Below are positions 1 to 64,000 of a stretch of 64,000 nucleotides of DNA, in pieces (positions within the stretch are counted from its first letter, which is position 1; every line of letters begins with the position of its first letter). Source of the DNA: Siphonodentalium dalli (Eukaryota > Mollusca > Scaphopoda > Gadilida > Siphonodentaliidae); NCBI GenBank assembly GCA_032622095.1, contig CP136062.1, positions 151,896,875 to 151,960,874 on the forward strand, written 5' to 3'. The position numbers were made by a program, and so were the translations under genes. Below the pieces are notes generated by a model. The model worked only from the letters and a program-made list of their open reading frames with translations. It made no database searches and was not told the origin of the DNA.

Positions 1-133
1 GTCACACCTCTAGTTATATTGGTTATTGCCCCCACATGCAGTTGTAACATACAATCAGATTGGCTACAACACATGGACCAGCCAAGAGGGCAACATCTTC
101 TCCCTAAAATGAATGTGCCACTTCTCCCCTTTT

Positions 134-470
134 TAGCTCAACTTAGCTAAGTTTGAGCTATTGCCATGGTTTGGTGTCCGTCGTCCTTGTGTCCGTGCGT
201 GCGTGTGTCCGTCAACAATTTCCTTTGGCGCGGGCTACAGGTCGTACCTTTGGTCTGATCTTTATGAGATTTGTCATGAATGTTGACATTGACATGTAGA
301 TGGGAACGAGTCATTTGGCCATTTAGTGTCATTTGGCCAAAAAACATGGCCGCTGGTGGCCATCTTGGATTTCAAAATTCAATCCATTGGTGCGGGCTAC
401 AGGTCGTACTGTTCGTCTGATCATCATGAAATTTGTCATGGATGTTAATGTTTTCATGGAGAATTGATTT
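134..470. repeat. dispersed foldback-ended repeat, family K copy 1
   Basis: The segment opens with a short foldback (TAGCTCAACTTAGCTAAG... TTTGAGCTA) followed by 'GGTGTCCGT' and degenerate GTCC/GTGC repeats, then blocks containing 'ATGGCCGC..GGTGGCCATCTTGGATTT'. The same order recurs at 11736-12610 and, in reverse orientation, at 36541-36712, so it is a dispersed non-coding family. Its class is not determined and no long coding frame is present. Confidence 0.5.
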
Positions 471-735
471 CTCTCTCATATACCAGTATGTATATGTCCC
501 AACAGCATGATTAAAGTATATTTATTGATTATAATAGTGTTCTTACTCACTATACTGTCTGGTTTTTTAAATGGGCTCTAGTGTTGCGTAATACTTATTG
601 GATCGTAGAGGGTGATGTTGGTGTGTAAATTGAACTTCATCCATAGTTAATTCTCCTTGATAACAGTCCACTTCTCCCTAATAACCAAAATCAGAGAAGT
701 GACTTCTCCAAGTTTGAAACCTCTAAACTTCTAAA
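470..735 (-). repeat. dispersed repeat, family N copy 1
   Basis: This stretch matches, as reverse complement and with divergence, the sequence around 54990-55660 (shared pieces: GAGAAGTGACTTCTCC, GGATCGTAGAGGGTGATGTT, GGGCTCTAGT). The other copy is split by a TTAA element that this copy lacks, so this copy approximates an empty site. Confidence 0.5.
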
Positions 736-741
736 ACCTCC

Positions 742-1187
742 AAGGCTTGAAATAGTGTCTGTCATTTGCAGAATTAGGACCCCAGTGGGTAAATTTAGTG
801 ATGTTATCCCGCACTCCAGGCTAGTGTCACCAAATTCACCCTCTGGGAACTTCATTCAACTGAGGCCTCAACTGCTATGGGAGACTTAGGATCAGACTGA
901 AGTTCCCCAGTTGAAGTTGGTGATCAATGTTCACCCATTAGTCACCTCGATTTAATATATTTTATCTTCTGCAAATTAGGGGGTATAGAAACTGAACAGA
1001 AGGGAGAAATTAACAAAAAACAATGTTAATTTGAGACTAGATACTTCTCAGAAGATAAGGCCTAAGCAGAATGGGGTCCCCAGAAGGTGAGTTTGGTGAT
1101 GCTAGCCCACTGTGGTGGATAGTATCACTAAATTCACCCTCTGGGGACCTCATTATGCAAATGATAGACACACTATTTGCAGGCTTG
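742..1187. mobile_element. MITE-like foldback element, family F copy 1
   Basis: The ends are inverted copies (left CAAGGCTTGAAATAGTGTCT, right ACACTATTTGCAGGCTTG). The subterminal part repeats 'GAGGTCCCCAGAGGGTGAAT' in both orientations. The element lies in the last intron of RPRD1 and ends about 57 bp before the acceptor of its last exon. It has no transposase frame, so it is non-autonomous; the superfamily is not determined. Confidence 0.7.
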
Positions 1188-1244
1188 GCAGTCAGACCAT
1201 GTATTGTACTTTCATCTAATATTATGTTATTTATTCTCATATAG

Positions 1245-1397
1245 GAATACAGGGATAAACTGGTGAAAGTTGCAACGGTGCGGAACGAATTGAGATCACA
1301 CATAGAAAACCTGCCGGATCTGACGCTCTTACCTGAAGTGGGCGGCGGACTCATGCCTCTACCGTCAGCGGGTGATTTATTCAATCTCGGACTCTAG
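1245..1397 (+). CDS. RPRD1: RPRD1A/B-type protein, last coding exon (partial gene)
   Basis: The exon follows a plausible acceptor (TTCTCATATAG) and encodes the last 50 residues before TAG. It reads EYRDKLVKVATVRNELRSHI, then ENLPDLTLLPEVGGG and ends PLPSAGDLFNLGL. From knowledge of the family, this is the C-terminal coiled-coil tail of RPRD1A/RPRD1B (relatives of yeast Rtt103), where 'LPDL..LP' and 'PLPSAGDLF' are characteristic. These nuclear proteins bind the RNA polymerase II CTD through an N-terminal CID domain and dimerise through the C-terminal coiled coil, helping CTD dephosphorylation. The CID and earlier exons lie upstream of the window. A versus B cannot be decided, and many invertebrates have a single RPRD1 gene. 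Confidence 0.85.
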   Translation, partial: EYRDKLVKVATVRNELRSHIENLPDLTLLPEVGGGLMPLPSAGDLFNLGL

Positions 1398-1411
1398 TCA
1401 ATTCTCATAAA

Positions 1412-1757
1412 CAGGCCTGAGAATATGGTGCTGGACATTTGTAGAATGAGGTCCCCAGAGGGTGAATTTAGTGATGCTACCCCACATTGCGGTCCAGCAT
1501 CACCAAATTCTTCCTGATTATGCATTGTGTCATCTGCCAATTCGGGGATGTAGTGAAACCAAACTAAAAAAGAAACTAAAAAAACTAGTTAATTTGATGA
1601 TAAAATTACATTCCAGAGAAGGTGAGGCCTAAGCAGAATGAGGTCCCCAGAGGGTGAATTTAGTGTTGCTAACCCACTGTGTGGAGTAGCGTCACTAAAT
1701 TCACCCTCATGGGACCTCATTCTGCAAATGTCCAGTACCACATTTTGCGGCCTGCTC
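1412..1757. mobile_element. MITE-like foldback element, family F copy 2, in the RPRD1 3' UTR
   Basis: It starts 14 bp after the RPRD1 stop codon (AGGCCTGAGAATATGGTG) and ends with the inverted partner (CCACATTTTGCGGCCTG). It has the usual inner 'GAGGTCCCCAGAGGGTGAAT' arms. It is probably transcribed as part of the 3' UTR. Confidence 0.65.
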
Positions 1758-1946
1758 ATAACTCATGTTAAATGTCCATTGTCATAGCTGGTTCAGGTTG
1801 CTATCAAAGCAGATATAACCACTTCACGCAAATGTGAGCTATCCAGTCATCTAAAAAAGCTAGAAGTTCTCTTCCATAAAAGTTGGCAATTGCTAGTTGC
1901 TTTCAACTTTGTATAGATGATTATCTAAGTCTGACATAAATAACAA

Positions 1947-2346
1947 TTAACCCTTTACCCAACAGAACGGCCCTGTGCCAATGCATTCTCTTATATATGC
2001 GAGTCGACCATAGGTTGCCTCGCATATATAAGAGAATGCATTGGCTTAACACATTAAAAATTATAAAAATAAAAATAAAAATGGTAAAAAGTGTTAAAAA
2101 AAGATTTTTTTTAGGCCAATGCATTCTCTTATATATGCGAGGCGACCTATGGTCGACTCGCATATATAAGAGAATGCATTGGCACAGGGCATAACTGTAA
2201 CCATCACAATGTGGTCAATGAGCCGGTTCCAATTATATCCATATTTGTATGGTTTTATTGAGACAGACCCAAGATAATTTAGGCTGTTGCAGCTTTATTT
2301 GGGCGTTTTTGGCCAGTTTTGGCCGGTTTGTTGGGTAAAGGGTTAA
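1947..2346. mobile_element. TTAA-flanked MITE, family A copy 1 (piggyBac-like)
   Basis: It is bounded by TTAA on both sides, with inverted ends CCCTTTACCCAACA... / ...TGTTGGGTAAAGGG. TTAA target duplication and CCC-starting ends are the signature of the piggyBac superfamily. It contains two copies of the palindrome that begins GCCAATGCATTCTCTTATAT (about 1977-2045 and 2115-2184), separated by an A/T-rich spacer. There is no transposase; it is non-autonomous. Confidence 0.8.
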
Positions 2347-2368
2347 AGGGAGACTGTAATCCAGTTTC

Positions 2369-2374
2369 AATAAA
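2369..2374 (+). terminator. candidate polyadenylation signal (AATAAA) for RPRD1
   Basis: An AATAAA lies about 970 bp after the RPRD1 stop, just beyond the family A element. A second candidate is at 3542-3547. Nothing in the sequence decides between them, and both could be chance in this AT-rich DNA. Confidence 0.25.
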
Positions 2375-5300
2375 TTCCCAGTAATAACAACGATTTGAGT
2401 CAAAGATGTCTTCTGTAAACGTTCAGGTTAACAGGTTATCTTAAAATCATATTTAATAATTTAATATATATTTACTTTATGGCTTCTAAAAGATTTAATC
2501 AAATTAATTGGCAGATAGTGGATTGGACCCAGCACATGGCACACATCGTGTAAAATTATGTTGATAGGGGAATGAACTCAAGCCACTTACTGACTATAGA
2601 ATAATATTATTGAGTATCTGCGACTATTATGCATATAATATAACATTTATTTGATACATTTGCCTGACAACTGTACAAAAATATCTCGATGACCAGCATT
2701 CTATAGAAAATAGAAGCAACAACATTGGAGTACAGTACCCCTTTAATTCTGCAGGCTGCATTTTGAGTGAAATTGGTTTTGAATTCACTTCAGTTGAATG
2801 TTAAAAAACCTTAGTGAACGACCACGATTCAATCATAAGTGGAGGAATCAGGCGCGACAAAATTGTGGATAGTTTAATCACACGAATGTGATGTCGTTGC
2901 AGATGAAGATATCGTGGGTTGTACGTAAGCCATGGTTGACCACATGATTGAATACCCTACAATCTTTCCAACTACTATTTTTGCATACAAACAACTGTGA
3001 TTACGTCGCAAGTGGAGGTATCCAAGGATACGCCATGATTTCGCTTCTAAAATCAAACACAGCTTGATATTAATTTTTTACTCGCGATCTTGCCATGAGC
3101 ATGAGCAGTTCATGTACCGTTTTCTGCCTACGCTGAAATCTTTCCACTTCTGATTGAATCGTTGTCGTCTGAACGTTCACTTATCCCTGTAATAGATTAA
3201 CACTTGCTGATGTTCTAGATGTTCTAAGGATGTTCACCTAATAAGTTTAAAGTTTAAGGCATTAGTTACACCTTTTTGGTTGTTCAACCAGAATTCAGCA
3301 TTGACATTGAACATTATTTAGGCCAAAAAAAATAATAAATTGTTCTGTGGGCATTATTTGTTTTGAAAATCAGTAGTGTTCTATTTTTATTACTCTTGTC
3401 AGCCTCAGAGGCATAGGTAGAACACAACGTGCATCTTAATCGAGAATCTTTTTATCAAATGAGTTGTGGACGGCTCAACGATATATTTCATGAAAATGGA
3501 GCTTGAGTGAAATGTGACTGTATGCCGTCCACAGCAAGTTCAATAAAAGATTCTAGTTTATTAATCAAAGTTGTTTTCTGTATTTATTCCACACCCTTGC
3601 ATCGGATATGTTTATTCCATGATTGTCACTACCATAGTTAATATAACTACCTTTATTATGATTTAAATCTGATTAAACACTGGTAATTGTCTGTGAATCA
3701 TCCGAAGCAGATCGTACGTCTTCGCTGTTGGCAAAAATAGTTCCGGCTTGTGTTCCTCTTGTAGTATACAACAATATGTATTCAATGGCTGTGGATCCAT
3801 TGACTACATGGACCTGACGTCCTAGAAAACCATTGTTAAAATCATGCCTATTTATACAAAAAATTGGTAGAAGACTTAAGATTTTATTCTATACTTTCCT
3901 AATTGCATGAAGTATAGCCTAGACCCAAAAATTACCAGATTAAAGCTACTTGGCGATTTGCGCTCCAAAATACACGTAATAATAGTCAATTTTGAATTGT
4001 TCCCGGTAATGAAATAGGTTGATAAATAGTTTATTTACTGTTCTATGAGCATTATATGTCCCAGAAAGACTCATCAAAGTCATAAAATATACAACTGTGA
4101 ACACGATGTTTTGGTCCCAAATAAAAAACAGCCATTTGTATGGCATGGAACAGAAAAGAGCGTTGCGTGTTAGTCTATTGCTGATATGGTAGAAATAGAG
4201 AGCATTTGTTTCACATCTGTGCGAAAAATTGAAACAGCTGGAAAATGGCTGTGACCATGGAAAGTATTTTTCAGTGCATATGAAGCCGGTATTTCAATAG
4301 TTTGTGTAGTTGTCAACCTATCATGTACATCCTTCCAAATTACAAGACAGAATTTGGAAGCTCGAATGAGCCATGTCCGTTTAAAAGTACAGACTACAAT
4401 AAACACACTGTCAAATATTAAAAAATACATGAATGAAAAAAACTGTTGAGGTCTACTTTCTTATGGAAATTATCAGATCATTTACATGCAACATAAAATG
4501 CACGGTATAGGGCCAAAACAAAAATATTTGAGTCTCATACATTCTCAAGACTTAGCCACTTCTGCTTTGCTCGGAAATAACCTCTTCCACAAATAGAAAC
4601 CATATTCGCGCAATGCTACAATACATGGCCCTGGTGCTCAGGCAATGACCTTGAAACATTACTATATAACACAATTTGGTAGAAGGCAGAGGTTTACAAC
4701 AGATAAATAGCATAAATTAGTTAAAGTTCAGCAGACGAGTTTCCTGGTCAACAGACAAATTTCCTGATAGTATGCACATTATCAGCCAAACGATTGAAAC
4801 TGTCCGGCAGATATGGTGTCTATTTATGGGAGAGGTTATTTCCATACGAAAACGGAAATGGCCGAGCTGTTGAGATTAGCCCTGCCCACATTATGATTTG
4901 AGTGAAATGTTCCCATTTATGAAAAATAAATATTTGTAGATGGCTGAGTAATTAACTCACTTTCTGGATGCCAGTTACAACAACAACAAAAACATCTATT
5001 TAATAAATTTGGATTTTTAAATGACTGTTCTTGGATCAGAATTATTATTTTCGTATGCGCTGGAATCTATGCAAGAAACAACTCTGAGATATTTTGTTCC
5101 AAATGTATCTAATAAGAAAGACTCTTATCTTTGACACAAGATTTTAGCTTTCTTTTCTCCACAGAAAAAATCATGATCATCATATTTTTCATACAACTGC
5201 TATCATATGTTTTATTAGTACTGGTACTCATGAGTATTTGGATCTGCTGAATGTTTGCCATCTAGATAATGGTCAGTGCTTGTGTTTCAATTTAAAATTG

Positions 5301-5515
5301 AAACACAAAATTGCAAGGCATTGTTTTAATTGTTTTATGCTGGGTTTCGGTATTTGATACTATTTAGTGTTATGTGTGTATCGAACCATTCCTAATATGT
5401 GGGGTGTATCACCCACTTTTGTGATCATTTTGTGTCTGATTTTAAGGAGTGAATGCGTTGTATGCATGAATCAGCAAGGACTGTTCTCTTTGATGTGTGA
5501 GTTTGGCTTATTTGT
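2375..5515. other. gene-poor stretch downstream of RPRD1
   Basis: I see no convincing coding frame here: the open frames are short, AT-driven and lack recognisable domains. It may include more RPRD1 3' UTR. One repeat fragment ends with TACAGTACCCCTTTAA near 2732-2747, matching the ends of the family L elements at 18478-18754 and 53619-53952. Confidence 0.4.
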
Positions 5516-5796
5516 TTAACCCTTTCAGTGCCAGGGGCCGATCTCATCGGCCCTAATTTACGGTCTGTAAAATCGGCCCTAAAAAAAAATATATTGTTTT
5601 TTTTTTTAGATTTAAAAAAAAATATTAAAATTGTAAAAAATTGTAAAAAATAATAACAAATAATGAAAAATTGTTAGGCCAATGCATTCTCTTATATATG
5701 CGAGGCGACCTATGGTCGACTCGCATATATAAGAGAATGCATTGGCACAGGGTATATGGGTTGATTAAAAATCGGACCTGGCACTCAAAGGGTTAA
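5516..5796. mobile_element. TTAA-flanked MITE, family B copy 1 (piggyBac-like)
   Basis: It is flanked by TTAA with inverted ends CCCTTTCAGTGCCAGG / CCTGGCACTCAAAGGG. It contains one copy of the shared 69-bp palindrome (5678-5746) between A-rich sequence. The terminal sequence differs from family A although the palindrome is the same. Confidence 0.75.
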
Positions 5797-5923
5797 CTGT
5801 ACAACAGGCCAAATATATAAAAATACTGTGTTCTCAGATACCATCCTCATCACCCAAAGAATACCTCATCAAATATTTATTTGCAAATGTTACATAATTT
5901 TGAATTCTCAACTTCACCCTTTC

Positions 5924-6030
5924 ATGACAGGAGCTGCACTTGTGCAGTATTAAAGATCCTGTGCCAGTGCATTATCTTATATATGTGAACCTCCCACAGG
6001 ATATATAAGAGAATGCACTGGCATTATTTT
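5924..6030. mobile_element. fragment of a TTAA MITE, family C
   Basis: It begins CCCTTTCATGACAGGAGCTG and runs into a shortened version of the palindrome (GTGCATTATCTTATATATG ... ATATATAAGAGAATGCACT). The far end is missing. Confidence 0.5.
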
Positions 6031-6327
6031 GACAATATTAATTGATTGCCATATTCTTCCGGTTGCCATATGGCTCGGTTACTCGCATATCACTTTTATG
6101 AACCAAAATTATCGCACAATATCTTTAATTATTTTATTTTTTTAGATTTTATTGGGTTGAATTTTGTTTGGGTATGCTTAAGCATGCTATAGCGAATTTA
6201 AAAACAAACTGGATAAAACCTTAGGGGCATGTTGTAACTCAAAACTATCACCAAGTATTCATAGTAATAATTTTGATGCCCATGAAAACCGTAAGATTCC
6301 CTGACACTAAACCTACAAAATAAGTCT

Positions 6328-6514
6328 GTTAAAGAATATAAGAAAAAATTATTAAAATTGTAAAAAATAATAACAAATGATGAAAAATTGTTAGGCTAAT
6401 GCATTCTCTTATATATGCGAGGCGACCTATGGTCGACTCGCATATATAAGAGAATGCATTGGCACAGGGTATATGGGTTGATACAAAAATCGGACCTGGC
6501 ACTGAAAGGGTTAA
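6328..6514. mobile_element. 5'-truncated TTAA MITE, family B copy 2
   Basis: The right end is intact (CCTGGCACTGAAAGGG then TTAA) and the shared palindrome is present near 6394-6463. The left CCC end is missing or too diverged to place. Confidence 0.6.
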
Positions 6515-6842
6515 TCTCCACAAATAGAAATGTAGATGCTATAAATTGTAGGATATTATTCAATTAAATTATGCATACATCCATTGCTTTCTTTCTAGAA
6601 TACATGTACTTGGAGATGTTATGTTAGAAAGCCTCCCTCTCTCATCTAAGTTTTTATATATAATTGCCTGAGAACACAGTTATTTATTTTTAATGGCCTT
6701 AGTGATCACTTTGTACAGGAGGTACAAATAGTATTCTCCCAACAAAGTATTATTATGTCAGAGGTTAGTCTCAGTTTTTTCTTGGTTCACTACCGAGACA
6801 TTTCCAGAGCTATTGTTAGAAACGTTGGTGGAATAACACCTT

Positions 6843-6966
6843 TTCAAGTCTGGATATAGTGTGTCTGGCATTTGCAGAATGAGGTCCCCAGAGGGTGAAT
6901 TTAGTGATGCTACCCCGCACAGTGGGCTAGCATCACCAAATTCACCCTCTGGGGACCTCATTCTGA
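6843..6966. mobile_element. MITE-like foldback, family F copy 3
   Basis: It opens with TCTGGATATAGTGTGTCTGG and carries both inverted GAGGTCCCCAGAGGGTGAAT arms around a short centre. The outer right end is lost after CTCATTCTGA. Confidence 0.6.
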
Positions 6967-7198
6967 ATTTTTTTTATTATTCCTCTAGTTTTTCTAACAA
7001 TGCCTTTATAATGTGTCAGTAGGGAACAAAAAGTTACTTTTGACTAATCACAAGTGTGTGTGTGTGACAAGAAGGTTATATCTACAATGAATACAGGATT
7101 GCATTCGGTTCTTGTGATTTTCTTTTAGTGCTTTTATTTTTATATCTTGTGTCAAAATGTAATTTGGACAGGATGGATGCCAATACTGAGTCATCAAT

Positions 7199-7744
7199 GA
7201 ATATACTTATTCGGTTCTAATTCAATATAGACTCTCGATCAAGCTACATGTTAGAGTCTAACGGAAATACCTCCACGAAGCATTACATCAGTGAATAAGC
7301 CAATCAAAACATTTATCGATAAAGCGATTAAGCCAATCAGGCAATTGTCGGAATTCCTCTACAGCGACCAGTTGATTCACCACATAGCTAAAAATAGCAC
7401 TATAAATTTCTGTCACATTGATAATTTCCCACAGTGTTCACAAAATTAGAGAATATGACAACTAATTAAACACTAAAAGCGTCCAGAATTGACCAATAAT
7501 ACTTAGCAAGGAGAATATAATTAAGTATTTCCAAGAATTTCAATAGTTAACACCCAGTTTTGTTTTTCCATGAAAAACGAAACCAAAGGAGATATTTGTG
7601 AACACTATTTGTGCACTGTGACATCATTTTGCAGAAGCTATTTATAGCGTCGGTATTGATATGATTGATAGTGAAATCCTTTATGCTGTAACATGAAGCT
7701 TGTTCGAGAGTCAAATTTTAATTAGAACTGATACTTATTCTGCT
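7199..7744. mobile_element. unclassified inverted-repeat element
   Basis: About 50 bp at the left (ATACTTATTCGGTTCTAATT ... GACTCTCGATCAAGCTACATG) matches, as reverse complement with mismatches, the right edge (CATGAAGCTTGTTCGAGAGTC ... AATAAGTAT). No coding frame lies between. The target duplication is unclear. Confidence 0.45.
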
Positions 7745-7868
7745 TGACTTCCACACCCTTATATGGTTATTGCAGAGCATACATCTATAACGGCAGACAA
7801 TTTTATTGATAATGAGCTCTCAGAGGCGCCGAAAGAATCCAAGGTCATGAGGGCATAAAATCCATAAA

Positions 7869-8083
7869 TTAACCCTTTCAGTGCCAAGTCTGATTTTTGT
7901 ATCAATCCATATTTCCTTGATCATTTTTCAAATTTATTGATCATAATAATGTGATACATTGATGGAAAGAGCTCTAAGAGCTCTTTCCATCAATGTATCA
8001 CATTATTATAATCAATAAATTTGAAAAATGATCAAGGAAATATGGGTTGATACAAAAATCAGACTTGGCACTGAAAGGGTTAA
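7869..8083. mobile_element. TTAA-flanked MITE, family B copy 3, near-perfect hairpin
   Basis: It is bounded by TTAA with ends CCCTTTCAGTGCCAAGTCTG and its inverse. Nearly the whole element is one inverted repeat, with arms of about 105 bp meeting at AGAGCTCTAAGAGCTCT. Unlike the other B copies it lacks the shared palindrome. Confidence 0.75.
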
Positions 8084-8102
8084 AAAGATACATGATACTT
8101 AA

Positions 8103-8493
8103 GCTGAAATGGTCACTGTCACCCCCTCTCGTTTAGTCGGGTACCCAGCTTTTTAAAACTTTCAGTTGGGTACCCAGCTTTTACAAAATTTACATTTGGG
8201 TACCCAGCTTTATGAGCAGTCGATCTGCAGTACCTATGTCCTATGCATACAATTCTTCTCCGCTATTATTTTGAAGCATCATGACGAATATACATCTTGA
8301 TTCATATATAAACAAGCATTCACAAATTTAACAGGTTCATTTCGCAATCAACTGACGGCAATCATGCTCTGTGTGAGATTTCATAAAGCTGGGTACCCAA
8401 ATGTAAATTTTACAAAAGCTGGGTACCCAACTGAAAATTAAAAAAAGCTGGGTACCCAACTGAACGAAAGGGGGTGACAGTGACCATTTCAGC
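8103..8493. mobile_element. inverted-repeat element with three GGGTACCCAGCTTT boxes per arm (family H)
   Basis: The ends are GCTGAAATGGTCACTGTCAC and its inverse. Each arm carries three spaced copies of GGGTACCCAGCTTT, in opposite orientation on the two sides. The centre (about 8205-8385) is unique. No transposase is visible. Confidence 0.6.
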
Positions 8494-8871
8494 GACACTT
8501 ATAACCTGTATTTTTCATGCAGTTTTAAGGATCAAACTCATAGTAAACCATCAGAATGAATATATTTCTCTCTCAGAAAAACATTAATAGGACTTTCTTT
8601 CTGTTCACACAGTGGTCAGCAACAGGAAATAGGCTCCAACCCCTATGCCTACATGATTCGGCACCACTGTGAAAAAAAAAAATACAAAAATTGTTTATAG
8701 CATTAGAAATTGTATATATACTGTGTACAGATTCAGGTTGGAATGTGGATCAAAGGTGTCCTGTGTCCATCACCTGTAAAAAATGGGGAATTCCAGTGGA
8801 AGTCCTGACTGATAAATTAATACAAACAGTTCAATATGGCAAGTTGTTTATTAGGTAAAAATGAAGCCTAA

Positions 8872-9322
8872 TTAAAGGTACTGAATCCGATCAGAGGGTC
8901 CCCATATCATCAAGATACAACAACAACATTTCTTCAAAATACGCTAGTTATCAGAATCGATTAATAATGCTAACCACTGTCAACTATGGTATCAAATTTC
9001 CCAAAACGTGTTGTTTATCAACATTTTTTTCAACAAAATATGACTATTATCACTTGAGTATTCATGAAATTCGGTCGTATTACAACTTGTTTTTAGAGTT
9101 ATCCATCTTCATCCGTAATTTTGACCGAGACCATTCGTTTGAAAGCATGTTTCTGGGCCACAAACAATTGAAATAATAAACTTCAAAAATCGATCTCTGA
9201 TCACTCTGAGCTATGATGGGTACGGTACGTTCCTCGACTCGAATCAAATATATTTTTTACCCCCAAAGCCAATGAAATATTAGGCTGATTTAGGGGTGTT
9301 TAATCGGATTGAGTACCTTTAA
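8872..9322. mobile_element. TTAA-flanked inverted-repeat element, GGTACT family
   Basis: It is bounded by TTAA, with ends AAGGTACTGAATCCGATCAG and GATTGAGTACCTT. The centre includes CACTGTCAACTATGGTATCA and AAAACGTGTTGTTTATCAAC, which recur in inverse order at 19690-20103. Confidence 0.55.
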
Positions 9323-9651
9323 TATAGACAGCATTTATAATTCAATGTCCCCCATTTTTTTATCATTGTTATTGATGATTTGTTAGAAAATTATGATTTC
9401 TGAGACATTTGGAAAACATGCAAAAAAATTGTCCGTTGGTATTTTTAGCCTAGGTTTGTATCAAAAGTCTCACCTGAAATCTTGAAAGTGGAAGTCTTAT
9501 TAATTAGAGCGATATAGTTTGTAAAATGGCAAACTTCAAACTTGAGTTGCTACAGAGAAATATCTGTGATATATCCGTGGGAATGTTCAAGGTTTGCCGA
9601 TAAGTCAAACGACCGGGTGACTTCACGGAAAACAAAATGCATGATGGTTAG

Positions 9652-10065
9652 CAAGCCTGCAAATAGTGTGTCTGTCATATGCAGAATGAGGTCCCCAGAA
9701 GGTGAATTTAGTGATGCTATCCTGCATATCCCTCATTCTGCTTAGGCCGTCAAACTGATATGGCAGACCTAGGATCAGATTGAAGTTCCCCAGTTGAAGT
9801 TGGTGATGTTCACCCATTGGGCACCTCAATTATGAATTTTATCTTCTGCAAATTAGGGGATATAGAATCTTCCTAGAAGGGAAATGTAACTAAAAACAAT
9901 CTTAATTTGATGCTATAGATACTTCCCAGAAAATGAAGCCTAAGCAGAATGAGGTCTCCAGAGGGTGAATTTGGTGATGCTAGCCTGCTTTGCGGGATAG
10001 CATCACTAAATTCACCCTGTGGGGACCTCATTATGCAAATGACAGACACGCTATTTGCAGGCTTG
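9652..10065. mobile_element. MITE-like foldback, family F copy 4
   Basis: Complete inverted ends (AAGCCTGCAAATAGTGTGTC / ACACGCTATTTGCAGGCTT), with inner GAGGTCCCCAGAAGGTGAAT and its inverse. The middle holds the family-typical 'GGGGATATAGA' and 'CCTAGGATCAGATTGAAGTT' blocks. Confidence 0.7.
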
Positions 10066-10322
10066 ATGGTTAGTGGAGCTAATAGCACCCCAGAGTTCAA
10101 ACTGGCCAGCAAATTCTATTGGCCATTAATGAATATGTTTGGCCATTTTTCCAAACATTTGGCCAAATTTAATAACCGCGATATGGGACCATTGAGAAAA
10201 CACAGAATCTGAAACATAAATATAAAGAAACACTAACATTATTGAATAGTTGCGACAATGGACAATGGAATTGAACACGGATGGGAACCTGCAAAAACTG
10301 AACTAAGTCTAGTTGGTAACGT

Positions 10323-10536
10323 ACAGTAATGCCATAAATAATCGTCTCCTCAACCACAGCAGAATTATGGGTAACTTTTCAGGATTTAGTTGGAAATATG
10401 GCTTGTTGCCATTCATCGGAAAGCTCTGTGAGAGCTTTCAAATCAATGGCAACGAGCCATATTTCCGACTAAATCCTGAAAAGTTACCCGTAATTCTGCT
10501 GTGGTTAAGGAGTCGATTATTTATGACATTACTGTA
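10323..10536. mobile_element. long-hairpin element, family G copy 1
   Basis: A near-perfect inverted repeat with ends ACAGTAATGCCATAAATAAT / inverse. The arms contain CAGAATTATGGGTAACTTTT and TATGGCTTGTTGCCATTCAT and meet at GAAAGCTCTGTGAGAGCTTTC. The arms are about 100 bp. Two further copies lie at 42785-43002 and 56812-57000. Confidence 0.7.
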
Positions 10537-10671
10537 TATCAAAGCAGTATCAAATTGCTGTCACTTGATTAAGAAAATACACCTTTCTAGTATTTAATCA
10601 TCATTGTTTTGATAAGAAAGCATGCGTGACTTGAGATAAATTGTTATTCATACACAGGTGAGCAACTGCTC

Positions 10672-10797
10672 ATTACCTGATAGCGGATTAAGGGTTCCAT
10701 GGAGATCTGATGATAATTTGAGAGGTGATTGCCGATTACCTGATAGCGGATTAAGGGTTTCATGGAGATCAGTTGATAATTCGAGAGTGATTTCTGA
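10672..10797. repeat. tandem duplication, 63-bp unit, two copies
   Basis: ATTACCTGATAGCGGATTAA recurs 63 bp later with few changes, each copy followed by ATGGAGATC and a GATAAT..GAGAG segment. Its origin is unknown. Confidence 0.6.
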
Positions 10798-11134
10798 CTA
10801 TAGCCTTGAACTTTTTGGCCAAATGATATTTTCTTTGGACTCCGACAGAGTGAACACTGAGCAACCTAAGTTTGAAGTCATTTTTCAATCTAAAACTCCC
10901 CATTGTCTTACACTGACTTTCTAGAATTTCTCTCTTAATTTCTTCTGTCTTCGTGTCCTCGGTGCTGGTGCGACAGTTATCATAATGAGCTTTTGTGATG
11001 CACTGTATCATGTTTGTGATTTCTAATCAAATTGTTGTTCTTGATTGTATATATGAGATATATTTTTGCTCTTCTCGACATAAAATGTTATTTAAAATGA
11101 CTTTCTTGTTTGTTGAAATATTAATTCAAGGCCG

Positions 11135-11345
11135 AGGCTATCCTGCTGTACAGCCCTAACTCCTCATACAGCTATTCTGCTGTGCAGCCCTAACTCCATA
11201 TATAGCTATTCTGCCATATATAGTAAATAGCCTTGCTGGCTATTATAGTATATATGGCAGAATAGTCAACAAGACTATTCTGCCATATATGGTAGAATAA
11301 CAATAACCCAGTTCAGCCATTTACTGCAGAATAGCATGAGAGGCT
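11135..11345. repeat. clustered short inverted/direct repeats (TATTCTGCCATATATAG)
   Basis: Repeated GGCTAT(C/T)CTGC, ACAGCCCTAACTCC and TATTCTGCCATATAT blocks alternate orientation and form overlapping hairpins. No coding content is visible. Confidence 0.45.
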
Positions 11346-11735
11346 ATTCTGCATAAAAAATTCTCACTCACATTTTTGAAGTCAATGCACTCACGATGTA
11401 TGTGATGTAGCCTTCATGTATGATCAAAACACATTGTTCAAATCACATCAAGGCATTTATTTTTGCACCATGGACAATTAGAACTCTTTGACGTAGAGTT
11501 GAAATGTCTGGTATTTTCTGTCTTTTATTATAGAATAGCTTTCCAGGCAACGGTTGCTACCCGATTGACTGGCTGTATATATTCTGTGGTAGGCCTATGG
11601 GCACATATCGTCAGTGGGCTTCTAAAGAGTGCTAATTGCACTGCAGGTATGACATTTTAGAAGCCCAACAACGATATATGTGGTAGGTAAAATGTAGCCT
11701 ATTCAGACAAAAGGCTTCATTCAAAATAGGGACAC

Positions 11736-12610
11736 CAACGCCATTTTAGCTCAACTTGACGAAGTCAAGTTTGAGCTATTACCATTGGTTGGTGTCCGTT
11801 GTCTGTCGGTCTGTGCATCCATCAACAATTTCTGTTAGCACACCCTATATGTTACATCTCTCATTCGATCGTCACCAAACTTCATATGGATCTTCGAGGT
11901 GACCTCTAGATTGGAGCCATCATTTTTTTTCTCTCGGAAATTCTTGGATTTCAGATATTAATAATCCACCAGTACACCCTGCAGCCCACATTTATTGGAG
12001 AATTGTTTTGAAAATTCCACAATCATGTTTAGGATCGCCTCCAGATGGGAGTTATTAAATTTGAATAATTTTCAATAAAAAACATGGCTGCCGGCAGCCA
12101 TCTTGGATTTTACTCTTTGCATGAAACTTTGGCACACCTTGCAGACCACATCCCTCATCCGATCATCACTAAACTTCATATGGATCTTTAGGTGACCTCT
12201 AGATGGGAGCCATAAAACTTGTCCAAATTTCATTGAAAAGCATGGCCGCCAGTGGCCATCTACGATTTTACTCGTTGTATGATTAACTCCTTCCGCACAT
12301 CCTACAGACCACCTTCTCATCCGTTCATCATCAATCTTCATATGGATCTTCATGGTGACCGAAATTTGTTTAAAAACATCTTGGATTTTACTTTTTACAT
12401 TACTAAATCCTTTGGCACACTCTACAGACCACATCCATCATCCAATCGTCACCAAACTTCATATAGATCTTCCGGGTGACCACAAGATGGCAGCTATGAA
12501 TTTTGAATTTCATTGGAAAATATGGCTGCCAGCAGCCATCTTGGATTTTACTTTTATATGTATCTCTTTGTGGTGACATCTAGTATTTCTTAGACATTTT
12601 AACTTTCTGC
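11736..12610. repeat. dispersed foldback-ended repeat, family K copy 2, with internal degenerate tandem units
   Basis: It opens with TAGCTCAACTTGACGAAG then TCAAGTTTGAGCTAT and GGTGTCCGTTGTC. It continues as about four degenerate units of 120-150 bp, each with ATGGCTGCC..CAGCCATCTTGGAT, CACACC..CAGACCACAT, TCACCAAACTTCATATGGAT and GGTGACC. This is the longest of the three copies in the window. Open frames here are by-products of the repeat. Confidence 0.55.
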
Positions 12611-12926
12611 ATTCCTAATCGCTCCATTGACTGTAACACATGAAATCTCCCATCCAAGTTGAGCTACAGTCTCAATGACACTTTCATGTAGATATGTACA
12701 CTGTAGGCCTGTACCCCCACCCCAATAAAACATCTAATCAAGTAACATGGGTATAGGCCTAGATAAAAGTGTTGCCGATGGAGAAAACATTCAAAGATGA
12801 TAACGCCATGCATGGACTTCTATGATTTATCACGTTTACCCACTACGAAGTTTTTATATGTTTACCAGGAGTGCGAGGACACCGTACTAGGGCCCATTTA
12901 TTGACATATAACTTTATAGTTATACT

Positions 12927-13175
12927 TTAACCTTTCCTATACTAAAGCATCATTAATGAGTAGTTATCCCATAGGAAATGTTCAGATAACAACAAACAGG
13001 TCGTTTGTTGAACTTGTTATCTGATCATTATCTGCAATAAATAGGACTCCTTTTGTCTTGTATGATCTGTTGTCTGCCTTTTCCCTTGCAAACGCCTCTA
13101 GATGAATAATAGACCATTCCTATCTTCACTGTTTTTACTGAGTGGAAGGATCCATTTAGTATAGAAAGGGTTACT
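12927..13175. mobile_element. TTAA-type MITE, family D copy 1
   Basis: The left end is TTAA then CCTTTCCTATACTAAAGCA; the right end is GGATCCATTTAGTATAGAAAGGG followed by a TTAC that has lost its TTAA. The middle contains GGAAATGTTCAGATAA and a foldback around GTCGTTTGTTGAAC. The same family occurs at 18098-18350, 39259-39531, 40358-42055 and 43085-43297. Confidence 0.6.
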
Positions 13176-13235
13176 ATCTCCGTCAGTGATATTTTGGACA
13201 CGGAACTATAGGTCATCCTTCAAGCTTGGCATGTC

Positions 13236-13405
13236 ACAGAAGATTTAAAAAAACACCTTAAATTACATTATCCGTAGATAATGAAATGGTACGAAATAGC
13301 TACGGTACGTTTTCGCGCACTTGTCAAATATACCACGTGCGCGAAAACGTACCGTAGGTATTTCGTATCATTTCATATCTCCGGATATGTAATACAACGT
13401 TTTGT
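13236..13405. repeat. inverted repeat
   Basis: The arms run from AAAAAACACCTTAAATTACA inward to GGTACGTTTTCGCGCAC and are mirrored, ending in GTAATACAACGTTTTGTTTTTT. The inner 30 bp (TACGGTACGTTTTCGCGCAC) match almost perfectly. Probably a MITE relic. Confidence 0.55.
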
Positions 13406-13588
13406 TTTTTAATCTCCTTTGATATGCACGGAGGATAACCAATAGTTCAGTGTCCACGGTACTTATTAGTTAAGAAAATATTTATTTCCATGGTACACAG
13501 AAGAGAAGTCTCTCAAACCAATTACACCCCATGTTATACCGAGGCAGCAGAAGCTCAAAAATAGTGGGAAGTCATAATTATTGGTGGT

Positions 13589-13604
13589 GGGGGGGGGGGG
13601 GGGG
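13589..13604 (+). repeat. G(16) homopolymer
   Basis: An uninterrupted run of 16 G in AT-rich DNA. Such runs are prone to length error in sequencing. Confidence 0.8.
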
Positions 13605-13624
13605 TAACCAAATTTTCCCATGGG

Positions 13625-13850
13625 GGACAAGCCTTGAAATAGTGTGTCTGACATTTACAGAATGATGTCCCCAGATGGGGAATTTAGTGACGCTATCCTG
13701 CACGCCGGACTAGTGTATAACCAAATTCACCATACGGGGACCTCATTCTGATTAAACCTCAACTGCTATGGGAGACCTAGGATCAGATTGCCAATTAGGG
13801 GATATAGAAACTGAATATGAGTGAAAAAGTAACTAAAACAATGTTAATTT
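13625..13850. mobile_element. family F copy 5, right side eroded
   Basis: Left end CAAGCCTTGAAATAGTGTGT and inner GATGTCCCCAGATGGGGAAT; the central GGAGACCTAGGATCAGATTG block typical of the long form is present. The right terminal repeat is not found. Confidence 0.5.
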
Positions 13851-14810
13851 CTGCAGTGTGTTGTTAACACAGTTATACTAATTTTATCCAGTCACATAGC
13901 CACGATTAAAGTCGGTGCGATACACCGAGCGCCAAAGGCATGCACGAGTACGTCAGGGAGGTCCGACCGGATATGTCCCCTGTTGAAAAATTAATACAAT
14001 TTGGTGCATTTTGGGTAGCTTTGGCAGTCGAAATGGGAGGCGAACTAGATCCATATTGGAGAGTATTATATACTATTGTATACAACTTATAAGGTACCCA
14101 TAATTGATGAAAAGGGTGGGGGACGTACATGTGCCCAAGATCCCCCCGCCTATACCCTGTCCAATAACAGCCTCAGCCAATCACCTGATTATCCAACAAA
14201 TTCTTAAGTTTGATTTTATTAGACTATTATACTCAGAAATTCCACTTTTAAGAAGATCCTCAAAACAGAAGCCCCTTAAGCCAAATAGTGACCTTCCCAA
14301 GTTTCACACTCTATACCTTATCGTCTGGAATCCCAGTAATCCAATGTTCAATGGACTGTAATGTCCCCTATTGAACAAATGCGTACACAAGCCGACATCA
14401 AAATAGCATCCGAAACTTGCTGACGCTAGTGTATGTGTTTGAACTTTAGGGACATATGCAGGACTATTGGCCAAGGATTATTATCTGGGCTAGTTCTGCA
14501 TGGTCCGAAGTCCTATCAAGCGTAGCAACCAACCATAATAGACAAAATAGAACAAATATCGAAATAATGATAATAAAAAAACGTTTGAGTTCACACTGGC
14601 AACTTCTCGGAAACACGAGACGAAAGAAAGGTTAATTTGACGAACTTTCTCAGGACCTTTCATCACACTGTAAAGAAAGGTCACCCATTTTAGTTCTTAT
14701 CGGGATTCAATTAACGTTACTCATTAACAAAACCGATTAAATTTTATGAAGGTCCAAAATGTACATATAAATAGTGATATAAATGTTTCTCTGTACACAC
14801 AATCTGTTGC

Positions 14811-16247
14811 TCAATAAACCAGCGAATAGTTATGTATCATCATATCGTCCAGCAGAGAATTCCCAACATAAGAGTTAGTAGAACAGGAATTCCGCCGAAC
14901 GTTAGTGGGGCGCGTATCCATAACACTTGGCCCTTTCCCAGATTCTGCGGCCGTCTGGTCTACAGAGACCAACCCCGTCAAGAATCGTGTATACTCGGAT
15001 TCATGTTTCCGTCGATCGGTCTTGCTGGAAACAAAATCACGTGACTCTCTGTGCTTAGGAAACGTCTTAGAATCTTCCAAAGAGTCGTTCACATCCGGTT
15101 CCCATAAACTTCTCGGCGTCGACCCCGCTCTGCAGTTAGTACTTCGATCTGAATTACTTGAGGTGTTATCTGTTTGTTCCGTCTCAACCATGTGCTTTCT
15201 CCCTCGAACGGGAGAGCTTTCTTCTTCGCTGACTTCGTATATTGTATTTGTACCGTCCATAAATGGAGTGTCGAAAGAATTGCTCAGCAAAGAAGCCGTG
15301 TCTGCGTCATCGATGTCATCAGAACCATGCAGTATTTTCCAAATTTCATCTATCCAATGACCAACACCGTCGTCAACGTGATCACGTGGTTCCTGTTGCA
15401 TCGAGTTGATGTGGTCTCGTGTGCGATGAGAAATCTGCGTTTCAAGCCATGGATTTGGCACCTTACTCTTGAATTTATAAAAGCCAGAGTTTATTTCTTC
15501 GTCGCTAAACGTGATGGATTGTGCGTTGTCGCAAATGGATGTTACATCGGGTGTTTCACCGTTGTGTTTCGTTGATTTGTTTTGCGCTTGTTTTACAAAG
15601 TCTTCATGCAAGCCTCTCCCGATTGGGGCATCGGGTCCGTAAGGCGAATTTGACAAGCTCGTCGTAGTTGAAGCAACATCGCTGTAAATGTTCTCAGTCT
15701 CATCACTCCAGCTGAAACTGTCATCCAAATAAGCAGGATTCAGAACTATATCTTCATACTCATTCGAAGACACGTCGGAACGCGACAAACCGTCGAGGAC
15801 GCAACAACTACCAAAGATTCTACCGCGCCGGAATCTGTCATCAAAGGATGAAACCCCCAACCGTGGAAGTTTTTGTGACCTTTTTGAACATTCAGCCCTA
15901 CTTTGCTCTTCTCTTGATTTGCGATAATATGCTTCGTCCCACGTACTGACGTTGGGTTGAACTTCAGGATGTCGGGAGCACGTGTCTACTTCAGACGGTT
16001 TGAGGTCGAGGATATCGCTCGAAGTCGCTAATTCTTCGTTGTTTCTTTGTAGAGCACACGTGGTGTTCGCGGAGGCCCGTTCGATCCGGTATTTATTTGT
16101 TCGGAGTGCCGATAGTGTCGGCGTGGATGGAGAGATTAGTTCGTAGTTATCCGACCCGGTCTCATCGAATGGCAGGCAGTACACATGCGTGGATGAATAT
16201 CGATGCCTGAAACATTTCCGCAGTTTCTTCATAATCCGACCAAGCAT
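14811..16247 (-). CDS. uncharacterised Ser/Asp-rich protein, 478 aa, single open frame
   Basis: This is by far the longest frame in the window. It is clearly richer in G+C than its surroundings and uses varied codons, which supports real coding sequence. I do not recognise the family. The N-terminus is short and basic (LGRIMKKLRKCFRHRY). The rest is polar and probably disordered, rich in Ser, Thr, Asp, Glu and Asn. There is no signal peptide, membrane segment or known fold that I can see. Residues DIVLNPAYLDDSFSW contain an NPxY-type motif, and GHWIDEIWKILHG may be a short amphipathic helix. The first ATG is taken as the start; an upstream non-coding exon is possible. A SINE sits about 165 bp upstream of the start. 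The frame ends in HNYSLVY. A TTTATT on the plus strand near 14214 would give a minus-strand AATAAA about 0.6 kb downstream. Confidence 0.7.
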   Translation of the reverse strand: MLGRIMKKLRKCFRHRYSSTHVYCLPFDETGSDNYELISPSTPTLSALRTNKYRIERASANTTCALQRNNEELATSSDILDLKPSEVDTCSRHPEVQPNVSTWDEAYYRKSREEQSRAECSKRSQKLPRLGVSSFDDRFRRGRIFGSCCVLDGLSRSDVSSNEYEDIVLNPAYLDDSFSWSDETENIYSDVASTTTSLSNSPYGPDAPIGRGLHEDFVKQAQNKSTKHNGETPDVTSICDNAQSITFSDEEINSGFYKFKSKVPNPWLETQISHRTRDHINSMQQEPRDHVDDGVGHWIDEIWKILHGSDDIDDADTASLLSNSFDTPFMDGTNTIYEVSEEESSPVRGRKHMVETEQTDNTSSNSDRSTNCRAGSTPRSLWEPDVNDSLEDSKTFPKHRESRDFVSSKTDRRKHESEYTRFLTGLVSVDQTAAESGKGPSVMDTRPTNVRRNSCSTNSYVGNSLLDDMMIHNYSLVY

Positions 16248-16413
16248 CTCTTAATCCAAAAACCAACACGGAAGTAGAATATCTGAAGAGAAGAATAACA
16301 GGTCAATAGAAACGTGTATATTGACACAAGATGTTGTTGGTATGGAGAAACTTTCGGCCACGCCATCGGGGCGCGGACGTTACCATAGGTAAAGTTTAGA
16401 TCCTCTATTAGTC

Positions 16414-16720
16414 GGGGGCATCGGTGGCTGTCGGTCTGCTTCAGACCGACTCGCTCCCATGCAAGCGCTGGCGATATGGGTTCAACTCCCGGTGGAGTCA
16501 TCGCTGACTTTGTATCCTATATCGCTCTATGCTGAGGGAGTTGCCAGTTACTCGCCGATGGTCGGTGATTTCGCCGGGCACAATTGGCCATTCTTCCAGC
16601 CAATGAAATCACTACCTTAGCGCACGGACCTTCGTCCACCAATAACACTGGCAACGTCATGATATAGCACTGACTGCTGAAAGTGACGTTAAACCCCAAT
16701 GAATCAATAAATAAATACCA
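16414..16720 (+). mobile_element. tRNA-derived SINE
   Basis: The head resembles a tRNA gene with RNA polymerase III boxes: an A-box-like TGGCTGTCGG and a B box GGGTTCAACTCCC about 48 bp further on. The tail is GTGACGTTAAACCCCAATGA followed by (AATA)n. This head-plus-tail layout is typical of SINEs in molluscs and other invertebrates. It lies just upstream of the 478-codon gene, in the opposite orientation to it. Confidence 0.7.
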
Positions 16721-18097
16721 CAGGCAAGGGGCAGAAGCTTCAGAAAAGAGCTTGTCTTGTAGTCTGAGACGAAGTATAAATTCCGCAAAAGGAACAATGG
16801 TCACGCTCAGCCAACAACTTTAAGCTATCAAGAATGGATATATATTTACATATATATCTTTTTGCTCTCAGACAGTTATAAAACTAATGTTTCTGTATAT
16901 GATTTGCGATTTTCTAGCCATTCTATTAAGGCAAAGGACATGCATATCATAAGCCGTTCACGCATAATCTTAAGCCGAAAACCCAACACGGAATCATGCC
17001 TGGGGAGAAGAAACGTGCATAATGACCCAAGATGGTTCTGGTGCCGCAGTAACTACTTATACGCATGTGTAAGCGAACAGAAGTTTCCAACAACTTGACA
17101 AGACCGTGCTGTTTTGTCGAACGTTAAGCATATACACATAACAGTGTATTATTCAGAAAACTCTATAATACTGCTTATACGTGTATGTATATGTAACGAT
17201 CACATTAAGCATCTACATATAACAGTGTAATGTTCAGAACGATCTAATACAGCTGATATATGGTAGCGATCACGTGAACGTTTTGTCATCGGTCACCGAA
17301 CTTCGATATTTTGACAAAAATACAAAACCACCCTTTCTATATCTGACTATTACTATATATCTGACTATCACTATTATATATATACATTTTATATGTGGGT
17401 TTGGAGTCTATGTATATGAATTAGACGGGACATCTATATGTGCTAAACAAGGTTATGAAGTATACTGTATGGTATATTCACATGTACTTTTTAGGTGTCA
17501 CATTTTGGGCCATGATACGGATTTAATCAAACAGAAATATCAGAGATACTAAGTAAGAAAACGAAAGGAAAACAATTGACGGGAAACGTCATCGACATTG
17601 CCGAACTTTCAACTATCAAAGAATGGCAAATGGATTGCATGCAATATCATCGACACTCTAAAAATTGCACCACCACATACAAGGCCACAAACAGGGGAGG
17701 AGGTACTAAACATAAGTTCTCGATACACAGGGAAGAATTGGGTTTTCCACCATAGTAACTATTTTGTTCCAATTTATAGTTCTAAACGAAGAACCAAACA
17801 ACCAGATGGTTCTAAATTTGATTTTGACAAAACGAAGAGCCAAGTTTGGTTCCACAAGGAACCCAGAATTTTGTCAGTGTATAGTTACATTCTCCCACTA
17901 ATTGCATGGGTTGTGTCAAAATGAAACATTTTCTTAATATAATATGTAGAAACGGAGCGACCAGTAATATGGGTGTCTTACACCCAAATATGGCAACCAA
18001 AAAGAAGTTAAAATTTCATGGGTCCAGTTGACCGGTATTCAAAAATTCAAGCCCGAATTGCACCATGCAGTTATAAGAATGTGTTTAGCCATTTTTC
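16721..18097. other. no recognisable gene; one 81-bp tandem duplication
   Basis: Open frames are short and low in complexity. From about 17122 to 17275 a segment containing TTAAGCATATACACATAACAGT is duplicated with an 81-bp offset. Nothing else can be named. Confidence 0.35.
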
Positions 18098-18350
18098 ACT
18101 GAATGGATTCTCCCACCAGTTAACAAAGTATATACATTGGAATGGTCAATTATTCGCCCGGAGGGATGTTCAGGAAATTTTAGCAGACGACAGACATACG
18201 AAATGTTAAAACAAGTTCAGAAGAATTCCTATATATTCATTGTAGGGAGATGTTCAGATAATAAGTTCAACAAACGTTTATTGAACGAAATAACTGAACA
18301 TTTTCCAAGGAAACTACTCATCGATGAGTATTTAGTAAAGAAAGGGTTAA
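18098..18350. mobile_element. family D element copy 2 (left tip eroded)
   Basis: It contains GAATGGATTCTCCCACCAGT, the diagnostic GGGATGTTCAGGAAATTTTA and TAGCAGACGACAGACATACG. The right end is GAGTATTTAGTAAAGAAAGGG then TTAA. It serves as the uninterrupted reference for the split copy at 40358-42055. Confidence 0.55.
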
Positions 18351-18477
18351 TTTAATAGTACATAATTTCAATGGAGAGAGTTAGAACTTATGACATTTTT
18401 TTCAAATTTATCTATGAATAATTTTGACACTGCATGGATACCAAATTCATGCCAGAGAATTTTTGGGGGTGGATTTT

Positions 18478-18754
18478 CAGAATTTGAGCCAAAGATGAGT
18501 GCAACATACACTCATTTACTTTATGAACGATGTAAAACAGTTGACATGTAATTATAATGAAAATGAATTTATGACTGGAGTCATCAATTCTTTTTCATTA
18601 TAATCTTCATGCTGTTTGCATCGTTCATAGACCACATGAGTGTATTTTGCACTAATCCGTGGCTCAAATTCATTCATTTGTTGCATATATTCTGTTGAGT
18701 ATAAAAGGAGGTGGTCCCATAAATTGCCGGATTTAGTGTACAGTACCCCTTTAA
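18478..18754. mobile_element. family L inverted-repeat element copy 1 (left end eroded)
   Basis: Inverted arms meet at AATTTATGACTGGAGTCATCAATT. The right end is GTGTACAGTACCCC then TTTAA. The copy at 53619-53952 shares the centre and ends. Confidence 0.55.
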
Positions 18755-18755
18755 A

Positions 18756-19051
18756 ATTAATCGGGGTTCACGATTAGATAGCGAATGCAGTTTAATCGCA
18801 GTAAAAAATTCAATGCGAGTTCTGAATTGAGACTATGATTATTGACGAAATAACGGATATACTTGAAGAAGTGTTTTAAAACTTGTCGTTTTGTAAATTC
18901 ATCATACAAATCTTCGTTATTTCGGCTAAGTACGTTATATATAGAGTTATCACCCTTCCGCTTAACTCATGATACTCATTTCTAAATGTGACACATACCT
19001 CCGTGGCACCGAGCTGTTACTGCTATATAATCGTGAACCCCGATTAATTAA
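18756..19051. mobile_element. inverted-repeat element, ends ATTAATCGGGGTTCACGATTA
   Basis: The terminal 20 bp (TTAATCGGGGTTCACGATTA) are exactly mirrored at the right edge. Directly abuts the family L element on its left. The interior is unrelated to other families seen here. Confidence 0.6.
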
Positions 19052-19689
19052 GTATCTTTCGGTATCTAATCATGTGTTTATTAGGTGCACAGTCAGAAGC
19101 GTGCAATCCCATCATCCATGGGAGAAGGGCGGATGTAAGTTATCAAAACTTGTGGCCCGACCCTCTTGTAATATTATATTACAATAAAAAATTTGTTTTA
19201 GAAAAAAAAGAGAAGACCAAAGTCATATAAATTTAGCTATAAGAGCCCCTGTTGACTTACCGTATGTGGTAGAAAGAATAGTTGCGCTGCAGTAGATGAC
19301 TCCAAAAATCATATAATATAACACATGTGTAACAATGATGCTACTGCGGATATTCGAAAACCCTTCTTTGCACCCTGAACCTTTGGGAGTTTGAGACGGG
19401 AGTGACTGATCGTCGTGGATGTTGAGTATAAGAGTAAAGCATTTGTTCAGCTATTGATCCGCTTAAACGTCACCTTGAAATATCTCACACATTTGTTGAA
19501 TGGAGCTTTTATTTGAGAGAAATCTGAGTTTACATTAAATAACGATTTTTATCGGGTTGTGTTTGTGTGATTAAGGCTTATCATATACATACGTCATGCG
19601 TTTCACATTCTATGGAAACAGTCCAACATCATCGTATAGCGTCACGAAGAACTAATCGTGTATATGTTCTCAAAACCAGGCACCATTTT

Positions 19690-20103
19690 AAAGTGACACA
19701 CTGAGTCAATTCCAAATTCTTAACACACACACTGAATGGATTTTAAGATGCATAATCCGAATTAACGCTCCCAAATGACTATTTATTTGCCTGAAATTTG
19801 TTATTTCTCGAAATGTATAATTATTGTCAGAAACGAGTCGGACAAAATTGCGGATGAAGATGGATAACTCTAAAATCAAGTGGTAATATGGCCAAATTTC
19901 GTGATATGCAAGTGATAATACGGCCATATTTCATTGAATAACATGTTGATAAATAACACGTTTTGGACATTTATACCATAGTTGACAGCGGTTAGCATTA
20001 TATTGTTGTAAATTAATCGATTCTGATAACAAATCATTTTTAAGAAATGTTGTTGTTGTAACTTGATGATATGGGGAGCGTCTGATCGGATTGAGTACCT
20101 TTA
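19690..20103. mobile_element. GGTACT-family element, inverted partial copy
   Basis: The right part (CATAGTTGACAGCGGTTAGC, AACTTGATGATATGGGGAGC, GATCGGATTGAGTACCTTTAA) is the reverse complement of 8872-9010. The left part also matches 9040-9130. The left tip is not clear. Confidence 0.5.
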
Positions 20104-20224
20104 ATCAGTCATCAGAAAAGTAGTTGAAGCTAGGCTATCATAGTAGAAGAACATAAGAACTCAAACGTGACTTCCATTACTTATTGGGCAATTTTGTAGT
20201 TGGCCAAAGGAAGGGTGATGTATG

Positions 20225-20745
20225 GACCCCTACAAGTGTGGTGTGTCGAAAGGTTGCCTTTGTTGGCCACCCTACAACACCCCGATCAGGCTTTGTTTGA
20301 CCGAAATCAGTCAATGGGTTGAGAAATGACATTGCCAGGTGTCATGCATATTCCGACTTCTCTGATGCATGGTGACAACCATTTTGGATCGTGTTGGGAC
20401 GTTGGAGGTGTTTGAAAGGGTGTCTTGTTGGCGACCCTGCAACATCATTTGTTTGACCGAAATCGGTCAATGGGTTCAGAAAGACATTCACGGGTGCCCT
20501 ATTCGGACCCCTCTGGGCGAGGCCATTTTGGATCCGGTGGGGGTGTTTGGGGTCTTTCGAAAGGGGCTATGTCTTGGAGCCACCATACAACACCTCTTGT
20601 TTGACGAAATCTGTCAAGGGACTGAAAATGACTTGGATGTTCTATTCGGACCCCTCTGGGCGGCGGCCATTTTGGATTTGAGTGGTGTGTTTCGAAAGGG
20701 TGTCTTAGGGCCACCCTATACAACACCATTTGTTTGACCGAAAAC
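20225..20745. repeat. degenerate tandem repeat, 144-bp unit, about 3.6 copies
   Basis: CCATTTTGGAT recurs at 20379, 20523 and 20667, exactly 144 bp apart. Each is followed by GGTGTTTG..GAAAGGG, a CCACCCTACAACACC block, TTTGACCGAAATC and CGGACCCCTCTGGGCG. 144 bp is a multiple of three, which explains a 122-codon frame here; the divergence pattern does not suggest protein coding. Confidence 0.65.
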
Positions 20746-21145
20746 ATATTTGTTGAATAAGGAATAAGTAACGAAAATCACCAGCTTCACAAAGAACCCC
20801 TGAAATTTTTTTCACAAGAAACCGGATTTATATTAACATTGAGCCGACGTTTTTGTTATTTCTTGGTTTCTTGTTGATAACATCTTACATGATCCGAGTC
20901 TCTTGTAGAGACGATCCACATTTCTTTGTACACTGTCCCTTCATTTGTGATGGAGGATGATCAATCAATTAAAATAAACGTGGATCGTATTGTGGTGGAG
21001 CGAGCCAGAAAGCCGTGCTCGCACTAAACCGGGTTGTTGGTGGTCCTTTCTATAGATGCCCATCTTGTTGTAACTTAATTAATGATACGGAACCAAACGA
21101 ATCGTGATATTTAAATATGGCGTATCTATTCCGGGCTACACTTAC

Positions 21146-21169
21146 AACAACAACAACAACAACAACAAA
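21146..21169 (+). repeat. (CAA)n microsatellite
   Basis: About eight consecutive ACA triplets. Confidence 0.8.
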
Positions 21170-21302
21170 CATATTTTTCATAAACCAGATTGAAGACTAC
21201 AAATATCTTTTTTCTGTGAATAAAACACTTGCAGACAACACTGAAGATTGTATAAGTTATTTGTCTATAAAGCAGTGTATAAAGGCATAACAAGTAAGGG
21301 TT

Positions 21303-21400
21303 AGAGCACAATAATTGTTCTTTACCAGAATCAATCGAGTCAAAGACGAGATTTATTCTGGTAAAGAACTATTCGCGTGCTCTGACCGACTTAGAGCACA
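21303..21400. repeat. inverted repeat (hairpin)
   Basis: TTAGAGCACAATAATTGTTC and TTTACCAGAATCAATC are mirrored by GATTTATTCTGGTAAAGAAC and the following GTGCTCTGA. The stem is about 35 bp with a short loop. Confidence 0.5.
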
Positions 21401-21802
21401 ATTGATCCCACATAATGCAATCAACTGGAAATGTGCCGTTGAGCGTGTTTTGACCACGACGCACAATCCGTGCGCTGGTCGCGATTGGACTAATAGCCGG
21501 TTAGCCACGCCCAACAACGTGATTAACATGAATTGATCGCCGTTGAATGTGAATCGATATGTCCCAAACAACACGGACTGGTCCCACCTCGAAACGCCCG
21601 TGCGAGTTGTCTGTTATGCGTTGCGTATGCCCAACAATGAGATAATCACTGAACTATTCCTTCGCCAGCCTTGGGAATTGGTGTGCTTTACCAAAAATCA
21701 GGGAACGATTGCAACAATGGGATTGTGCTGTAAACTATGTTATTATCCATCCCTAAAGTAACACTATTTCTGATTGGGCAAAAACGTCACATGATAATCC
21801 GG

Positions 21803-22045
21803 GAAAAAGTCATATTGGACTCCCTAAAGTCGAATCGAGTCCAATATGTCTTTTATAAAAATTACCGCGACTCCGGGTGACGTCATTTGGATAAAAATAC
21901 AGATGGATAATAAAAATGTCATTATACAATGTTGTGTACAGTGTGTGTTTTCTTGTACTCGTCCAGGTTGTGGTGAAAAGTAATATTGGACTCGACGCTA
22001 CCCGTCCAATATGTGACCACAACCTGGATACAACATTGTATAATA
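21803..22045. mobile_element. foldback element, family I copy 1
   Basis: A small hairpin (CATATTGGACTC ... GAGTCCAATATG) is followed by an inverted repeat with ends ATTATACAATGTTGTGTACA / inverse and inner CCAGGTTGTGGTGAAAAGT. Family copy 2 is at 27194-27381. Confidence 0.55.
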
Positions 22046-22312
22046 ACTTTCTATTATTATTATATGCTTCCCCATTATTTAGTGGGAAATTGCCGCAACG
22101 TAAATATCGTATTTTAGTGTCTAGACAGCATATAGCCGCTCGTGAAAATTATATATTTCTTTCCAAACACTCATGAGATATTTAGGTATTCAAACAAAAC
22201 AATTCTCCATTTATTCCTGCAAAAAAAATAATATATGAATGACAATTTGCCTTGAAGCAGTGGGGATATAGAGTTATCCCTCTTGCAACATTTTTTCTTC
22301 TTCTTAAAATAG

Positions 22313-22495
22313 CCCGCAAAACTGTCCCGAAAGTTGTTATGATTATAGACCAGAAAAAATCTAAATCAAATCAATATTAATTGATAGAAGCGTTTCCGGA
22401 CTGGTGTCTTTGATTCGTGCATATTTATTATTTTATAACCCAGAAACAACTTGTTATGAATAGATAGTTTATCTTTAATTATTTTAGATTAAGAG
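22313..22495. repeat. dispersed repeat, family M copy 1
   Basis: It shares ATATTAATTGATAGAAGC, CTGGTGTCTTTGATTC, ATTATTTTATA.CC.GAA and ATCTTTAATT with copies near 27118-27195 plus 27765-27850, 39145-39262 and 62200-62360. Class unknown. Confidence 0.45.
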
Positions 22496-23795
22496 CTAAT
22501 GATCGATTTACATTTCGTCATTAGAGACTTACCATTGTTTGAAGGCGGCGTTGTTTTATTTGTTGCGCGATCCAAGATTTACACACGTTTAGTGCGACAT
22601 CCTCTTTAATCTCGCATGTAAATATTTTAGCAAAAACAAGTATTTCCCGCCTATGACGCATGTATATTTAATCGACCCGCGGCATCCACATCGGATCAGT
22701 CATTGAGCAAAGATTTCACTCGATTCTTGGCATGCGAAGTCCGACACATTTTATCACTATTATTAGTGAATGTGCAAAGATGTTCATTGTTTGTTGGTAT
22801 TTGCTTGTTTTTTTCTTGTTGTTGTAGACACGATGCTGTTAAAATTTTAATGGGCCATATATCGCGCTGCATGATCTTTCTTGGTGTTAAAGGGACACAT
22901 GTCAGGCACTCGTTGTGAGTAAATATGGAAAAACAATAAAAAATATAAAAGTCTGCAAAAACACCACCAAATGAAGAAGAAAATGGAGAATTAGATAAAC
23001 TTTGTTCTTATATTCAATATGGATTGTTCTCCAGTAACGAAATTTCGTGTGTTGAAACCATTGGCATGTAATCAAAAAAGTTCGAAAATATTAGTATGAA
23101 TATGATTTGTAGAATTTATTTCAAATGCTTTTATCTTTTCCAATGTTTAGCATCAATATTTGAATAAAGGCACGGGCGGCGTTCGTTGCAGTCTGATTAA
23201 AACCATACTCAAAATCTAACGATAATTCAGCGCGTAAATAGTATATTATCGTCAAGACGTACGGTGGTGTACGTAAACAAGAGCCTGCTCGTGTTACAGC
23301 TGTTTTTCTTCTGTTTACATAACACAGCGCAATTCTATTGGTTAATCACACACAAATGATATAAACGCTCTTTATTATTTCCATATCAGGAAAACAGTAA
23401 CAAATAACGCTCTTTATGTTTACCATATCCGGATCTAAACAAAAGCCAGGTTCTGTAACGTTTTTTTGCTTTTGTTTACATAACAAAGGAAAAAACAGTT
23501 GATAATAACATACTGTTTATGCGATATTTCTGATTGGTATAAGAACAGTCTGTCTATATTTTACTATTATTTCTGTTTATGGCGGTTTTTTGAAGGAGGT
23601 GAATATTTTAACAGCATACCCACCGCCAACGACGCCCGTATCTTTAAACTTTGGTATATTATTGGACTAATGGCACTGTGATCGATAATAACACTGAAAC
23701 ATTAATACGTTTACATAACAATGCGAAATCTCATTATTGGAGAGTTTTTAATAATGAAAATAAGAACGAAATCGACTTATTTTTGCATGTACTTA
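22496..23795. other. no recognisable gene
   Basis: I see only short AT-rich frames and no splice-bounded coding segment. Two partly similar blocks with GTTTACATAACA occur near 23310 and 23474, suggesting an old duplication. Confidence 0.3.
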
Positions 23796-24516
23796 AAGTG
23801 ATGTGAAACACTCAGGCTGTGTGATCAAACAGAAATGGAGAATAATCTTGCTCAAAGTAGTTATTTTTATGAATATTAAAGACAAATTATGGACTTGTTC
23901 TGGAACATGAAACTGATAAGTTAGTATCCAGGTGCTATGCCAACTGGAGGAATGTAGCATTGTACTAATATTGTCGAAAATCTGAAGTAAATCGACCGTA
24001 CCACTCCATAGAAAACATTGTCATAACTACGCTCAATTGTAAATATTTACTACTCGATAAACTAACGAAAACGATATCGCCATCGAGAGTCACTGCATTT
24101 AACTAATATATAAGAATGACGGTGTGAGTTGTCAATTTGGATATAATATTTGCAAAACTTACTTTGAACAAGACTATTCTCCATTTATGGTTGATCGCCA
24201 TACCAGAGTGATTCACATCACTTTAATCAAAATTTACAACACACACCGTCAGTATTATATATATCATTATCAAATGCAATGAGTATCGATTGCGAAATCA
24301 TTTGCGTTATAGTTTATCGCCGATAGTTGCGTCCCGAATCGAGATGTAAATATTTACAATTGAACGTAGTTCAGACGGTGTTTTCTATGGAGTTGTATGG
24401 TCGATTTCTTTGACATTATATGGGCGATGTTAGCAGAATGCTACATTCCCCCAGTTGGCATAGCGCCTGATTACTAATTTATCAGTTTCACGCATCTGAA
24501 TAAGTCCATAATATGT
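23796..24516. mobile_element. nested inverted repeats with TTAA ends
   Basis: TTAAAGTGATGTGAAACACTC at 23796 is mirrored by GAGTGATTCACATCACTTTAA at about 24212-24232, giving a TTAA-bounded element. A second, longer inverted repeat (arms with GAAACTGATAAGTTAGTATC, CATAGAAAACATTGTC and GTAAATATTTAC) runs from about 23885 to 24516 and overlaps the first. The half at 39528-39905 is a related single copy. Confidence 0.55.
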
Positions 24517-24590
24517 CATTAATTGTTGATGGTAGTTGTTTTACATACTTTTATAAAACTTAGGTTATGTCTCATGAACCCATTTAACAT

Positions 24591-25160
24591 TTGTTTACAG
24601 GCACAAAAGAAAACAAAAGGCAAATCTAAATTCGGGGAATCTCGTATACAAAACTGGAGAAATAAAAACAAGAGGTTTCACCGGCGGTGCTGTCAAACCA
24701 CACGGTGGTAAACTCGAACCGAAAGTATGAAAAGTATGGTTGATATATCTGCTCGCACGGAAAAAAAACCAAAACATTTTCATATAAACAAAGATAAATA
24801 ACTCTATAATAGAATGGAAAACCGAAACAAACAAAAAACAATGGAACACTCAATTGATTGCCCTCATATAGTAGTGAAAATCCGTATCAAGTTTCATTGA
24901 TATTCGTCAACCGGTTGTGGTATATGCCGGGAGATTTCTGCTCGGACGGACAAAATAAACCAACATTTCCAGATAAAGACGAATAACTATAGAACGGAAA
25001 ATTCGGGGGGGGGGGGGGACCGATTGAACACTCAATAAGCGAGATCACTGAGTCGCGGCCGTATTGGATTCGTCCAGCCCCATTCCGTGGTTTCATAGAT
25101 TCGCGGCAGTATTGAATTCGTCCAGGTCCGTTCCGTGGTTTCATAGGTTCATCCAGCACG
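24591..25160. repeat. degenerate short tandem repeats with a G-tract
   Basis: A unit with CTGCTCG(C/G)ACGGA(C/A)AAAA..AAACC..ACATTT(C/T)CA..TAAA occurs twice. Then CCGTGGTTTCATAG(A/G)TTCG and GTATTG(G/A)ATTCGTCCAG repeat at about 62 bp. A G-run lies at about 25006-25018. Frames that cross it are repeat artefacts. Confidence 0.4.
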
Positions 25161-25167
25161 CGGTTCC

Positions 25168-25285
25168 GTGGTTGTATTGCTACAGGTCAAAGTTCTGGAG
25201 TAGCATTCCATATATGGAGCTTTTGAATATTCGTGACTTCCATATATGGAAATCCTACTCCAGAACTTTGACCTGTAGCACTATG
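25168..25285. repeat. inverted repeat (hairpin)
   Basis: GCTACAGGTCAAAGTTCTGG plus AGTAG and TTCCATATATGGA are mirrored almost perfectly after a short loop. The stem is about 45 bp. Confidence 0.6.
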
Positions 25286-26479
25286 TGGCTGTATGGTCAC
25301 GGGTGCATGAGGTGTATGTGTATAAAGCGAGTGGCTATATGGTCATTTGTGTGGTGTTTATGTCTATATGGAGTGACTTTATCATCACTGGTGGGTTGGG
25401 TTGGGTTGTACATTTGGGTTTCTGTCGCTTTCCACAATAACTCAAAGATAAGTTAACCGATTAAGAGGTAATGTCAGAGAGTTCTCCATCATGATGGCGT
25501 TTTATATGCACAATGGAGGAAATTAGTCAACCAATGTTGATTCCAATGGGCCAGAACTTTTATGTTATTGGGCCAGAGTAGCAAATAATATGCCCCCCCC
25601 CCCCCAGTTCAGTTTCATAGTTCTGCCCATTTCCCTTCAAAAACATGGCCAGAATCCCAGAAGTAGTTTTCGGCAAAATTCCATACTGCATCGTTTAAAA
25701 TGAATTTTTCATGCATCATAAGGTACTGGGACAACCAGAATAGAACATCTAGTTGGCAGTTGATTCAGTAACGTGTTTAATAACAAAGTGTGTCACAATT
25801 TGCTACCTTTTCAGAACAACAGAGAATAATGTTCGGGATATATGCGAAAAGCCAAATTTTGTTGTCATTTTGCAAGCCATCTTGAGTAATTTTGTCTTAA
25901 AACATCTCAGTGCGATGTATTTAAGACAGAACAAAACAGTAAAAACCTCTGATACCAAAGCTATTTCCATGTTACCAAGTTTGTTATAGAAAAGTTCAAT
26001 AATTATGGTAAAGTAACCAAGGTGCATCAGAAATGTTAGTATTCAATGTACTAGTATATACATGACAGAATAGCCAATTTTGCTCATCAACCACAACCTG
26101 TAAGTGATTGCAAAGCACCCTGGGGCAATATCTACCATTTCCCATATTTTGGCTGTCATTTTGGCCACCATTTTGAGCCAAAGTGGAAATTTTATTCCAT
26201 TGAGTCTGATTGAGTTGGAATATTCATAAGTAATGGTAAACCTCACTTCCATTGAACAGTTCCATCTATTTCTTGTTGAAATACGACTAGAATCATACCA
26301 CGTTGTATAATTTTTGAGGGATCTGAATGGCCTGGTACCTCAGGAGTGGCATATTTCATTGCTCCAATGATTAATTAACATGAACAATACAAAATAAAGT
26401 CACAATTCTCAAAACGATTCCAAACAGTAGAAACTAATCTAGAAGATATTAGTGAAAAAAGTAAAATGTTCACTTCCGG

Positions 26480-27117
26480 CTGCCATTTTGGTGGCAGTTT
26501 GGAGTTCCAATTTTGCCATAAAACAACAATGTCTGTAAACAGTAATGTCTGTAAAATCCATACTCAAACTCTATAAGTATTTTGAGTTGAGAAACTCACA
26601 TACCAAATCAGATAAAAAATGTTTGAGTTATGGCAGAATGTGTGAATTCTAAGTCGAAAAATGGCCATAACTCTGTAAAAAAAAAGTTGGATGAAACCCA
26701 TATTTGAACTTGATCTGTATTTTGGCCTGAGAAACCCATATACAAAATTTGGTTCCGATCGGATAGAAAATGTTTGAGTTATCGCATTATGCGTAACGTT
26801 TCTACCGATGGACAGACAAACGACGAGTGGTCAATCTGGATGTCGACACTATGTGTACCATACTATGGTATGGGTACACATAAATAGGGCCTTAACTCCA
26901 TTAAATAAAACTCTGATCAAACCCATCTTCGAACTCGATCTGTATTATGGGTTGAGAAACTCATATACAAAATTTGGTTCCAGTCAGATAGAAATTGTTT
27001 GAGTTATCGCACCATGTGTAAAGTGCCTATGGATGGACAGACAGACGGATGAGTGGTCGATCCGGATGTCGACACTATGTGTACCATACTATGGTATGGT
27101 ACACATAGAAATAGCCC
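26480..27117. repeat. degenerate direct repeats, 226-bp unit
   Basis: GATGGACAGACA and the following ATGTCGACACTATGTGTACC recur 226 bp apart (26808 and 27034), each preceded by AATTTGGTTCC..TCGGATAGAAA and GAGTTATCGCA. The GGCCATAACTCTG phrase also occurs in the 40.5-41.4 kb block, so the two are distantly related. Confidence 0.55.
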
Positions 27118-27193
27118 CTAAAACTGTCCCAGAAATTCTAAATAAAATTTATATTAATTGATAGAAGCTTTTGCGGACAGGTTTCCTCGATTC

Positions 27194-27381
27194 ATATAAA
27201 GTTATTATACAATGTTGTGTACAGTATGTTTTTCTTGTACGAGTCCAGGTTGTGGTGAAAAGTCATATTGGACGAGACACGCAGTGTCAAGTCCAATATG
27301 ACTTTTCAACACAACCTGGACGAGTACAAGAAAAACTCATACTGTACACTGTACTGTACACAACATTGTATAATGACATTT
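27194..27381. mobile_element. foldback element, family I copy 2
   Basis: A near-perfect inverted repeat with ends ATTATACAATGTTGTGTACA / inverse. The arms contain TTTCTTGTACGAGTCCAGGT and AAGTCATATTGGAC around a small loop, with arms of about 90 bp. It interrupts a family M repeat whose two halves lie at 27118-27195 and 27765-27850. Confidence 0.65.
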
Positions 27382-27909
27382 TTATTATCCATCTGTATGT
27401 TTATCCAAATTTTGGGAATAAATTTTTTGTGGTTATTTTTGGTATTTGTCGGCACTTAATTCTCTATAAAAGCCTGTATTTTGATCATCAGAAAGCATGA
27501 TTTGGAACAGTAAACACGGAAGTAAAAAAAAAAATCAAAATTGACTCAAGCGGAATGGAAACGTCTGCTAAATCCACCAGTGTTGCGCGTGCATCACAAT
27601 TTCACCGATTCATTTCGCAATAGAGTTAATTCGTGACGTCACAGAGTCCCAATAAAAAAGTGATATTGCACACTTGGGAGTCCAATATGTCATTCAGGAG
27701 TACAATATGACTATCACGTGGCGGCTTTTGCCCAATCGGAAATGGTGTTAGTTAAGGGATGGATAATAATATCTATTATTTTATACCCTGGAATCTATAT
27801 AAAACTTTCTGGGAAGAGACGGACCATCTTTAAATAGTTAGTTAGTTTCATATAATTATTTTGTCAATTTTTCAATTACAAAATGACAATTGTATGGTAT
27901 ATAAAGGTC

Positions 27910-28138
27910 TAATTTGTCCATTTCATGGCGGGAGCTGAGCTAGTGCGGTATTAAAGATCCTGTGCCACTGCATTCTCTTATTATGTGAGTTTCCCATAGG
28001 GAGAATGCACTTTCTTACAATGTAAATTTTTTTCTCTTATAATGCGAGGCTCCCTATGGGAGACCCGCATATATAAGAGAATGCATTGGCACAGGGTTTT
28101 AATAAAATTTCAGGAAGCTCCAGTCATGGAAGGGTTAA
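27910..28138. mobile_element. TTAA MITE, family C copy
   Basis: Left side TTTCATGGCGGGAGCTGAGC; right end GGAAGCTCCAGTCATGGAAGGG then TTAA. It contains two versions of the shared palindrome, the first shortened. The left TTAA is degraded. Confidence 0.6.
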
Positions 28139-28530
28139 TTAGATTTTGTATGTTGTTGTTGAAACTGGAGGTCTGGAACTCTGATTGCATTTTTAACAAT
28201 TGCACTGCAGAGTATCATCCCCCATGAGGTATCTGGCCTGTAGGGTGTGCCACAGGAAATTGTTGAGAGACGGATGGACGAACACATGGATGCCAACCCA
28301 TGCAATTGTTCAATGTCATGCTCATTATCTATACTATATCAGTTTTTTTGTATATGTTTAAGCAATAGGATGACCAATGGTCGCACTGTCAGTATATATA
28401 CATATTTTTTTAGGTAAATCCCAAGGGGGATTTAATGCGATGCAAAAATTAGCGCGACCAGGTAAGATATGTATATCTTGTAAACAGAAAAAATGAGAAT
28501 GGCATGCCCCATTGATGTCGTTTAAGCCCA

Positions 28531-28762
28531 TAACATATATTTGAACACTATGCCCAGAACACAACATATTAATACAGAATTTTGATGAGGTCAACATAAC
28601 TGGGATATGTTGTGTTGAGCTAACTGGTCATATACATGTATATGTAACAATTTTTACAGACATAAGGTGACCAGTTAGCTCAACATAACATACCCCACTT
28701 ACGTCGACCTCATCATAACTCTGTATTATTAATATGTTGTGTTCTGGGCATATTGTTCAAAT
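28531..28762. mobile_element. foldback element, family J
   Basis: The arms (ATTTGAACACTATGCCCAGA, ACACAACATATTAATACAGA, TTGAGCTAACTGGTCA) are mirrored on the right side around GGTCATATACATGTATATGTAA. The arms are about 100 bp with small differences. The Helitron-like element starts 3 bp after it. Confidence 0.6.
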
Positions 28763-28765
28763 ATA

Positions 28766-28786
28766 TCTCATATATATTTTGAAGAC

Positions 28787-28823
<37 letters not shown>

Positions 28824-29395
28824 CTTAATACAAATCTACGATTCTCGACCGATCGGGACGAAACTTGGTACGTGTGTGTAGTTTGACCAGGCGGTGGTCG
28901 TTGTCGTATTGGCGAGCCCGTGCGACGCCCGTGCAGCGCATGCGCAGACGAGATCTCGGAAAAGGGTGGAGCTATCGACTTGAAATTTGGTATGTGAATG
29001 TATCTTGCCCCGAGTACGAATTTTATCGGGTCGCCGAGCCCGTGCGACGCCAGCTTCGCGCATGCGCAGACGAGATCTCGGAAAGGGTGGAGCTATCGAC
29101 TTGAAATTTGCTATGTGAATGTATCTTGCCCCGGATACGAATTTTATCGGGTCGCCGAGACCGTGCGACGCCAGCTTCGCGCATGCGCAGACGAGATCTC
29201 GGAAACGGGTGGAGCTATCGACTTGAAATTTTCTATGTGAATGTATCTTGCCCCGGATACAAATTTTATCTGGTCGCCGAGCCCGTGCGACGCCAGCTTC
29301 GCGCATGCGCAGACCAGATATCGGAAACGGGTGGAGCTATCGACTTGGAAATTTGGTTTTTGAATAGCCCGGACAACGTCGGGCTCATCGGCTAG
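28766..29395 (+). mobile_element. Helitron-like non-autonomous element 1, with internal tandem repeats
   Basis: It begins A|TCTCATATATATTTTGAAGA and ends in a GC hairpin (AGCCCGGACAACGTCGGGCT) followed 6 bp later by CTAG|T. TC start, hairpin and CTRR end between A and T are Helitron hallmarks. Inside are a (GTCT)n microsatellite, a unique lead-in (CGACCGATCGGGACGAAACT), and about four units of 121-122 bp containing CGAGATCTCGGAAACGGGTG and CGCATGCGCAGAC. No Rep/helicase is encoded. The layout resembles tandem-repeat-bearing elements described in bivalves. The frames here are repeat by-products. Confidence 0.6.
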
Positions 29396-30670
29396 TCTCA
29401 TATATATATTTTGAAGACCTCTGTCTGTCTGTTTGTCTGTCATTAATACAAATCTACGATTCTCGACCGATCGGGACGAAACTTGGTACGTGTGTGTAGT
29501 TTGACCAGGCGGTGGTCGTTGTCGTATTGGCGAGCCCGTGCGACGCCCGTGCAGCGCATGCGCAGACGAGATCTCGGAAACGGGTGGAGCTATCGACTTG
29601 AAGTTTGGTATGTGAATGTATCTTGCCCCGAATACGAATTTTATCGGGTCGCCGAGCCCGTGCGACGCCAGCTTCGCGCATGCGCAGACGATTTGGTTTT
29701 ATGAATAGCCCGGACAACGTCGGGCTGGGTAGAGCTATCGACTTGAAATTTTGTTTTTGAATAGCCCCGACAACGTCGGGCTCATAGACGAGATCTCGGA
29801 AACGGGTGGAGCTATCGACTTGAAATTTGCTATGTGAATGTATCTTGCCCCGGATACGAATTCTATCGGGTCGCCGAGCCCATGCGACGCCAGCTTCGCG
29901 CATGCGCAGACGAGATCTCGGAAACAAGTGGAGCTATCGACTTGAAATTTGCTGTGAATGTATCTTGCCCCGGATACAAATTTTATCGGGTCGCCGAGCC
30001 CGTGCGACGCCAGCTTCGCGCATGCGCAGACCAGATCTCGGAAACGGGTGGAGTTATCGGCTTGAAATTTGCTATGTGAATGTATTTTGCCCCGGATACA
30101 AATTTTATCGGGTTGCCGAGCCCGTGCGACGCCAGCTTCGCGCATGCGCAGACCAGATCTTGGAAACGGGTGGAGCTATCGACTTGAAATTTTGTCTGTA
30201 TGTTTGTCTGTATGTATGTCATTTATACAAATCTACGATTCTCGACCGATCGGGACGAAACTTGGTACGTGTGTGTAGTTTGACCAGGCGGTCGTCGTTG
30301 TCGTATTGGCGAGCCCGTGCGACGCCCGTGCAGCGCATGCGCAGACGAGATCTCGGAAACGGGTGGAGCTATCGACTTGAAATTTGCTATGTGAATGTAT
30401 CTTGCCCCGGATACAAATTTTATCGGGTCGCCGAGCCCGTGCGACGCCAGCTTCGCGCATGCGCAGACGAGATCTCGGAAACAGGTGGAACTATCGACTT
30501 GAAATTTGGTATGTGAATGTATCTTGCCCCGGATACAAATTTTATCGGGTCGCCGAGCCCGTGCGACGCCAGCATCGTGCATGCACAGACCAGATCTTGG
30601 AAACGGGTAGAGCTATCGACTTGAAATTAGGTTTTTGAATAGCCCGGACAACGTCGGGCTCATCGACTAG
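29396..30670 (+). mobile_element. Helitron-like non-autonomous element 2, head to tail with element 1
   Basis: It starts at the base after the CTAG of element 1 with the same 5' sequence (TCTCATATATATATTTTGAA) and ends with the same hairpin and CGACTAG|T. It holds two lead-in segments (29450 and 30230), about seven of the ~121-bp units, and two internal copies of the terminal hairpin at about 29703 and 29765. It therefore looks like a composite of several rearranged elements. Confidence 0.55.
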
Positions 30671-31119
30671 TTAATATATATGTTAAGTAATATATCCCAG
30701 TTTTTTAAAGTTATTAAAGATTTTTCACCGGTCTCGCTAAGTGGCGCAATATTTTTTACCCCATAAGATAACATGATTTTTAACCCCATAAGATTACATT
30801 GTGTATTCTCATCGGTTAATTGAAACGAGGCTACAGTAAGGTCATTGCACGGCAGAAGAAGGTCTGTTTAATGACCCGTTCCTCTACAAACAGCATAACA
30901 CTTTTCCAATGGCTTTTACTTAGCGCGACCGATTTCGGTCACGCTAAGTAAGAAAGTTGTATATTTTTCAGCAATAGAATGACCTATAATATATATATAT
31001 ATATGCATGTGCATTGAGCTGTTCCAATATATATGGTAGATTCATTCTGAATCAATATTCGAACCCATGTTCAGACTGATGCGCTTCCAAACTCTCGGTG
31101 AAAGGGCTTCCTTTTAGGG

Positions 31120-31212
31120 ATGTCCCCATAGTCGAGGTGCTTAGGTCATGGATAAGATCAACAGTCTCGGCTAGACGAGGTTGGCACGGGTTTGAACCCC
31201 GATTTGGGCAAA
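31120..31212 (+). pseudogene. tRNA-like segment (tRNA relic or SINE head)
   Basis: TAGTCGAGGTGCTTAGG resembles the A-box region of a Ser/Leu-type tRNA, and GGGTTTGAACCCC is a good B box/T-arm. The acceptor and anticodon stems do not pair well, so I do not call a functional tRNA. Confidence 0.4.
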
Positions 31213-31354
31213 AATTGGAACCGATTTTCAAGCTGAGGGACAACTCAATGAGCCATTTCAATTGATACATGGCCATTTCGATAATAAATGAGAATTTGTT
31301 CACACTCAAGCACATTTGAAGCACTCATTATGAGTCCGTGCCTCCATAAATCAA

Positions 31355-31590
31355 ATATATATGTTCCCCGCCAAAAATTTTTTCCAGGGGATAACAAAGC
31401 CTATCTGGCAGTCAGCGCTGGACCAAAATTTACTTTTGCCAAATATTTTCATAAATGAAAATATTTTTGGCCAAATTATTTTAGAAATTGCCAAATGGGG
31501 TGCACAGGTTAACGGACGCCCGGACGGACACCCGGACGGACGGACCAATACTATAATACGGCCGTTTTTTCAAACGGGCGTATAAAAAAC
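31355..31590. repeat. dispersed repeat ending in an A/G-rich hairpin (family P)
   Basis: GATAACAAAGCCTATCTGGC, AATATTTTTGGCCAAATT and AGAAATTGCCAAAT recur at about 32185-32275. The ACGCCCGGACGGAC..CCAATACTATAATA..AAACGGGCGTATAAAA end recurs at 41325-41405. Confidence 0.45.
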
Positions 31591-31689
31591 ATCCATTACC
31601 CTGCAGGGAGCCCCACACATATATAGAAACATATAGAAGAGTGTCGTCTGCTCATGTTTGTCTGGGGCTCTGTATGGGTGAAATTATAA

Positions 31690-31820
31690 AATTGTTAAAG
31701 AATACAAGAAAAAATTATTAAAATTATAAAAAATTGTTAGGCCAATGCATTCTCTTATATATGCGAGGCGACCTATGGTCGACTCGCATATATAAGAGAA
31801 TGCATTGGCACAGGGTAAAA
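31690..31820. mobile_element. TTAA MITE fragment, family B type
   Basis: GTTAAAGAATACAAGAAAAA and the shared palindrome (31740-31808, near perfect) match the copy at 6328-6514. Both terminal CCC/GGG ends are missing. Confidence 0.5.
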
Positions 31821-32968
31821 AAAATCCCGACTTACGACTGGATTTGATATGGCGGGTCACATATTAAAGAGAAGGGGGTGTTTATGGTTCTGGTGCCCAA
31901 TTTGTACATGTTCTGGTTTCCTTGTCCATCATGATAACTTTTGTGAGGCATGATCCAGGAGCGGTTTATAGAAACATACCAAAGTATAGTTAAATAGCCA
32001 AAGTTGATAATTTAGAATAGTTAAAAAAAAGGTTCCCATATTTTGTAAAGGTCGATATGACACCGGAGAGCGTCATCAGTTGCTAGCACTAGATTTATGA
32101 CTCACTAAACGGTTGCCATATTAATCCATTTCTGCACTTAACTAGCAAAAAGATTTCTGCCCTGAGTAAGGAACGAAACACATTTCCAGGAGATGACAAA
32201 GCCTATCTGTCATGGTCAGCCACAAATGAAAATATTTTTGGCCAAATTCTTTTAGAAATTGCCAAATACTATCACTGATAGTATCAGTTTCTGTAACATT
32301 TTGACAATCGTTGTTTGAATGACATTTGATATCGATATGAAAGCAGTTAGTTATTAATTATTTTTGTCTCTGTATTGTGATTGATCATACATTAACTGAA
32401 CTATAAAATTGTAAAAGGGTTTCTTCATCTTTCATCAGAAGTGCAAATCAAAAGAGGATTATAGCAATGTGAATACCATAATAAATAAAAAATCGTAATC
32501 CCTCCACTTGTACTAATGCTATCAGATTAACTGCATGTTTACAGAGGTTCTAACTTTTCCTCAACCTAAAAAACACCACTAATACAATTAAATTGTAAGA
32601 GTTTCGTGAAATGAATGGTACTGATTGACAATATTTTACATCTTTCTTGAAGAATTAAAAAGTGACTTGCCAAATAAAAATATTTTAGCCAAAACTGAAT
32701 TATTTTTTCCATTGGCAAATTTGGCAAGTCACGATGCGAAACCTGCTAACCGGGAAAGTCAACATTTCAAATATATATTATTATCACATTTTATTACATC
32801 AACAATTAGTCAAAACAACAAATTCACTCAGCAACCAGTTAATATTATGTGCATATACCATAACAGTTGGGTGTATACAAAAATGAGCAGACAATTCATT
32901 TATATATATTATGCTCGTCACATTGAACAATTTATATTAGCTGGGCTGTTGGAGTTAATATGATTGGT

Positions 32969-33390
32969 AAGCCTGTAAATAGGGTGTCTGTCATTTGCAG
33001 AATAAGATCCCCAGAGGGTGAATTTAGTGATGCTATCCCACTTGGCAGGCTAGCATCACACCCTCTGGGGACCTCATTCTACTTAGACCTCATCTTGTGG
33101 GAACTATCTAGTCTCAAATTAACAATATTTGTAGTTACCTTTTTCCATTCTGTTCAGTTTCTATATCCCCTAATTTTCAGAAGATAAAATGCATAATCGA
33201 GGTGACTAATGAACATCACCAAATTCAACTGAGGAACATCAATCTGATCCTAGGTCTCCCATAGCAGTTGAGGCCGAAGCAGAGTGAGGACCCCGGAAGG
33301 TGAATTTATTGATGATGGCCCACTGTGTGGGATAGTGTCACTAAATTCACCCTCTGGGGACCTCATTGAGACACACTATTACAAGGCTTG
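32969..33390. mobile_element. MITE-like foldback, family F copy 6
   Basis: Ends AAGCCTGTAAATAGGGTGTC and ACACACTATTACAAGGCTTG. It has both inverted GATCCCCAGAGGGTGAATTT blocks and the central GGGGATATAG / CCTAGGATCAGATT blocks of the long form. Confidence 0.65.
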
Positions 33391-33539
33391 AATTGGTGAA
33401 TAAATTTATAGATAGCTGGGTCAAATATAGAAGATTAGTGACTTTATTATAAATGGATCAGTGAAGAATTTTTCTTAGATGTGACACCATTCACAGCCAG
33501 GAACCATGTTTATATTGAGATAATTTGAGATGGGAGTCA

Positions 33540-33775
33540 ATTATAAATAGGCATGGAGTGGAGACGTATCTGTTCTTGGACTCATTGAACCAATGCCATT
33601 CACTCTCTTTGCTTCTTGGAGGAACTGAAATTGGAATGCCCGAAGACCATTTGGATGCGATAATAATGCACGTGGCTTCATTCCTCTTTCAAGCCTGTCA
33701 GCTGATGAAGGGGGGAAATATCGACATGGATCTGAGTTGGTGCCGGCTACAGCAAGACCAGCTGGTCAACACGTG
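33540..33775 (+). CDS. possible terminal coding exon of an unrecognised gene
   Basis: After a possible acceptor (ATTATAAATAG at about 33540-33550) the frame reads HGVETYLFLDSLNQCHSLSL and continues to ...DLSWCRLQQDQLVNT and TGA. The peptide is balanced in composition, unlike the AT-driven frames around it, and looks helical. I do not recognise the family and found no matching upstream exon on the plus strand, so this could be a relic or captured exon. A 22-bp direct repeat (ATATTGAGATAATTTGAGAT plus GG) lies at 33512-33533 and again at 34461-34482. Confidence 0.35.
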
Positions 33776-34257
33776 AATCTGACTTATACATACTGATCAG
33801 GAATATATAGCTATTTGCATTCATATCCATATGCATGCGAGGTGTACTTATAATATGTTTTTCCCCTAAATGTGTAAATACTATTTATTGTTGTGTATAT
33901 ATATTTACACACTAAGTGTTGTCATCACTAAATCCAGCATTCTGATTGGTCGGCGCCCACGTGGCTAGTTGCAGTTATTTCTCGGTGAATGCGCAACGCC
34001 TCATGACACCAAGCTAATAACACCATCGATACGTCATTAGGTTTGGAAAGACGAACGCGTAATGTTTTGGGCGCATTTGGACTCGCGCAGGACTGACTTA
34101 ATACATCATCGGGTTTCAATATGAAGAGAAATTGTTCCTATTAACTTTTGCCAAGGGTGCTATTGGGTATTTTGGGCTGATCTTGTCACGATACACTTTT
34201 CGATTTAAATAAATTTACAAAAGTGGCTTTTTCGCTAAATGTATATAAATATAAGGA

Positions 34258-34405
34258 TTAACTGTCATGTGGACTATTTTTATGGAGATGTAACGGTGAG
34301 GTAAGTGGTCATAACTTGTATGTAAAACCCTTCGGGTTTTACACAAGTTATGTCCACTTACCTCACTGTTACATCTCCATAAAAACAGTCCACATGACAG
34401 TTAAT
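34258..34405. repeat. near-perfect inverted repeat (hairpin)
   Basis: TTAACTGTCATGTGGACT ... CATAACTTGT is mirrored after an inner hairpin (AAAACCCTTCGGGTTTT). The arms are about 65 bp with few mismatches, and both tips read TTAA. Likely a miniature TTAA element. Confidence 0.6.
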
Positions 34406-34626
34406 CCTTATATGAATGTTGTATATGTGCTCTCCAGTGATGAAGGTTACCAATAAATATATATTGAGATAATTTGAGATGGAATAATACACCAAATCTT
34501 GTGTTTTTTTTAAATGCGATAACCAGTTGAGGTGTTTCAACATGTCAATGGCTAATTAAACACCCGCTGTCATATTTTCAAACCAAATATTGCAATAACG
34601 AAAAATAAAAGACAGAATGACCAGAG

Positions 34627-34813
34627 TGAACCCTTTCATGATGGGAGCTGCACTGGTGCAGCGTTAAAGATCATGTGCCAGTGCATTCTCTTATATATGC
34701 GAGTCTCTAATAGAGAATGCACTGGCTTACAAGGTCAATGCAAATATTGTTACACCAATGTATTCTCTGATAAATGCGAAAACTTCAGGAAGCTCCAGCC
34801 ATGGAAGGGTTAA
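34627..34813. mobile_element. TTAA MITE, family C copy
   Basis: Left CCCTTTCATGATGGGAGCTG, right GGAAGCTCCAGCCATGGAAGGG then TTAA. It contains a shortened palindrome (CAGTGCATTCTCTTATATAT ... AGAGAATGCACTGG). Confidence 0.65.
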
Positions 34814-35457
34814 ATACCATCTATGATCTGCTCATAAATGCCAAGAAAATGCCCAAGAACAACTGATAAGGCAAAATCAGTTGGTATGTTTCCATATTAT
34901 TCTCAATCAGCCACAAGTTCATAAATGAATATAATAAACGCATCGCTTGATTTCTGGTTCACCAAATTTTTCATTGATGTTTGAGTCAAATCAACTTCAG
35001 CACCGGCACCTGGGTACCACTTCATTGCAGGAGAAAATATACCGGCCATTTCAAACTAAATATGTAAAGATAATTTGGGGTCAAATCTCAACTAAAATTC
35101 TCAGATAAGCATTAAGGTTGAGGTCTATGAAGAATATAAAGTTATAGAAATATTCATCACCGATCCATACATGTCAATTTTTAAATCATTGTTAAAAAAA
35201 GTTTACCAAATGTGGTAATTTTTCAAGGGGCGGGAAAACAGATCACATGTACAATTTCCCTATTCATTTTATAAGGCCATTAAATTAAGTATCTCAGGCA
35301 ATCGGATCTCAATTTTGAGAAGAGGAAGGGAGGATATTATATTGGTTGAATTTTTTTCTCTAGAAACCCCAAAAAAATCATTTTCGTTGTTCAAATCCTG
35401 TATTTCTAACAGAAAATATTTTTAAAAGTGTTTGCTGAGGCTTTTTAAAAGAAAAGT

Positions 35458-35862
35458 TCAGAGACAAGGGAGGTGCCTGAATGACAAGGGATGTGCCTGA
35501 ATGACAAGGGAGGTGCCTGAATGACAAGGGATGTGCCTGAATGACAAGGGAGGTGCCTGAATGACAAGGGAGGTGCCTGAATGACAAGGGAGGTGCCTGA
35601 ATGACAAGGGCCTGAATGACAAGGGATGTGCCTGAATGCCAAGGGAGGTGCCTGAATGACAAGAGAGGTGCCTGAATGACAAGGGAGGTGCCTGAATAAC
35701 AAGGGAGGTGCCTGAATGACAAGGGATGTGCCTGAATAACAAGGGAGGTGCCTGAATGACAAGGGAGGTGCCTGAATGACAAAGGAGGTGCCTGAATGAC
35801 AAGGGATGTGCCTGAATGACAAGGGATGTGCCTGAATGACAAGGGAGGTGTCTGAGAACACG
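35458..35862. repeat. 20-bp minisatellite, about 20 copies
   Basis: The unit CCTGAATGACAAGGGAGGTG is repeated with sparse substitutions (GGGATGTG, AATAACAA) and one shortened unit near 35610. Twenty is not a multiple of three, so all three minus-strand frames read the same cyclic peptide without a stop. This accounts for the three overlapping long frames, which are not genes. Confidence 0.9.
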
Positions 35863-36017
35863 GGACTTTTTATTTATTTGGCCTAACAGTGCAAAGAATA
35901 TCAGAGGTGTATGTAGGGCTTCACGGTATCCGGATTATATGTATGCAGAGACTGTTACAAGCCCTTCTGTTCCTAATCAACTGAAAGCAGAATTCTGTTT
36001 TTTTTACTGCTCCAATA

Positions 36018-36136
36018 GATATCCCACCATGAATCTAAAAGCTCCTGGTAATAACATATCCATTCCGAATTTCAATAGATATACCACCTTGAATCTAAAA
36101 GCTTCTGGTAATAACATATCCATTCAGAATTTCCGA
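36018..36136. repeat. 59-bp tandem duplication near the F-box/UBC gene 3' end
   Basis: AATCTAAAAGCTCCTGGTAA with ATAACATATCCATTC is followed 59 bp later by a near-identical copy. It lies just downstream of the minus-strand stop codon at 36154, so it is probably in the 3' UTR. Confidence 0.6.
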
Positions 36137-36153
36137 CGTGCTGTAGTTTTAGA

Positions 36154-36472
36154 TCACTTGATATCCAATGAGTTAAAATCGATATCGAGTGGAGTAAGAT
36201 AATCATGCATCGCATATTTCCATGTCCATATTCTCGATACTCGGTCGAACTCTTCCTTATCCTGTGAATACAGCAGTCCGATTGAAGGTTCCATACACAC
36301 ATGACAGAAGGGATCGGTCAGTAGAGACTGAATGCTTATAAGAACCTTTGAAATTGTCAGAGCCAAACTCCAGTTATGGTGAATAGAGTCCACACCTACG
36401 TCGCCATGACGACTGATGTTTGGATGAAATATCTTTGTGATGAATCTGACTTTTGGCGGCTTCATGGGATAA
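36154..36472 (-). CDS. F-box/pseudo-E2 gene, exon 7 (C-terminal half of UBC fold and stop)
   Basis: Acceptor CTTTTCAG. It begins by completing a serine codon and reads YPMKPPKVRFITKIFHPNI, then RHGDVGVDSIHHNW where active E2s have cysteine in place of the second glycine, then the ALTISKVLISIQSLL helix and WTWKYAMHDYL. It ends SLDIK and TGA. Confidence 0.9.
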
Positions 36473-39400
36473 CTGAAAAGGAATGAATATTACAAGTTTT
36501 TACTGAATATATAAAGCATGATATAAATGAAAGCGTCAATGACACTCTAGCTCAACTTGGAGAGGGGATCATTTAATGTGTTACAGTAAATTTAACGATT
36601 AGGAATGCGGAAATTGAAATGTGTAAGTAATACTAAGACGGCTGCCGGTGGCCATGTTTTCATCGAAAATTGTTCAAATTCGATAACTCCCATCTAGAGG
36701 TGATCATAAACATGCCTGTAAATTTTCAAAACTAATAAAGCCTCGCATATATAAGAGAATACATTGGCAATATTAAGCAACCTTGTAAGACAGTGCATTC
36801 TCTTATATATATATGAGGCTCCATATGGGAGACTCGCATATATAAGAGAATGCACTAGCAGTCGGGATCTTTAATGCTGCACCAGCGCATGAAAGGCCTA
36901 AAGAGTGAATCGTCTAAACTAGAAACCCATAAATTCTCCATGTAAAGGTTCTAGGGAGATCAACATACCTGTCGGGAATTTGTAAATACAAGAGAAACAA
37001 TCCGCCTTCATACGAGCTACCCTGTGGTCCTGTTATCGAGAGATCAACATACCTGTCAGGAATTTGTAAATACAAGAGAAACAATCCGCCTTCATACGAG
37101 CTACCCTGTGGCCCTGTTATCGAGAGGGAGATCAACATACCTGTCAGGAATTTGTAAATACAAGAGAAACAATCTGCCTTCATACGAGCTGTCCTGTTAT
37201 CGAGAGATCAACATACCTGTCGGGAATTTGTAAATACAAGAGAAACAATCCACCTTCATACGAGCTACCCTGTGGCCCTGTTATCGAGAGATCAACATGC
37301 CTGTCGGGAATTTGTAAACACAGGAGAAACAATCCGCCTTCATACGAGCTACCCTGTGGCCCTGTTATCGAGAGATCAACATACCTGTCGGGAATTTGTA
37401 AATACAATAGAAACAATCCGCCTTCATACGAGCTGCCCTGTGGCCCTGTTATCGAGGCCTGCCAGTGGCAGCAGTGTCTGTCGAGTGGCGTGGCCTGTAT
37501 GCCCTCAGGTGGATCAGTTTTTAATGTTTTAAGCTCACTTCTCAGTCGACGATGTCGCCATGAATTTTCCTCTATTGGCGGAGTACTCTGTAAAAAAATG
37601 AACAAAAATCACTAAAAATGGACGAACTAAAGAAACAGAACTAAGGGCCATAACTCAATCAAGATATTTAGTGAAAGATCCATATACCCAATATGAATGG
37701 AATCTGTTGACATTTGTTGACAAGTTATCGAGCTAAAGGTCATACAATTGACACAAGTGGCATAACTCTGGTTAGAAAGTAGGTGCGGGCCTAATTTTCT
37801 GTTTGCAGCTGTTGCACGTGACAATACACACATAAAAAAATTGTCAGAATCCATCAATAACAGCTATGTTATATAGGTTTGGAGGCCGCCCGTCAAGCAT
37901 CACTCTTCAAACCAAAGTTTTTAATAAAATACTCAACCAAAAATAAACAGTTGTTTTTCTGAGATAAAGAAAGCTTAATTTATTGTTCAATTTAATCTAG
38001 AGAAAACCTTATCTTGCCTGACATAATGATGCAATGAAAGCATTCAACCAGAATGAATTCAAGCCACTCATCTTCCATAATTTACATTCAAATCCTTTGA
38101 TAACGGAATAGTCAGTGATAGGTAGGGGTCTTGCTGTCAGCCAAATTGGCCAATGGCCAGAAATATGAGAAAATGGCAATCACATCCTACTGAAACCTTT
38201 TCATCCAATAACAATTAATCAGCAGTTGCTCAACAGTATAGGCTTGGACTACAATTTACAAGAAGCGACATTGCTTGTTTCTGACACATGCGCATGTGTT
38301 TTATTTTTTGTGGCCCAGCTATATGGCCAAGCAAATTCAAAACGTCCAAAAGAATTTTCAGGTCAGCATACTGAATGAACGGGATAATCCATTCTGTAGT
38401 CAAAGGACATTTGCAGAATGAGGTCCCCCACAGGGTGAATTTAGTGATCCTACCCTGCACAGCGTGTTATCAATCAAATTCTGCGGACCTCATTCTGCAA
38501 ATGACAGACACACTATATCCAGAGTTGACTGTCACTATGATTCTTATAACTTACCTGTAACATCATACTCTCTAAACAGAATTTACATGGTGAACTCTCC
38601 AAGCTGAAAAACAAAACAAAATCTTAAGTAAAAAAATCCCCATAAGACAAATTTCTTGATTCGAACTTGGTCTAAACTTTTGAGTCAACCAGGTCACATA
38701 CTCGGGTAAAAATTATCAAACCAAAACAAAACTCAGTTCCAAATCATTTGGTTGTAAATGAAGATACAAAATTTCATCTCATTTCGATCATCAAAACCCA
38801 AGTTATATTCTGTAAAATTGAAATTAAGTGGAGATGATGGCCGATGCTTTATGATGGCCGATGACGGCATATGCCTGATGGTCTATCTCTTCCAATAACA
38901 AGTTTCATGGGTATAATTATTAAACTGATAATAATAAATGACTCAAATACCCCTGTCTGGAAGAGCTTCAATCAATTGAAAGTGATTTTATTTCAAATTT
39001 TCTGGTTTAATATTCATACAATCAATTTGCAAAATTTTCTGACTCGTGCTCGTTTGGAGCATACAATGTGAGATAACTCTATCTAAAATTTAAAAAATAA
39101 TAATGAAAAAATGTCCCACTTAATTATTCCATTACAAACAAAAATATAAATATAAAATCAATATTAATTGATAGAATTAGACAGGTATCTTTGACTCACA
39201 TCTTTTATTTAATACCCTGGAAACTATATAAAACGTGTTTAGAAAGAGATATACCATCTTTAAACGTTTCTACACTAAAGCATTATTGATGAGTAGTTAT
39301 CCCATAGGAAATGTTCAGAAAATAAGTTCAACAAACGACCTATCGACCATAGGTCATTTGTGAACTTATTATCTAAACATTCCCCTCAATAAATAGTGGC

Positions 39401-42400
39401 TCCTTCTGCACATTTATATATCTGCCATCTGCTTTTATCACCTGAACAACCCTCCAAATGAATAATAAATCATTTTGATGTACACTTTTTAACCGACTGG
39501 GAGAATAAATTTAGTATAGAAAGGGTTAAAGACATATTATGTACTTGTTCTGGTGCGTGAAACTGATAAGTTAGTATTCAGGTGCTATACCAACTGGATG
39601 AATGTGGCATTCTACTAACATCATCTAAAATCTCAAGCAAATCGACCATACTACTCCATAGAAAACATCGTCTGAACTACGCTAATATGTAAATATTTAC
39701 TACTCGAATCGGGAGGCATCAATCGGCGGTAAACTAACGAAAACGATTTCGCCATCGGCAGTCACTGCATTTAATTAATATATAAGAATCACAGTGTGTG
39801 TTGTCAATTTAGATATAATATTTGTAAAAATAACTACTCTGAACAAGATTACTATCCATTTCTATTTGATCACCCTGCTGTAATGTTTCACATCACTTTA
39901 AATATGACAATTTTTCAAATGGGCATATATAAAGACTGATGAAACAAAAAGAATAAGACTGTTTTTTTATAAGTATAATGTGCTGAGGTTATAACACATA
40001 AGAAGTACATGTACTGAGGTTTTAAGACATGATAAGTACATGTACTGAGGTTATAAGACATAAGAAGTACATGTACTGCTGGTTTTAAGACATAATAAGT
40101 ACATGTACTGAGATATAAAACCGCTCACAGTTTTGTGTAGATCATTTTCCAGCATTTGATATCGAAATGTGGTTTATACAGCGGCCAACGGAGATGAACA
40201 AATTGTTGCCACTGTTCCTGACTAGTTTCGCTCTCCAATAAATGCCTCCATCGTGAGCATACGCTTCCCGCAGTCCACAGCGAGATATCATCCAGATACC
40301 GGAACACAACCAACAGAACTGTAAAGACAAATATCATGATAATGATATAAAGCAACTTTAACCCTTTCTATACTAAATGGATTCTCCCATTCAGTTATAA
40401 AAATGTACATTGGAATGGTATATTATTCAGTTGGAGGGGTGTTCAGGATAAATTGGAGATGGACTGTCCCAGTGGGACTAAGGATACCCCACGTGGCAGT
40501 TGAGAACAAGAGCTACGCTGGGCGTGCAAAATACGCCCTCTCTGGGGAAAATTGGCGGATGGAACCCAAATTCGAACTTGAGCTGTCTTTTCTCCTAATA
40601 AACCCACATACCAAATTTGATTGAAATCGGTTCACTCTAACTAAAGTTATCATCCGGAATTACGTCAAATAAGGGGCATAACTCTGGTGAAAATTGGGGA
40701 CGGAACCCAAATTCGAACTTGAGCTGTCTTTTCTCCTAATAAACCCACATACCTAATTTGATTGAAATCGGTTCACTCTAACTAAAGTTATCATCCGGAC
40801 AACAAATTTCAGGGATTTTCTAAGTCAAATTACGTCAAAAAAGGGGCCATAACTCTCACAAAAATTATCGGATTAAAACGAAATTCGGACTTGAGCTGTA
40901 TTTCGATATATGTAATCCACAAAAAAATGGGTTTTGCATATAAACATTCCAAAATCGAGTTATCATCCGGAAACCAAAAAACATAAGAAAAACTGAATTT
41001 TCAGAGTCGAAAAAGGGGCATAACACTGCCAAAAATGGTCGGACAGAACCCAAGTTCGAACTTAACCTGTGTTTAGGTGGGTGAAAGTAATATACCAAAT
41101 TTGGATTCATTCCGATAAACTATACTAAAGTTATCATCCGGACAACAAATGTCAAGGATTTTCTAAGTCAAAAAACGTCAAATAAGGGGCATAACTCCGG
41201 TGAAAATTGGCGGGCGGAACCCAAATTCGAACTTGAACTTACTTTTCGGCTAATAAACCCACATACTAAATTTTATTAAATTTGGTTCACTCTAACTAAA
41301 GTTATCATCCGGAAACCAGGTTAACAGACGCCCGGACGGACGCCCGGACGCACGGACGGACAGACCAATACTATAATACAACCGTTTTTTTCAAACGGGC
41401 GTATAAAAACGGCAAACAAATTGCCCAATCAGCCTCTGTATCAAGTTTTAAAAAAAAATGTCCAGAAAACGTAGGAATACAAGCTCGGACAAAGTTATGC
41501 ATGTTGCGAACATTTTCTAAGTAAAAAAGGGGGATAACTCCATAAAAAAAAAGTCTAACGAACCTCATAAATTGCTAGTGCATAGGTTCCCATGGTACAT
41601 GTACTAAATATATGTGTCAAGTTTAAAAAATAATTTACTGAAAAATGTAGGAATATATAAGCTCGGACAAATTAAGCATCTTGAGAATATTTTATAAGTA
41701 AAAAAAGGGGGATAAGTCCACACAAAAAAAGTCAGACAGACCTCATAATCGCAGGTTCCCATGGTGCTAAATATCTGTGCCCAATTAAAAAAAAAATTAC
41801 CAAAAAAGGCTGAAAAATGTCAGAATAAAAGGTTATACAAAATTGTGTCCAAGGACTGACAGATGGATAAGCTGATTCCAGTATACCCCCCCCCCCCCCC
41901 CCCCCCCCCCCCCCACATAATTAGCAGACGACAGTAAGACGAAAAAATAATACAATTGCTGATAGATTCATATTCTTTTGTGGGAAATGTTCAGAAAATA
42001 AGTCTAACAAATGACCTATGGAACTACTCGTCAATGAGTATTTAGTATAGAAAGACAGCAAACGGTATAACATTACACTTTCTATCTCTGAGTCGTACTA
42101 GCCCTTCTATTCATACAAAATGCCTTGGCAATATTTTTGCCTAGACAGAAGAAATGTCCTGACAGTATGCCCCTGACAGTACGCTATGTAATATGAGGCC
42201 GATTTAGCTCTATACTTGTCTGTTCTGTTTGGTAATGATAGGGCAAAAGTTTCATTTCTAATTTCAGTTAACCCTTCCATGACTGGAGCTTCCTGAAAGG
42301 GAGCCATGCATATATAAGAGAATACATTGGCCTAACAACATTTACCTTGACCTTATAAGCCAGTGCATTCTCTTATATATGCAAGGCTCCCTATGGGAGG

Positions 42401-45400
42401 CTTGCATATATAAGAGAATGCACTGGCACATGATATTTAATGCTGCACCAGCGCAGCTCCCGTCATTAAAGGGTTAAATATTCAAATGTAAACATATTCT
42501 GACCTTCTGGTGGCAGGGACTCCATCATTCCGACAGGGACATTCTCCGACTCCCAATCCCTTGGTAGGGTTAGCATTGATATTCTTTCAGCAAGCTTGTC
42601 AAGCTTGTAAGCCGATTTGCCGGTCTTCAACTGTTTTTCTTTTTTTGTGGGTGTGTAAAAATCTCCGACAGCTCCTGGCTCCTCGTTACCAGAATCATCC
42701 GAGTCCGCTTTCTGAAAATGGAAAAACAATATTAAATTTGTTCTTAGTAAGCCACATTAGCACAGCCGTTGAGATACACCAACTACAGTAATGCTCTAAG
42801 TAATCGATTCTTTAACGACAGCAGAATTATGGGTAACTTTTCAGGATTTAGTCAGAAATATGGCTTGTTGCCATTCATCGGAAAGCTCTCCCCGAGAGCT
42901 TTCCGATGAATGGCAACAAGCCATATTTCCGACTAAATCCTGAAAAGTTACCCATAATTCTGCTGTCGTTAAGGAGTCGATTACTTAGAGCATTTCTGTA
43001 GTAGGCATAGGAGATTCAGGTCTGGTCATGATACGTAATGTATCCCGATATAAGGTTCATGATACGAATACGAATCTAGATATCTAGATACCAAGAGACA
43101 ATAGGTCGTTTGTTGAACATATTATCTGCACATTTCCCCATCAATGAATATGAATAATTCTGCTCTTGTTATCTGTTTTTCTTCTATCGTCTGCTTTTAT
43201 TACATTAACACCCCTTTAAATGAATAATACATGTAGACTGTTCCAATGTACACTTTTATAACTGAATGGGATAATCCATTTAGTGTAGAGTGGGTTAAAG
43301 AACCATACCAGGGTCAAGAAATCCACAACCCAGGAAAATTTAAAACAGAAACCCCTGCAAGAACAACAGTGGAAATAAGCCTAAGACCCAGACTTTACTA
43401 TGTCCTCCTGTGTTTTCACACTTAATAAATTTACTCTTACATTCAACAATGAAAATAGGAAGCCAAATATAACACAAACCCCTACTGCACTTACAATATG
43501 AAGACTATAATGTTATCCCTAAATGTTACAGCGTATATATATTTTTTGCAGGTAACAAGCCGAAACTTAACGTGACATATGCTTAGTATGGCACAGTCAG
43601 TAAACTGCAACTGATGATGATGATCCTAACGAAACATCTTAGCATGTTTTCAACTCACTGGGAGTCAATTTCTGAAAATTTATTAATTCTACTTTTGGCA
43701 TAAAATGGAGGTAAGTTCTAAAACTCTTTTCAAACTTTCATTAAACCGCTCCAGGATCCAGCTGCCACATCAAAATTCATGTCATGAGAACAAGGAGCAA
43801 TTTGTCTGCAGGGCTGGCGGTCAAGAAAATCCAGGAGGGCTATTAATAGCCCTCCTAGATTTGATTAGGAGGGCTATAGCCTAGTGATGGATCGGTTTCG
43901 GTTTTTGTAGTTCGGTTTCAGTTTTAAAAAAAAACCGAAGAACCGAACCGATCATTATTTGAAGAAAAAAACGGAAAAACGGTTCCCGATTTTAAATCCG
44001 GGCAATATGCTTTTTTTCTTCTGTTTGTGGCTTTTTCCTGTTTAAAAAAATGGAAGCGTCTGCTAACTCAAAAACTAAACCAAGTCCTAGTAAATGGTAT
44101 GAACACTTTGATCGTCTGGACATTCCGATGTGATGTAATCTGGTAGAAGTTTGCAGCCATGTGCAGCTTGTAAACTATGTCGCAACATCTTAGACATCAA
44201 AGCGATCACACCGCTGTCATTGAATGTGGGTCAATCGTGCACGTGTCAAGAATTGTTACACAGTCAGGTCAAGGACGCCCACTGTTTGTGAATTTGCTGC
44301 TGTTTGCGGTTGAATTCTCAGATACTAATGCATATAATATGATAAATATGTTTTAAACATGTCGGACAGGAATAAACAGTGAAGATACCGAATTGTATCA
44401 TCTTATCGCGTTGGATTCAGCATCGATCTATATTTAATATTTATAATATACATCGATGGATTCAGTTTGCATCGGCATTTTGTCCCGTTGTTTACCTGTG
44501 ATCGCAGTTCCTTCCTCAAATATTCAACGTTATTGGGACATTATTGACTCTAATTACGGTTACTTTGAAAGTATATACTCAAATTGTATGTATTTCAGTA
44601 TAATTTCACTATCTAGTAAAAAAAAACCGAAAACGAACCGAAACAGAGGTTTTATCTCCCAGCGAATACCGAACCTAAAAAATAAAAACCGCCCATCACT
44701 ACTATAGCCCTCCTCAACTTTTACAGTTTTTATACTTTTACTTTACCTGAGATAATACTCAGGCCTGGCAGTTAATTGCAGAAGGGCTGAAAATAGCCCT
44801 CTTGGGTTGCCTTAGAAGGGCTAATAGCCCACCTAGACTTCCTCTCTTCTCTTGAATTCATGTTTAATCTGTGCAGTGGATATTTCTAGTGGCATTGAAC
44901 ACAGCCTGGTTCTTTGTTGCTGAGAACATACCAGAAGATGTCAGAGATTAGCGGAAAGTTTTTGTTATATGTCCTAACAGGTTACAGTTTCACAAAGAGA
45001 ATTTCATGTTGGCGAGTTTTTACCAGCTTAGGGGGGGGCTGAAAATAGCCCTCCTGGAGTCAATTTTGCGATGTCTGTAGCTATCAAATAGCCCGCCTCA
45101 GATTTCTGTCTGTGATAAATTGGAATCTTGGTCATTATTATATTTAGCAATGAATCTTCTTTAATATGCCTAGTAGACATCCTCCTCTTTCTCCTGTCAT
45201 CCATACATGTATGCAACACTTTCATTATGTGGGGAAATTATGTGACGGATAGGTTGTAAGACAGTCCTCAATTCTGACTTGTTACTGTCATTCGGAAGGC
45301 TATTTGTGATTTTCCCTGACCGTGTCACCTGGTCAGACTTAGACACCCACAACCCATAATAACGGTTATACCTATAAAACAAATAGGAAGCCAAATATAT

Positions 45401-48016
45401 ATAACACAAACTCATAAGGTACTTACTTCTGGAAAGATCTCCTGTTCACCATCTTCACTGTTCACATCATTAGAGAACAGGAATAAATGACAAGTGCTAC
45501 AAGTGGGCTGTCCAAAATTATTACCATAGTATCCATCACACATCACACATTTGTCATACTGTAAAAGAAAGATATATGAAGACTACAGTATCTGACATAA
45601 AATGGCTATATGTCTGCATGATTACAGCATACATGAGTACATGCTTACTTGATTTGTAAATGAATCTACAAAACAATGAGTAAATATTGGAGTGTATGAA
45701 ATGATGTTATCGACTTTACATGAGACCAAAATTCATTGAAAAAATTAGACAGTGAATGAAGTTATTGAATAAATGAATAACGTAAATTACAAATGGTGGG
45801 CTATGAGAACCTGGTATATTGCAGCAAATTTAATGAAGCATACATGTATTTCACCATTGCCTCTCATTCTTCACATCATGAAAATAGTAGTATGTCTGGA
45901 CAATAATATTTTCATCTCAAAGTTGGTACAAAAGTTGTGAAAACAAATAGGTGCCATTTTTAATCAATATAGATTGTTGTGTGGTTGTATATTATAATTT
46001 ATGTATCATGATACTTGCGCGTCAAGCCTTGTTTTATTCCAGCTTTTAGTGGGGAACTGACAGCAAGAATGTGTGTCAGTATGTACCGGGTATGGGCAAG
46101 AGATTATGAATGCTAGTTTCCTTCAGAGTGCACTCTGAATATCACTGTCAGACCCTATACATGTACCTCTGGCTGTTAATGCGATTTTGAAGTCAATGAG
46201 TAATTAGTCTTTGATAGGTGTATGACGAGACAAACCTGAGATAATTTAAATTTAATTGCCGAATGATGGATATTCACCCAGAAATATTTGCAACTATGTA
46301 AATTTTGCCTCAGCGATTTGCATGGAAATGCCCATTCAAAATAAAACAAATTGCCCAGTGGACCTCCCCCTTAATAAACATAACATCAGAAACATCATAG
46401 TCCACCCAGCAGAGTCACAAGGCTCAGACTCAACACAGATACAGTAAACAGGTTGGGCACAGGTGCCAAATTAGTGAAATAACTCATTTGAGCTCATGTA
46501 CATGTAGGTAAATCACGCTAATTTTTTAATGTTATTTAAGTCCATTTCCTCAGTTCAATATATGCCGCGAGTTATCGCGGCAGGAATTGACTTTTACTAG
46601 ACCAACATAAGATTGAGCTTCACAAAATCGCCTTATGCTCATCTACTCAACAGTCTTGATATCTTTTGTGTGAAATTGCTTAACTTAATGTATCTTTGCA
46701 TTAAAATTATTAAGAGAAGATAGTTTTCAAATGAGTTTTCAGTCGGTAAATCTTGTTGTGTCAGCTTCGCTCCGCCATCTTTAAGCTTATCTTTAATAAG
46801 TTAAAATGAAACAAACGTTCTGATTGGCTGCTCAAAACAGGCTCCCTGGCCTCTATGTGTTTAATAAGTATGAATTTAATCGGCTAACACATGTGGAAAG
46901 CCATGTGCTTATATCCATATCGTCGCAATTGAAAACACAGTAAATGAAACGTAAAATTTTCAGTAAAATACAAATATGAATGAAAAGACCACTCGCACTT
47001 ACATATTTCTTCTTCTCTTAAAGGCAGATCAGTCACTTTCAACAAATGATTTATTCAAGTCTTGAAATAGGGTGTCTGTCATTTGCAGAATGAGGTCCCC
47101 ATAGGGTGAATTTAGTGATGCTACCCCGCATAGCAGGCTAGCATCACCAAATTCACCCTCTGGGAACCTCATTCTGCTGAGGTGTAAGCAGTATGAGGTC
47201 CCCAGAGGGTGAATTTGGTAAAGCTAGCCCGCTATGCGGGGTAGCATCACTAAATTCACCATCTGGGGACCTCATTCTGCAAATGACAGACACCCTATTT
47301 CAAGGCTTGGATTTATTGTAAATGGATGCCAGTGATTTATCCAATCGGACACGACGTTATAACCATGTGTCCGTAACCTTCAGAAATACATTCCAGGTAA
47401 ATTCATATGCAGAATCGGCAGTTTTCTGGTTCAAAAAGTGTTAATCAAATCGCCTATAATCGCACTGAAACTGTTGTATAATTAGTTGAACCGAAGGTGT
47501 TATTGTGAAGTTTGACGTGGGGGTCTAGCTAATGAAAGTAAATTCCTGTCAAGATAATTTGCGGCATATGTCGAATTGAGGAAACGGACAATAAAAATAT
47601 TGGCACCTGAGCCGATGTTGTGCCCGACCTGGTAAATGACACGCCCAAATTTTGCAAAAAATGTGGCAGTAACTCTTTCAAGAATACATGTAACCTGATT
47701 TCTGGTCTGAAACTGAAACAATGTAAGAAATTAGTAACTTGCGTCTTGAACCACTTAATGTATATTAGCCGAAAGGTTCAATAAAATATCAATCATGTGA
47801 TTCATCCTATGTTATGTACGTCGACAATACGCAACGTGACATCTTTGCTGGTCATAGAACGAGGCCTAATTTTTCTAAAATGGCTCCTAAGATATTTCAA
47901 ATGTTGGAGGAGAATTTTTCTCATGTACTGGCATGTAAGATAGTATTAAGTTATACCTCAGCTTTAAGAAATTGATCAATTTCTTGATCGTAATTTTCTC
48001 GATGAAATGACTCCAT
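36154..48016 (-). CDS. F-box / pseudo-E2 (UBC-like) fusion protein with N-terminal zinc module, 7 exons, 386 aa
   Basis: Exons (minus): 48016-47957, 45558-45427, 42711-42504, 40318-40129, 38603-38555, 37587-37385, 36472-36154. Every junction has GT/AG and the phases join to 387 codons including the stop. Residues 21-44 are a CxxC-x12-CxxCH module (C24, C27, C40, C43). Residues ~128-175 are an F-box (SLPPEVLLVVFRYLDDISLW, then CSRW). C203/C206 form another CxxC. Residues ~218-371 are a UBC fold closest to UBE2D/E (YPMKPPKVRF, HPN at 297-299, LALTISKVLISI, WKYAM). The catalytic cysteine position, eight residues after HPN, is G307, so thioester chemistry should be lost. F-boxes bind SKP1 in SCF ligases; the protein may be an SCF substrate adaptor using a dead E2 fold as a binding module (inference). 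I know no vertebrate gene with this layout. Confidence 0.8.
36541..36712 (-). repeat. family K repeat, reverse copy 3
   Basis: It contains TAGCTCAACTTGG, GGCTGCCGGTGGCCATGTTT and TCCCATCTAGAGGTGA, matching pieces of 11736-12610. It lies in the last intron of the F-box/UBC gene. Confidence 0.45.
36719..36900. mobile_element. TTAA MITE fragment, family C
   Basis: It carries half of one palindrome (CTCGCATATATAAGAGAATA) and a second, full version (36790-36862), then TTTAATGCTGCACCAGCGCA and CATGAAAGG. Neither TTAA survives. It is intronic. Confidence 0.5.
36965..37468 (-). repeat. 84-bp tandem array duplicating an exon end and its 5' splice site
   Basis: CCTGTC(G/A)GGAATTTGTAAA recurs at 36967, 37051, 37139, 37215, 37299 and 37383 (offsets 84, 88, 76, 84, 84). 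On the minus strand each unit is ATAACAGGGCCACAGGG ... ATTCCCGACAG|GTATGTTGAT, that is 68 coding bases of exon 6, the donor and 16 intron bases. The copy at 37383 is the true exon end; five lie in the intron. One copy (37299) has GC instead of GT at the donor. The 84-bp units are in frame (28 codons) with no stop. Confidence 0.9.
37385..37587 (-). CDS. F-box/pseudo-E2 gene, exon 6 (N-terminal half of UBC fold)
   Basis: Acceptor TTTTACAG, donor GACAG|GTATGT, 67 codons plus two bases. It contains RRLRSELKTLKTDPP (helix 1), HWQASITGPQGSSYEGG and LFLLYLQIPD (beta strands), all in UBC order. The last 68 coding bases and the donor are duplicated five times in the following intron. Confidence 0.85.
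37600..38404. other. intron of F-box/UBC gene, no recognisable feature
   Basis: AT-rich sequence without coding character. GGGCCATAACTCAATCAAG and similar phrases near 37647 and 37760 hint at the same degenerate repeat as 40.5-41.4 kb. Confidence 0.35.
38405..38527. mobile_element. MITE-like foldback, family F copy 7 (short form)
   Basis: CATTTGCAGAATGAGGTCCC and its inverse CCTCATTCTGCAAATGACAG with ACACACTATATCCAG. The left outer tip is lost. Confidence 0.55.
38555..38603 (-). CDS. F-box/pseudo-E2 gene, exon 5 (CxxC linker)
   Basis: A 49-nt exon between TTTTTCAG and CAG|GTAAGT; its phase fits both neighbours. It reads LLESSPCKFCLESMMLQ and adds C203 and C206. It ends about 30 bp from a family F element (38405-38527). 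Confidence 0.7.
39145..39262. repeat. dispersed repeat, family M copy
   Basis: It shares AATATTAATTGATAGAA, ATACCCTGGAAACTATATAA and ACCATCTTTAAA with the copies at 22.3, 27.1/27.8 and 62.2 kb. It directly abuts a family D element. Confidence 0.45.
39259..39531. mobile_element. family D element copy 3
   Basis: Left TTAAACGTTTCTACACTAAA, right ATTTAGTATAGAAAGGG then TTAA. A foldback around GACCTATCGACCATAGGTC lies in the middle. Confidence 0.6.
39528..39905. mobile_element. TTAA-bounded copy related to 23.8-24.5 kb
   Basis: TTAAAGACATATTATGTACT ... GTTTCACATCACTTTAA. It shares GAAACTGATAAGTTAGTAT, CCATAGAAAACATCGTC, GTAAATATTTACTACTCG and GCAGTCACTGCATTTAA with 23.8-24.5 kb. It shares its left TTAA with the right end of the adjoining D element. 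Confidence 0.5.
39975..40118. repeat. 31-32-bp tandem repeat, about four copies
   Basis: GTACATGTACTG occurs at 40005, 40036, 40067 and 40099, each with TTATAAGACATAAGAA-like spacing. It ends about 15 bp from the donor of exon 4 of the F-box/UBC gene. Confidence 0.7.
40129..40318 (-). CDS. F-box/pseudo-E2 gene, exon 4 (F-box core)
   Basis: Acceptor CTTTACAG; a donor ACT|GTGAGC. The split codon restores PPEVLLVVFRYLDD. The F-box continues through SVCSRWRHLLE, and WPLYKPHFDIKCWK follows. F-box proteins commonly show such Trp-rich sequence after the motif. Confidence 0.85.
40455..41405. repeat. degenerate tandem block (family Q) inserted in a family D element
   Basis: Repeating phrases AAGGGGCATAACTC, CCCAAATTCGAACTTGAGCT, AATAAACCCACATACC and AAAGTTATCATCCGG recur about every 110-170 bp, roughly six times. 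It ends with a CCCGGACGGACG run and AAACGGGCGTATAAAA, shared with 31500-31590. No coding frame is supported. Confidence 0.6.
41406..41885. repeat. related degenerate repeat, continuation of the insertion
   Basis: GTAGGAATA(C/T)AAGCTCGGACAAA, GTAAAAAAGGGGGATAA and TTCCCATGGT recur two to three times with offsets of about 165 bp. It is still inside the split family D element. Confidence 0.45.
41886..41914 (+). repeat. C(29) homopolymer
   Basis: Twenty-nine consecutive C. The true length is uncertain because such runs are often mis-sequenced. Confidence 0.8.
42268..42477. mobile_element. TTAA MITE, family C copy (intact)
   Basis: TTAA on both sides; ends CCCTTCCATGACTGGAGCTT and AGCTCCCGTCATTAAAGGG. 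It has half a palindrome on the left and a complete version at 42357-42427. It ends 27 bp beyond exon 3 of the F-box/UBC gene, in the intron. Confidence 0.75.
42504..42711 (-). CDS. F-box/pseudo-E2 gene, exon 3 (linker and start of F-box)
   Basis: Acceptor CATTTTCAG, donor AAG|GTCAGA, ending in phase 1. An acidic start (KADSDDSGNEEPG), a basic stretch (TKKEKQLKTGK) and then MMESLPPE, the first helix of the F-box. Confidence 0.8.
42785..43002. mobile_element. long-hairpin element, family G copy 2
   Basis: A near-perfect inverted repeat, ACAGTAATGCTCTAAGTAAT to its inverse, meeting at GAAAGCTCTCCCCGAGAGCTTTC. The arms are about 105 bp with very few mismatches, so it would form a long RNA hairpin if transcribed within the intron. 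Confidence 0.75.
43085..43297. mobile_element. family D element copy 5 (right half)
   Basis: GGTCGTTTGTTGAACATATT, ATGTACACTTTTATAACTGA and ATTTAGTGTAGAGTGGG then TTAA. The left half is missing. Confidence 0.5.
43882..44701. mobile_element. hAT-like non-autonomous element with 8-bp target duplication
   Basis: It is bounded by a perfect 8-bp direct repeat CTATAGCC (43874-43881 and 44702-44709). Ends TAGTGATGGATCGGTTTCGG / inverse of TAGTGATGGGCGGTTTTTAT. An 8-bp duplication and TAGTGATGG-type ends are typical of hAT transposons. At 820 bp it is too short for a transposase. A decayed stretch near 44051 (SKTKPSPSKWYEHF) may be a remnant of a BED-type zinc finger region. Confidence 0.8.
45427..45558 (-). 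CDS. F-box/pseudo-E2 gene, exon 2 (zinc-binding-like module)
   Basis: Acceptor CTTTTACAG, donor GAA|GTAAGT, phase 0 at both ends, 44 codons. It encodes YDKCVMCDGYYGN then QPTCSTCHLFLF and an acidic tail (NSEDGEQE). The spacing suggests one zinc site; the GYYGN part superficially resembles laminin-type EGF repeats but the cysteine count is too low. Confidence 0.8.
45559..47055. other. intron 1 of F-box/UBC gene, no recognisable element
   Basis: AT-rich sequence; the short plus-strand frame near 46260 has no recognisable domain. Nothing repeated elsewhere in the window was noticed. Confidence 0.3.
47056..47308. mobile_element. MITE-like foldback, family F copy 8
   Basis: Ends CAAGTCTTGAAATAGGGTGT and ACACCCTATTTCAAGGCTTG; two back-to-back GAGGTCCCCA(T/G)AGGGTGAAT hairpins inside. 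It lies in intron 1 of the F-box/UBC gene. Confidence 0.75.
47957..48016 (-). CDS. F-box/pseudo-E2 gene, exon 1 (start codon)
   Basis: Twenty codons, MESFHRENYDQEIDQFLKAE, ending at a GAG|GTATAA donor in phase 0. It joins directly to YDKC of exon 2. The phase match and acidic/helical composition support it; it is the least certain of the seven exons because it has no domain of its own. Confidence 0.65.
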
Positions 48017-48381
48017 TTTACTTCCGGTTTGTAAGTGCACATGCGCAGTCGAAATTAGAGCCGGTGCCCGTTTTGCTGTTTTGTTTCACAAGGTTCATTT
48101 GTTATTTACAGTTATACTAATTTTTTTGATAACGACATGACATGACGAAATACAGATGTAAGTTTGTAAGAGAGGTTTGGTTTTCATATTTACTATTGCA
48201 GTCACCCTTCATTCATTGAATTGTTAACTGTCTGCCTTTGGAAATACAAGTCAAGGGGGGGGGGGGGGGTAATCCACACTGCCGCAGTGCCAGGGGGGGG
48301 GGGGCGGTAGATCATGCCATGAATCTTTACTCTGGCTAATGCCCGTAGAGATCATATTCCTATGGAAGTCCAAATTCACAT

Positions 48382-48998
48382 TTAACACGTTGAGTGCCAC
48401 TACGAGTTATCTCGTAGTACGCAGGTTGCCACTACGAGTTATCTCATAGCACTTGGTTTCCATGTCATGTAACTGACAAACGGAAGCAGTGGAATAGGTC
48501 GATACACCACGAAAACCCGCATCGGAACATCAGAACAGTGATTTTATCAAATAAATAGTGTGGCTCCCCTATCGTTCAACTGAAGTGAGCACCATCAGCA
48601 CATATATTCTACTCAAAATGGTCCAGTTGTGAATGAATACAGCTGACACTGTCTCATCGAGTGACCACCAGAGGCAGTCGTGTGTGGTCAATTAGACTGG
48701 GTTTTTGGTATTCAATAGACTGGCAATGTGCACGCATGCAAACACAGTCAGGGTGATGGATATTCACAATGTACAAACATGCGAAGGCAGTTTCGAGAAT
48801 ACCCAAATTCCTTCCGCCAGTGCCGGCTACTAGTTATCTCGTAGTACTATCAATCGCCGTTTCTGTCATCTAAACTCGCGACGCCATCCAATTCTTGCTT
48901 CAATGAAGCCTAATTATGGTCTACTAATGGTATCTATCTTGCCACGATTTGGCAAACTGGCAAGATTATTAATTGATTTCCGGCACTCAATGTGTTAA
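48382..48998. mobile_element. TTAA-flanked element, family E copy 1
   Basis: TTAA at both ends, then CACGTTGAGTGCCACTACGA / CCGGCACTCAATGTG. It contains the 18-bp palindrome-like CTACGAGTTATCTCGTAG and variants at about 48402, 48433 and 48830. No coding frame. Confidence 0.7.
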
Positions 48999-49004
48999 TA
49001 GCCA

Positions 49005-49140
49005 GCCAAGTACGCTTAAGCATAATGCATTATGCTGCATTACACTTAAATGTAATGCATTACACTTAAACGTAATGTCCTTACGCTGATCGAATCGTGA
49101 TGCCATTACGCTTAAGCGTAATTCCATTACGCTTAAACTT
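49005..49140. repeat. clustered ATTACGCTTAAGCGTAAT-type palindromes
   Basis: Variants of TTACGCTTAAGCGTAA (with cttaaATGTAAT and similar) occur about six times in 135 bp, between an inverted-repeat arm and the family E copy 1. Confidence 0.55.
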
Positions 49141-49202
49141 TTTGAAGTTTTGACAGGGAACCTTATAAAGTCGAAAAAATAACGCAGTTATTATCTGTTC
49201 CT

Positions 49203-49438
49203 TAATAATGTACTTCACTGCAGGTGAAGGTCCCATGCAACTCAAAATTTCACGATTAAAGTGAATTTGTGAGTGATTTTGCTTTGCGTCGCTTACAATT
49301 ATTGAATTTCTCCAAGACAATTAATTTGTTGTCTCCAAGACAATTAATTTGTTGTTTATTGCGATACCGACTCACAAAAAAAGTCTGAGAAAAGCATGCA
49401 ATTTTGGGACATTTACCTCCAGTGAAGTACATTATTAA
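49203..49438. mobile_element. TTAA-bounded inverted-repeat element
   Basis: TTAATAATGTACTTCACTGC and GGTCCCATGCAACTC face GGGACATTTACCTCC and AGTGAAGTACATTATTAA. A 22-bp duplication (CTCCAAGACAATTAATTTGT) lies at about 49310-49350. Confidence 0.55.
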
Positions 49439-50191
49439 CTCATTGAGTGCCAGAACCCTATACTATAGTGTAACATTCCAGGGTGCCAACTTTATATTAT
49501 GTATTAAATAGGTTAATAGCACCATATAACCACCCTCAAACCCCAAAACTGGGCATGTATCAGCTTGGGACACATAAAAACATGCCATATACGCACTACG
49601 AGATAACTCGTAGTCGGCACATAGCAATGCCACCTCATGGTATTTGGCTGGGTGTCGACTACGAGTTATCTTGTATCCACACTTTACCTTGTTTTTCTCA
49701 TGAGTACTTCATCAGATGATCATGTTCGATATTGTAAATAATAAGCATGGTGCTCATTTGACCTTTTGGAGTACCCTGTGCTATAGTTCTGGCTACAACA
49801 TAACTCGTTGTCACAGCCGGGAAATATCGTACCCCACATTCCAGGTTTAGATGGGTGGCGCTGGGTGCCGACTACGAGTTATCTCGTACCTAAATTTATC
49901 ATAAAATGCCAATTCAGACGGTACAATGGAGTTAGGGGCCAATGCATCAGTATAACCATACTTTCGGCCCAAATTAGGTTGCTTTATTACAGAGATGCAG
50001 TGGCACCACTCACATCACATATATATTTGAGCTTCCTAAAATGGTTGAAATCGTTATTACGTGGGGAACTCAATTTCTCAAATTTCTACAGCAGAATATC
50101 TAGACCCCATGTAAAGTACGAGATAACTCGTAGTGGCACCTGGAATATAGTGTAGTATGAGATAACTCCTAGCCAGCACTCAACGTGTTAA
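49435..50191. mobile_element. TTAA-flanked element, family E copy 2
   Basis: TTAA then CTCATTGAGTGCCAGAACCC; right CAGCACTCAACGTG then TTAA. It carries CTACGAGATAACTCGTAG or its variants at about 49597, 49658, 49872, 50117 and 50155. Its left TTAA is also the right TTAA of the preceding element, so it inserted at that edge. Confidence 0.7.
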
Positions 50192-50879
50192 GGAACAGAT
50201 AACTAAGAATTTTTGTCCCCGCGTTATGTTTTCGACTTTATATTATAAGGTTCCCTGTCAAAACTTCAAAAAGTTCCAAGGTTTCGTACTGGTGGAATAT
50301 GATCTCTACGGGCGTAAGCCAGAGTAGAGGTTCATGGCATGATCTAGGGGGGAGGTGTTGTGGTTGTGGGGGAGGCGTTTTTGTGGTGGGTTGGGGTGCG
50401 ATATGCTCAGTTCAAGTCAGTTGGTTACTCACTGAGACTGAGCTATGATAGTTCGATGTGTACATGTATAGCATTACCATTTCCATTAAGACTGTTACAG
50501 ATGCGAAAGGTGTTATCTTTGTATGTTTTTCAAGAGTTATCTATCCTGGAAACCTATGGGATAACTGTCTGCGTGCGTTTTATTTAATAGTTCCCATTGA
50601 ACCATTCACTCAGCTATGGAAGATTTGTATTCCTCTATTTCCACACACTTAAACAATATGTTAGCGACGAAATATGACTGCAAGGAATAAATATATTTAC
50701 AATTACAAAATGCGTGCGGAAAGGCGCATATGGTCATCTCATAGGTTAGCGCATTTCCATGATAAATAGCTCTTGAAAAACCTACGAAGACTACACTTTC
50801 AGAGTCTTGGGATGACGCATTTGAGGGCATTTTCACACTTATTAATAATAATTGGATTTTAAAAGTGTAATACAACTGC

Positions 50880-51090
50880 GATTAACTTAAACTGAAGCGC
50901 AATTATTTATTAATTGCGATGAAGCACAATTTAATTACACTGCAGTGCAATTGGTTTTGCTTCACTTCAGTACAATTTCATTGCACTGAGGTGCAATCAA
51001 TGGCACTTCTGCTCAATTACTGGTACATGTACTAGTATGCACTTGAGCTCTATTCAATTGTGATTTGAGTTCAATAAATGTGAATTTGAC
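50880..51090. repeat. cluster of GTGCAATT / AATTGCAC-like words
   Basis: Short words such as GCAATTATTTATTAATTGC, CAGTGCAATTG, AGTACAATTTCATTGCACTG and AGGTGCAATCA alternate orientation, giving many small hairpins about 0.6 kb upstream of the INTS8 start codon. Function unknown. Confidence 0.35.
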
Positions 51091-51631
51091 CTCACAATTG
51101 ATGATGGATTTATATAAATAATTACATGAATCACGAAGAGATGATGTTAGTTGTAACTAATAGCATATACTCCCCTGTCATCACCGAAAGATTGCCGTAA
51201 ATTGTAAAACAACTGACAACGATTTGAAAAATTCAGGGCAAATACAAATGTGACAAAATCAAACATAGAAATTGTGTGAGAATTCACACCAGTGTTCGAT
51301 ATACTATAAATAAATAATGCATGTATTGTCGTTGACTATGCCAAAAGAGGAATAATCCATTCGCATGCAGATTGTGCACTATTTCATAGTCAACTCCAAG
51401 TCATGCATAATCTATAATAGAAACCATATGTCGATCAAAAACAAAGCCAGGAACCTGGGAGTACATGTACTGTTGGATGTTGATGCTATCTTACCAAAAT
51501 TCACTGTTTTGATACTTATATTTCAGATTCAACTTATTGTTGACATGGCAGTAATGAATCATCCTGCTTATTGACCATGGACCTGTAGTCTTGAAACCAC
51601 AGTGCTACACGCGTACTGACCAGCATTGAGC

Positions 51632-51755
51632 ATGACCGAGAGTTTACCGAGAGGAAACTATGGTCCCGGACCGGCAACTATCCCAACGATTACCTGGTTT
51701 GAGTTTGTGCTTAATGAGAATCTTCTAGAGAACCACTTATCACATAAATATCCGG
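51632..51755 (+). CDS. INTS8: INTS8 exon 1 (start codon, WFEF motif)
   Basis: Forty-one codons plus one base, ending CCG G|GTAAGG. It carries TITWFEFVLNENLLENHLSH. A family C MITE begins 30 bp after the donor. Confidence 0.88.
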
Positions 51756-54700
51756 GTAAGGAATACAAAGCCTTACTTTAGTTCTTAACCCTTCCATGAC
51801 GTGAGCTTCCTGAAATTTGCGAAAACCCTGTGCCAATGCATTCTCTTATATATACGAGTCTCCCATAGGGAGCCTCGCATATATAAGAGAATGCATTGGC
51901 TTAACAATATTTATCTTGACCTTGTAAGCCAGTGCATTCTCTTATATCCCTATAAGAGAATGCACTGGCACATGATCTGTAATGCTGCACCAGTGCAGTG
52001 AAAACGTAGCAGAGCTTACCTATTCACTGTATCGATGTCGCTTCCAACGCCACGCTTCGTCCCGCTAGCTAGCCCGAATCTTCAACACAACAGTTCAAAT
52101 ATCTCCTTTCGCTCGCTCATTTCTTCTCACACTCAAACCTACTCCCGTGCACGCGCACAGTTCACTTCCGCTTTACTCCAAATGTCCAAGGGAAGTAACT
52201 TCAGTAAAACACAATTAACTCTTTCGCTGCCAAGTTAACATGCAGCTCCCTTCATGAAAGGGTTAAGACCCAAAGCCTTACTTTTAAAAATATCAGACCA
52301 ATTTGCATCCATGCTCCACGGAACACAACAAAATCAACATCCATTTCTTATATTTACGCTTAGCTAGCAGATTAAAAGAGCACCCATTTTTAACAATACT
52401 CTGATAGCGAGTTGCATTCCTACAACATGGAAACAAGTTGGAGCTCGCGCATTATGTCACATGACACTGTTTCACCAAGTTACATTCAAGTTCCACAGAG
52501 TAAATACAATTAGGCATAGAAATTGAGTTCTAAGCAGAATGAGATTATTGGAGGGTGAATTTGGTGATGCTGACTCACTTTGTGGGATAGCGTCACTAAA
52601 TTCATCCTCTGGGGATCTCATTCTGCAAATGGCAGACACACTATATATCCAGGCTTCCCTTGGAGATAATAGGGAAATTAATTTGCAATTTGGACTGGAA
52701 GATAAAAGAATCTTTGATCCCGGAAACAATATGGGCAGGTCCAATTTCACATGCGATCGTGTCCTTGACCTTGACCTCACTCATATACGCTCTTATAAGC
52801 ATGTTTATGGACCTATACGCTCTTATAAGCATGTTTATGGACCTCGACTGATTCTGCCCTGATGGAGGCGATCACAAAGAAATCCCTAAATAGCCTGGTA
52901 GAAGGCAGGCACATCAACTAGTTTAGAATATAAAGAGGAGAATTTCTCTGAAAACCAGAGCTATTACATGTTGGTCAAGCTTGGGGCCACATTAAAAAAT
53001 ATCTTTATTTCCCCCTGACCCTACCCAAAATTTCAAGAATGAGTGGGTACAAGTTTAATTTATTCGTCTAAATATCATAACAAAAGTCATATACAAGTAC
53101 AGTAGCATACACTGTATATCTTTGAAGCTTAGTATGTTATGTGTTTAGGCCAAATAAAAAAGATAATATGTTTCCGTACATCGACCGACCCTAAAAATAA
53201 CCCGCCGACCCTAATCTTTTTATTGATATTTTGAGAAAAAGTCAAAATTTTCTATAAAAAAAAAAACAAAAAGGGTTTCTAACATAAGCCTGTGATAAGT
53301 GACATGAAGTGTGACAGTTGTCTCAAAAGCCACAGGTGTGTGATGGGTTGTGGATTGATAGGCATGAATCTTGCAATTTTAATTTCAAGAGAGTGGATCT
53401 CATGCCTGCTTTACCATTATGCCTTGTTTGGGACTTATGGAACATATTCATGAGTTCCAAATAAACATGCATGCCCATTTATTATTTTCTTGACAGCATG
53501 AGAAATGTACATTTCCATTTCGTTTGACACTTAATATTCAAACAACATTTTACTGGTACACTTCATTGCTTCACCCACCATGTTTCTTTTGCACACATTT
53601 AAAAATGCTGGGTGCTATCTAAAGGGGTACTGAATCTGCCAATTATGGGACCATCTCCTTTTATACTCAAGAGAATATATGCAGCAAATTAATGCATTTG
53701 AGCCATGGATTAGTGCCAAATACACTGATGTGTTCTATGAGAACGATGCAAACAACATGGTAATTTATATGACTGGAGTCATAAATTCATTTTCAATATA
53801 CTTACCATGTTGTTTGCACCATTCATAGAGCACATAAGTGTATTTGGCATTAATACATGCCTCAAATTCATTCATTTGTTGCATATATTCTGTTGAGTAT
53901 ACAAGGAGATAGTCCTACAAATAACCGGATTCAGGGTACAGTACCCCTTTAATATATTATTTTGTTCAAAATAAATGTTTTGTTTTGATAAACTTGCTTT
54001 TATAATTGACACCAACTAATGCTACACAGGTTTTGAAAATGTGCTGAACAGTATATTTGTGTCTTGTCATGATTTCTGTTAGAGGATCTTTGTATATGTT
54101 GCAAGGAAATTTAAAATTAACTGAAGACGAACTGCTGGTGGCTGTCAGACTTTCGGGAACACACTTAAAGTAACTGCATTAGTTCTGATCACAAACCCTG
54201 TGTACCCTTCAGCAGATTTTCAAAACCTGTGTACCGTAAAATACCCTTCAGCACTTTTATTTGGTGAGTGACCCCCTTCAGCCCAACTGACATCTTCAAC
54301 AATCAGGCAGAATATCCCATATGAACAATTCAAATATATAGGTTCTATAATATTTTCGGACAGTCGGAGAATATGAAGCCCCATCCCTCTGAGTTTATGG
54401 CCAAAATCAGTATGTGAATACTGAAACACACTATTAAGAATAACAGCAAGTTTGATATCTTGTTCAATGTTAATGTATATTTCCACAAGTAATACTTTCC
54501 CTACAACACAAGTAGGCATTTTATGTCATTTCGGTCGAGGTAGTTCAATAATTCTGCAGCTGGAAAAAAATATCAAAAAATAATTAAAAAAAAACATTTC
54601 CCTACCTACCTACCCTAATTTTTTCTCTCCGTTATCGGAAACATATTATTTTTTTTATTTGGCCTTATCATCCAGATTGAAAATAAAAACTAATTTTCTC

Positions 54701-57700
54701 TGGGAAGCCAATACAATATTTTGGGTAGAAATATTTTTATATACCGGTCAGGAGAAACAAAACTGTTTTTTAATTTTGGCCTAATCCAGAGAATTTCGTT
54801 ATTTCTTAAGACCGAAACAAAAAGAGACCTGTGTTTCATGTCACATGCTCAAATATTTGGGATGTGCATTGGCATTTAAATTTTGAATTTGTTTTTATCC
54901 CTTGATCTGTAACTCGGAATATTAATACACCTCAGCATGTTAATTAAGCCAACACATAAGGTAATAGGCATGGAGTGTACTTGTTAGCAGAGACCAACCT
55001 CCAAATTGGGAGAAGTCACTTCTCTCTATTAGATTATTAGGTAGAAGTAGACTGTTGTCAGGGAGAAGTCATAAAGACTGAAGTTCAAATTACTCTCTAA
55101 CATCACCCTTCTACGATCCATTACAATATACAATACTAGAGCCCATTTATAAAACCATTATAATGAGTAAATACTCTTCAAATATGCTGTTTTAACCCTT
55201 TACCCAACAAACCGGCCAAAACCGGCCAAATAAAGCTTCAACAGCCTAAAATATCTTCGGTCTGTCTCAATAGAACCATACAAATATGGATATCATTGGA
55301 ACCGGCTCCTTGACCACATTGTGATAGTTACAGTTATGCCATGTGCCAATGCATTCTCTTATATATGCGAGTCGACCATAGGTTACCTCGCATATATAAG
55401 AGAATGCATTGGCCTAAAAAAACACGTTTTACCATTTTTTCTTACATTCTTTAACAATTTTATAATTTTTAATGTGTTAAGCCAATGCATTCTCTTATAT
55501 ATGCGAGGCGACCTATGGTCGACTCGCATATATAAGAGAATGCATTGGCACAGGGCCGTTCTGTTGGGTAAAGGGTTAAAATACATGTATGCATGTTGGT
55601 ATATGAGAGAGAAGTAATTTTTCCCCAGAACAAAAATTGGGAGAAGTGGAAAATTTTATGGAGAATATATCTCACAAGTCGCCTGTTAGGCTAGTCCCCT
55701 GCTTGTTAGGCTGGTCCCCTGCTTGTTAGGCTGGTCCCTGCTTGTTAGGCTGGTCCCCTGCTTGTTAGGCTGGTCCCCTGCTTGTTAGGCTGGTCCCTAC
55801 TTGTTAGCTCAAATCTGCTGTGAGATTTTAAAAATATCTTATCAAATTTGTGTTACAACAATAGCTTGCAAGCTTGATAAAATAGAGTGGCCTTTAATAC
55901 AATATTGCTGTAAAGGAAAGTGTACTGAGTAAACATTAAAATATACAATGAGTTAAATATGCTTTGTAAAGACTTTAAAAGGAATAGTTCTATTTAAATG
56001 GTTTTAATATAGATCATTTCATAATACTGTGAATCTACAATGAATTTTATTGATCAATTATAGAGAAATTAGTTCAATGCAGTTATTTAATACTAAAATT
56101 AATTGTTTTGTATTTTATAAGATTGAGGTGACTGGGATGTTATGGACAAACATACTTTGCTTTCTGTTTTGAGTATTTTATGAATATAACATGTTTTTAT
56201 GCTGATATCAGTAGTTCGTGTTGCAGATACAAACAGTGCTCATAATATTTAAAGATGCATATTCAGTTTTCCAGGATAATTTTACGTAACATATTTAATT
56301 TTGTATTTATGTTCCAGTGTATAAAATAACATTGTTTGGAACAAACAGTTCAACAAAAAAGATGTTATTTGTTTGATATTTAATTTATTTTCTCTGCTTT
56401 TATTTCATATGGTTTCAATGTTTTAGATGGATTCCAAAATGTTTTTTTCTTAATTTTGCAATGACAAAATGATATACTTTGGTATTTATAGGTCAAGAAT
56501 AACGAAAATGGTTTCAAATTAGAATTTTATGTTGTTATAACGGGAAGTCTTGAATCCTGAATGCATCTTTAAAGGGGCAGGCCTGGTTTGGAAGTGTGAA
56601 ATGGGAAATTATTATAATGTATATCATTGGGTTGGTATGGATTGGTTGATGATTGGTTGTATGCTGATAAGATTAGAACACATGAAAATTTATACTTATA
56701 TTTCATTGAAAATTGACTTCAAGATTTGTGAATTGTCCTGGTGATTCCATGTAGGGAACATTGAGGAGCATCTCAATGTTTCGATTAGGACTGATAATTT
56801 GTTTACGCACATACAGTAATGCTCTAAGTAATCGACTTCTTAACCACAGCAGAATTATGGGTAAATTTTCAGGATTTAGTCGGAAATATGGAGAGAGCTT
56901 TCCGATGAATGGCAACAAGCCATATTTCCGACTAAATCCTGAAAAGTTACCCATAATTCAGCTGTGGTTAAGAAGTCGATTACTTGGAGCATTACTGTAT
57001 GAAGAAATGAACACATTATATAGAGCCAATGCCTCCATTCATTCAAATATTTATATTTAGGAGATACATGTAAGTGTTCTCCGTTGAGTTGGATATTTGG
57101 GGAATCGAGCATGAAAAAGGTTTGTGAACTCGCCGTCAACTGGTAACACCAGAGATTCTATGGGGGGAAATAACCTCTTCTGCGCTATGTTGATTGTATT
57201 ACTGCAGATCACGACCATGTACAACTTCATATTAAAGCCCTTCTGTAATATGTTTTTTAACAGACCCAGAACCTGTGCAGCTTATTAAGCTGTTCTTGCA
57301 AGAAGCAGATTCACAACTCGCCAGCATTAATGGCAGCAGCAAATCAAATGGGAATTCTGAGTCAAACGGTGACGATGATGTCATGGAGATTGATCTGGGT
57401 AAGCTGAGGAAACATTACTATATATTACTAAATTCACTTGTCTCTTGTCTGCTTTTATATCTTCATTTTCTAGTCAAGTTGATACATATATTTATCAAAG
57501 AAACCTTTGCACCTGCCTTTAACCCTTTACCCAACAAACCGGCCAAAACCGGCCAAATAAAGCTTCAACAGCCTAAAATATCTTCGGTCTGTCTCAATAG
57601 AACCATACAAATATGGGTATCATTGGAACCGGCTCCTTGGCCACATTGTGATAGTTACAGTTATGCCCTGTGCCAATGCATTCTCTTATATATGCGAGTC

Positions 57701-60700
57701 GACCATAGGTCGCCTCGCATATATATAAGAGAATGCATTGGCCTAAAAAAAATCTTTTTTTAACACTTTTTACCATTTTTTTTACATTCTTTAACAATTT
57801 TATAATTTTTAATCTGTTAAGCCAATGCATTCTCTTATATATGCGAGGCGACCTATGGTCGACTCGCATATATAAGAGAATGCATTGGCACAGGGCCCTT
57901 CTGTTGGGCAAAGGGTTAAGAGGCCGGTCAGACTTCTTATAGAGTTATCACCCTTTTATATGAATCGGCTTGTCTGTCCCTCCCTCTGTGGACGCAATTT
58001 TGTCTGAGCTTGTATTCCTACATTTGGCAGTCAATTTTTTAAGACTTGGCTCAGATATTTAGTACCATAGAAACCTGTGCACCTGCAGTTATAAATGAGG
58101 TCTGTTCGACATATGCATGGTACACATAATGCTAACGTCAGGATCTACCATACATTGATCGTCTGTCCATCTGTCTGCCCATCTGTCCATAGACACATGC
58201 TATCCGACCCAATTTTATTTTTTATCGGATCGTGTTCATATTTTATGTGGTGCAGGTTTATGATGCCACACTCCTCACTTGTATAGTATTTAGTATCGAT
58301 CGGTTTAGAAATTATTAACACTTTATTGTTTCCATCCACCATTAGATATGTTCTATCCGATGCGATAACTCAAGTATTTTTTGTCAGATCGTGTTCATAT
58401 ATTATATACAGGTTTATGATGACACACCCCTCACCTGAATAGTTTTTGGTATCAACTGGTTGATTAACCCTTCCCACACATGATTGCTGCATGTATCTAT
58501 GAAACATATATTGCTAAAATATAATTCTTTTTCTATATTTATTGCAGATAACCAAGAGGCTATTGATGAAAAAAGAATGAAAAACTACAATGTTAAAGCC
58601 TTGAGACTGCTGGCGCTTAAAACGGCTGCATTTCTGAGATGGAATCTACATGTGCTAGACCAAGGGTGAGTCATATTAAATTTCTGGGAATGTTTTCCAG
58701 CTAACCTGATTGTCGGGAAATCTCCTGACACAATAAATTGCACTACTTCAAATTTGAGATGCGCAATAGCGCACCCAGTTTTCAAACTAGGTGCATCGAT
58801 AAGTGCACGCCTTGGGGATTTGCCGATTTAACAAACAAGAAACGACATCGGAATCAACAAGGTTATTTTAGTGTGACTGGCGCAGACACAGCATTTTCAT
58901 CAGACAATGTAATTTGATTTGTGCAATCGGGTTACCATCGTTGATCTGTGGCGATGTTTGATCCACAGGCGGTCACCTCACAGCATCGTTTGATCTTTCT
59001 TTTGTCACCTTTGTTATTTGTAGATTACAGCATCACTCTAATGTAATCTTGGATGAAATTTCATAAGGCATTTTTTTGTTATTACTTGGTTTACGGATTT
59101 CCCTATCCAAACAAAGCTGTTTGTCAATAAAAATAAAATTTTAGTTTTTGGTTTTTTTATTTCTGCCAATGGGAATATTAATCCTGACATATAACAAAAA
59201 TTAGAATAAATTATAATTTTACTTAAAATGTACAACATTGATTGAACAGCGAAGCCTTCTGGTGATGTTTTTGGTATTGAATGTCAACGCCAACATGGCA
59301 GACGCTGATATTGGCAATGTGTTTTCATCTATCCGTATCATGCTTTAAAGAAACATGCAAATAAAGAAATATATTTGCCCATGCTTGTTTTAGATGAGGA
59401 GATTATTATACAGCAAATATTTTATTTCTCCCGACCCTATTTTTTTGACAATTTAAATTAAAAAAAATATATACAGATTTTAGTTTTAGTTTTTTTCCTC
59501 CCATCTCCCCTACCTTTAAGCCAAAAAAATAAAATGCCTAATGTCACTAAAGGAACGTCTGTACACACAAACTATCATCACATAGTTACTCATTCTAACT
59601 CTCGAGAAGGAAGCAGTGATTTAATCTTAAATGTTTTACATTGTAGATTACCACCAGTGTACACACAGACTATAATCACTGAGTTACTCATTCTAACTCT
59701 CGAGAAGGAATCAGTGACTTAATCTTAAATGTTTTATATTATAGATTACCACCAGTGTACACACAGACTATAATCACTGAATTACTCATTCTAACTCTCG
59801 AGAAGGAATCAGTGACTTAATCTTAAATGTTTTACATTGTAGATTACCACCAGTGTACACACAGACTATAATCACTGAATTACTCATTCTAACTCTCGAG
59901 AAGGAATCAGTGACTTAATCTTAAATGTTTTATATTACAGATTACCACCAGTATACACACAGACTATAATCACTGAATTACTCATTATAACTCTCGAGAA
60001 GGAATCAGTGACTTAATCTTAAATGTTTTACATTGTAGATTACCACCAGTGTACACACAGACTATAATCACTGAATTACTCATTCTAACTCTCGAGAAGG
60101 AGGCGGAATCAGTGAAGACATCTCAACCAGAGCTCTCCACTTTCTCACCGGAAGCTTTGTTCGCACTGCAGCTCTATCACAGATGGTATGTGATATCCTG
60201 CATAAGTCTGCAAATAGTGTGTCTGTCATTTACAGAATGAGGTCCGCAGAGGAAGAATTTAGTGATGCTATCCTGCACAGCAGTCTAGAATCTCCACATT
60301 CACCCCCTGGGGATGTCATTCTGCTTAATCCTCAACTGCTATCGGAGACTTCACCTCGATTATGCATTTTATTTTCTGCAAATTAGGGGACTCACTCTGC
60401 TTAGGCCTCATCTTCTGGAAAGTATCTATATTCTCAAATTAACATTGTTTTTGGTTACTTTTTCCCTTCTATTCAGTTTCTATATCCCCTAATTTGCAGA
60501 AGTTAAATGGCATAATCGAGGTGAATAATGGGTGAACATCACCAACTTCAACTAGGGAACTTCAATCTGATTCTAGGTCTCCCATGCCAGTTGAGGTCCC
60601 CAGAGGGTGAATTTGGTGATGTTATTCCACTGTATGGGATAGCGTCACTAAATTCACCCTCTGGGGACCTCATTCTTCAAATGTCAGTCACAGTCTTAGT

Positions 60701-63700
60701 AGGGATTGAACGTTCAGATGATAACTTTGACAAACTTGTTTAAATTATCAATTCATTTGATGTTATGGCAATTGAGTTGTGCCTCATTGACATGATCATG
60801 GAGAAATTCATCAATAATGGAGGATGTAATGTAGTTTACTGAACACAAGAAAACTGATGTGACAAAAGTGATTGTTATCACTCCATCATATTTTATGATT
60901 TTTATCTTGACAGGTGTGCGCTGTTGATTGTGAAATCGAGTTACCAAGTGAGGCCAACTAGAGGACCATTCACTCAAGGGTATGTATGGCTCATATCAAT
61001 AAAGTCCATATTTAGTCATTAAATTTAAATATATTATTCAAAATTATTGTTGCTTCAGAAAACGATTTTTGAACTTGGTTAAAGTTTAATGTTGACAACG
61101 CAAACCACTGGCTAAAAGTGGCCAATTTATGGAAAATTGTCGGGTACTAATCCTGGGCTATTTTAACTGGATTCGGCTCGTTTGAACATTCACATAATTT
61201 ATATGTAATTGTACAGAGTGAATTCTAAATGCAGGTGTATAATTGTAATTTATAAGTTGTTAGTCTGTGGTAATAAATAATAAATTTCACTGGTATCGTC
61301 ATCAGTTCTGTTACCCATGTGATGGAGCATGCAACGTAACATTGCTTTTCGGCAGTAAGGTTCTCTATATCTTACAAAAGATTGTGTAGTAGTATACAAC
61401 AGGTCCAATGTGATGTTTTATGTCATTTATTTTCTCACCAGGGCTTATCCGAATGATCCAAATAATCTGGCGATTGCCAAAACAGAATCTATAATAACGG
61501 ATGTAAGTATGCTATTCCCTTTAATTTTGTATTCAGATGGGAAAACTGAAAATAGGGTTGAGTGCCATTTGTCTGAAGAAGACAGGTCTATCTCTTCCTG
61601 GCCATAATTACAACAAAAACATAAATTATATAAATCCAGATTTCAAGACTACAAATAGCTATTTTCTGTTTTTGTGAATAAAATACAGATAAAACTGAAG
61701 ATTAATTGTCTGTATTTAACCCTTTACCCAACAGAACGGCCCTGTGCCAATGCATTCTCTTATATATGCGAGTCGACCATAGGTCGACTCGCATATATAA
61801 GAGAATGCATTGGCTGGCACAGGACATAACTGTAACCATCACAATGTGGTCAATGAGCCGGTTCCAATGATATCCATATTTGTATGGTTTTATTGTGACA
61901 GACCCAAGATAATTTAGGCTGTTGCAGCTTTATTTGGCCGTTTTTGGCCGGTTTGTTGGGTAAAGGGTTAAGGCATAATAAAGTGGTTTATTTTCATCGT
62001 AATTCATGGTAAATACCTTAGCTGATCTGTAATTTGCCTTGATTGAGGGCGCTAACAAGATAGAGTTCTCCCCCTTGATTGAGGGCGCTAACAAGATAGA
62101 GTTCTCCCCCTTGAGCGCTAACAAGACAGAATGCTCTCTTTTGTATGCCCTTGATGCTCCAAACCTTTTCACTCAGATTACTGTTCTAAAAATAGTCCCT
62201 AAAACTATGCCATAAATTTCTAAAGAAATTCTATATAATATTGATATTAATTGATAGAAGCTTTTACGGACAGGTGTCTTTGATTCATATATATTATTTT
62301 ATACCGTGGAATCTATATAAAACTTGCAGGGAGAGTTGGACCATCTTTAATTGTTTGACATCAGGATCAAGGAAAGCTTCAAATGTTGTATCTCTATTGG
62401 ACAACACTTACAATAGACCGATTCTTCTTGGTGATAGCGTTTGGGTTGATGCTGTTTTGGACCGAGTCCCCTCCCGTTATTCTATAACGTTCTTTATGCC
62501 CCAGAATCATTAGCGGGAGTTATCTTGTTTGTATGTTTTCGGATTAGGTCAAATGGATGCTTTGCATAAAGCATATATGAACATAGAGGGCAGCCTTTCC
62601 CAAGCATGATGATATCAAATATGCGTATATGAGAGGTCTGTTAAATGTCAACGCCACAGGATTTATAAGTAAGCAAACTTTTGTTTTCCAGAGAATTTTT
62701 ATTTGTCGCGCAATTAGAAAATGCATGTAAACAATACATTAACCCTTTACCCAACAAAACGGCCAAAAACGGCCAAATAAAGCTTTAACAGCCTAAAATA
62801 TCTTCGGTCTGTCTCAATAGAACCATACAAATATGGATATCATTGGAACCGGCTCCTTGACCACATTGTGATAGTTACAGTTATGCCCTGTGCCAATGCA
62901 TTCTCTTATATATGTGAGTCGACCATAGGTCGCCTCGCATATATAAGAGAATGCATTGGCCTAAAAAAAATCTTTTTTTAACACATTTTACCATTTTTTC
63001 TTACATTCTTTAACAATTTTATAATTTTTAATGTGTTAAGCCAATGCATTCTCTTATATATGCGAGGCGACCTATGCATTGGCACAGGGCCGTTCTGTTG
63101 GGTAAAGGGTTAAATGATTGTATCATCACTTTACCTTTTTCTATCAAGGGATGTGATATTTCAGATATTTCAGATGATTAATCACATTCATGGGTTTGTG
63201 TGAATGCCTGGGCTCCACATGTACATCAAGGGATGTGATATTTCAGATATTTCAGATGATTAATCACATTCATGGGTTTGTGTGAATGCCTGGGCTCCAC
63301 ATGTACATGTAGTATGTCTTTTGAATGAATGAAGACTCGCATATATATTAAGAGAATGCACTAGCACAGTGTTTTCGCAAAATTTCAGGAAGATCCATTC
63401 ATGGAAGGGTTAAGCTATCATAAGCCGTCCTGTGATGATGAAGCGGGTTCGATTTCAGTTCATTCGCACATTCATGTATCTTAGCGCGTGTATCATCACT
63501 AAATTCAACCTCTGTGAACCTCATTCTGCTTAGGCATCATCTATTGCGAAATATCTATCGTCTCAATTTAATATTGCTTTTACTTACTTTTTCCCTTCTG
63601 ATCAGTTTCTATATACCCTAATTTGCAGAAGATAAGATGCATAATTGAGTAGTTTTCTAATCACCAACATAAACTTAGAACTTCAATCTGATCCTAGGTT

Positions 63701-63963
63701 TCTCATAGCAGTTGAGGCCAAAGCAGAATGAGGTTCCCAGAGGGCGAATTTGGTGATGCTAGCCCACTGTGCGTGATAGTGTCACTAAATTCACCCTCTG
63801 GGGACCTAATTCTGCAAATATCAGACACACTATATCCAGGCTTGTTGATAATCCCGATCTCTATCTTTGTAGGTGAAGGAACACATCGATACGACCATCG
63901 ATTCCCTCAAGCGATGTGCCCACTGTGGGCAGGAGATGAGGATGCCCACGCTGTCATGTTTTG
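51632..63963 (+). CDS. INTS8: Integrator complex subunit 8, N-terminal exons 1-7 (continues beyond window)
   Basis: Exons: 51632-51755, 57264-57398, 58548-58665, 60039-60185, 60914-60979, 61442-61502, 63873-63963. All junctions have GT/AG and consistent phases, giving about 247 residues of a family near 1000. The chain resembles INTS8: TWFEFVLNENLLENHL, DPEPVQLIKLFLQEA, ALRLLALKTAAFLRWNLHVL, then FALQLYHRWCALLIVKSSYQ. INTS8 is a nuclear, mostly helical subunit of Integrator, which cleaves snRNA and paused mRNA transcripts. Its WFEF motif (residues 22-25 here) is needed to recruit PP2A. An in-frame TGA five codons upstream of the ATG supports the start. Exon 2 has a Ser/Asn/Asp-rich insert (NGSSKSNGNSESNGDDD). 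Introns hold TTAA MITEs and an exon-duplicating array. Confidence 0.9.
51785..52266. mobile_element. TTAA MITE, family C copy with unusual middle
   Basis: TTAA at both ends; left CCCTTCCATGACGTGAGCTT, right GCAGCTCCCTTCATGAAAGGG. One full palindrome at 51830-51900 and a shortened one (51929-51970). A further ~200-bp segment (52010-52215) with higher G+C, including CGCTTCGTCCCGCTAGCTAG, is absent from other copies. Confidence 0.65.
52528..52657. mobile_element. MITE-like foldback, family F copy 9 (short form)
   Basis: AAGCAGAATGAGATTATTGG and GGGGATCTCATTCTGCAAAT with ACACACTATATATCCAGGCTT. The left outer tip is lost. It is in INTS8 intron 1. Confidence 0.55.
52784..52846. repeat. 30-bp tandem duplication
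   Basis: TATACGCTCTTATAAGCATG with TTTATGGACC occurs twice in direct succession. Confidence 0.8.
53148..54664. mobile_element. 1.5-kb terminal-inverted-repeat element
   Basis: GGCCAAATAAAAAAGATAAT with ATGTTTCCG at the left is mirrored at the right (54635-54664). The flanks on both sides read TTA, consistent with a 2-3-bp duplication. ACCGACCCTAA blocks lie just inside both ends. A family L element is nested at 53619-53952. No transposase frame. Confidence 0.55.
53619..53952. mobile_element. family L inverted-repeat element copy 2
   Basis: Ends AAAGGGGTACTGAATCTG / GATTCAGGGTACAGTACCCCTTT then TTAA-like ends. Arms contain CAACAAATGAATGAATTTGAG-like sequence and meet at TTATATGACTGGAGTCATAAATT. 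Confidence 0.65.
54990..55660 (+). repeat. dispersed repeat, family N copy 2, split by a TTAA MITE
   Basis: GGGAGAAGTCACTTCTCTC, CATCACCCTTCTACGATCCA and TAGAGCCCATTTATAAAACC are the reverse complement of 470-735. The family A element at 55192-55579 sits within it. Confidence 0.5.
55192..55579. mobile_element. TTAA-flanked MITE, family A copy 2
   Basis: TTAA at both ends; CCCTTTACCCAACAAACCGG / CAGAACG..TGTTGGGTAAAGGG. Two shared palindromes (55345-55414 and 55482-55551). It is in INTS8 intron 1. Confidence 0.8.
55682..55806. repeat. 20-bp minisatellite, six copies
   Basis: Unit CTTGTTAGGCTGGTCCCCTG, with one unit short by one base. Confidence 0.9.
56812..57000. mobile_element. long-hairpin element, family G copy 3
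   Basis: ACAGTAATGCTCTAAGTAAT to its inverse, with CAGAATTATGGGTAAATTTT arms. The centre is shortened, lacking one copy of TTGTTGCCATTCATCG. It lies 264 bp before INTS8 exon 2. Confidence 0.7.
57264..57398 (+). CDS. INTS8: INTS8 exon 2
   Basis: Acceptor TTTTTTAACAG, donor CTG G|GTAAGC. The split aspartate codon gives KYPDPEPVQLIKLF across the junction, which matches the conserved PxPVQLI region of INTS8. Confidence 0.9.
57519..57919. mobile_element. TTAA-flanked MITE, family A copy 3
   Basis: TTAA at both ends and CCCTTTACCCAACAAACCGG / TGTTGGGCAAAGGG. Two palindromes (57668-57742, 57820-57889). It sits in INTS8 intron 2. Confidence 0.8.
58195..58470. repeat. degenerate direct repeat, about 160-bp unit, two copies
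   Basis: GATCGTGTTCATATTTTAT, CAGGTTTATGATGCCACACT and CCTCAC.TG.ATAGT recur once with changes. A CTGTCCATCTGTC run precedes it. INTS8 intron 2. Confidence 0.5.
58548..58665 (+). CDS. INTS8: INTS8 exon 3
   Basis: Acceptor TTTATTGCAG, donor CAAGG|GTGAGT. It reads DNQEAIDEKRMKNYNVKALR then LLALKTAAFLRWNLHVLDQ, the first long helix pair of the family. Confidence 0.9.
59549..60038 (+). repeat. INTS8: 98-bp tandem array duplicating a 3' splice site and the start of INTS8 exon 4
   Basis: ATTACCACCAGT starts at 59647, 59745, 59843, 59941 and 60039, exactly 98 bp apart. The fifth copy is the true exon. A diverged older copy precedes them from about 59549. Each unit has intron sequence (TTAATCTTAAATGTTTTA), an acceptor (TTGTAG or TTACAG) and 23 codons of exon 4 up to EKESVT, then TAA in frame. 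Units differ by only one to four bases. Confidence 0.92.
60039..60185 (+). CDS. INTS8: INTS8 exon 4 (last copy of a 98-bp array)
   Basis: The acceptor ACATTGTAG is one of five near-identical ones. Only this copy continues without a stop, through EKEAESVKTSQPELSTF to FALQLYHRW and the donor GATG|GTATGT. The earlier copies hit an in-frame TAA after EKESVT. Confidence 0.88.
60205..60698. mobile_element. MITE-like foldback, family F copy 10 (long form)
   Basis: AAGTCTGCAAATAGTGTGTC at the left; CCTCATTCTTCAAATGTCAG at the right. The middle has the GGGGATATAGAAACTGAA and CCTAGAATCAGATTGAAGTT blocks. It begins 20 bp after the exon 4 donor of INTS8. Confidence 0.65.
60914..60979 (+). CDS. INTS8: INTS8 exon 5
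   Basis: Acceptor CTTGACAG, donor AAGG|GTATGT. It completes the W codon of YHRW and reads CALLIVKSSYQVRPTRGPFT, like the RWAI..IV.SSF region of the family. Confidence 0.88.
61442..61502 (+). CDS. INTS8: INTS8 exon 6
   Basis: Acceptor TTCTCACCAG, donor GAT|GTAAGT. It encodes AYPNDPNNLAIAKTESIITD in frame and ends in phase 0. Confidence 0.8.
61716..61971. mobile_element. TTAA-flanked MITE, family A copy 4 (short form)
   Basis: TTAA at both ends, TIR CCCTTTACCCAACA. It has a single shared palindrome at 61746-61814: 33-bp perfect arms with a 3-base loop, the cleanest copy in the window. Confidence 0.8.
62035..62137. repeat. 36-bp tandem repeat, about three copies
   Basis: TTGATTGAGGGCGCTAACAA with GATAGAGTTCTCCCCC, repeated with the third unit shortened. 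Confidence 0.75.
62200..62360. repeat. dispersed repeat, family M copy
   Basis: ATATTAATTGATAGAAGCTT, GGACAGGTGTCTTTGATTCA, TTTTATACCGTGGAATCTAT and ACCATCTTTAAT match the other family M copies. Confidence 0.5.
62739..63113. mobile_element. TTAA-flanked MITE, family A copy 5
   Basis: TTAA at both ends and matching TIRs. The first palindrome (62890-62960) is complete; the second lost most of its 3' arm (CGACCTATGCATTGGCACAG). INTS8 intron 6. Confidence 0.78.
63147..63306. repeat. 79-80-bp tandem duplication
   Basis: ATCAAGGGATGTGATATTTC through GGGCTCCACATGTAC is present twice with no changes noticed, indicating a recent event. Confidence 0.85.
63333..63414. mobile_element. TTAA MITE fragment, family C right end
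   Basis: CTCGCATATATATTAAGAGA with ATGCACTAGCACAG and AGGAAGATCCATTCATGGAAGGG then TTAA. Confidence 0.5.
63488..63844. mobile_element. MITE-like foldback, family F copy 11
   Basis: The right end ACACACTATATCCAGGCTTG is intact and ends 28 bp before INTS8 exon 7. The left end is eroded, starting within ATCATCACTAAATTCAACCT. Confidence 0.6.
63873..63963 (+). CDS. INTS8: INTS8 exon 7
   Basis: Acceptor CTTTGTAG, donor TTTG|GTATGC. It reads VKEHIDTTIDSLKRCAHCGQ then EMRMPTLSCF. The preceding 29 bp separate it from a family F element. The gene runs on beyond the window edge. Confidence 0.8.
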
Positions 63964-64000
63964 GTATGCCGATTAAAGGTTCTGAGCACGTCGACCTGTG

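Follow-up and report, generated by a model that had tools for sequence, protein, structure and literature searches.

A gene of the scaphopod Siphonodentalium dalli that appears to join an F-box to an E2 domain without the active cysteine

MMS2/UEV1, TSG101 and AKTIP are E2 variants that have no catalytic cysteine, and COP10 is a UBE2D-like protein; to our knowledge, none of the UEV or COP10 proteins carries an F-box. F-box proteins, for their part, usually pair the F-box with WD40, LRR or Kelch domains. UEVs, which lack the catalytic cysteine, are described as forming heterodimers with E2s (PMC7215765), and combinations of the F-box with Kelch, LRR and WD40 are recorded in a survey of ubiquitin-system architectures (PMC4327156). 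A connection between E2-fold proteins and the receptor side of a cullin ligase has also been reported: in human, a UBE2E-family E2 is bound through its backside by DDB1-DET1-DDA1, an arm of a CUL4 ligase, in plants the same arm interacts with COP10, and in pull-downs DET1 recovered UBE2E1-3 but not UBE2D3 (PMC12808801). Finally, UBE2O, UBE2Z and BIRC6 contain a UBC domain within a larger protein (PMC11354881).

Here, we analysed a window of 64,000 nucleotides (the whole stretch of DNA studied, C2:151896875-151960874 in a 2.2-Gb genome of nine contigs), which contains what appears to be an animal-type gene joining an F-box to an E2 domain devoid of the active cysteine. With UEVs and plant COP10, the predicted protein shares a cysteine-less UBC domain, expected to serve as a binding or helper module (PMC7215765). 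As in UEVs, the catalytic cysteine is missing from the UBC domain and, as in COP10, the domain that lacks it is UBE2D-like; the difference is that this UBC domain is nearest to the active UBE2D enzymes. The resemblance to the DDB1-DET1-DDA1-UBE2E assembly would lie in having an E2-fold protein on the part of a cullin ligase that receives substrates (PMC12808801), whereas in that assembly the components are separate polypeptides, the cullin is CUL4 rather than CUL1, and the E2 keeps its cysteine and is held by the backside. Because the E2 bound by DET1 is active, backside-held and of the UBE2E rather than the UBE2D3 type, this case counts against its own use as a precedent. Like the FBXW, FBXL and FBXO proteins, the product has an F-box that scores over the Pfam cut-off and is followed by a W..Y..L stretch, but a C-terminal cysteine-less UBC domain replaces the WD40, LRR or Kelch repeats and thus stands where F-box proteins have a separate substrate- or partner-binding domain. 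UBE2O, UBE2Z and BIRC6 are comparable in that the UBC domain is embedded in a larger protein; they differ in being E2 enzymes, and an F-box goes unmentioned in the accessible portion of the source that describes them (PMC11354881).

The gene model rebuilt from the sequence consists of seven minus-strand exons running from 48016 to 36154, with lengths of 60, 132, 208, 190, 49, 203 and 319 nt, which together give a spliced frame of 1161 nt encoding 386 residues and closed by a TGA stop (Table 1). The six introns all have GT..AG boundaries, and exons 2-7 are entered in phases 0, 0, 1, 2, 0 and 2, which match at every junction; the seven-exon, 386-residue model proposed in an earlier, sequence-only reading of this DNA was regained exactly. 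The splice sites were ranked among the 691 GT and 673 AG dinucleotides of the strand with generic matrices, which we take from general knowledge. The donors of exons 1-6 rank 97, 10, 21, 38, 1 and 2, with rank 2 being tied with four identical donors of a tandem array, and the acceptors of exons 2-7 rank 17, 6, 69, 5, 1 and 42, so that the weaker-ranked sites are donors 1 and 4 (97 and 38 of 691) and the acceptors of exons 4 and 7 (69 and 42 of 673).

Table 1. Predicted exons and associated features, in window coordinates
Feature	Position	Strand	Basis
Possible promoter elements: ETS-type CCGGAAGT (48027-48020), NRF1-like GCGCATGTGC (48046-48037)	48020..48046	-	Motif scan
Exon 1: start codon, aa 1-20	47957..48016	-	Donor gtataa weak, rank 97 of 691 GT
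Exon 2: aa 21-64, CxxC-x12-CxxCH module (C24, C27, C40, C43)	45427..45558	-	Rebuilt model; nothing above a Pfam cut-off
Exon 3: aa 65-133, linker and F-box start (LPPE)	42504..42711	-	Rebuilt model, per-exon Pfam
Exon 4: remaining F-box and W..Y..L stretch	40129..40318	-	Acceptor 69th among 673 AG, donor 38th among 691 GT
Exon 5: linker with CKFC (C203, C206)	38555..38603	-	Donor 1st among 691 GT, acceptor 5th among 673 AG
Exon 6: N-terminal part of UBC	37385..37587	-	Acceptor 1st among 673 AG; donor 2nd among 691 GT (tied)
Exon 7: C-terminal UBC segment (HPN, G307, CHVC at gate loop), tail, stop	36154..36472	-	Acceptor rank 42 of 673 AG
Tandem array of six 84-bp units that carry the exon 6 3' end and its donor	36956..37456	-	Repeat analysis, genome search

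Immediately upstream of the start codon lie two motifs whose meanings, ETS-type and NRF1-like, we assume from general knowledge. The window has two occurrences of the ETS motif, 11 more NRF1-like matches all fall at 28.9-30.5 kb, and no TATA[AT]A was found within the 300 bp scanned. The two motifs before the start codon agree with a true first exon, if short of proof. At the other end of the gene, the nearest AATAAA past the stop codon is at 35878, 276 bases downstream, and a 20-bp array of about 20 copies (35463-35855) and a 60-bp duplication (36013-36133) adjoin the stop codon on its downstream side. Elsewhere in the window, the region 28757-30612, in which the NRF1-like motifs recur, contains overlapping long frames on both strands with recurring peptides such as CACAKLASHGLGDPIKFV, which suggests a tandem array. 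A 479-codon open frame on the minus strand (14811-16250), for which Pfam gave nothing at E<=0.01, is a possible exon of some gene. A repeated element, marked by the peptide MRSPEGEFSDA or a near variant of it in open frames at 1037-1393, 47085-47280, 52472-52862 and 60075-60386, is probably a small mobile element.

A Pfam search of the 386-aa product places both of the domains claimed from the sequence above their curated cut-offs. F-box-like covers aa 128-163 (E 4.7e-10; 39.5 bits against a cut-off of 24.3), with the F-box profile reaching 32.3 bits against 20.5, and UQ_con covers aa 227-360 (E 5.9e-40; 136.6 bits against 27). Given that these domains are split by introns and yet are rejoined in register, they provide a good control on the gene model. 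Searched by itself, exon 3 hits nothing in Pfam at E<=1; exon 4, stripped of its split codons, reaches 25.7 bits and enters the F-box-like profile at position 9, whereas the match in the whole protein begins at profile position 2 with the full 39.5 bits; the F-box had been described as cut by an intron at PPE/V and exactly restored, and this is what the scores bear out. Similarly, one UBC piece corresponds to UQ_con positions 1-55 (40.1 bits) and the other to positions 57-136 (83.9 bits), and the joined domain spans positions 1-136. The F-box consensus is intact, its core positions (LP, E-LL, F, L, VC.RW) lining up with PDB chains of SKP2 (best E 0.0043). Since, in addition, one Skp1-family exon was found in the genome, docking of the F-box on SKP1 is likely. 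For the N-terminal CxxC..CxxCH module, nothing over threshold was found in Pfam or the PDB, the best Pfam match, Ephrin_rec_like, scoring 20.0 bits, below its cut-off of 23.1. We also considered the first finger of nuclear receptors for this module, but the likeness is loose, was seen by eye and is supported by no search. Two further CxxC pairs are present, C203/C206 in the linker and, within the UBC domain, C337/C340 where the active-site gate loop used to be.

The UBC part aligns with UBE2D1 without gaps, with 70 of 146 residues identical (48%), and keeps the HPN motif (residues 297-299), in line with the likeness to UBE2D and UBE2E enzymes. In contrast to these enzymes, Gly307 occupies the position of the catalytic Cys85 of UBE2D1, an F-box is fused to the domain, the PPK/V exon boundary of the UBE2D- and UBE2E-type exons examined in this genome is missing, and the gate loop carries the replacements N114F, D116H, D117V and P118C. 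N114 and D117 are E2 gate residues that help transfer; the corresponding residues here are F336 and V339, so that both gate residues are absent. Other neighbours of the active site also differ from UBE2D1 (L86V, I88S, R90H and Q92N), with D87 being kept. Thus, what had been read from the letters, namely, a UBC domain close to UBE2D/E with glycine at the cysteine position and an intact HPN, is upheld by the alignment and, because the gate residues are gone too, the loss of catalysis is better supported than in that reading. The Gly307 codon, GGT, is one base away from the cysteine codon TGT; a single-base error at this position was rejected as the whole explanation, given that nearby gate residues are altered as well. 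With the flanking gate loop rewritten, the change goes beyond one odd base, and the domain looks like a dead E2, which should lack classical E2 activity.

Conservation of the surfaces of the domain was compared at positions of UBE2D whose roles (gate, RING/E1-facing and backside) we presumed from general knowledge. Among the RING/E1-facing positions listed, five of nine are identical to UBE2D1 (R5, P61, K63, S94 and A96), the others being changed (K4 to Arg, F62 to Met, P95 to Leu and K8 to Ser), and none of the five backside positions listed matches (R15T, Q20G, S22Q, T36S and V49L). The former fraction is barely above the domain average of 48% and the latter is nil, so that no binding face is singled out.

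To place these replacements in the context of the genome, we used 38 of the 50 UBC matches listed for it; the other 12 include two exons of this gene. Because some UBC loci are broken copies, the counts refer to exons, not to genes. Cys is present in 24 of the 26 exons with a residue at the catalytic column, and the two exceptions are a misaligned stretch with stops (L026) and an exon with Ser (L024). Asp is found at the D117 position in seven of eight exons and Asn at N114 in six of eight, and at P95, where this gene has Leu, Pro is present in 14 of 22. Nearly all of the best 60 of 307 PDB matches to the UBC part are UBE2D1-3. Across 80 aligned residues of the C-terminal half, 40 are identical to UBE2D1, 41 to L004 and 36 to L003, the latter two being read, from their sequences, as UBE2E-type exons of this genome. 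The UBE2D- and UBE2E-type exons examined have a junction at PPK/V, as judged from match ends; this gene has no intron there and is instead interrupted at PD/SYP. The different intron position implies that the UBC part probably separated from the others long ago or else lost one intron and gained another.

No paralog carrying both domains was present among the 28 genome matches of the whole protein, for which the best candidates were scored. The only one of these 28 outside the gene that covers the F-box is L034 (30% identity, E 0.002), read by eye as an FBXW5-like exon. On C5, a UBE2D-like exon (L040:4594-4704; G000:C5:108229593-108229703) carries Ser where the catalytic Cys would be and has one residue inserted; it lies about 0.3 Mb from UBE2D-type exons at C5:107.9 Mb and contains one stop inside the longer match, and tblastn over 9.9 kb detected no further convincing UBC exon near it. 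Pattern scans, which reach close relatives only, were extended to IMG/VR, where one stretch matched, encoding no relative, and to GTDB, where we rejected the matches: there were seven, and the one kept, 20 residues on a Micrarchaeota contig (L041), was judged to be due to chance. A search for the haemocyanin family PF14830, as a molluscan marker, gave no match and is uninformative.

The 84-bp tandem array at the donor of exon 6 is a feature absent from the sequence-only reading. Its first copy covers the end of exon 6. The remaining copies lie in the intron that comes next, and each of them again has the exon end plus a donor; of the donors in the array, five are GT, that of exon 6 itself included, and one is a GC variant. 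The consensus unit has six matches in the genome, all within the array, in a search that skips very common words. The first donor of the array restores the UBC fold, and the donors of later copies could serve as alternatives to it. An open frame of 142 codons, counted from 37608, extends into copy 4, so that splicing at the second donor could add 28 residues to the UBC domain, and splicing at the third could add 56.

The existence of the gene itself, with the F-box and the cysteine-less UBC domain in one unit, is well supported. Chance adjacency of unrelated exons is unlikely in view of the phases, the splice sites, the joined-domain scores and the spacing of F-box and UBC exons: among the matches listed for the 2.2-Gb genome, at least 44 F-box and at least 50 UBC exons, the closest F-box/UBC pair is 964,367 bases apart (start coordinates, strand ignored), and the split F-box of this gene is itself absent from the F-box matches listed. 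The locus might instead encode two products, an F-box protein that ends past exon 4 and a separate dead-E2 protein that starts at an ATG in exon 5. If the exon 4 donor is left unused, a stop follows immediately (KL-TGA), so that the gene might give a short product with the F-box alone; one AATAAA (38992) and three ATTAAA lie within intron 4, and exon 5 has two in-frame ATGs just ahead of the UBC exons. We consider two separate products very improbable, however, because exon 5 combines an acceptor of rank 5 among 673 AG with a donor of rank 1 among 691 GT, the best score of the region, and joins exon 4 through a matching phase-2 junction; AATAAA or ATTAAA occurs four times in the 967-bp intron 5 too, which makes such signals uninformative. 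Decay has to be weighed as well: the fusion could be intact by chance in a gene heading to a pseudogene, with the loss of the cysteine reflecting relaxed selection, as the missing catalytic residues and the tandem array overlapping the exon 6 donor might indicate. Against this stand 386 codons open across seven exons, six of six introns with GT-AG boundaries, the retention of both HPN and the F-box consensus, and the only two differences between the exonic copy of the 84-bp unit and the array consensus, both of which read as synonymous but are too few for a test; we regard decay as decidedly unlikely.

With regard to function, we give about an even chance to the product being a non-catalytic subunit of an SCF (SKP1-CUL1-F-box) ligase whose E2-shaped domain binds a partner. 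The F-box would dock on SKP1, and the C-terminal UBC domain would retain the E2 fold and be unable to carry ubiquitin in the normal way, the catalytic Cys being Gly and the gate rewritten. The UBC domain would then act as an arm that binds a protein partner and delivers it to the ligase, comparable to UEV domains and plant COP10 in their role as binding or helper modules; the partner, recognising the E2-shaped surface, would most likely be a substrate, a RING-type protein or an E2 complex. We infer, further, that the protein is expressed, that its fold is intact and that it binds SKP1. About 12% of human F-box proteins act independently of SCF (PMC3814724), so that the F-box alone is no proof of SCF membership. 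Thus, of the original proposal, the union of an F-box and a dead UBC domain in a single gene stands on the frame, the phases and the domain scores, and a role in presenting SCF with ubiquitin, an E2 or a substrate is plausible. A variant in which the domain is an E2-activating arm in cis, binding, in the manner of COP10, a charged UBE2D-type E2 or its ubiquitin and thereby speeding SCF transfer, would accord with UBE2D/UBE2E being nearest by sequence and with the heterodimers formed by UEVs and E2s (PMC7215765). All five backside positions listed are changed, however, and no interface is clearly above the domain-average conservation. COP10 acts with CUL4, not with SKP1-CUL1, and is not known to carry an F-box; this COP10-like activity seems unlikely to us. 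It is even less probable that the protein is a ligase arm in one polypeptide, with the F-box in SKP1-CUL1 and the tethered dead E2 beside RBX1 switching or boosting transfer in cis; in such an arrangement, C203/C206 and C337/C340 could share zinc and so lock the dead E2. Hardly credible, in our opinion, is an unusual catalytic E2 that uses C337 or C340 of the gate loop as the acceptor: these cysteines correspond to UBE2D positions 115 and 118, near the old active site, but the gate residues N114 and D117 are gone, and we know of no E2 with an acceptor cysteine at a gate-loop position.

Among the matches listed in the full text of openly licensed papers, no description of a protein with an F-box and a UBC domain was found; this scope is no proof that the architecture is undescribed. 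In the accessible portion of each source, the survey of ubiquitin-system architectures by Grau-Bove and colleagues (PMC4327156) names no protein with F-box and UQ_con, a soybean survey (PMC6052599) has no such fusion in its text, with its list of the domains that occur in F-box proteins being in a figure, and neither PMC11354881 nor PMC12773759 names a protein that combines an F-box with a UBC domain. Predicted proteins of this kind may well be listed in protein databases.

On the reading that we prefer, a non-catalytic SCF subunit, the product looks like an F-box protein with a cysteine-less UBC as its partner-binding domain, and the architecture looks unusual. The targets of SCF are chosen by F-box proteins, and E2 domains without the cysteine assist other ubiquitin complexes. 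If an F-box is naturally fused to a dead E2, this would suggest that an E2-shaped surface has its place at the receptor end of a CUL1 ligase, and the fusion would offer a ready-made construct for testing such a surface there.
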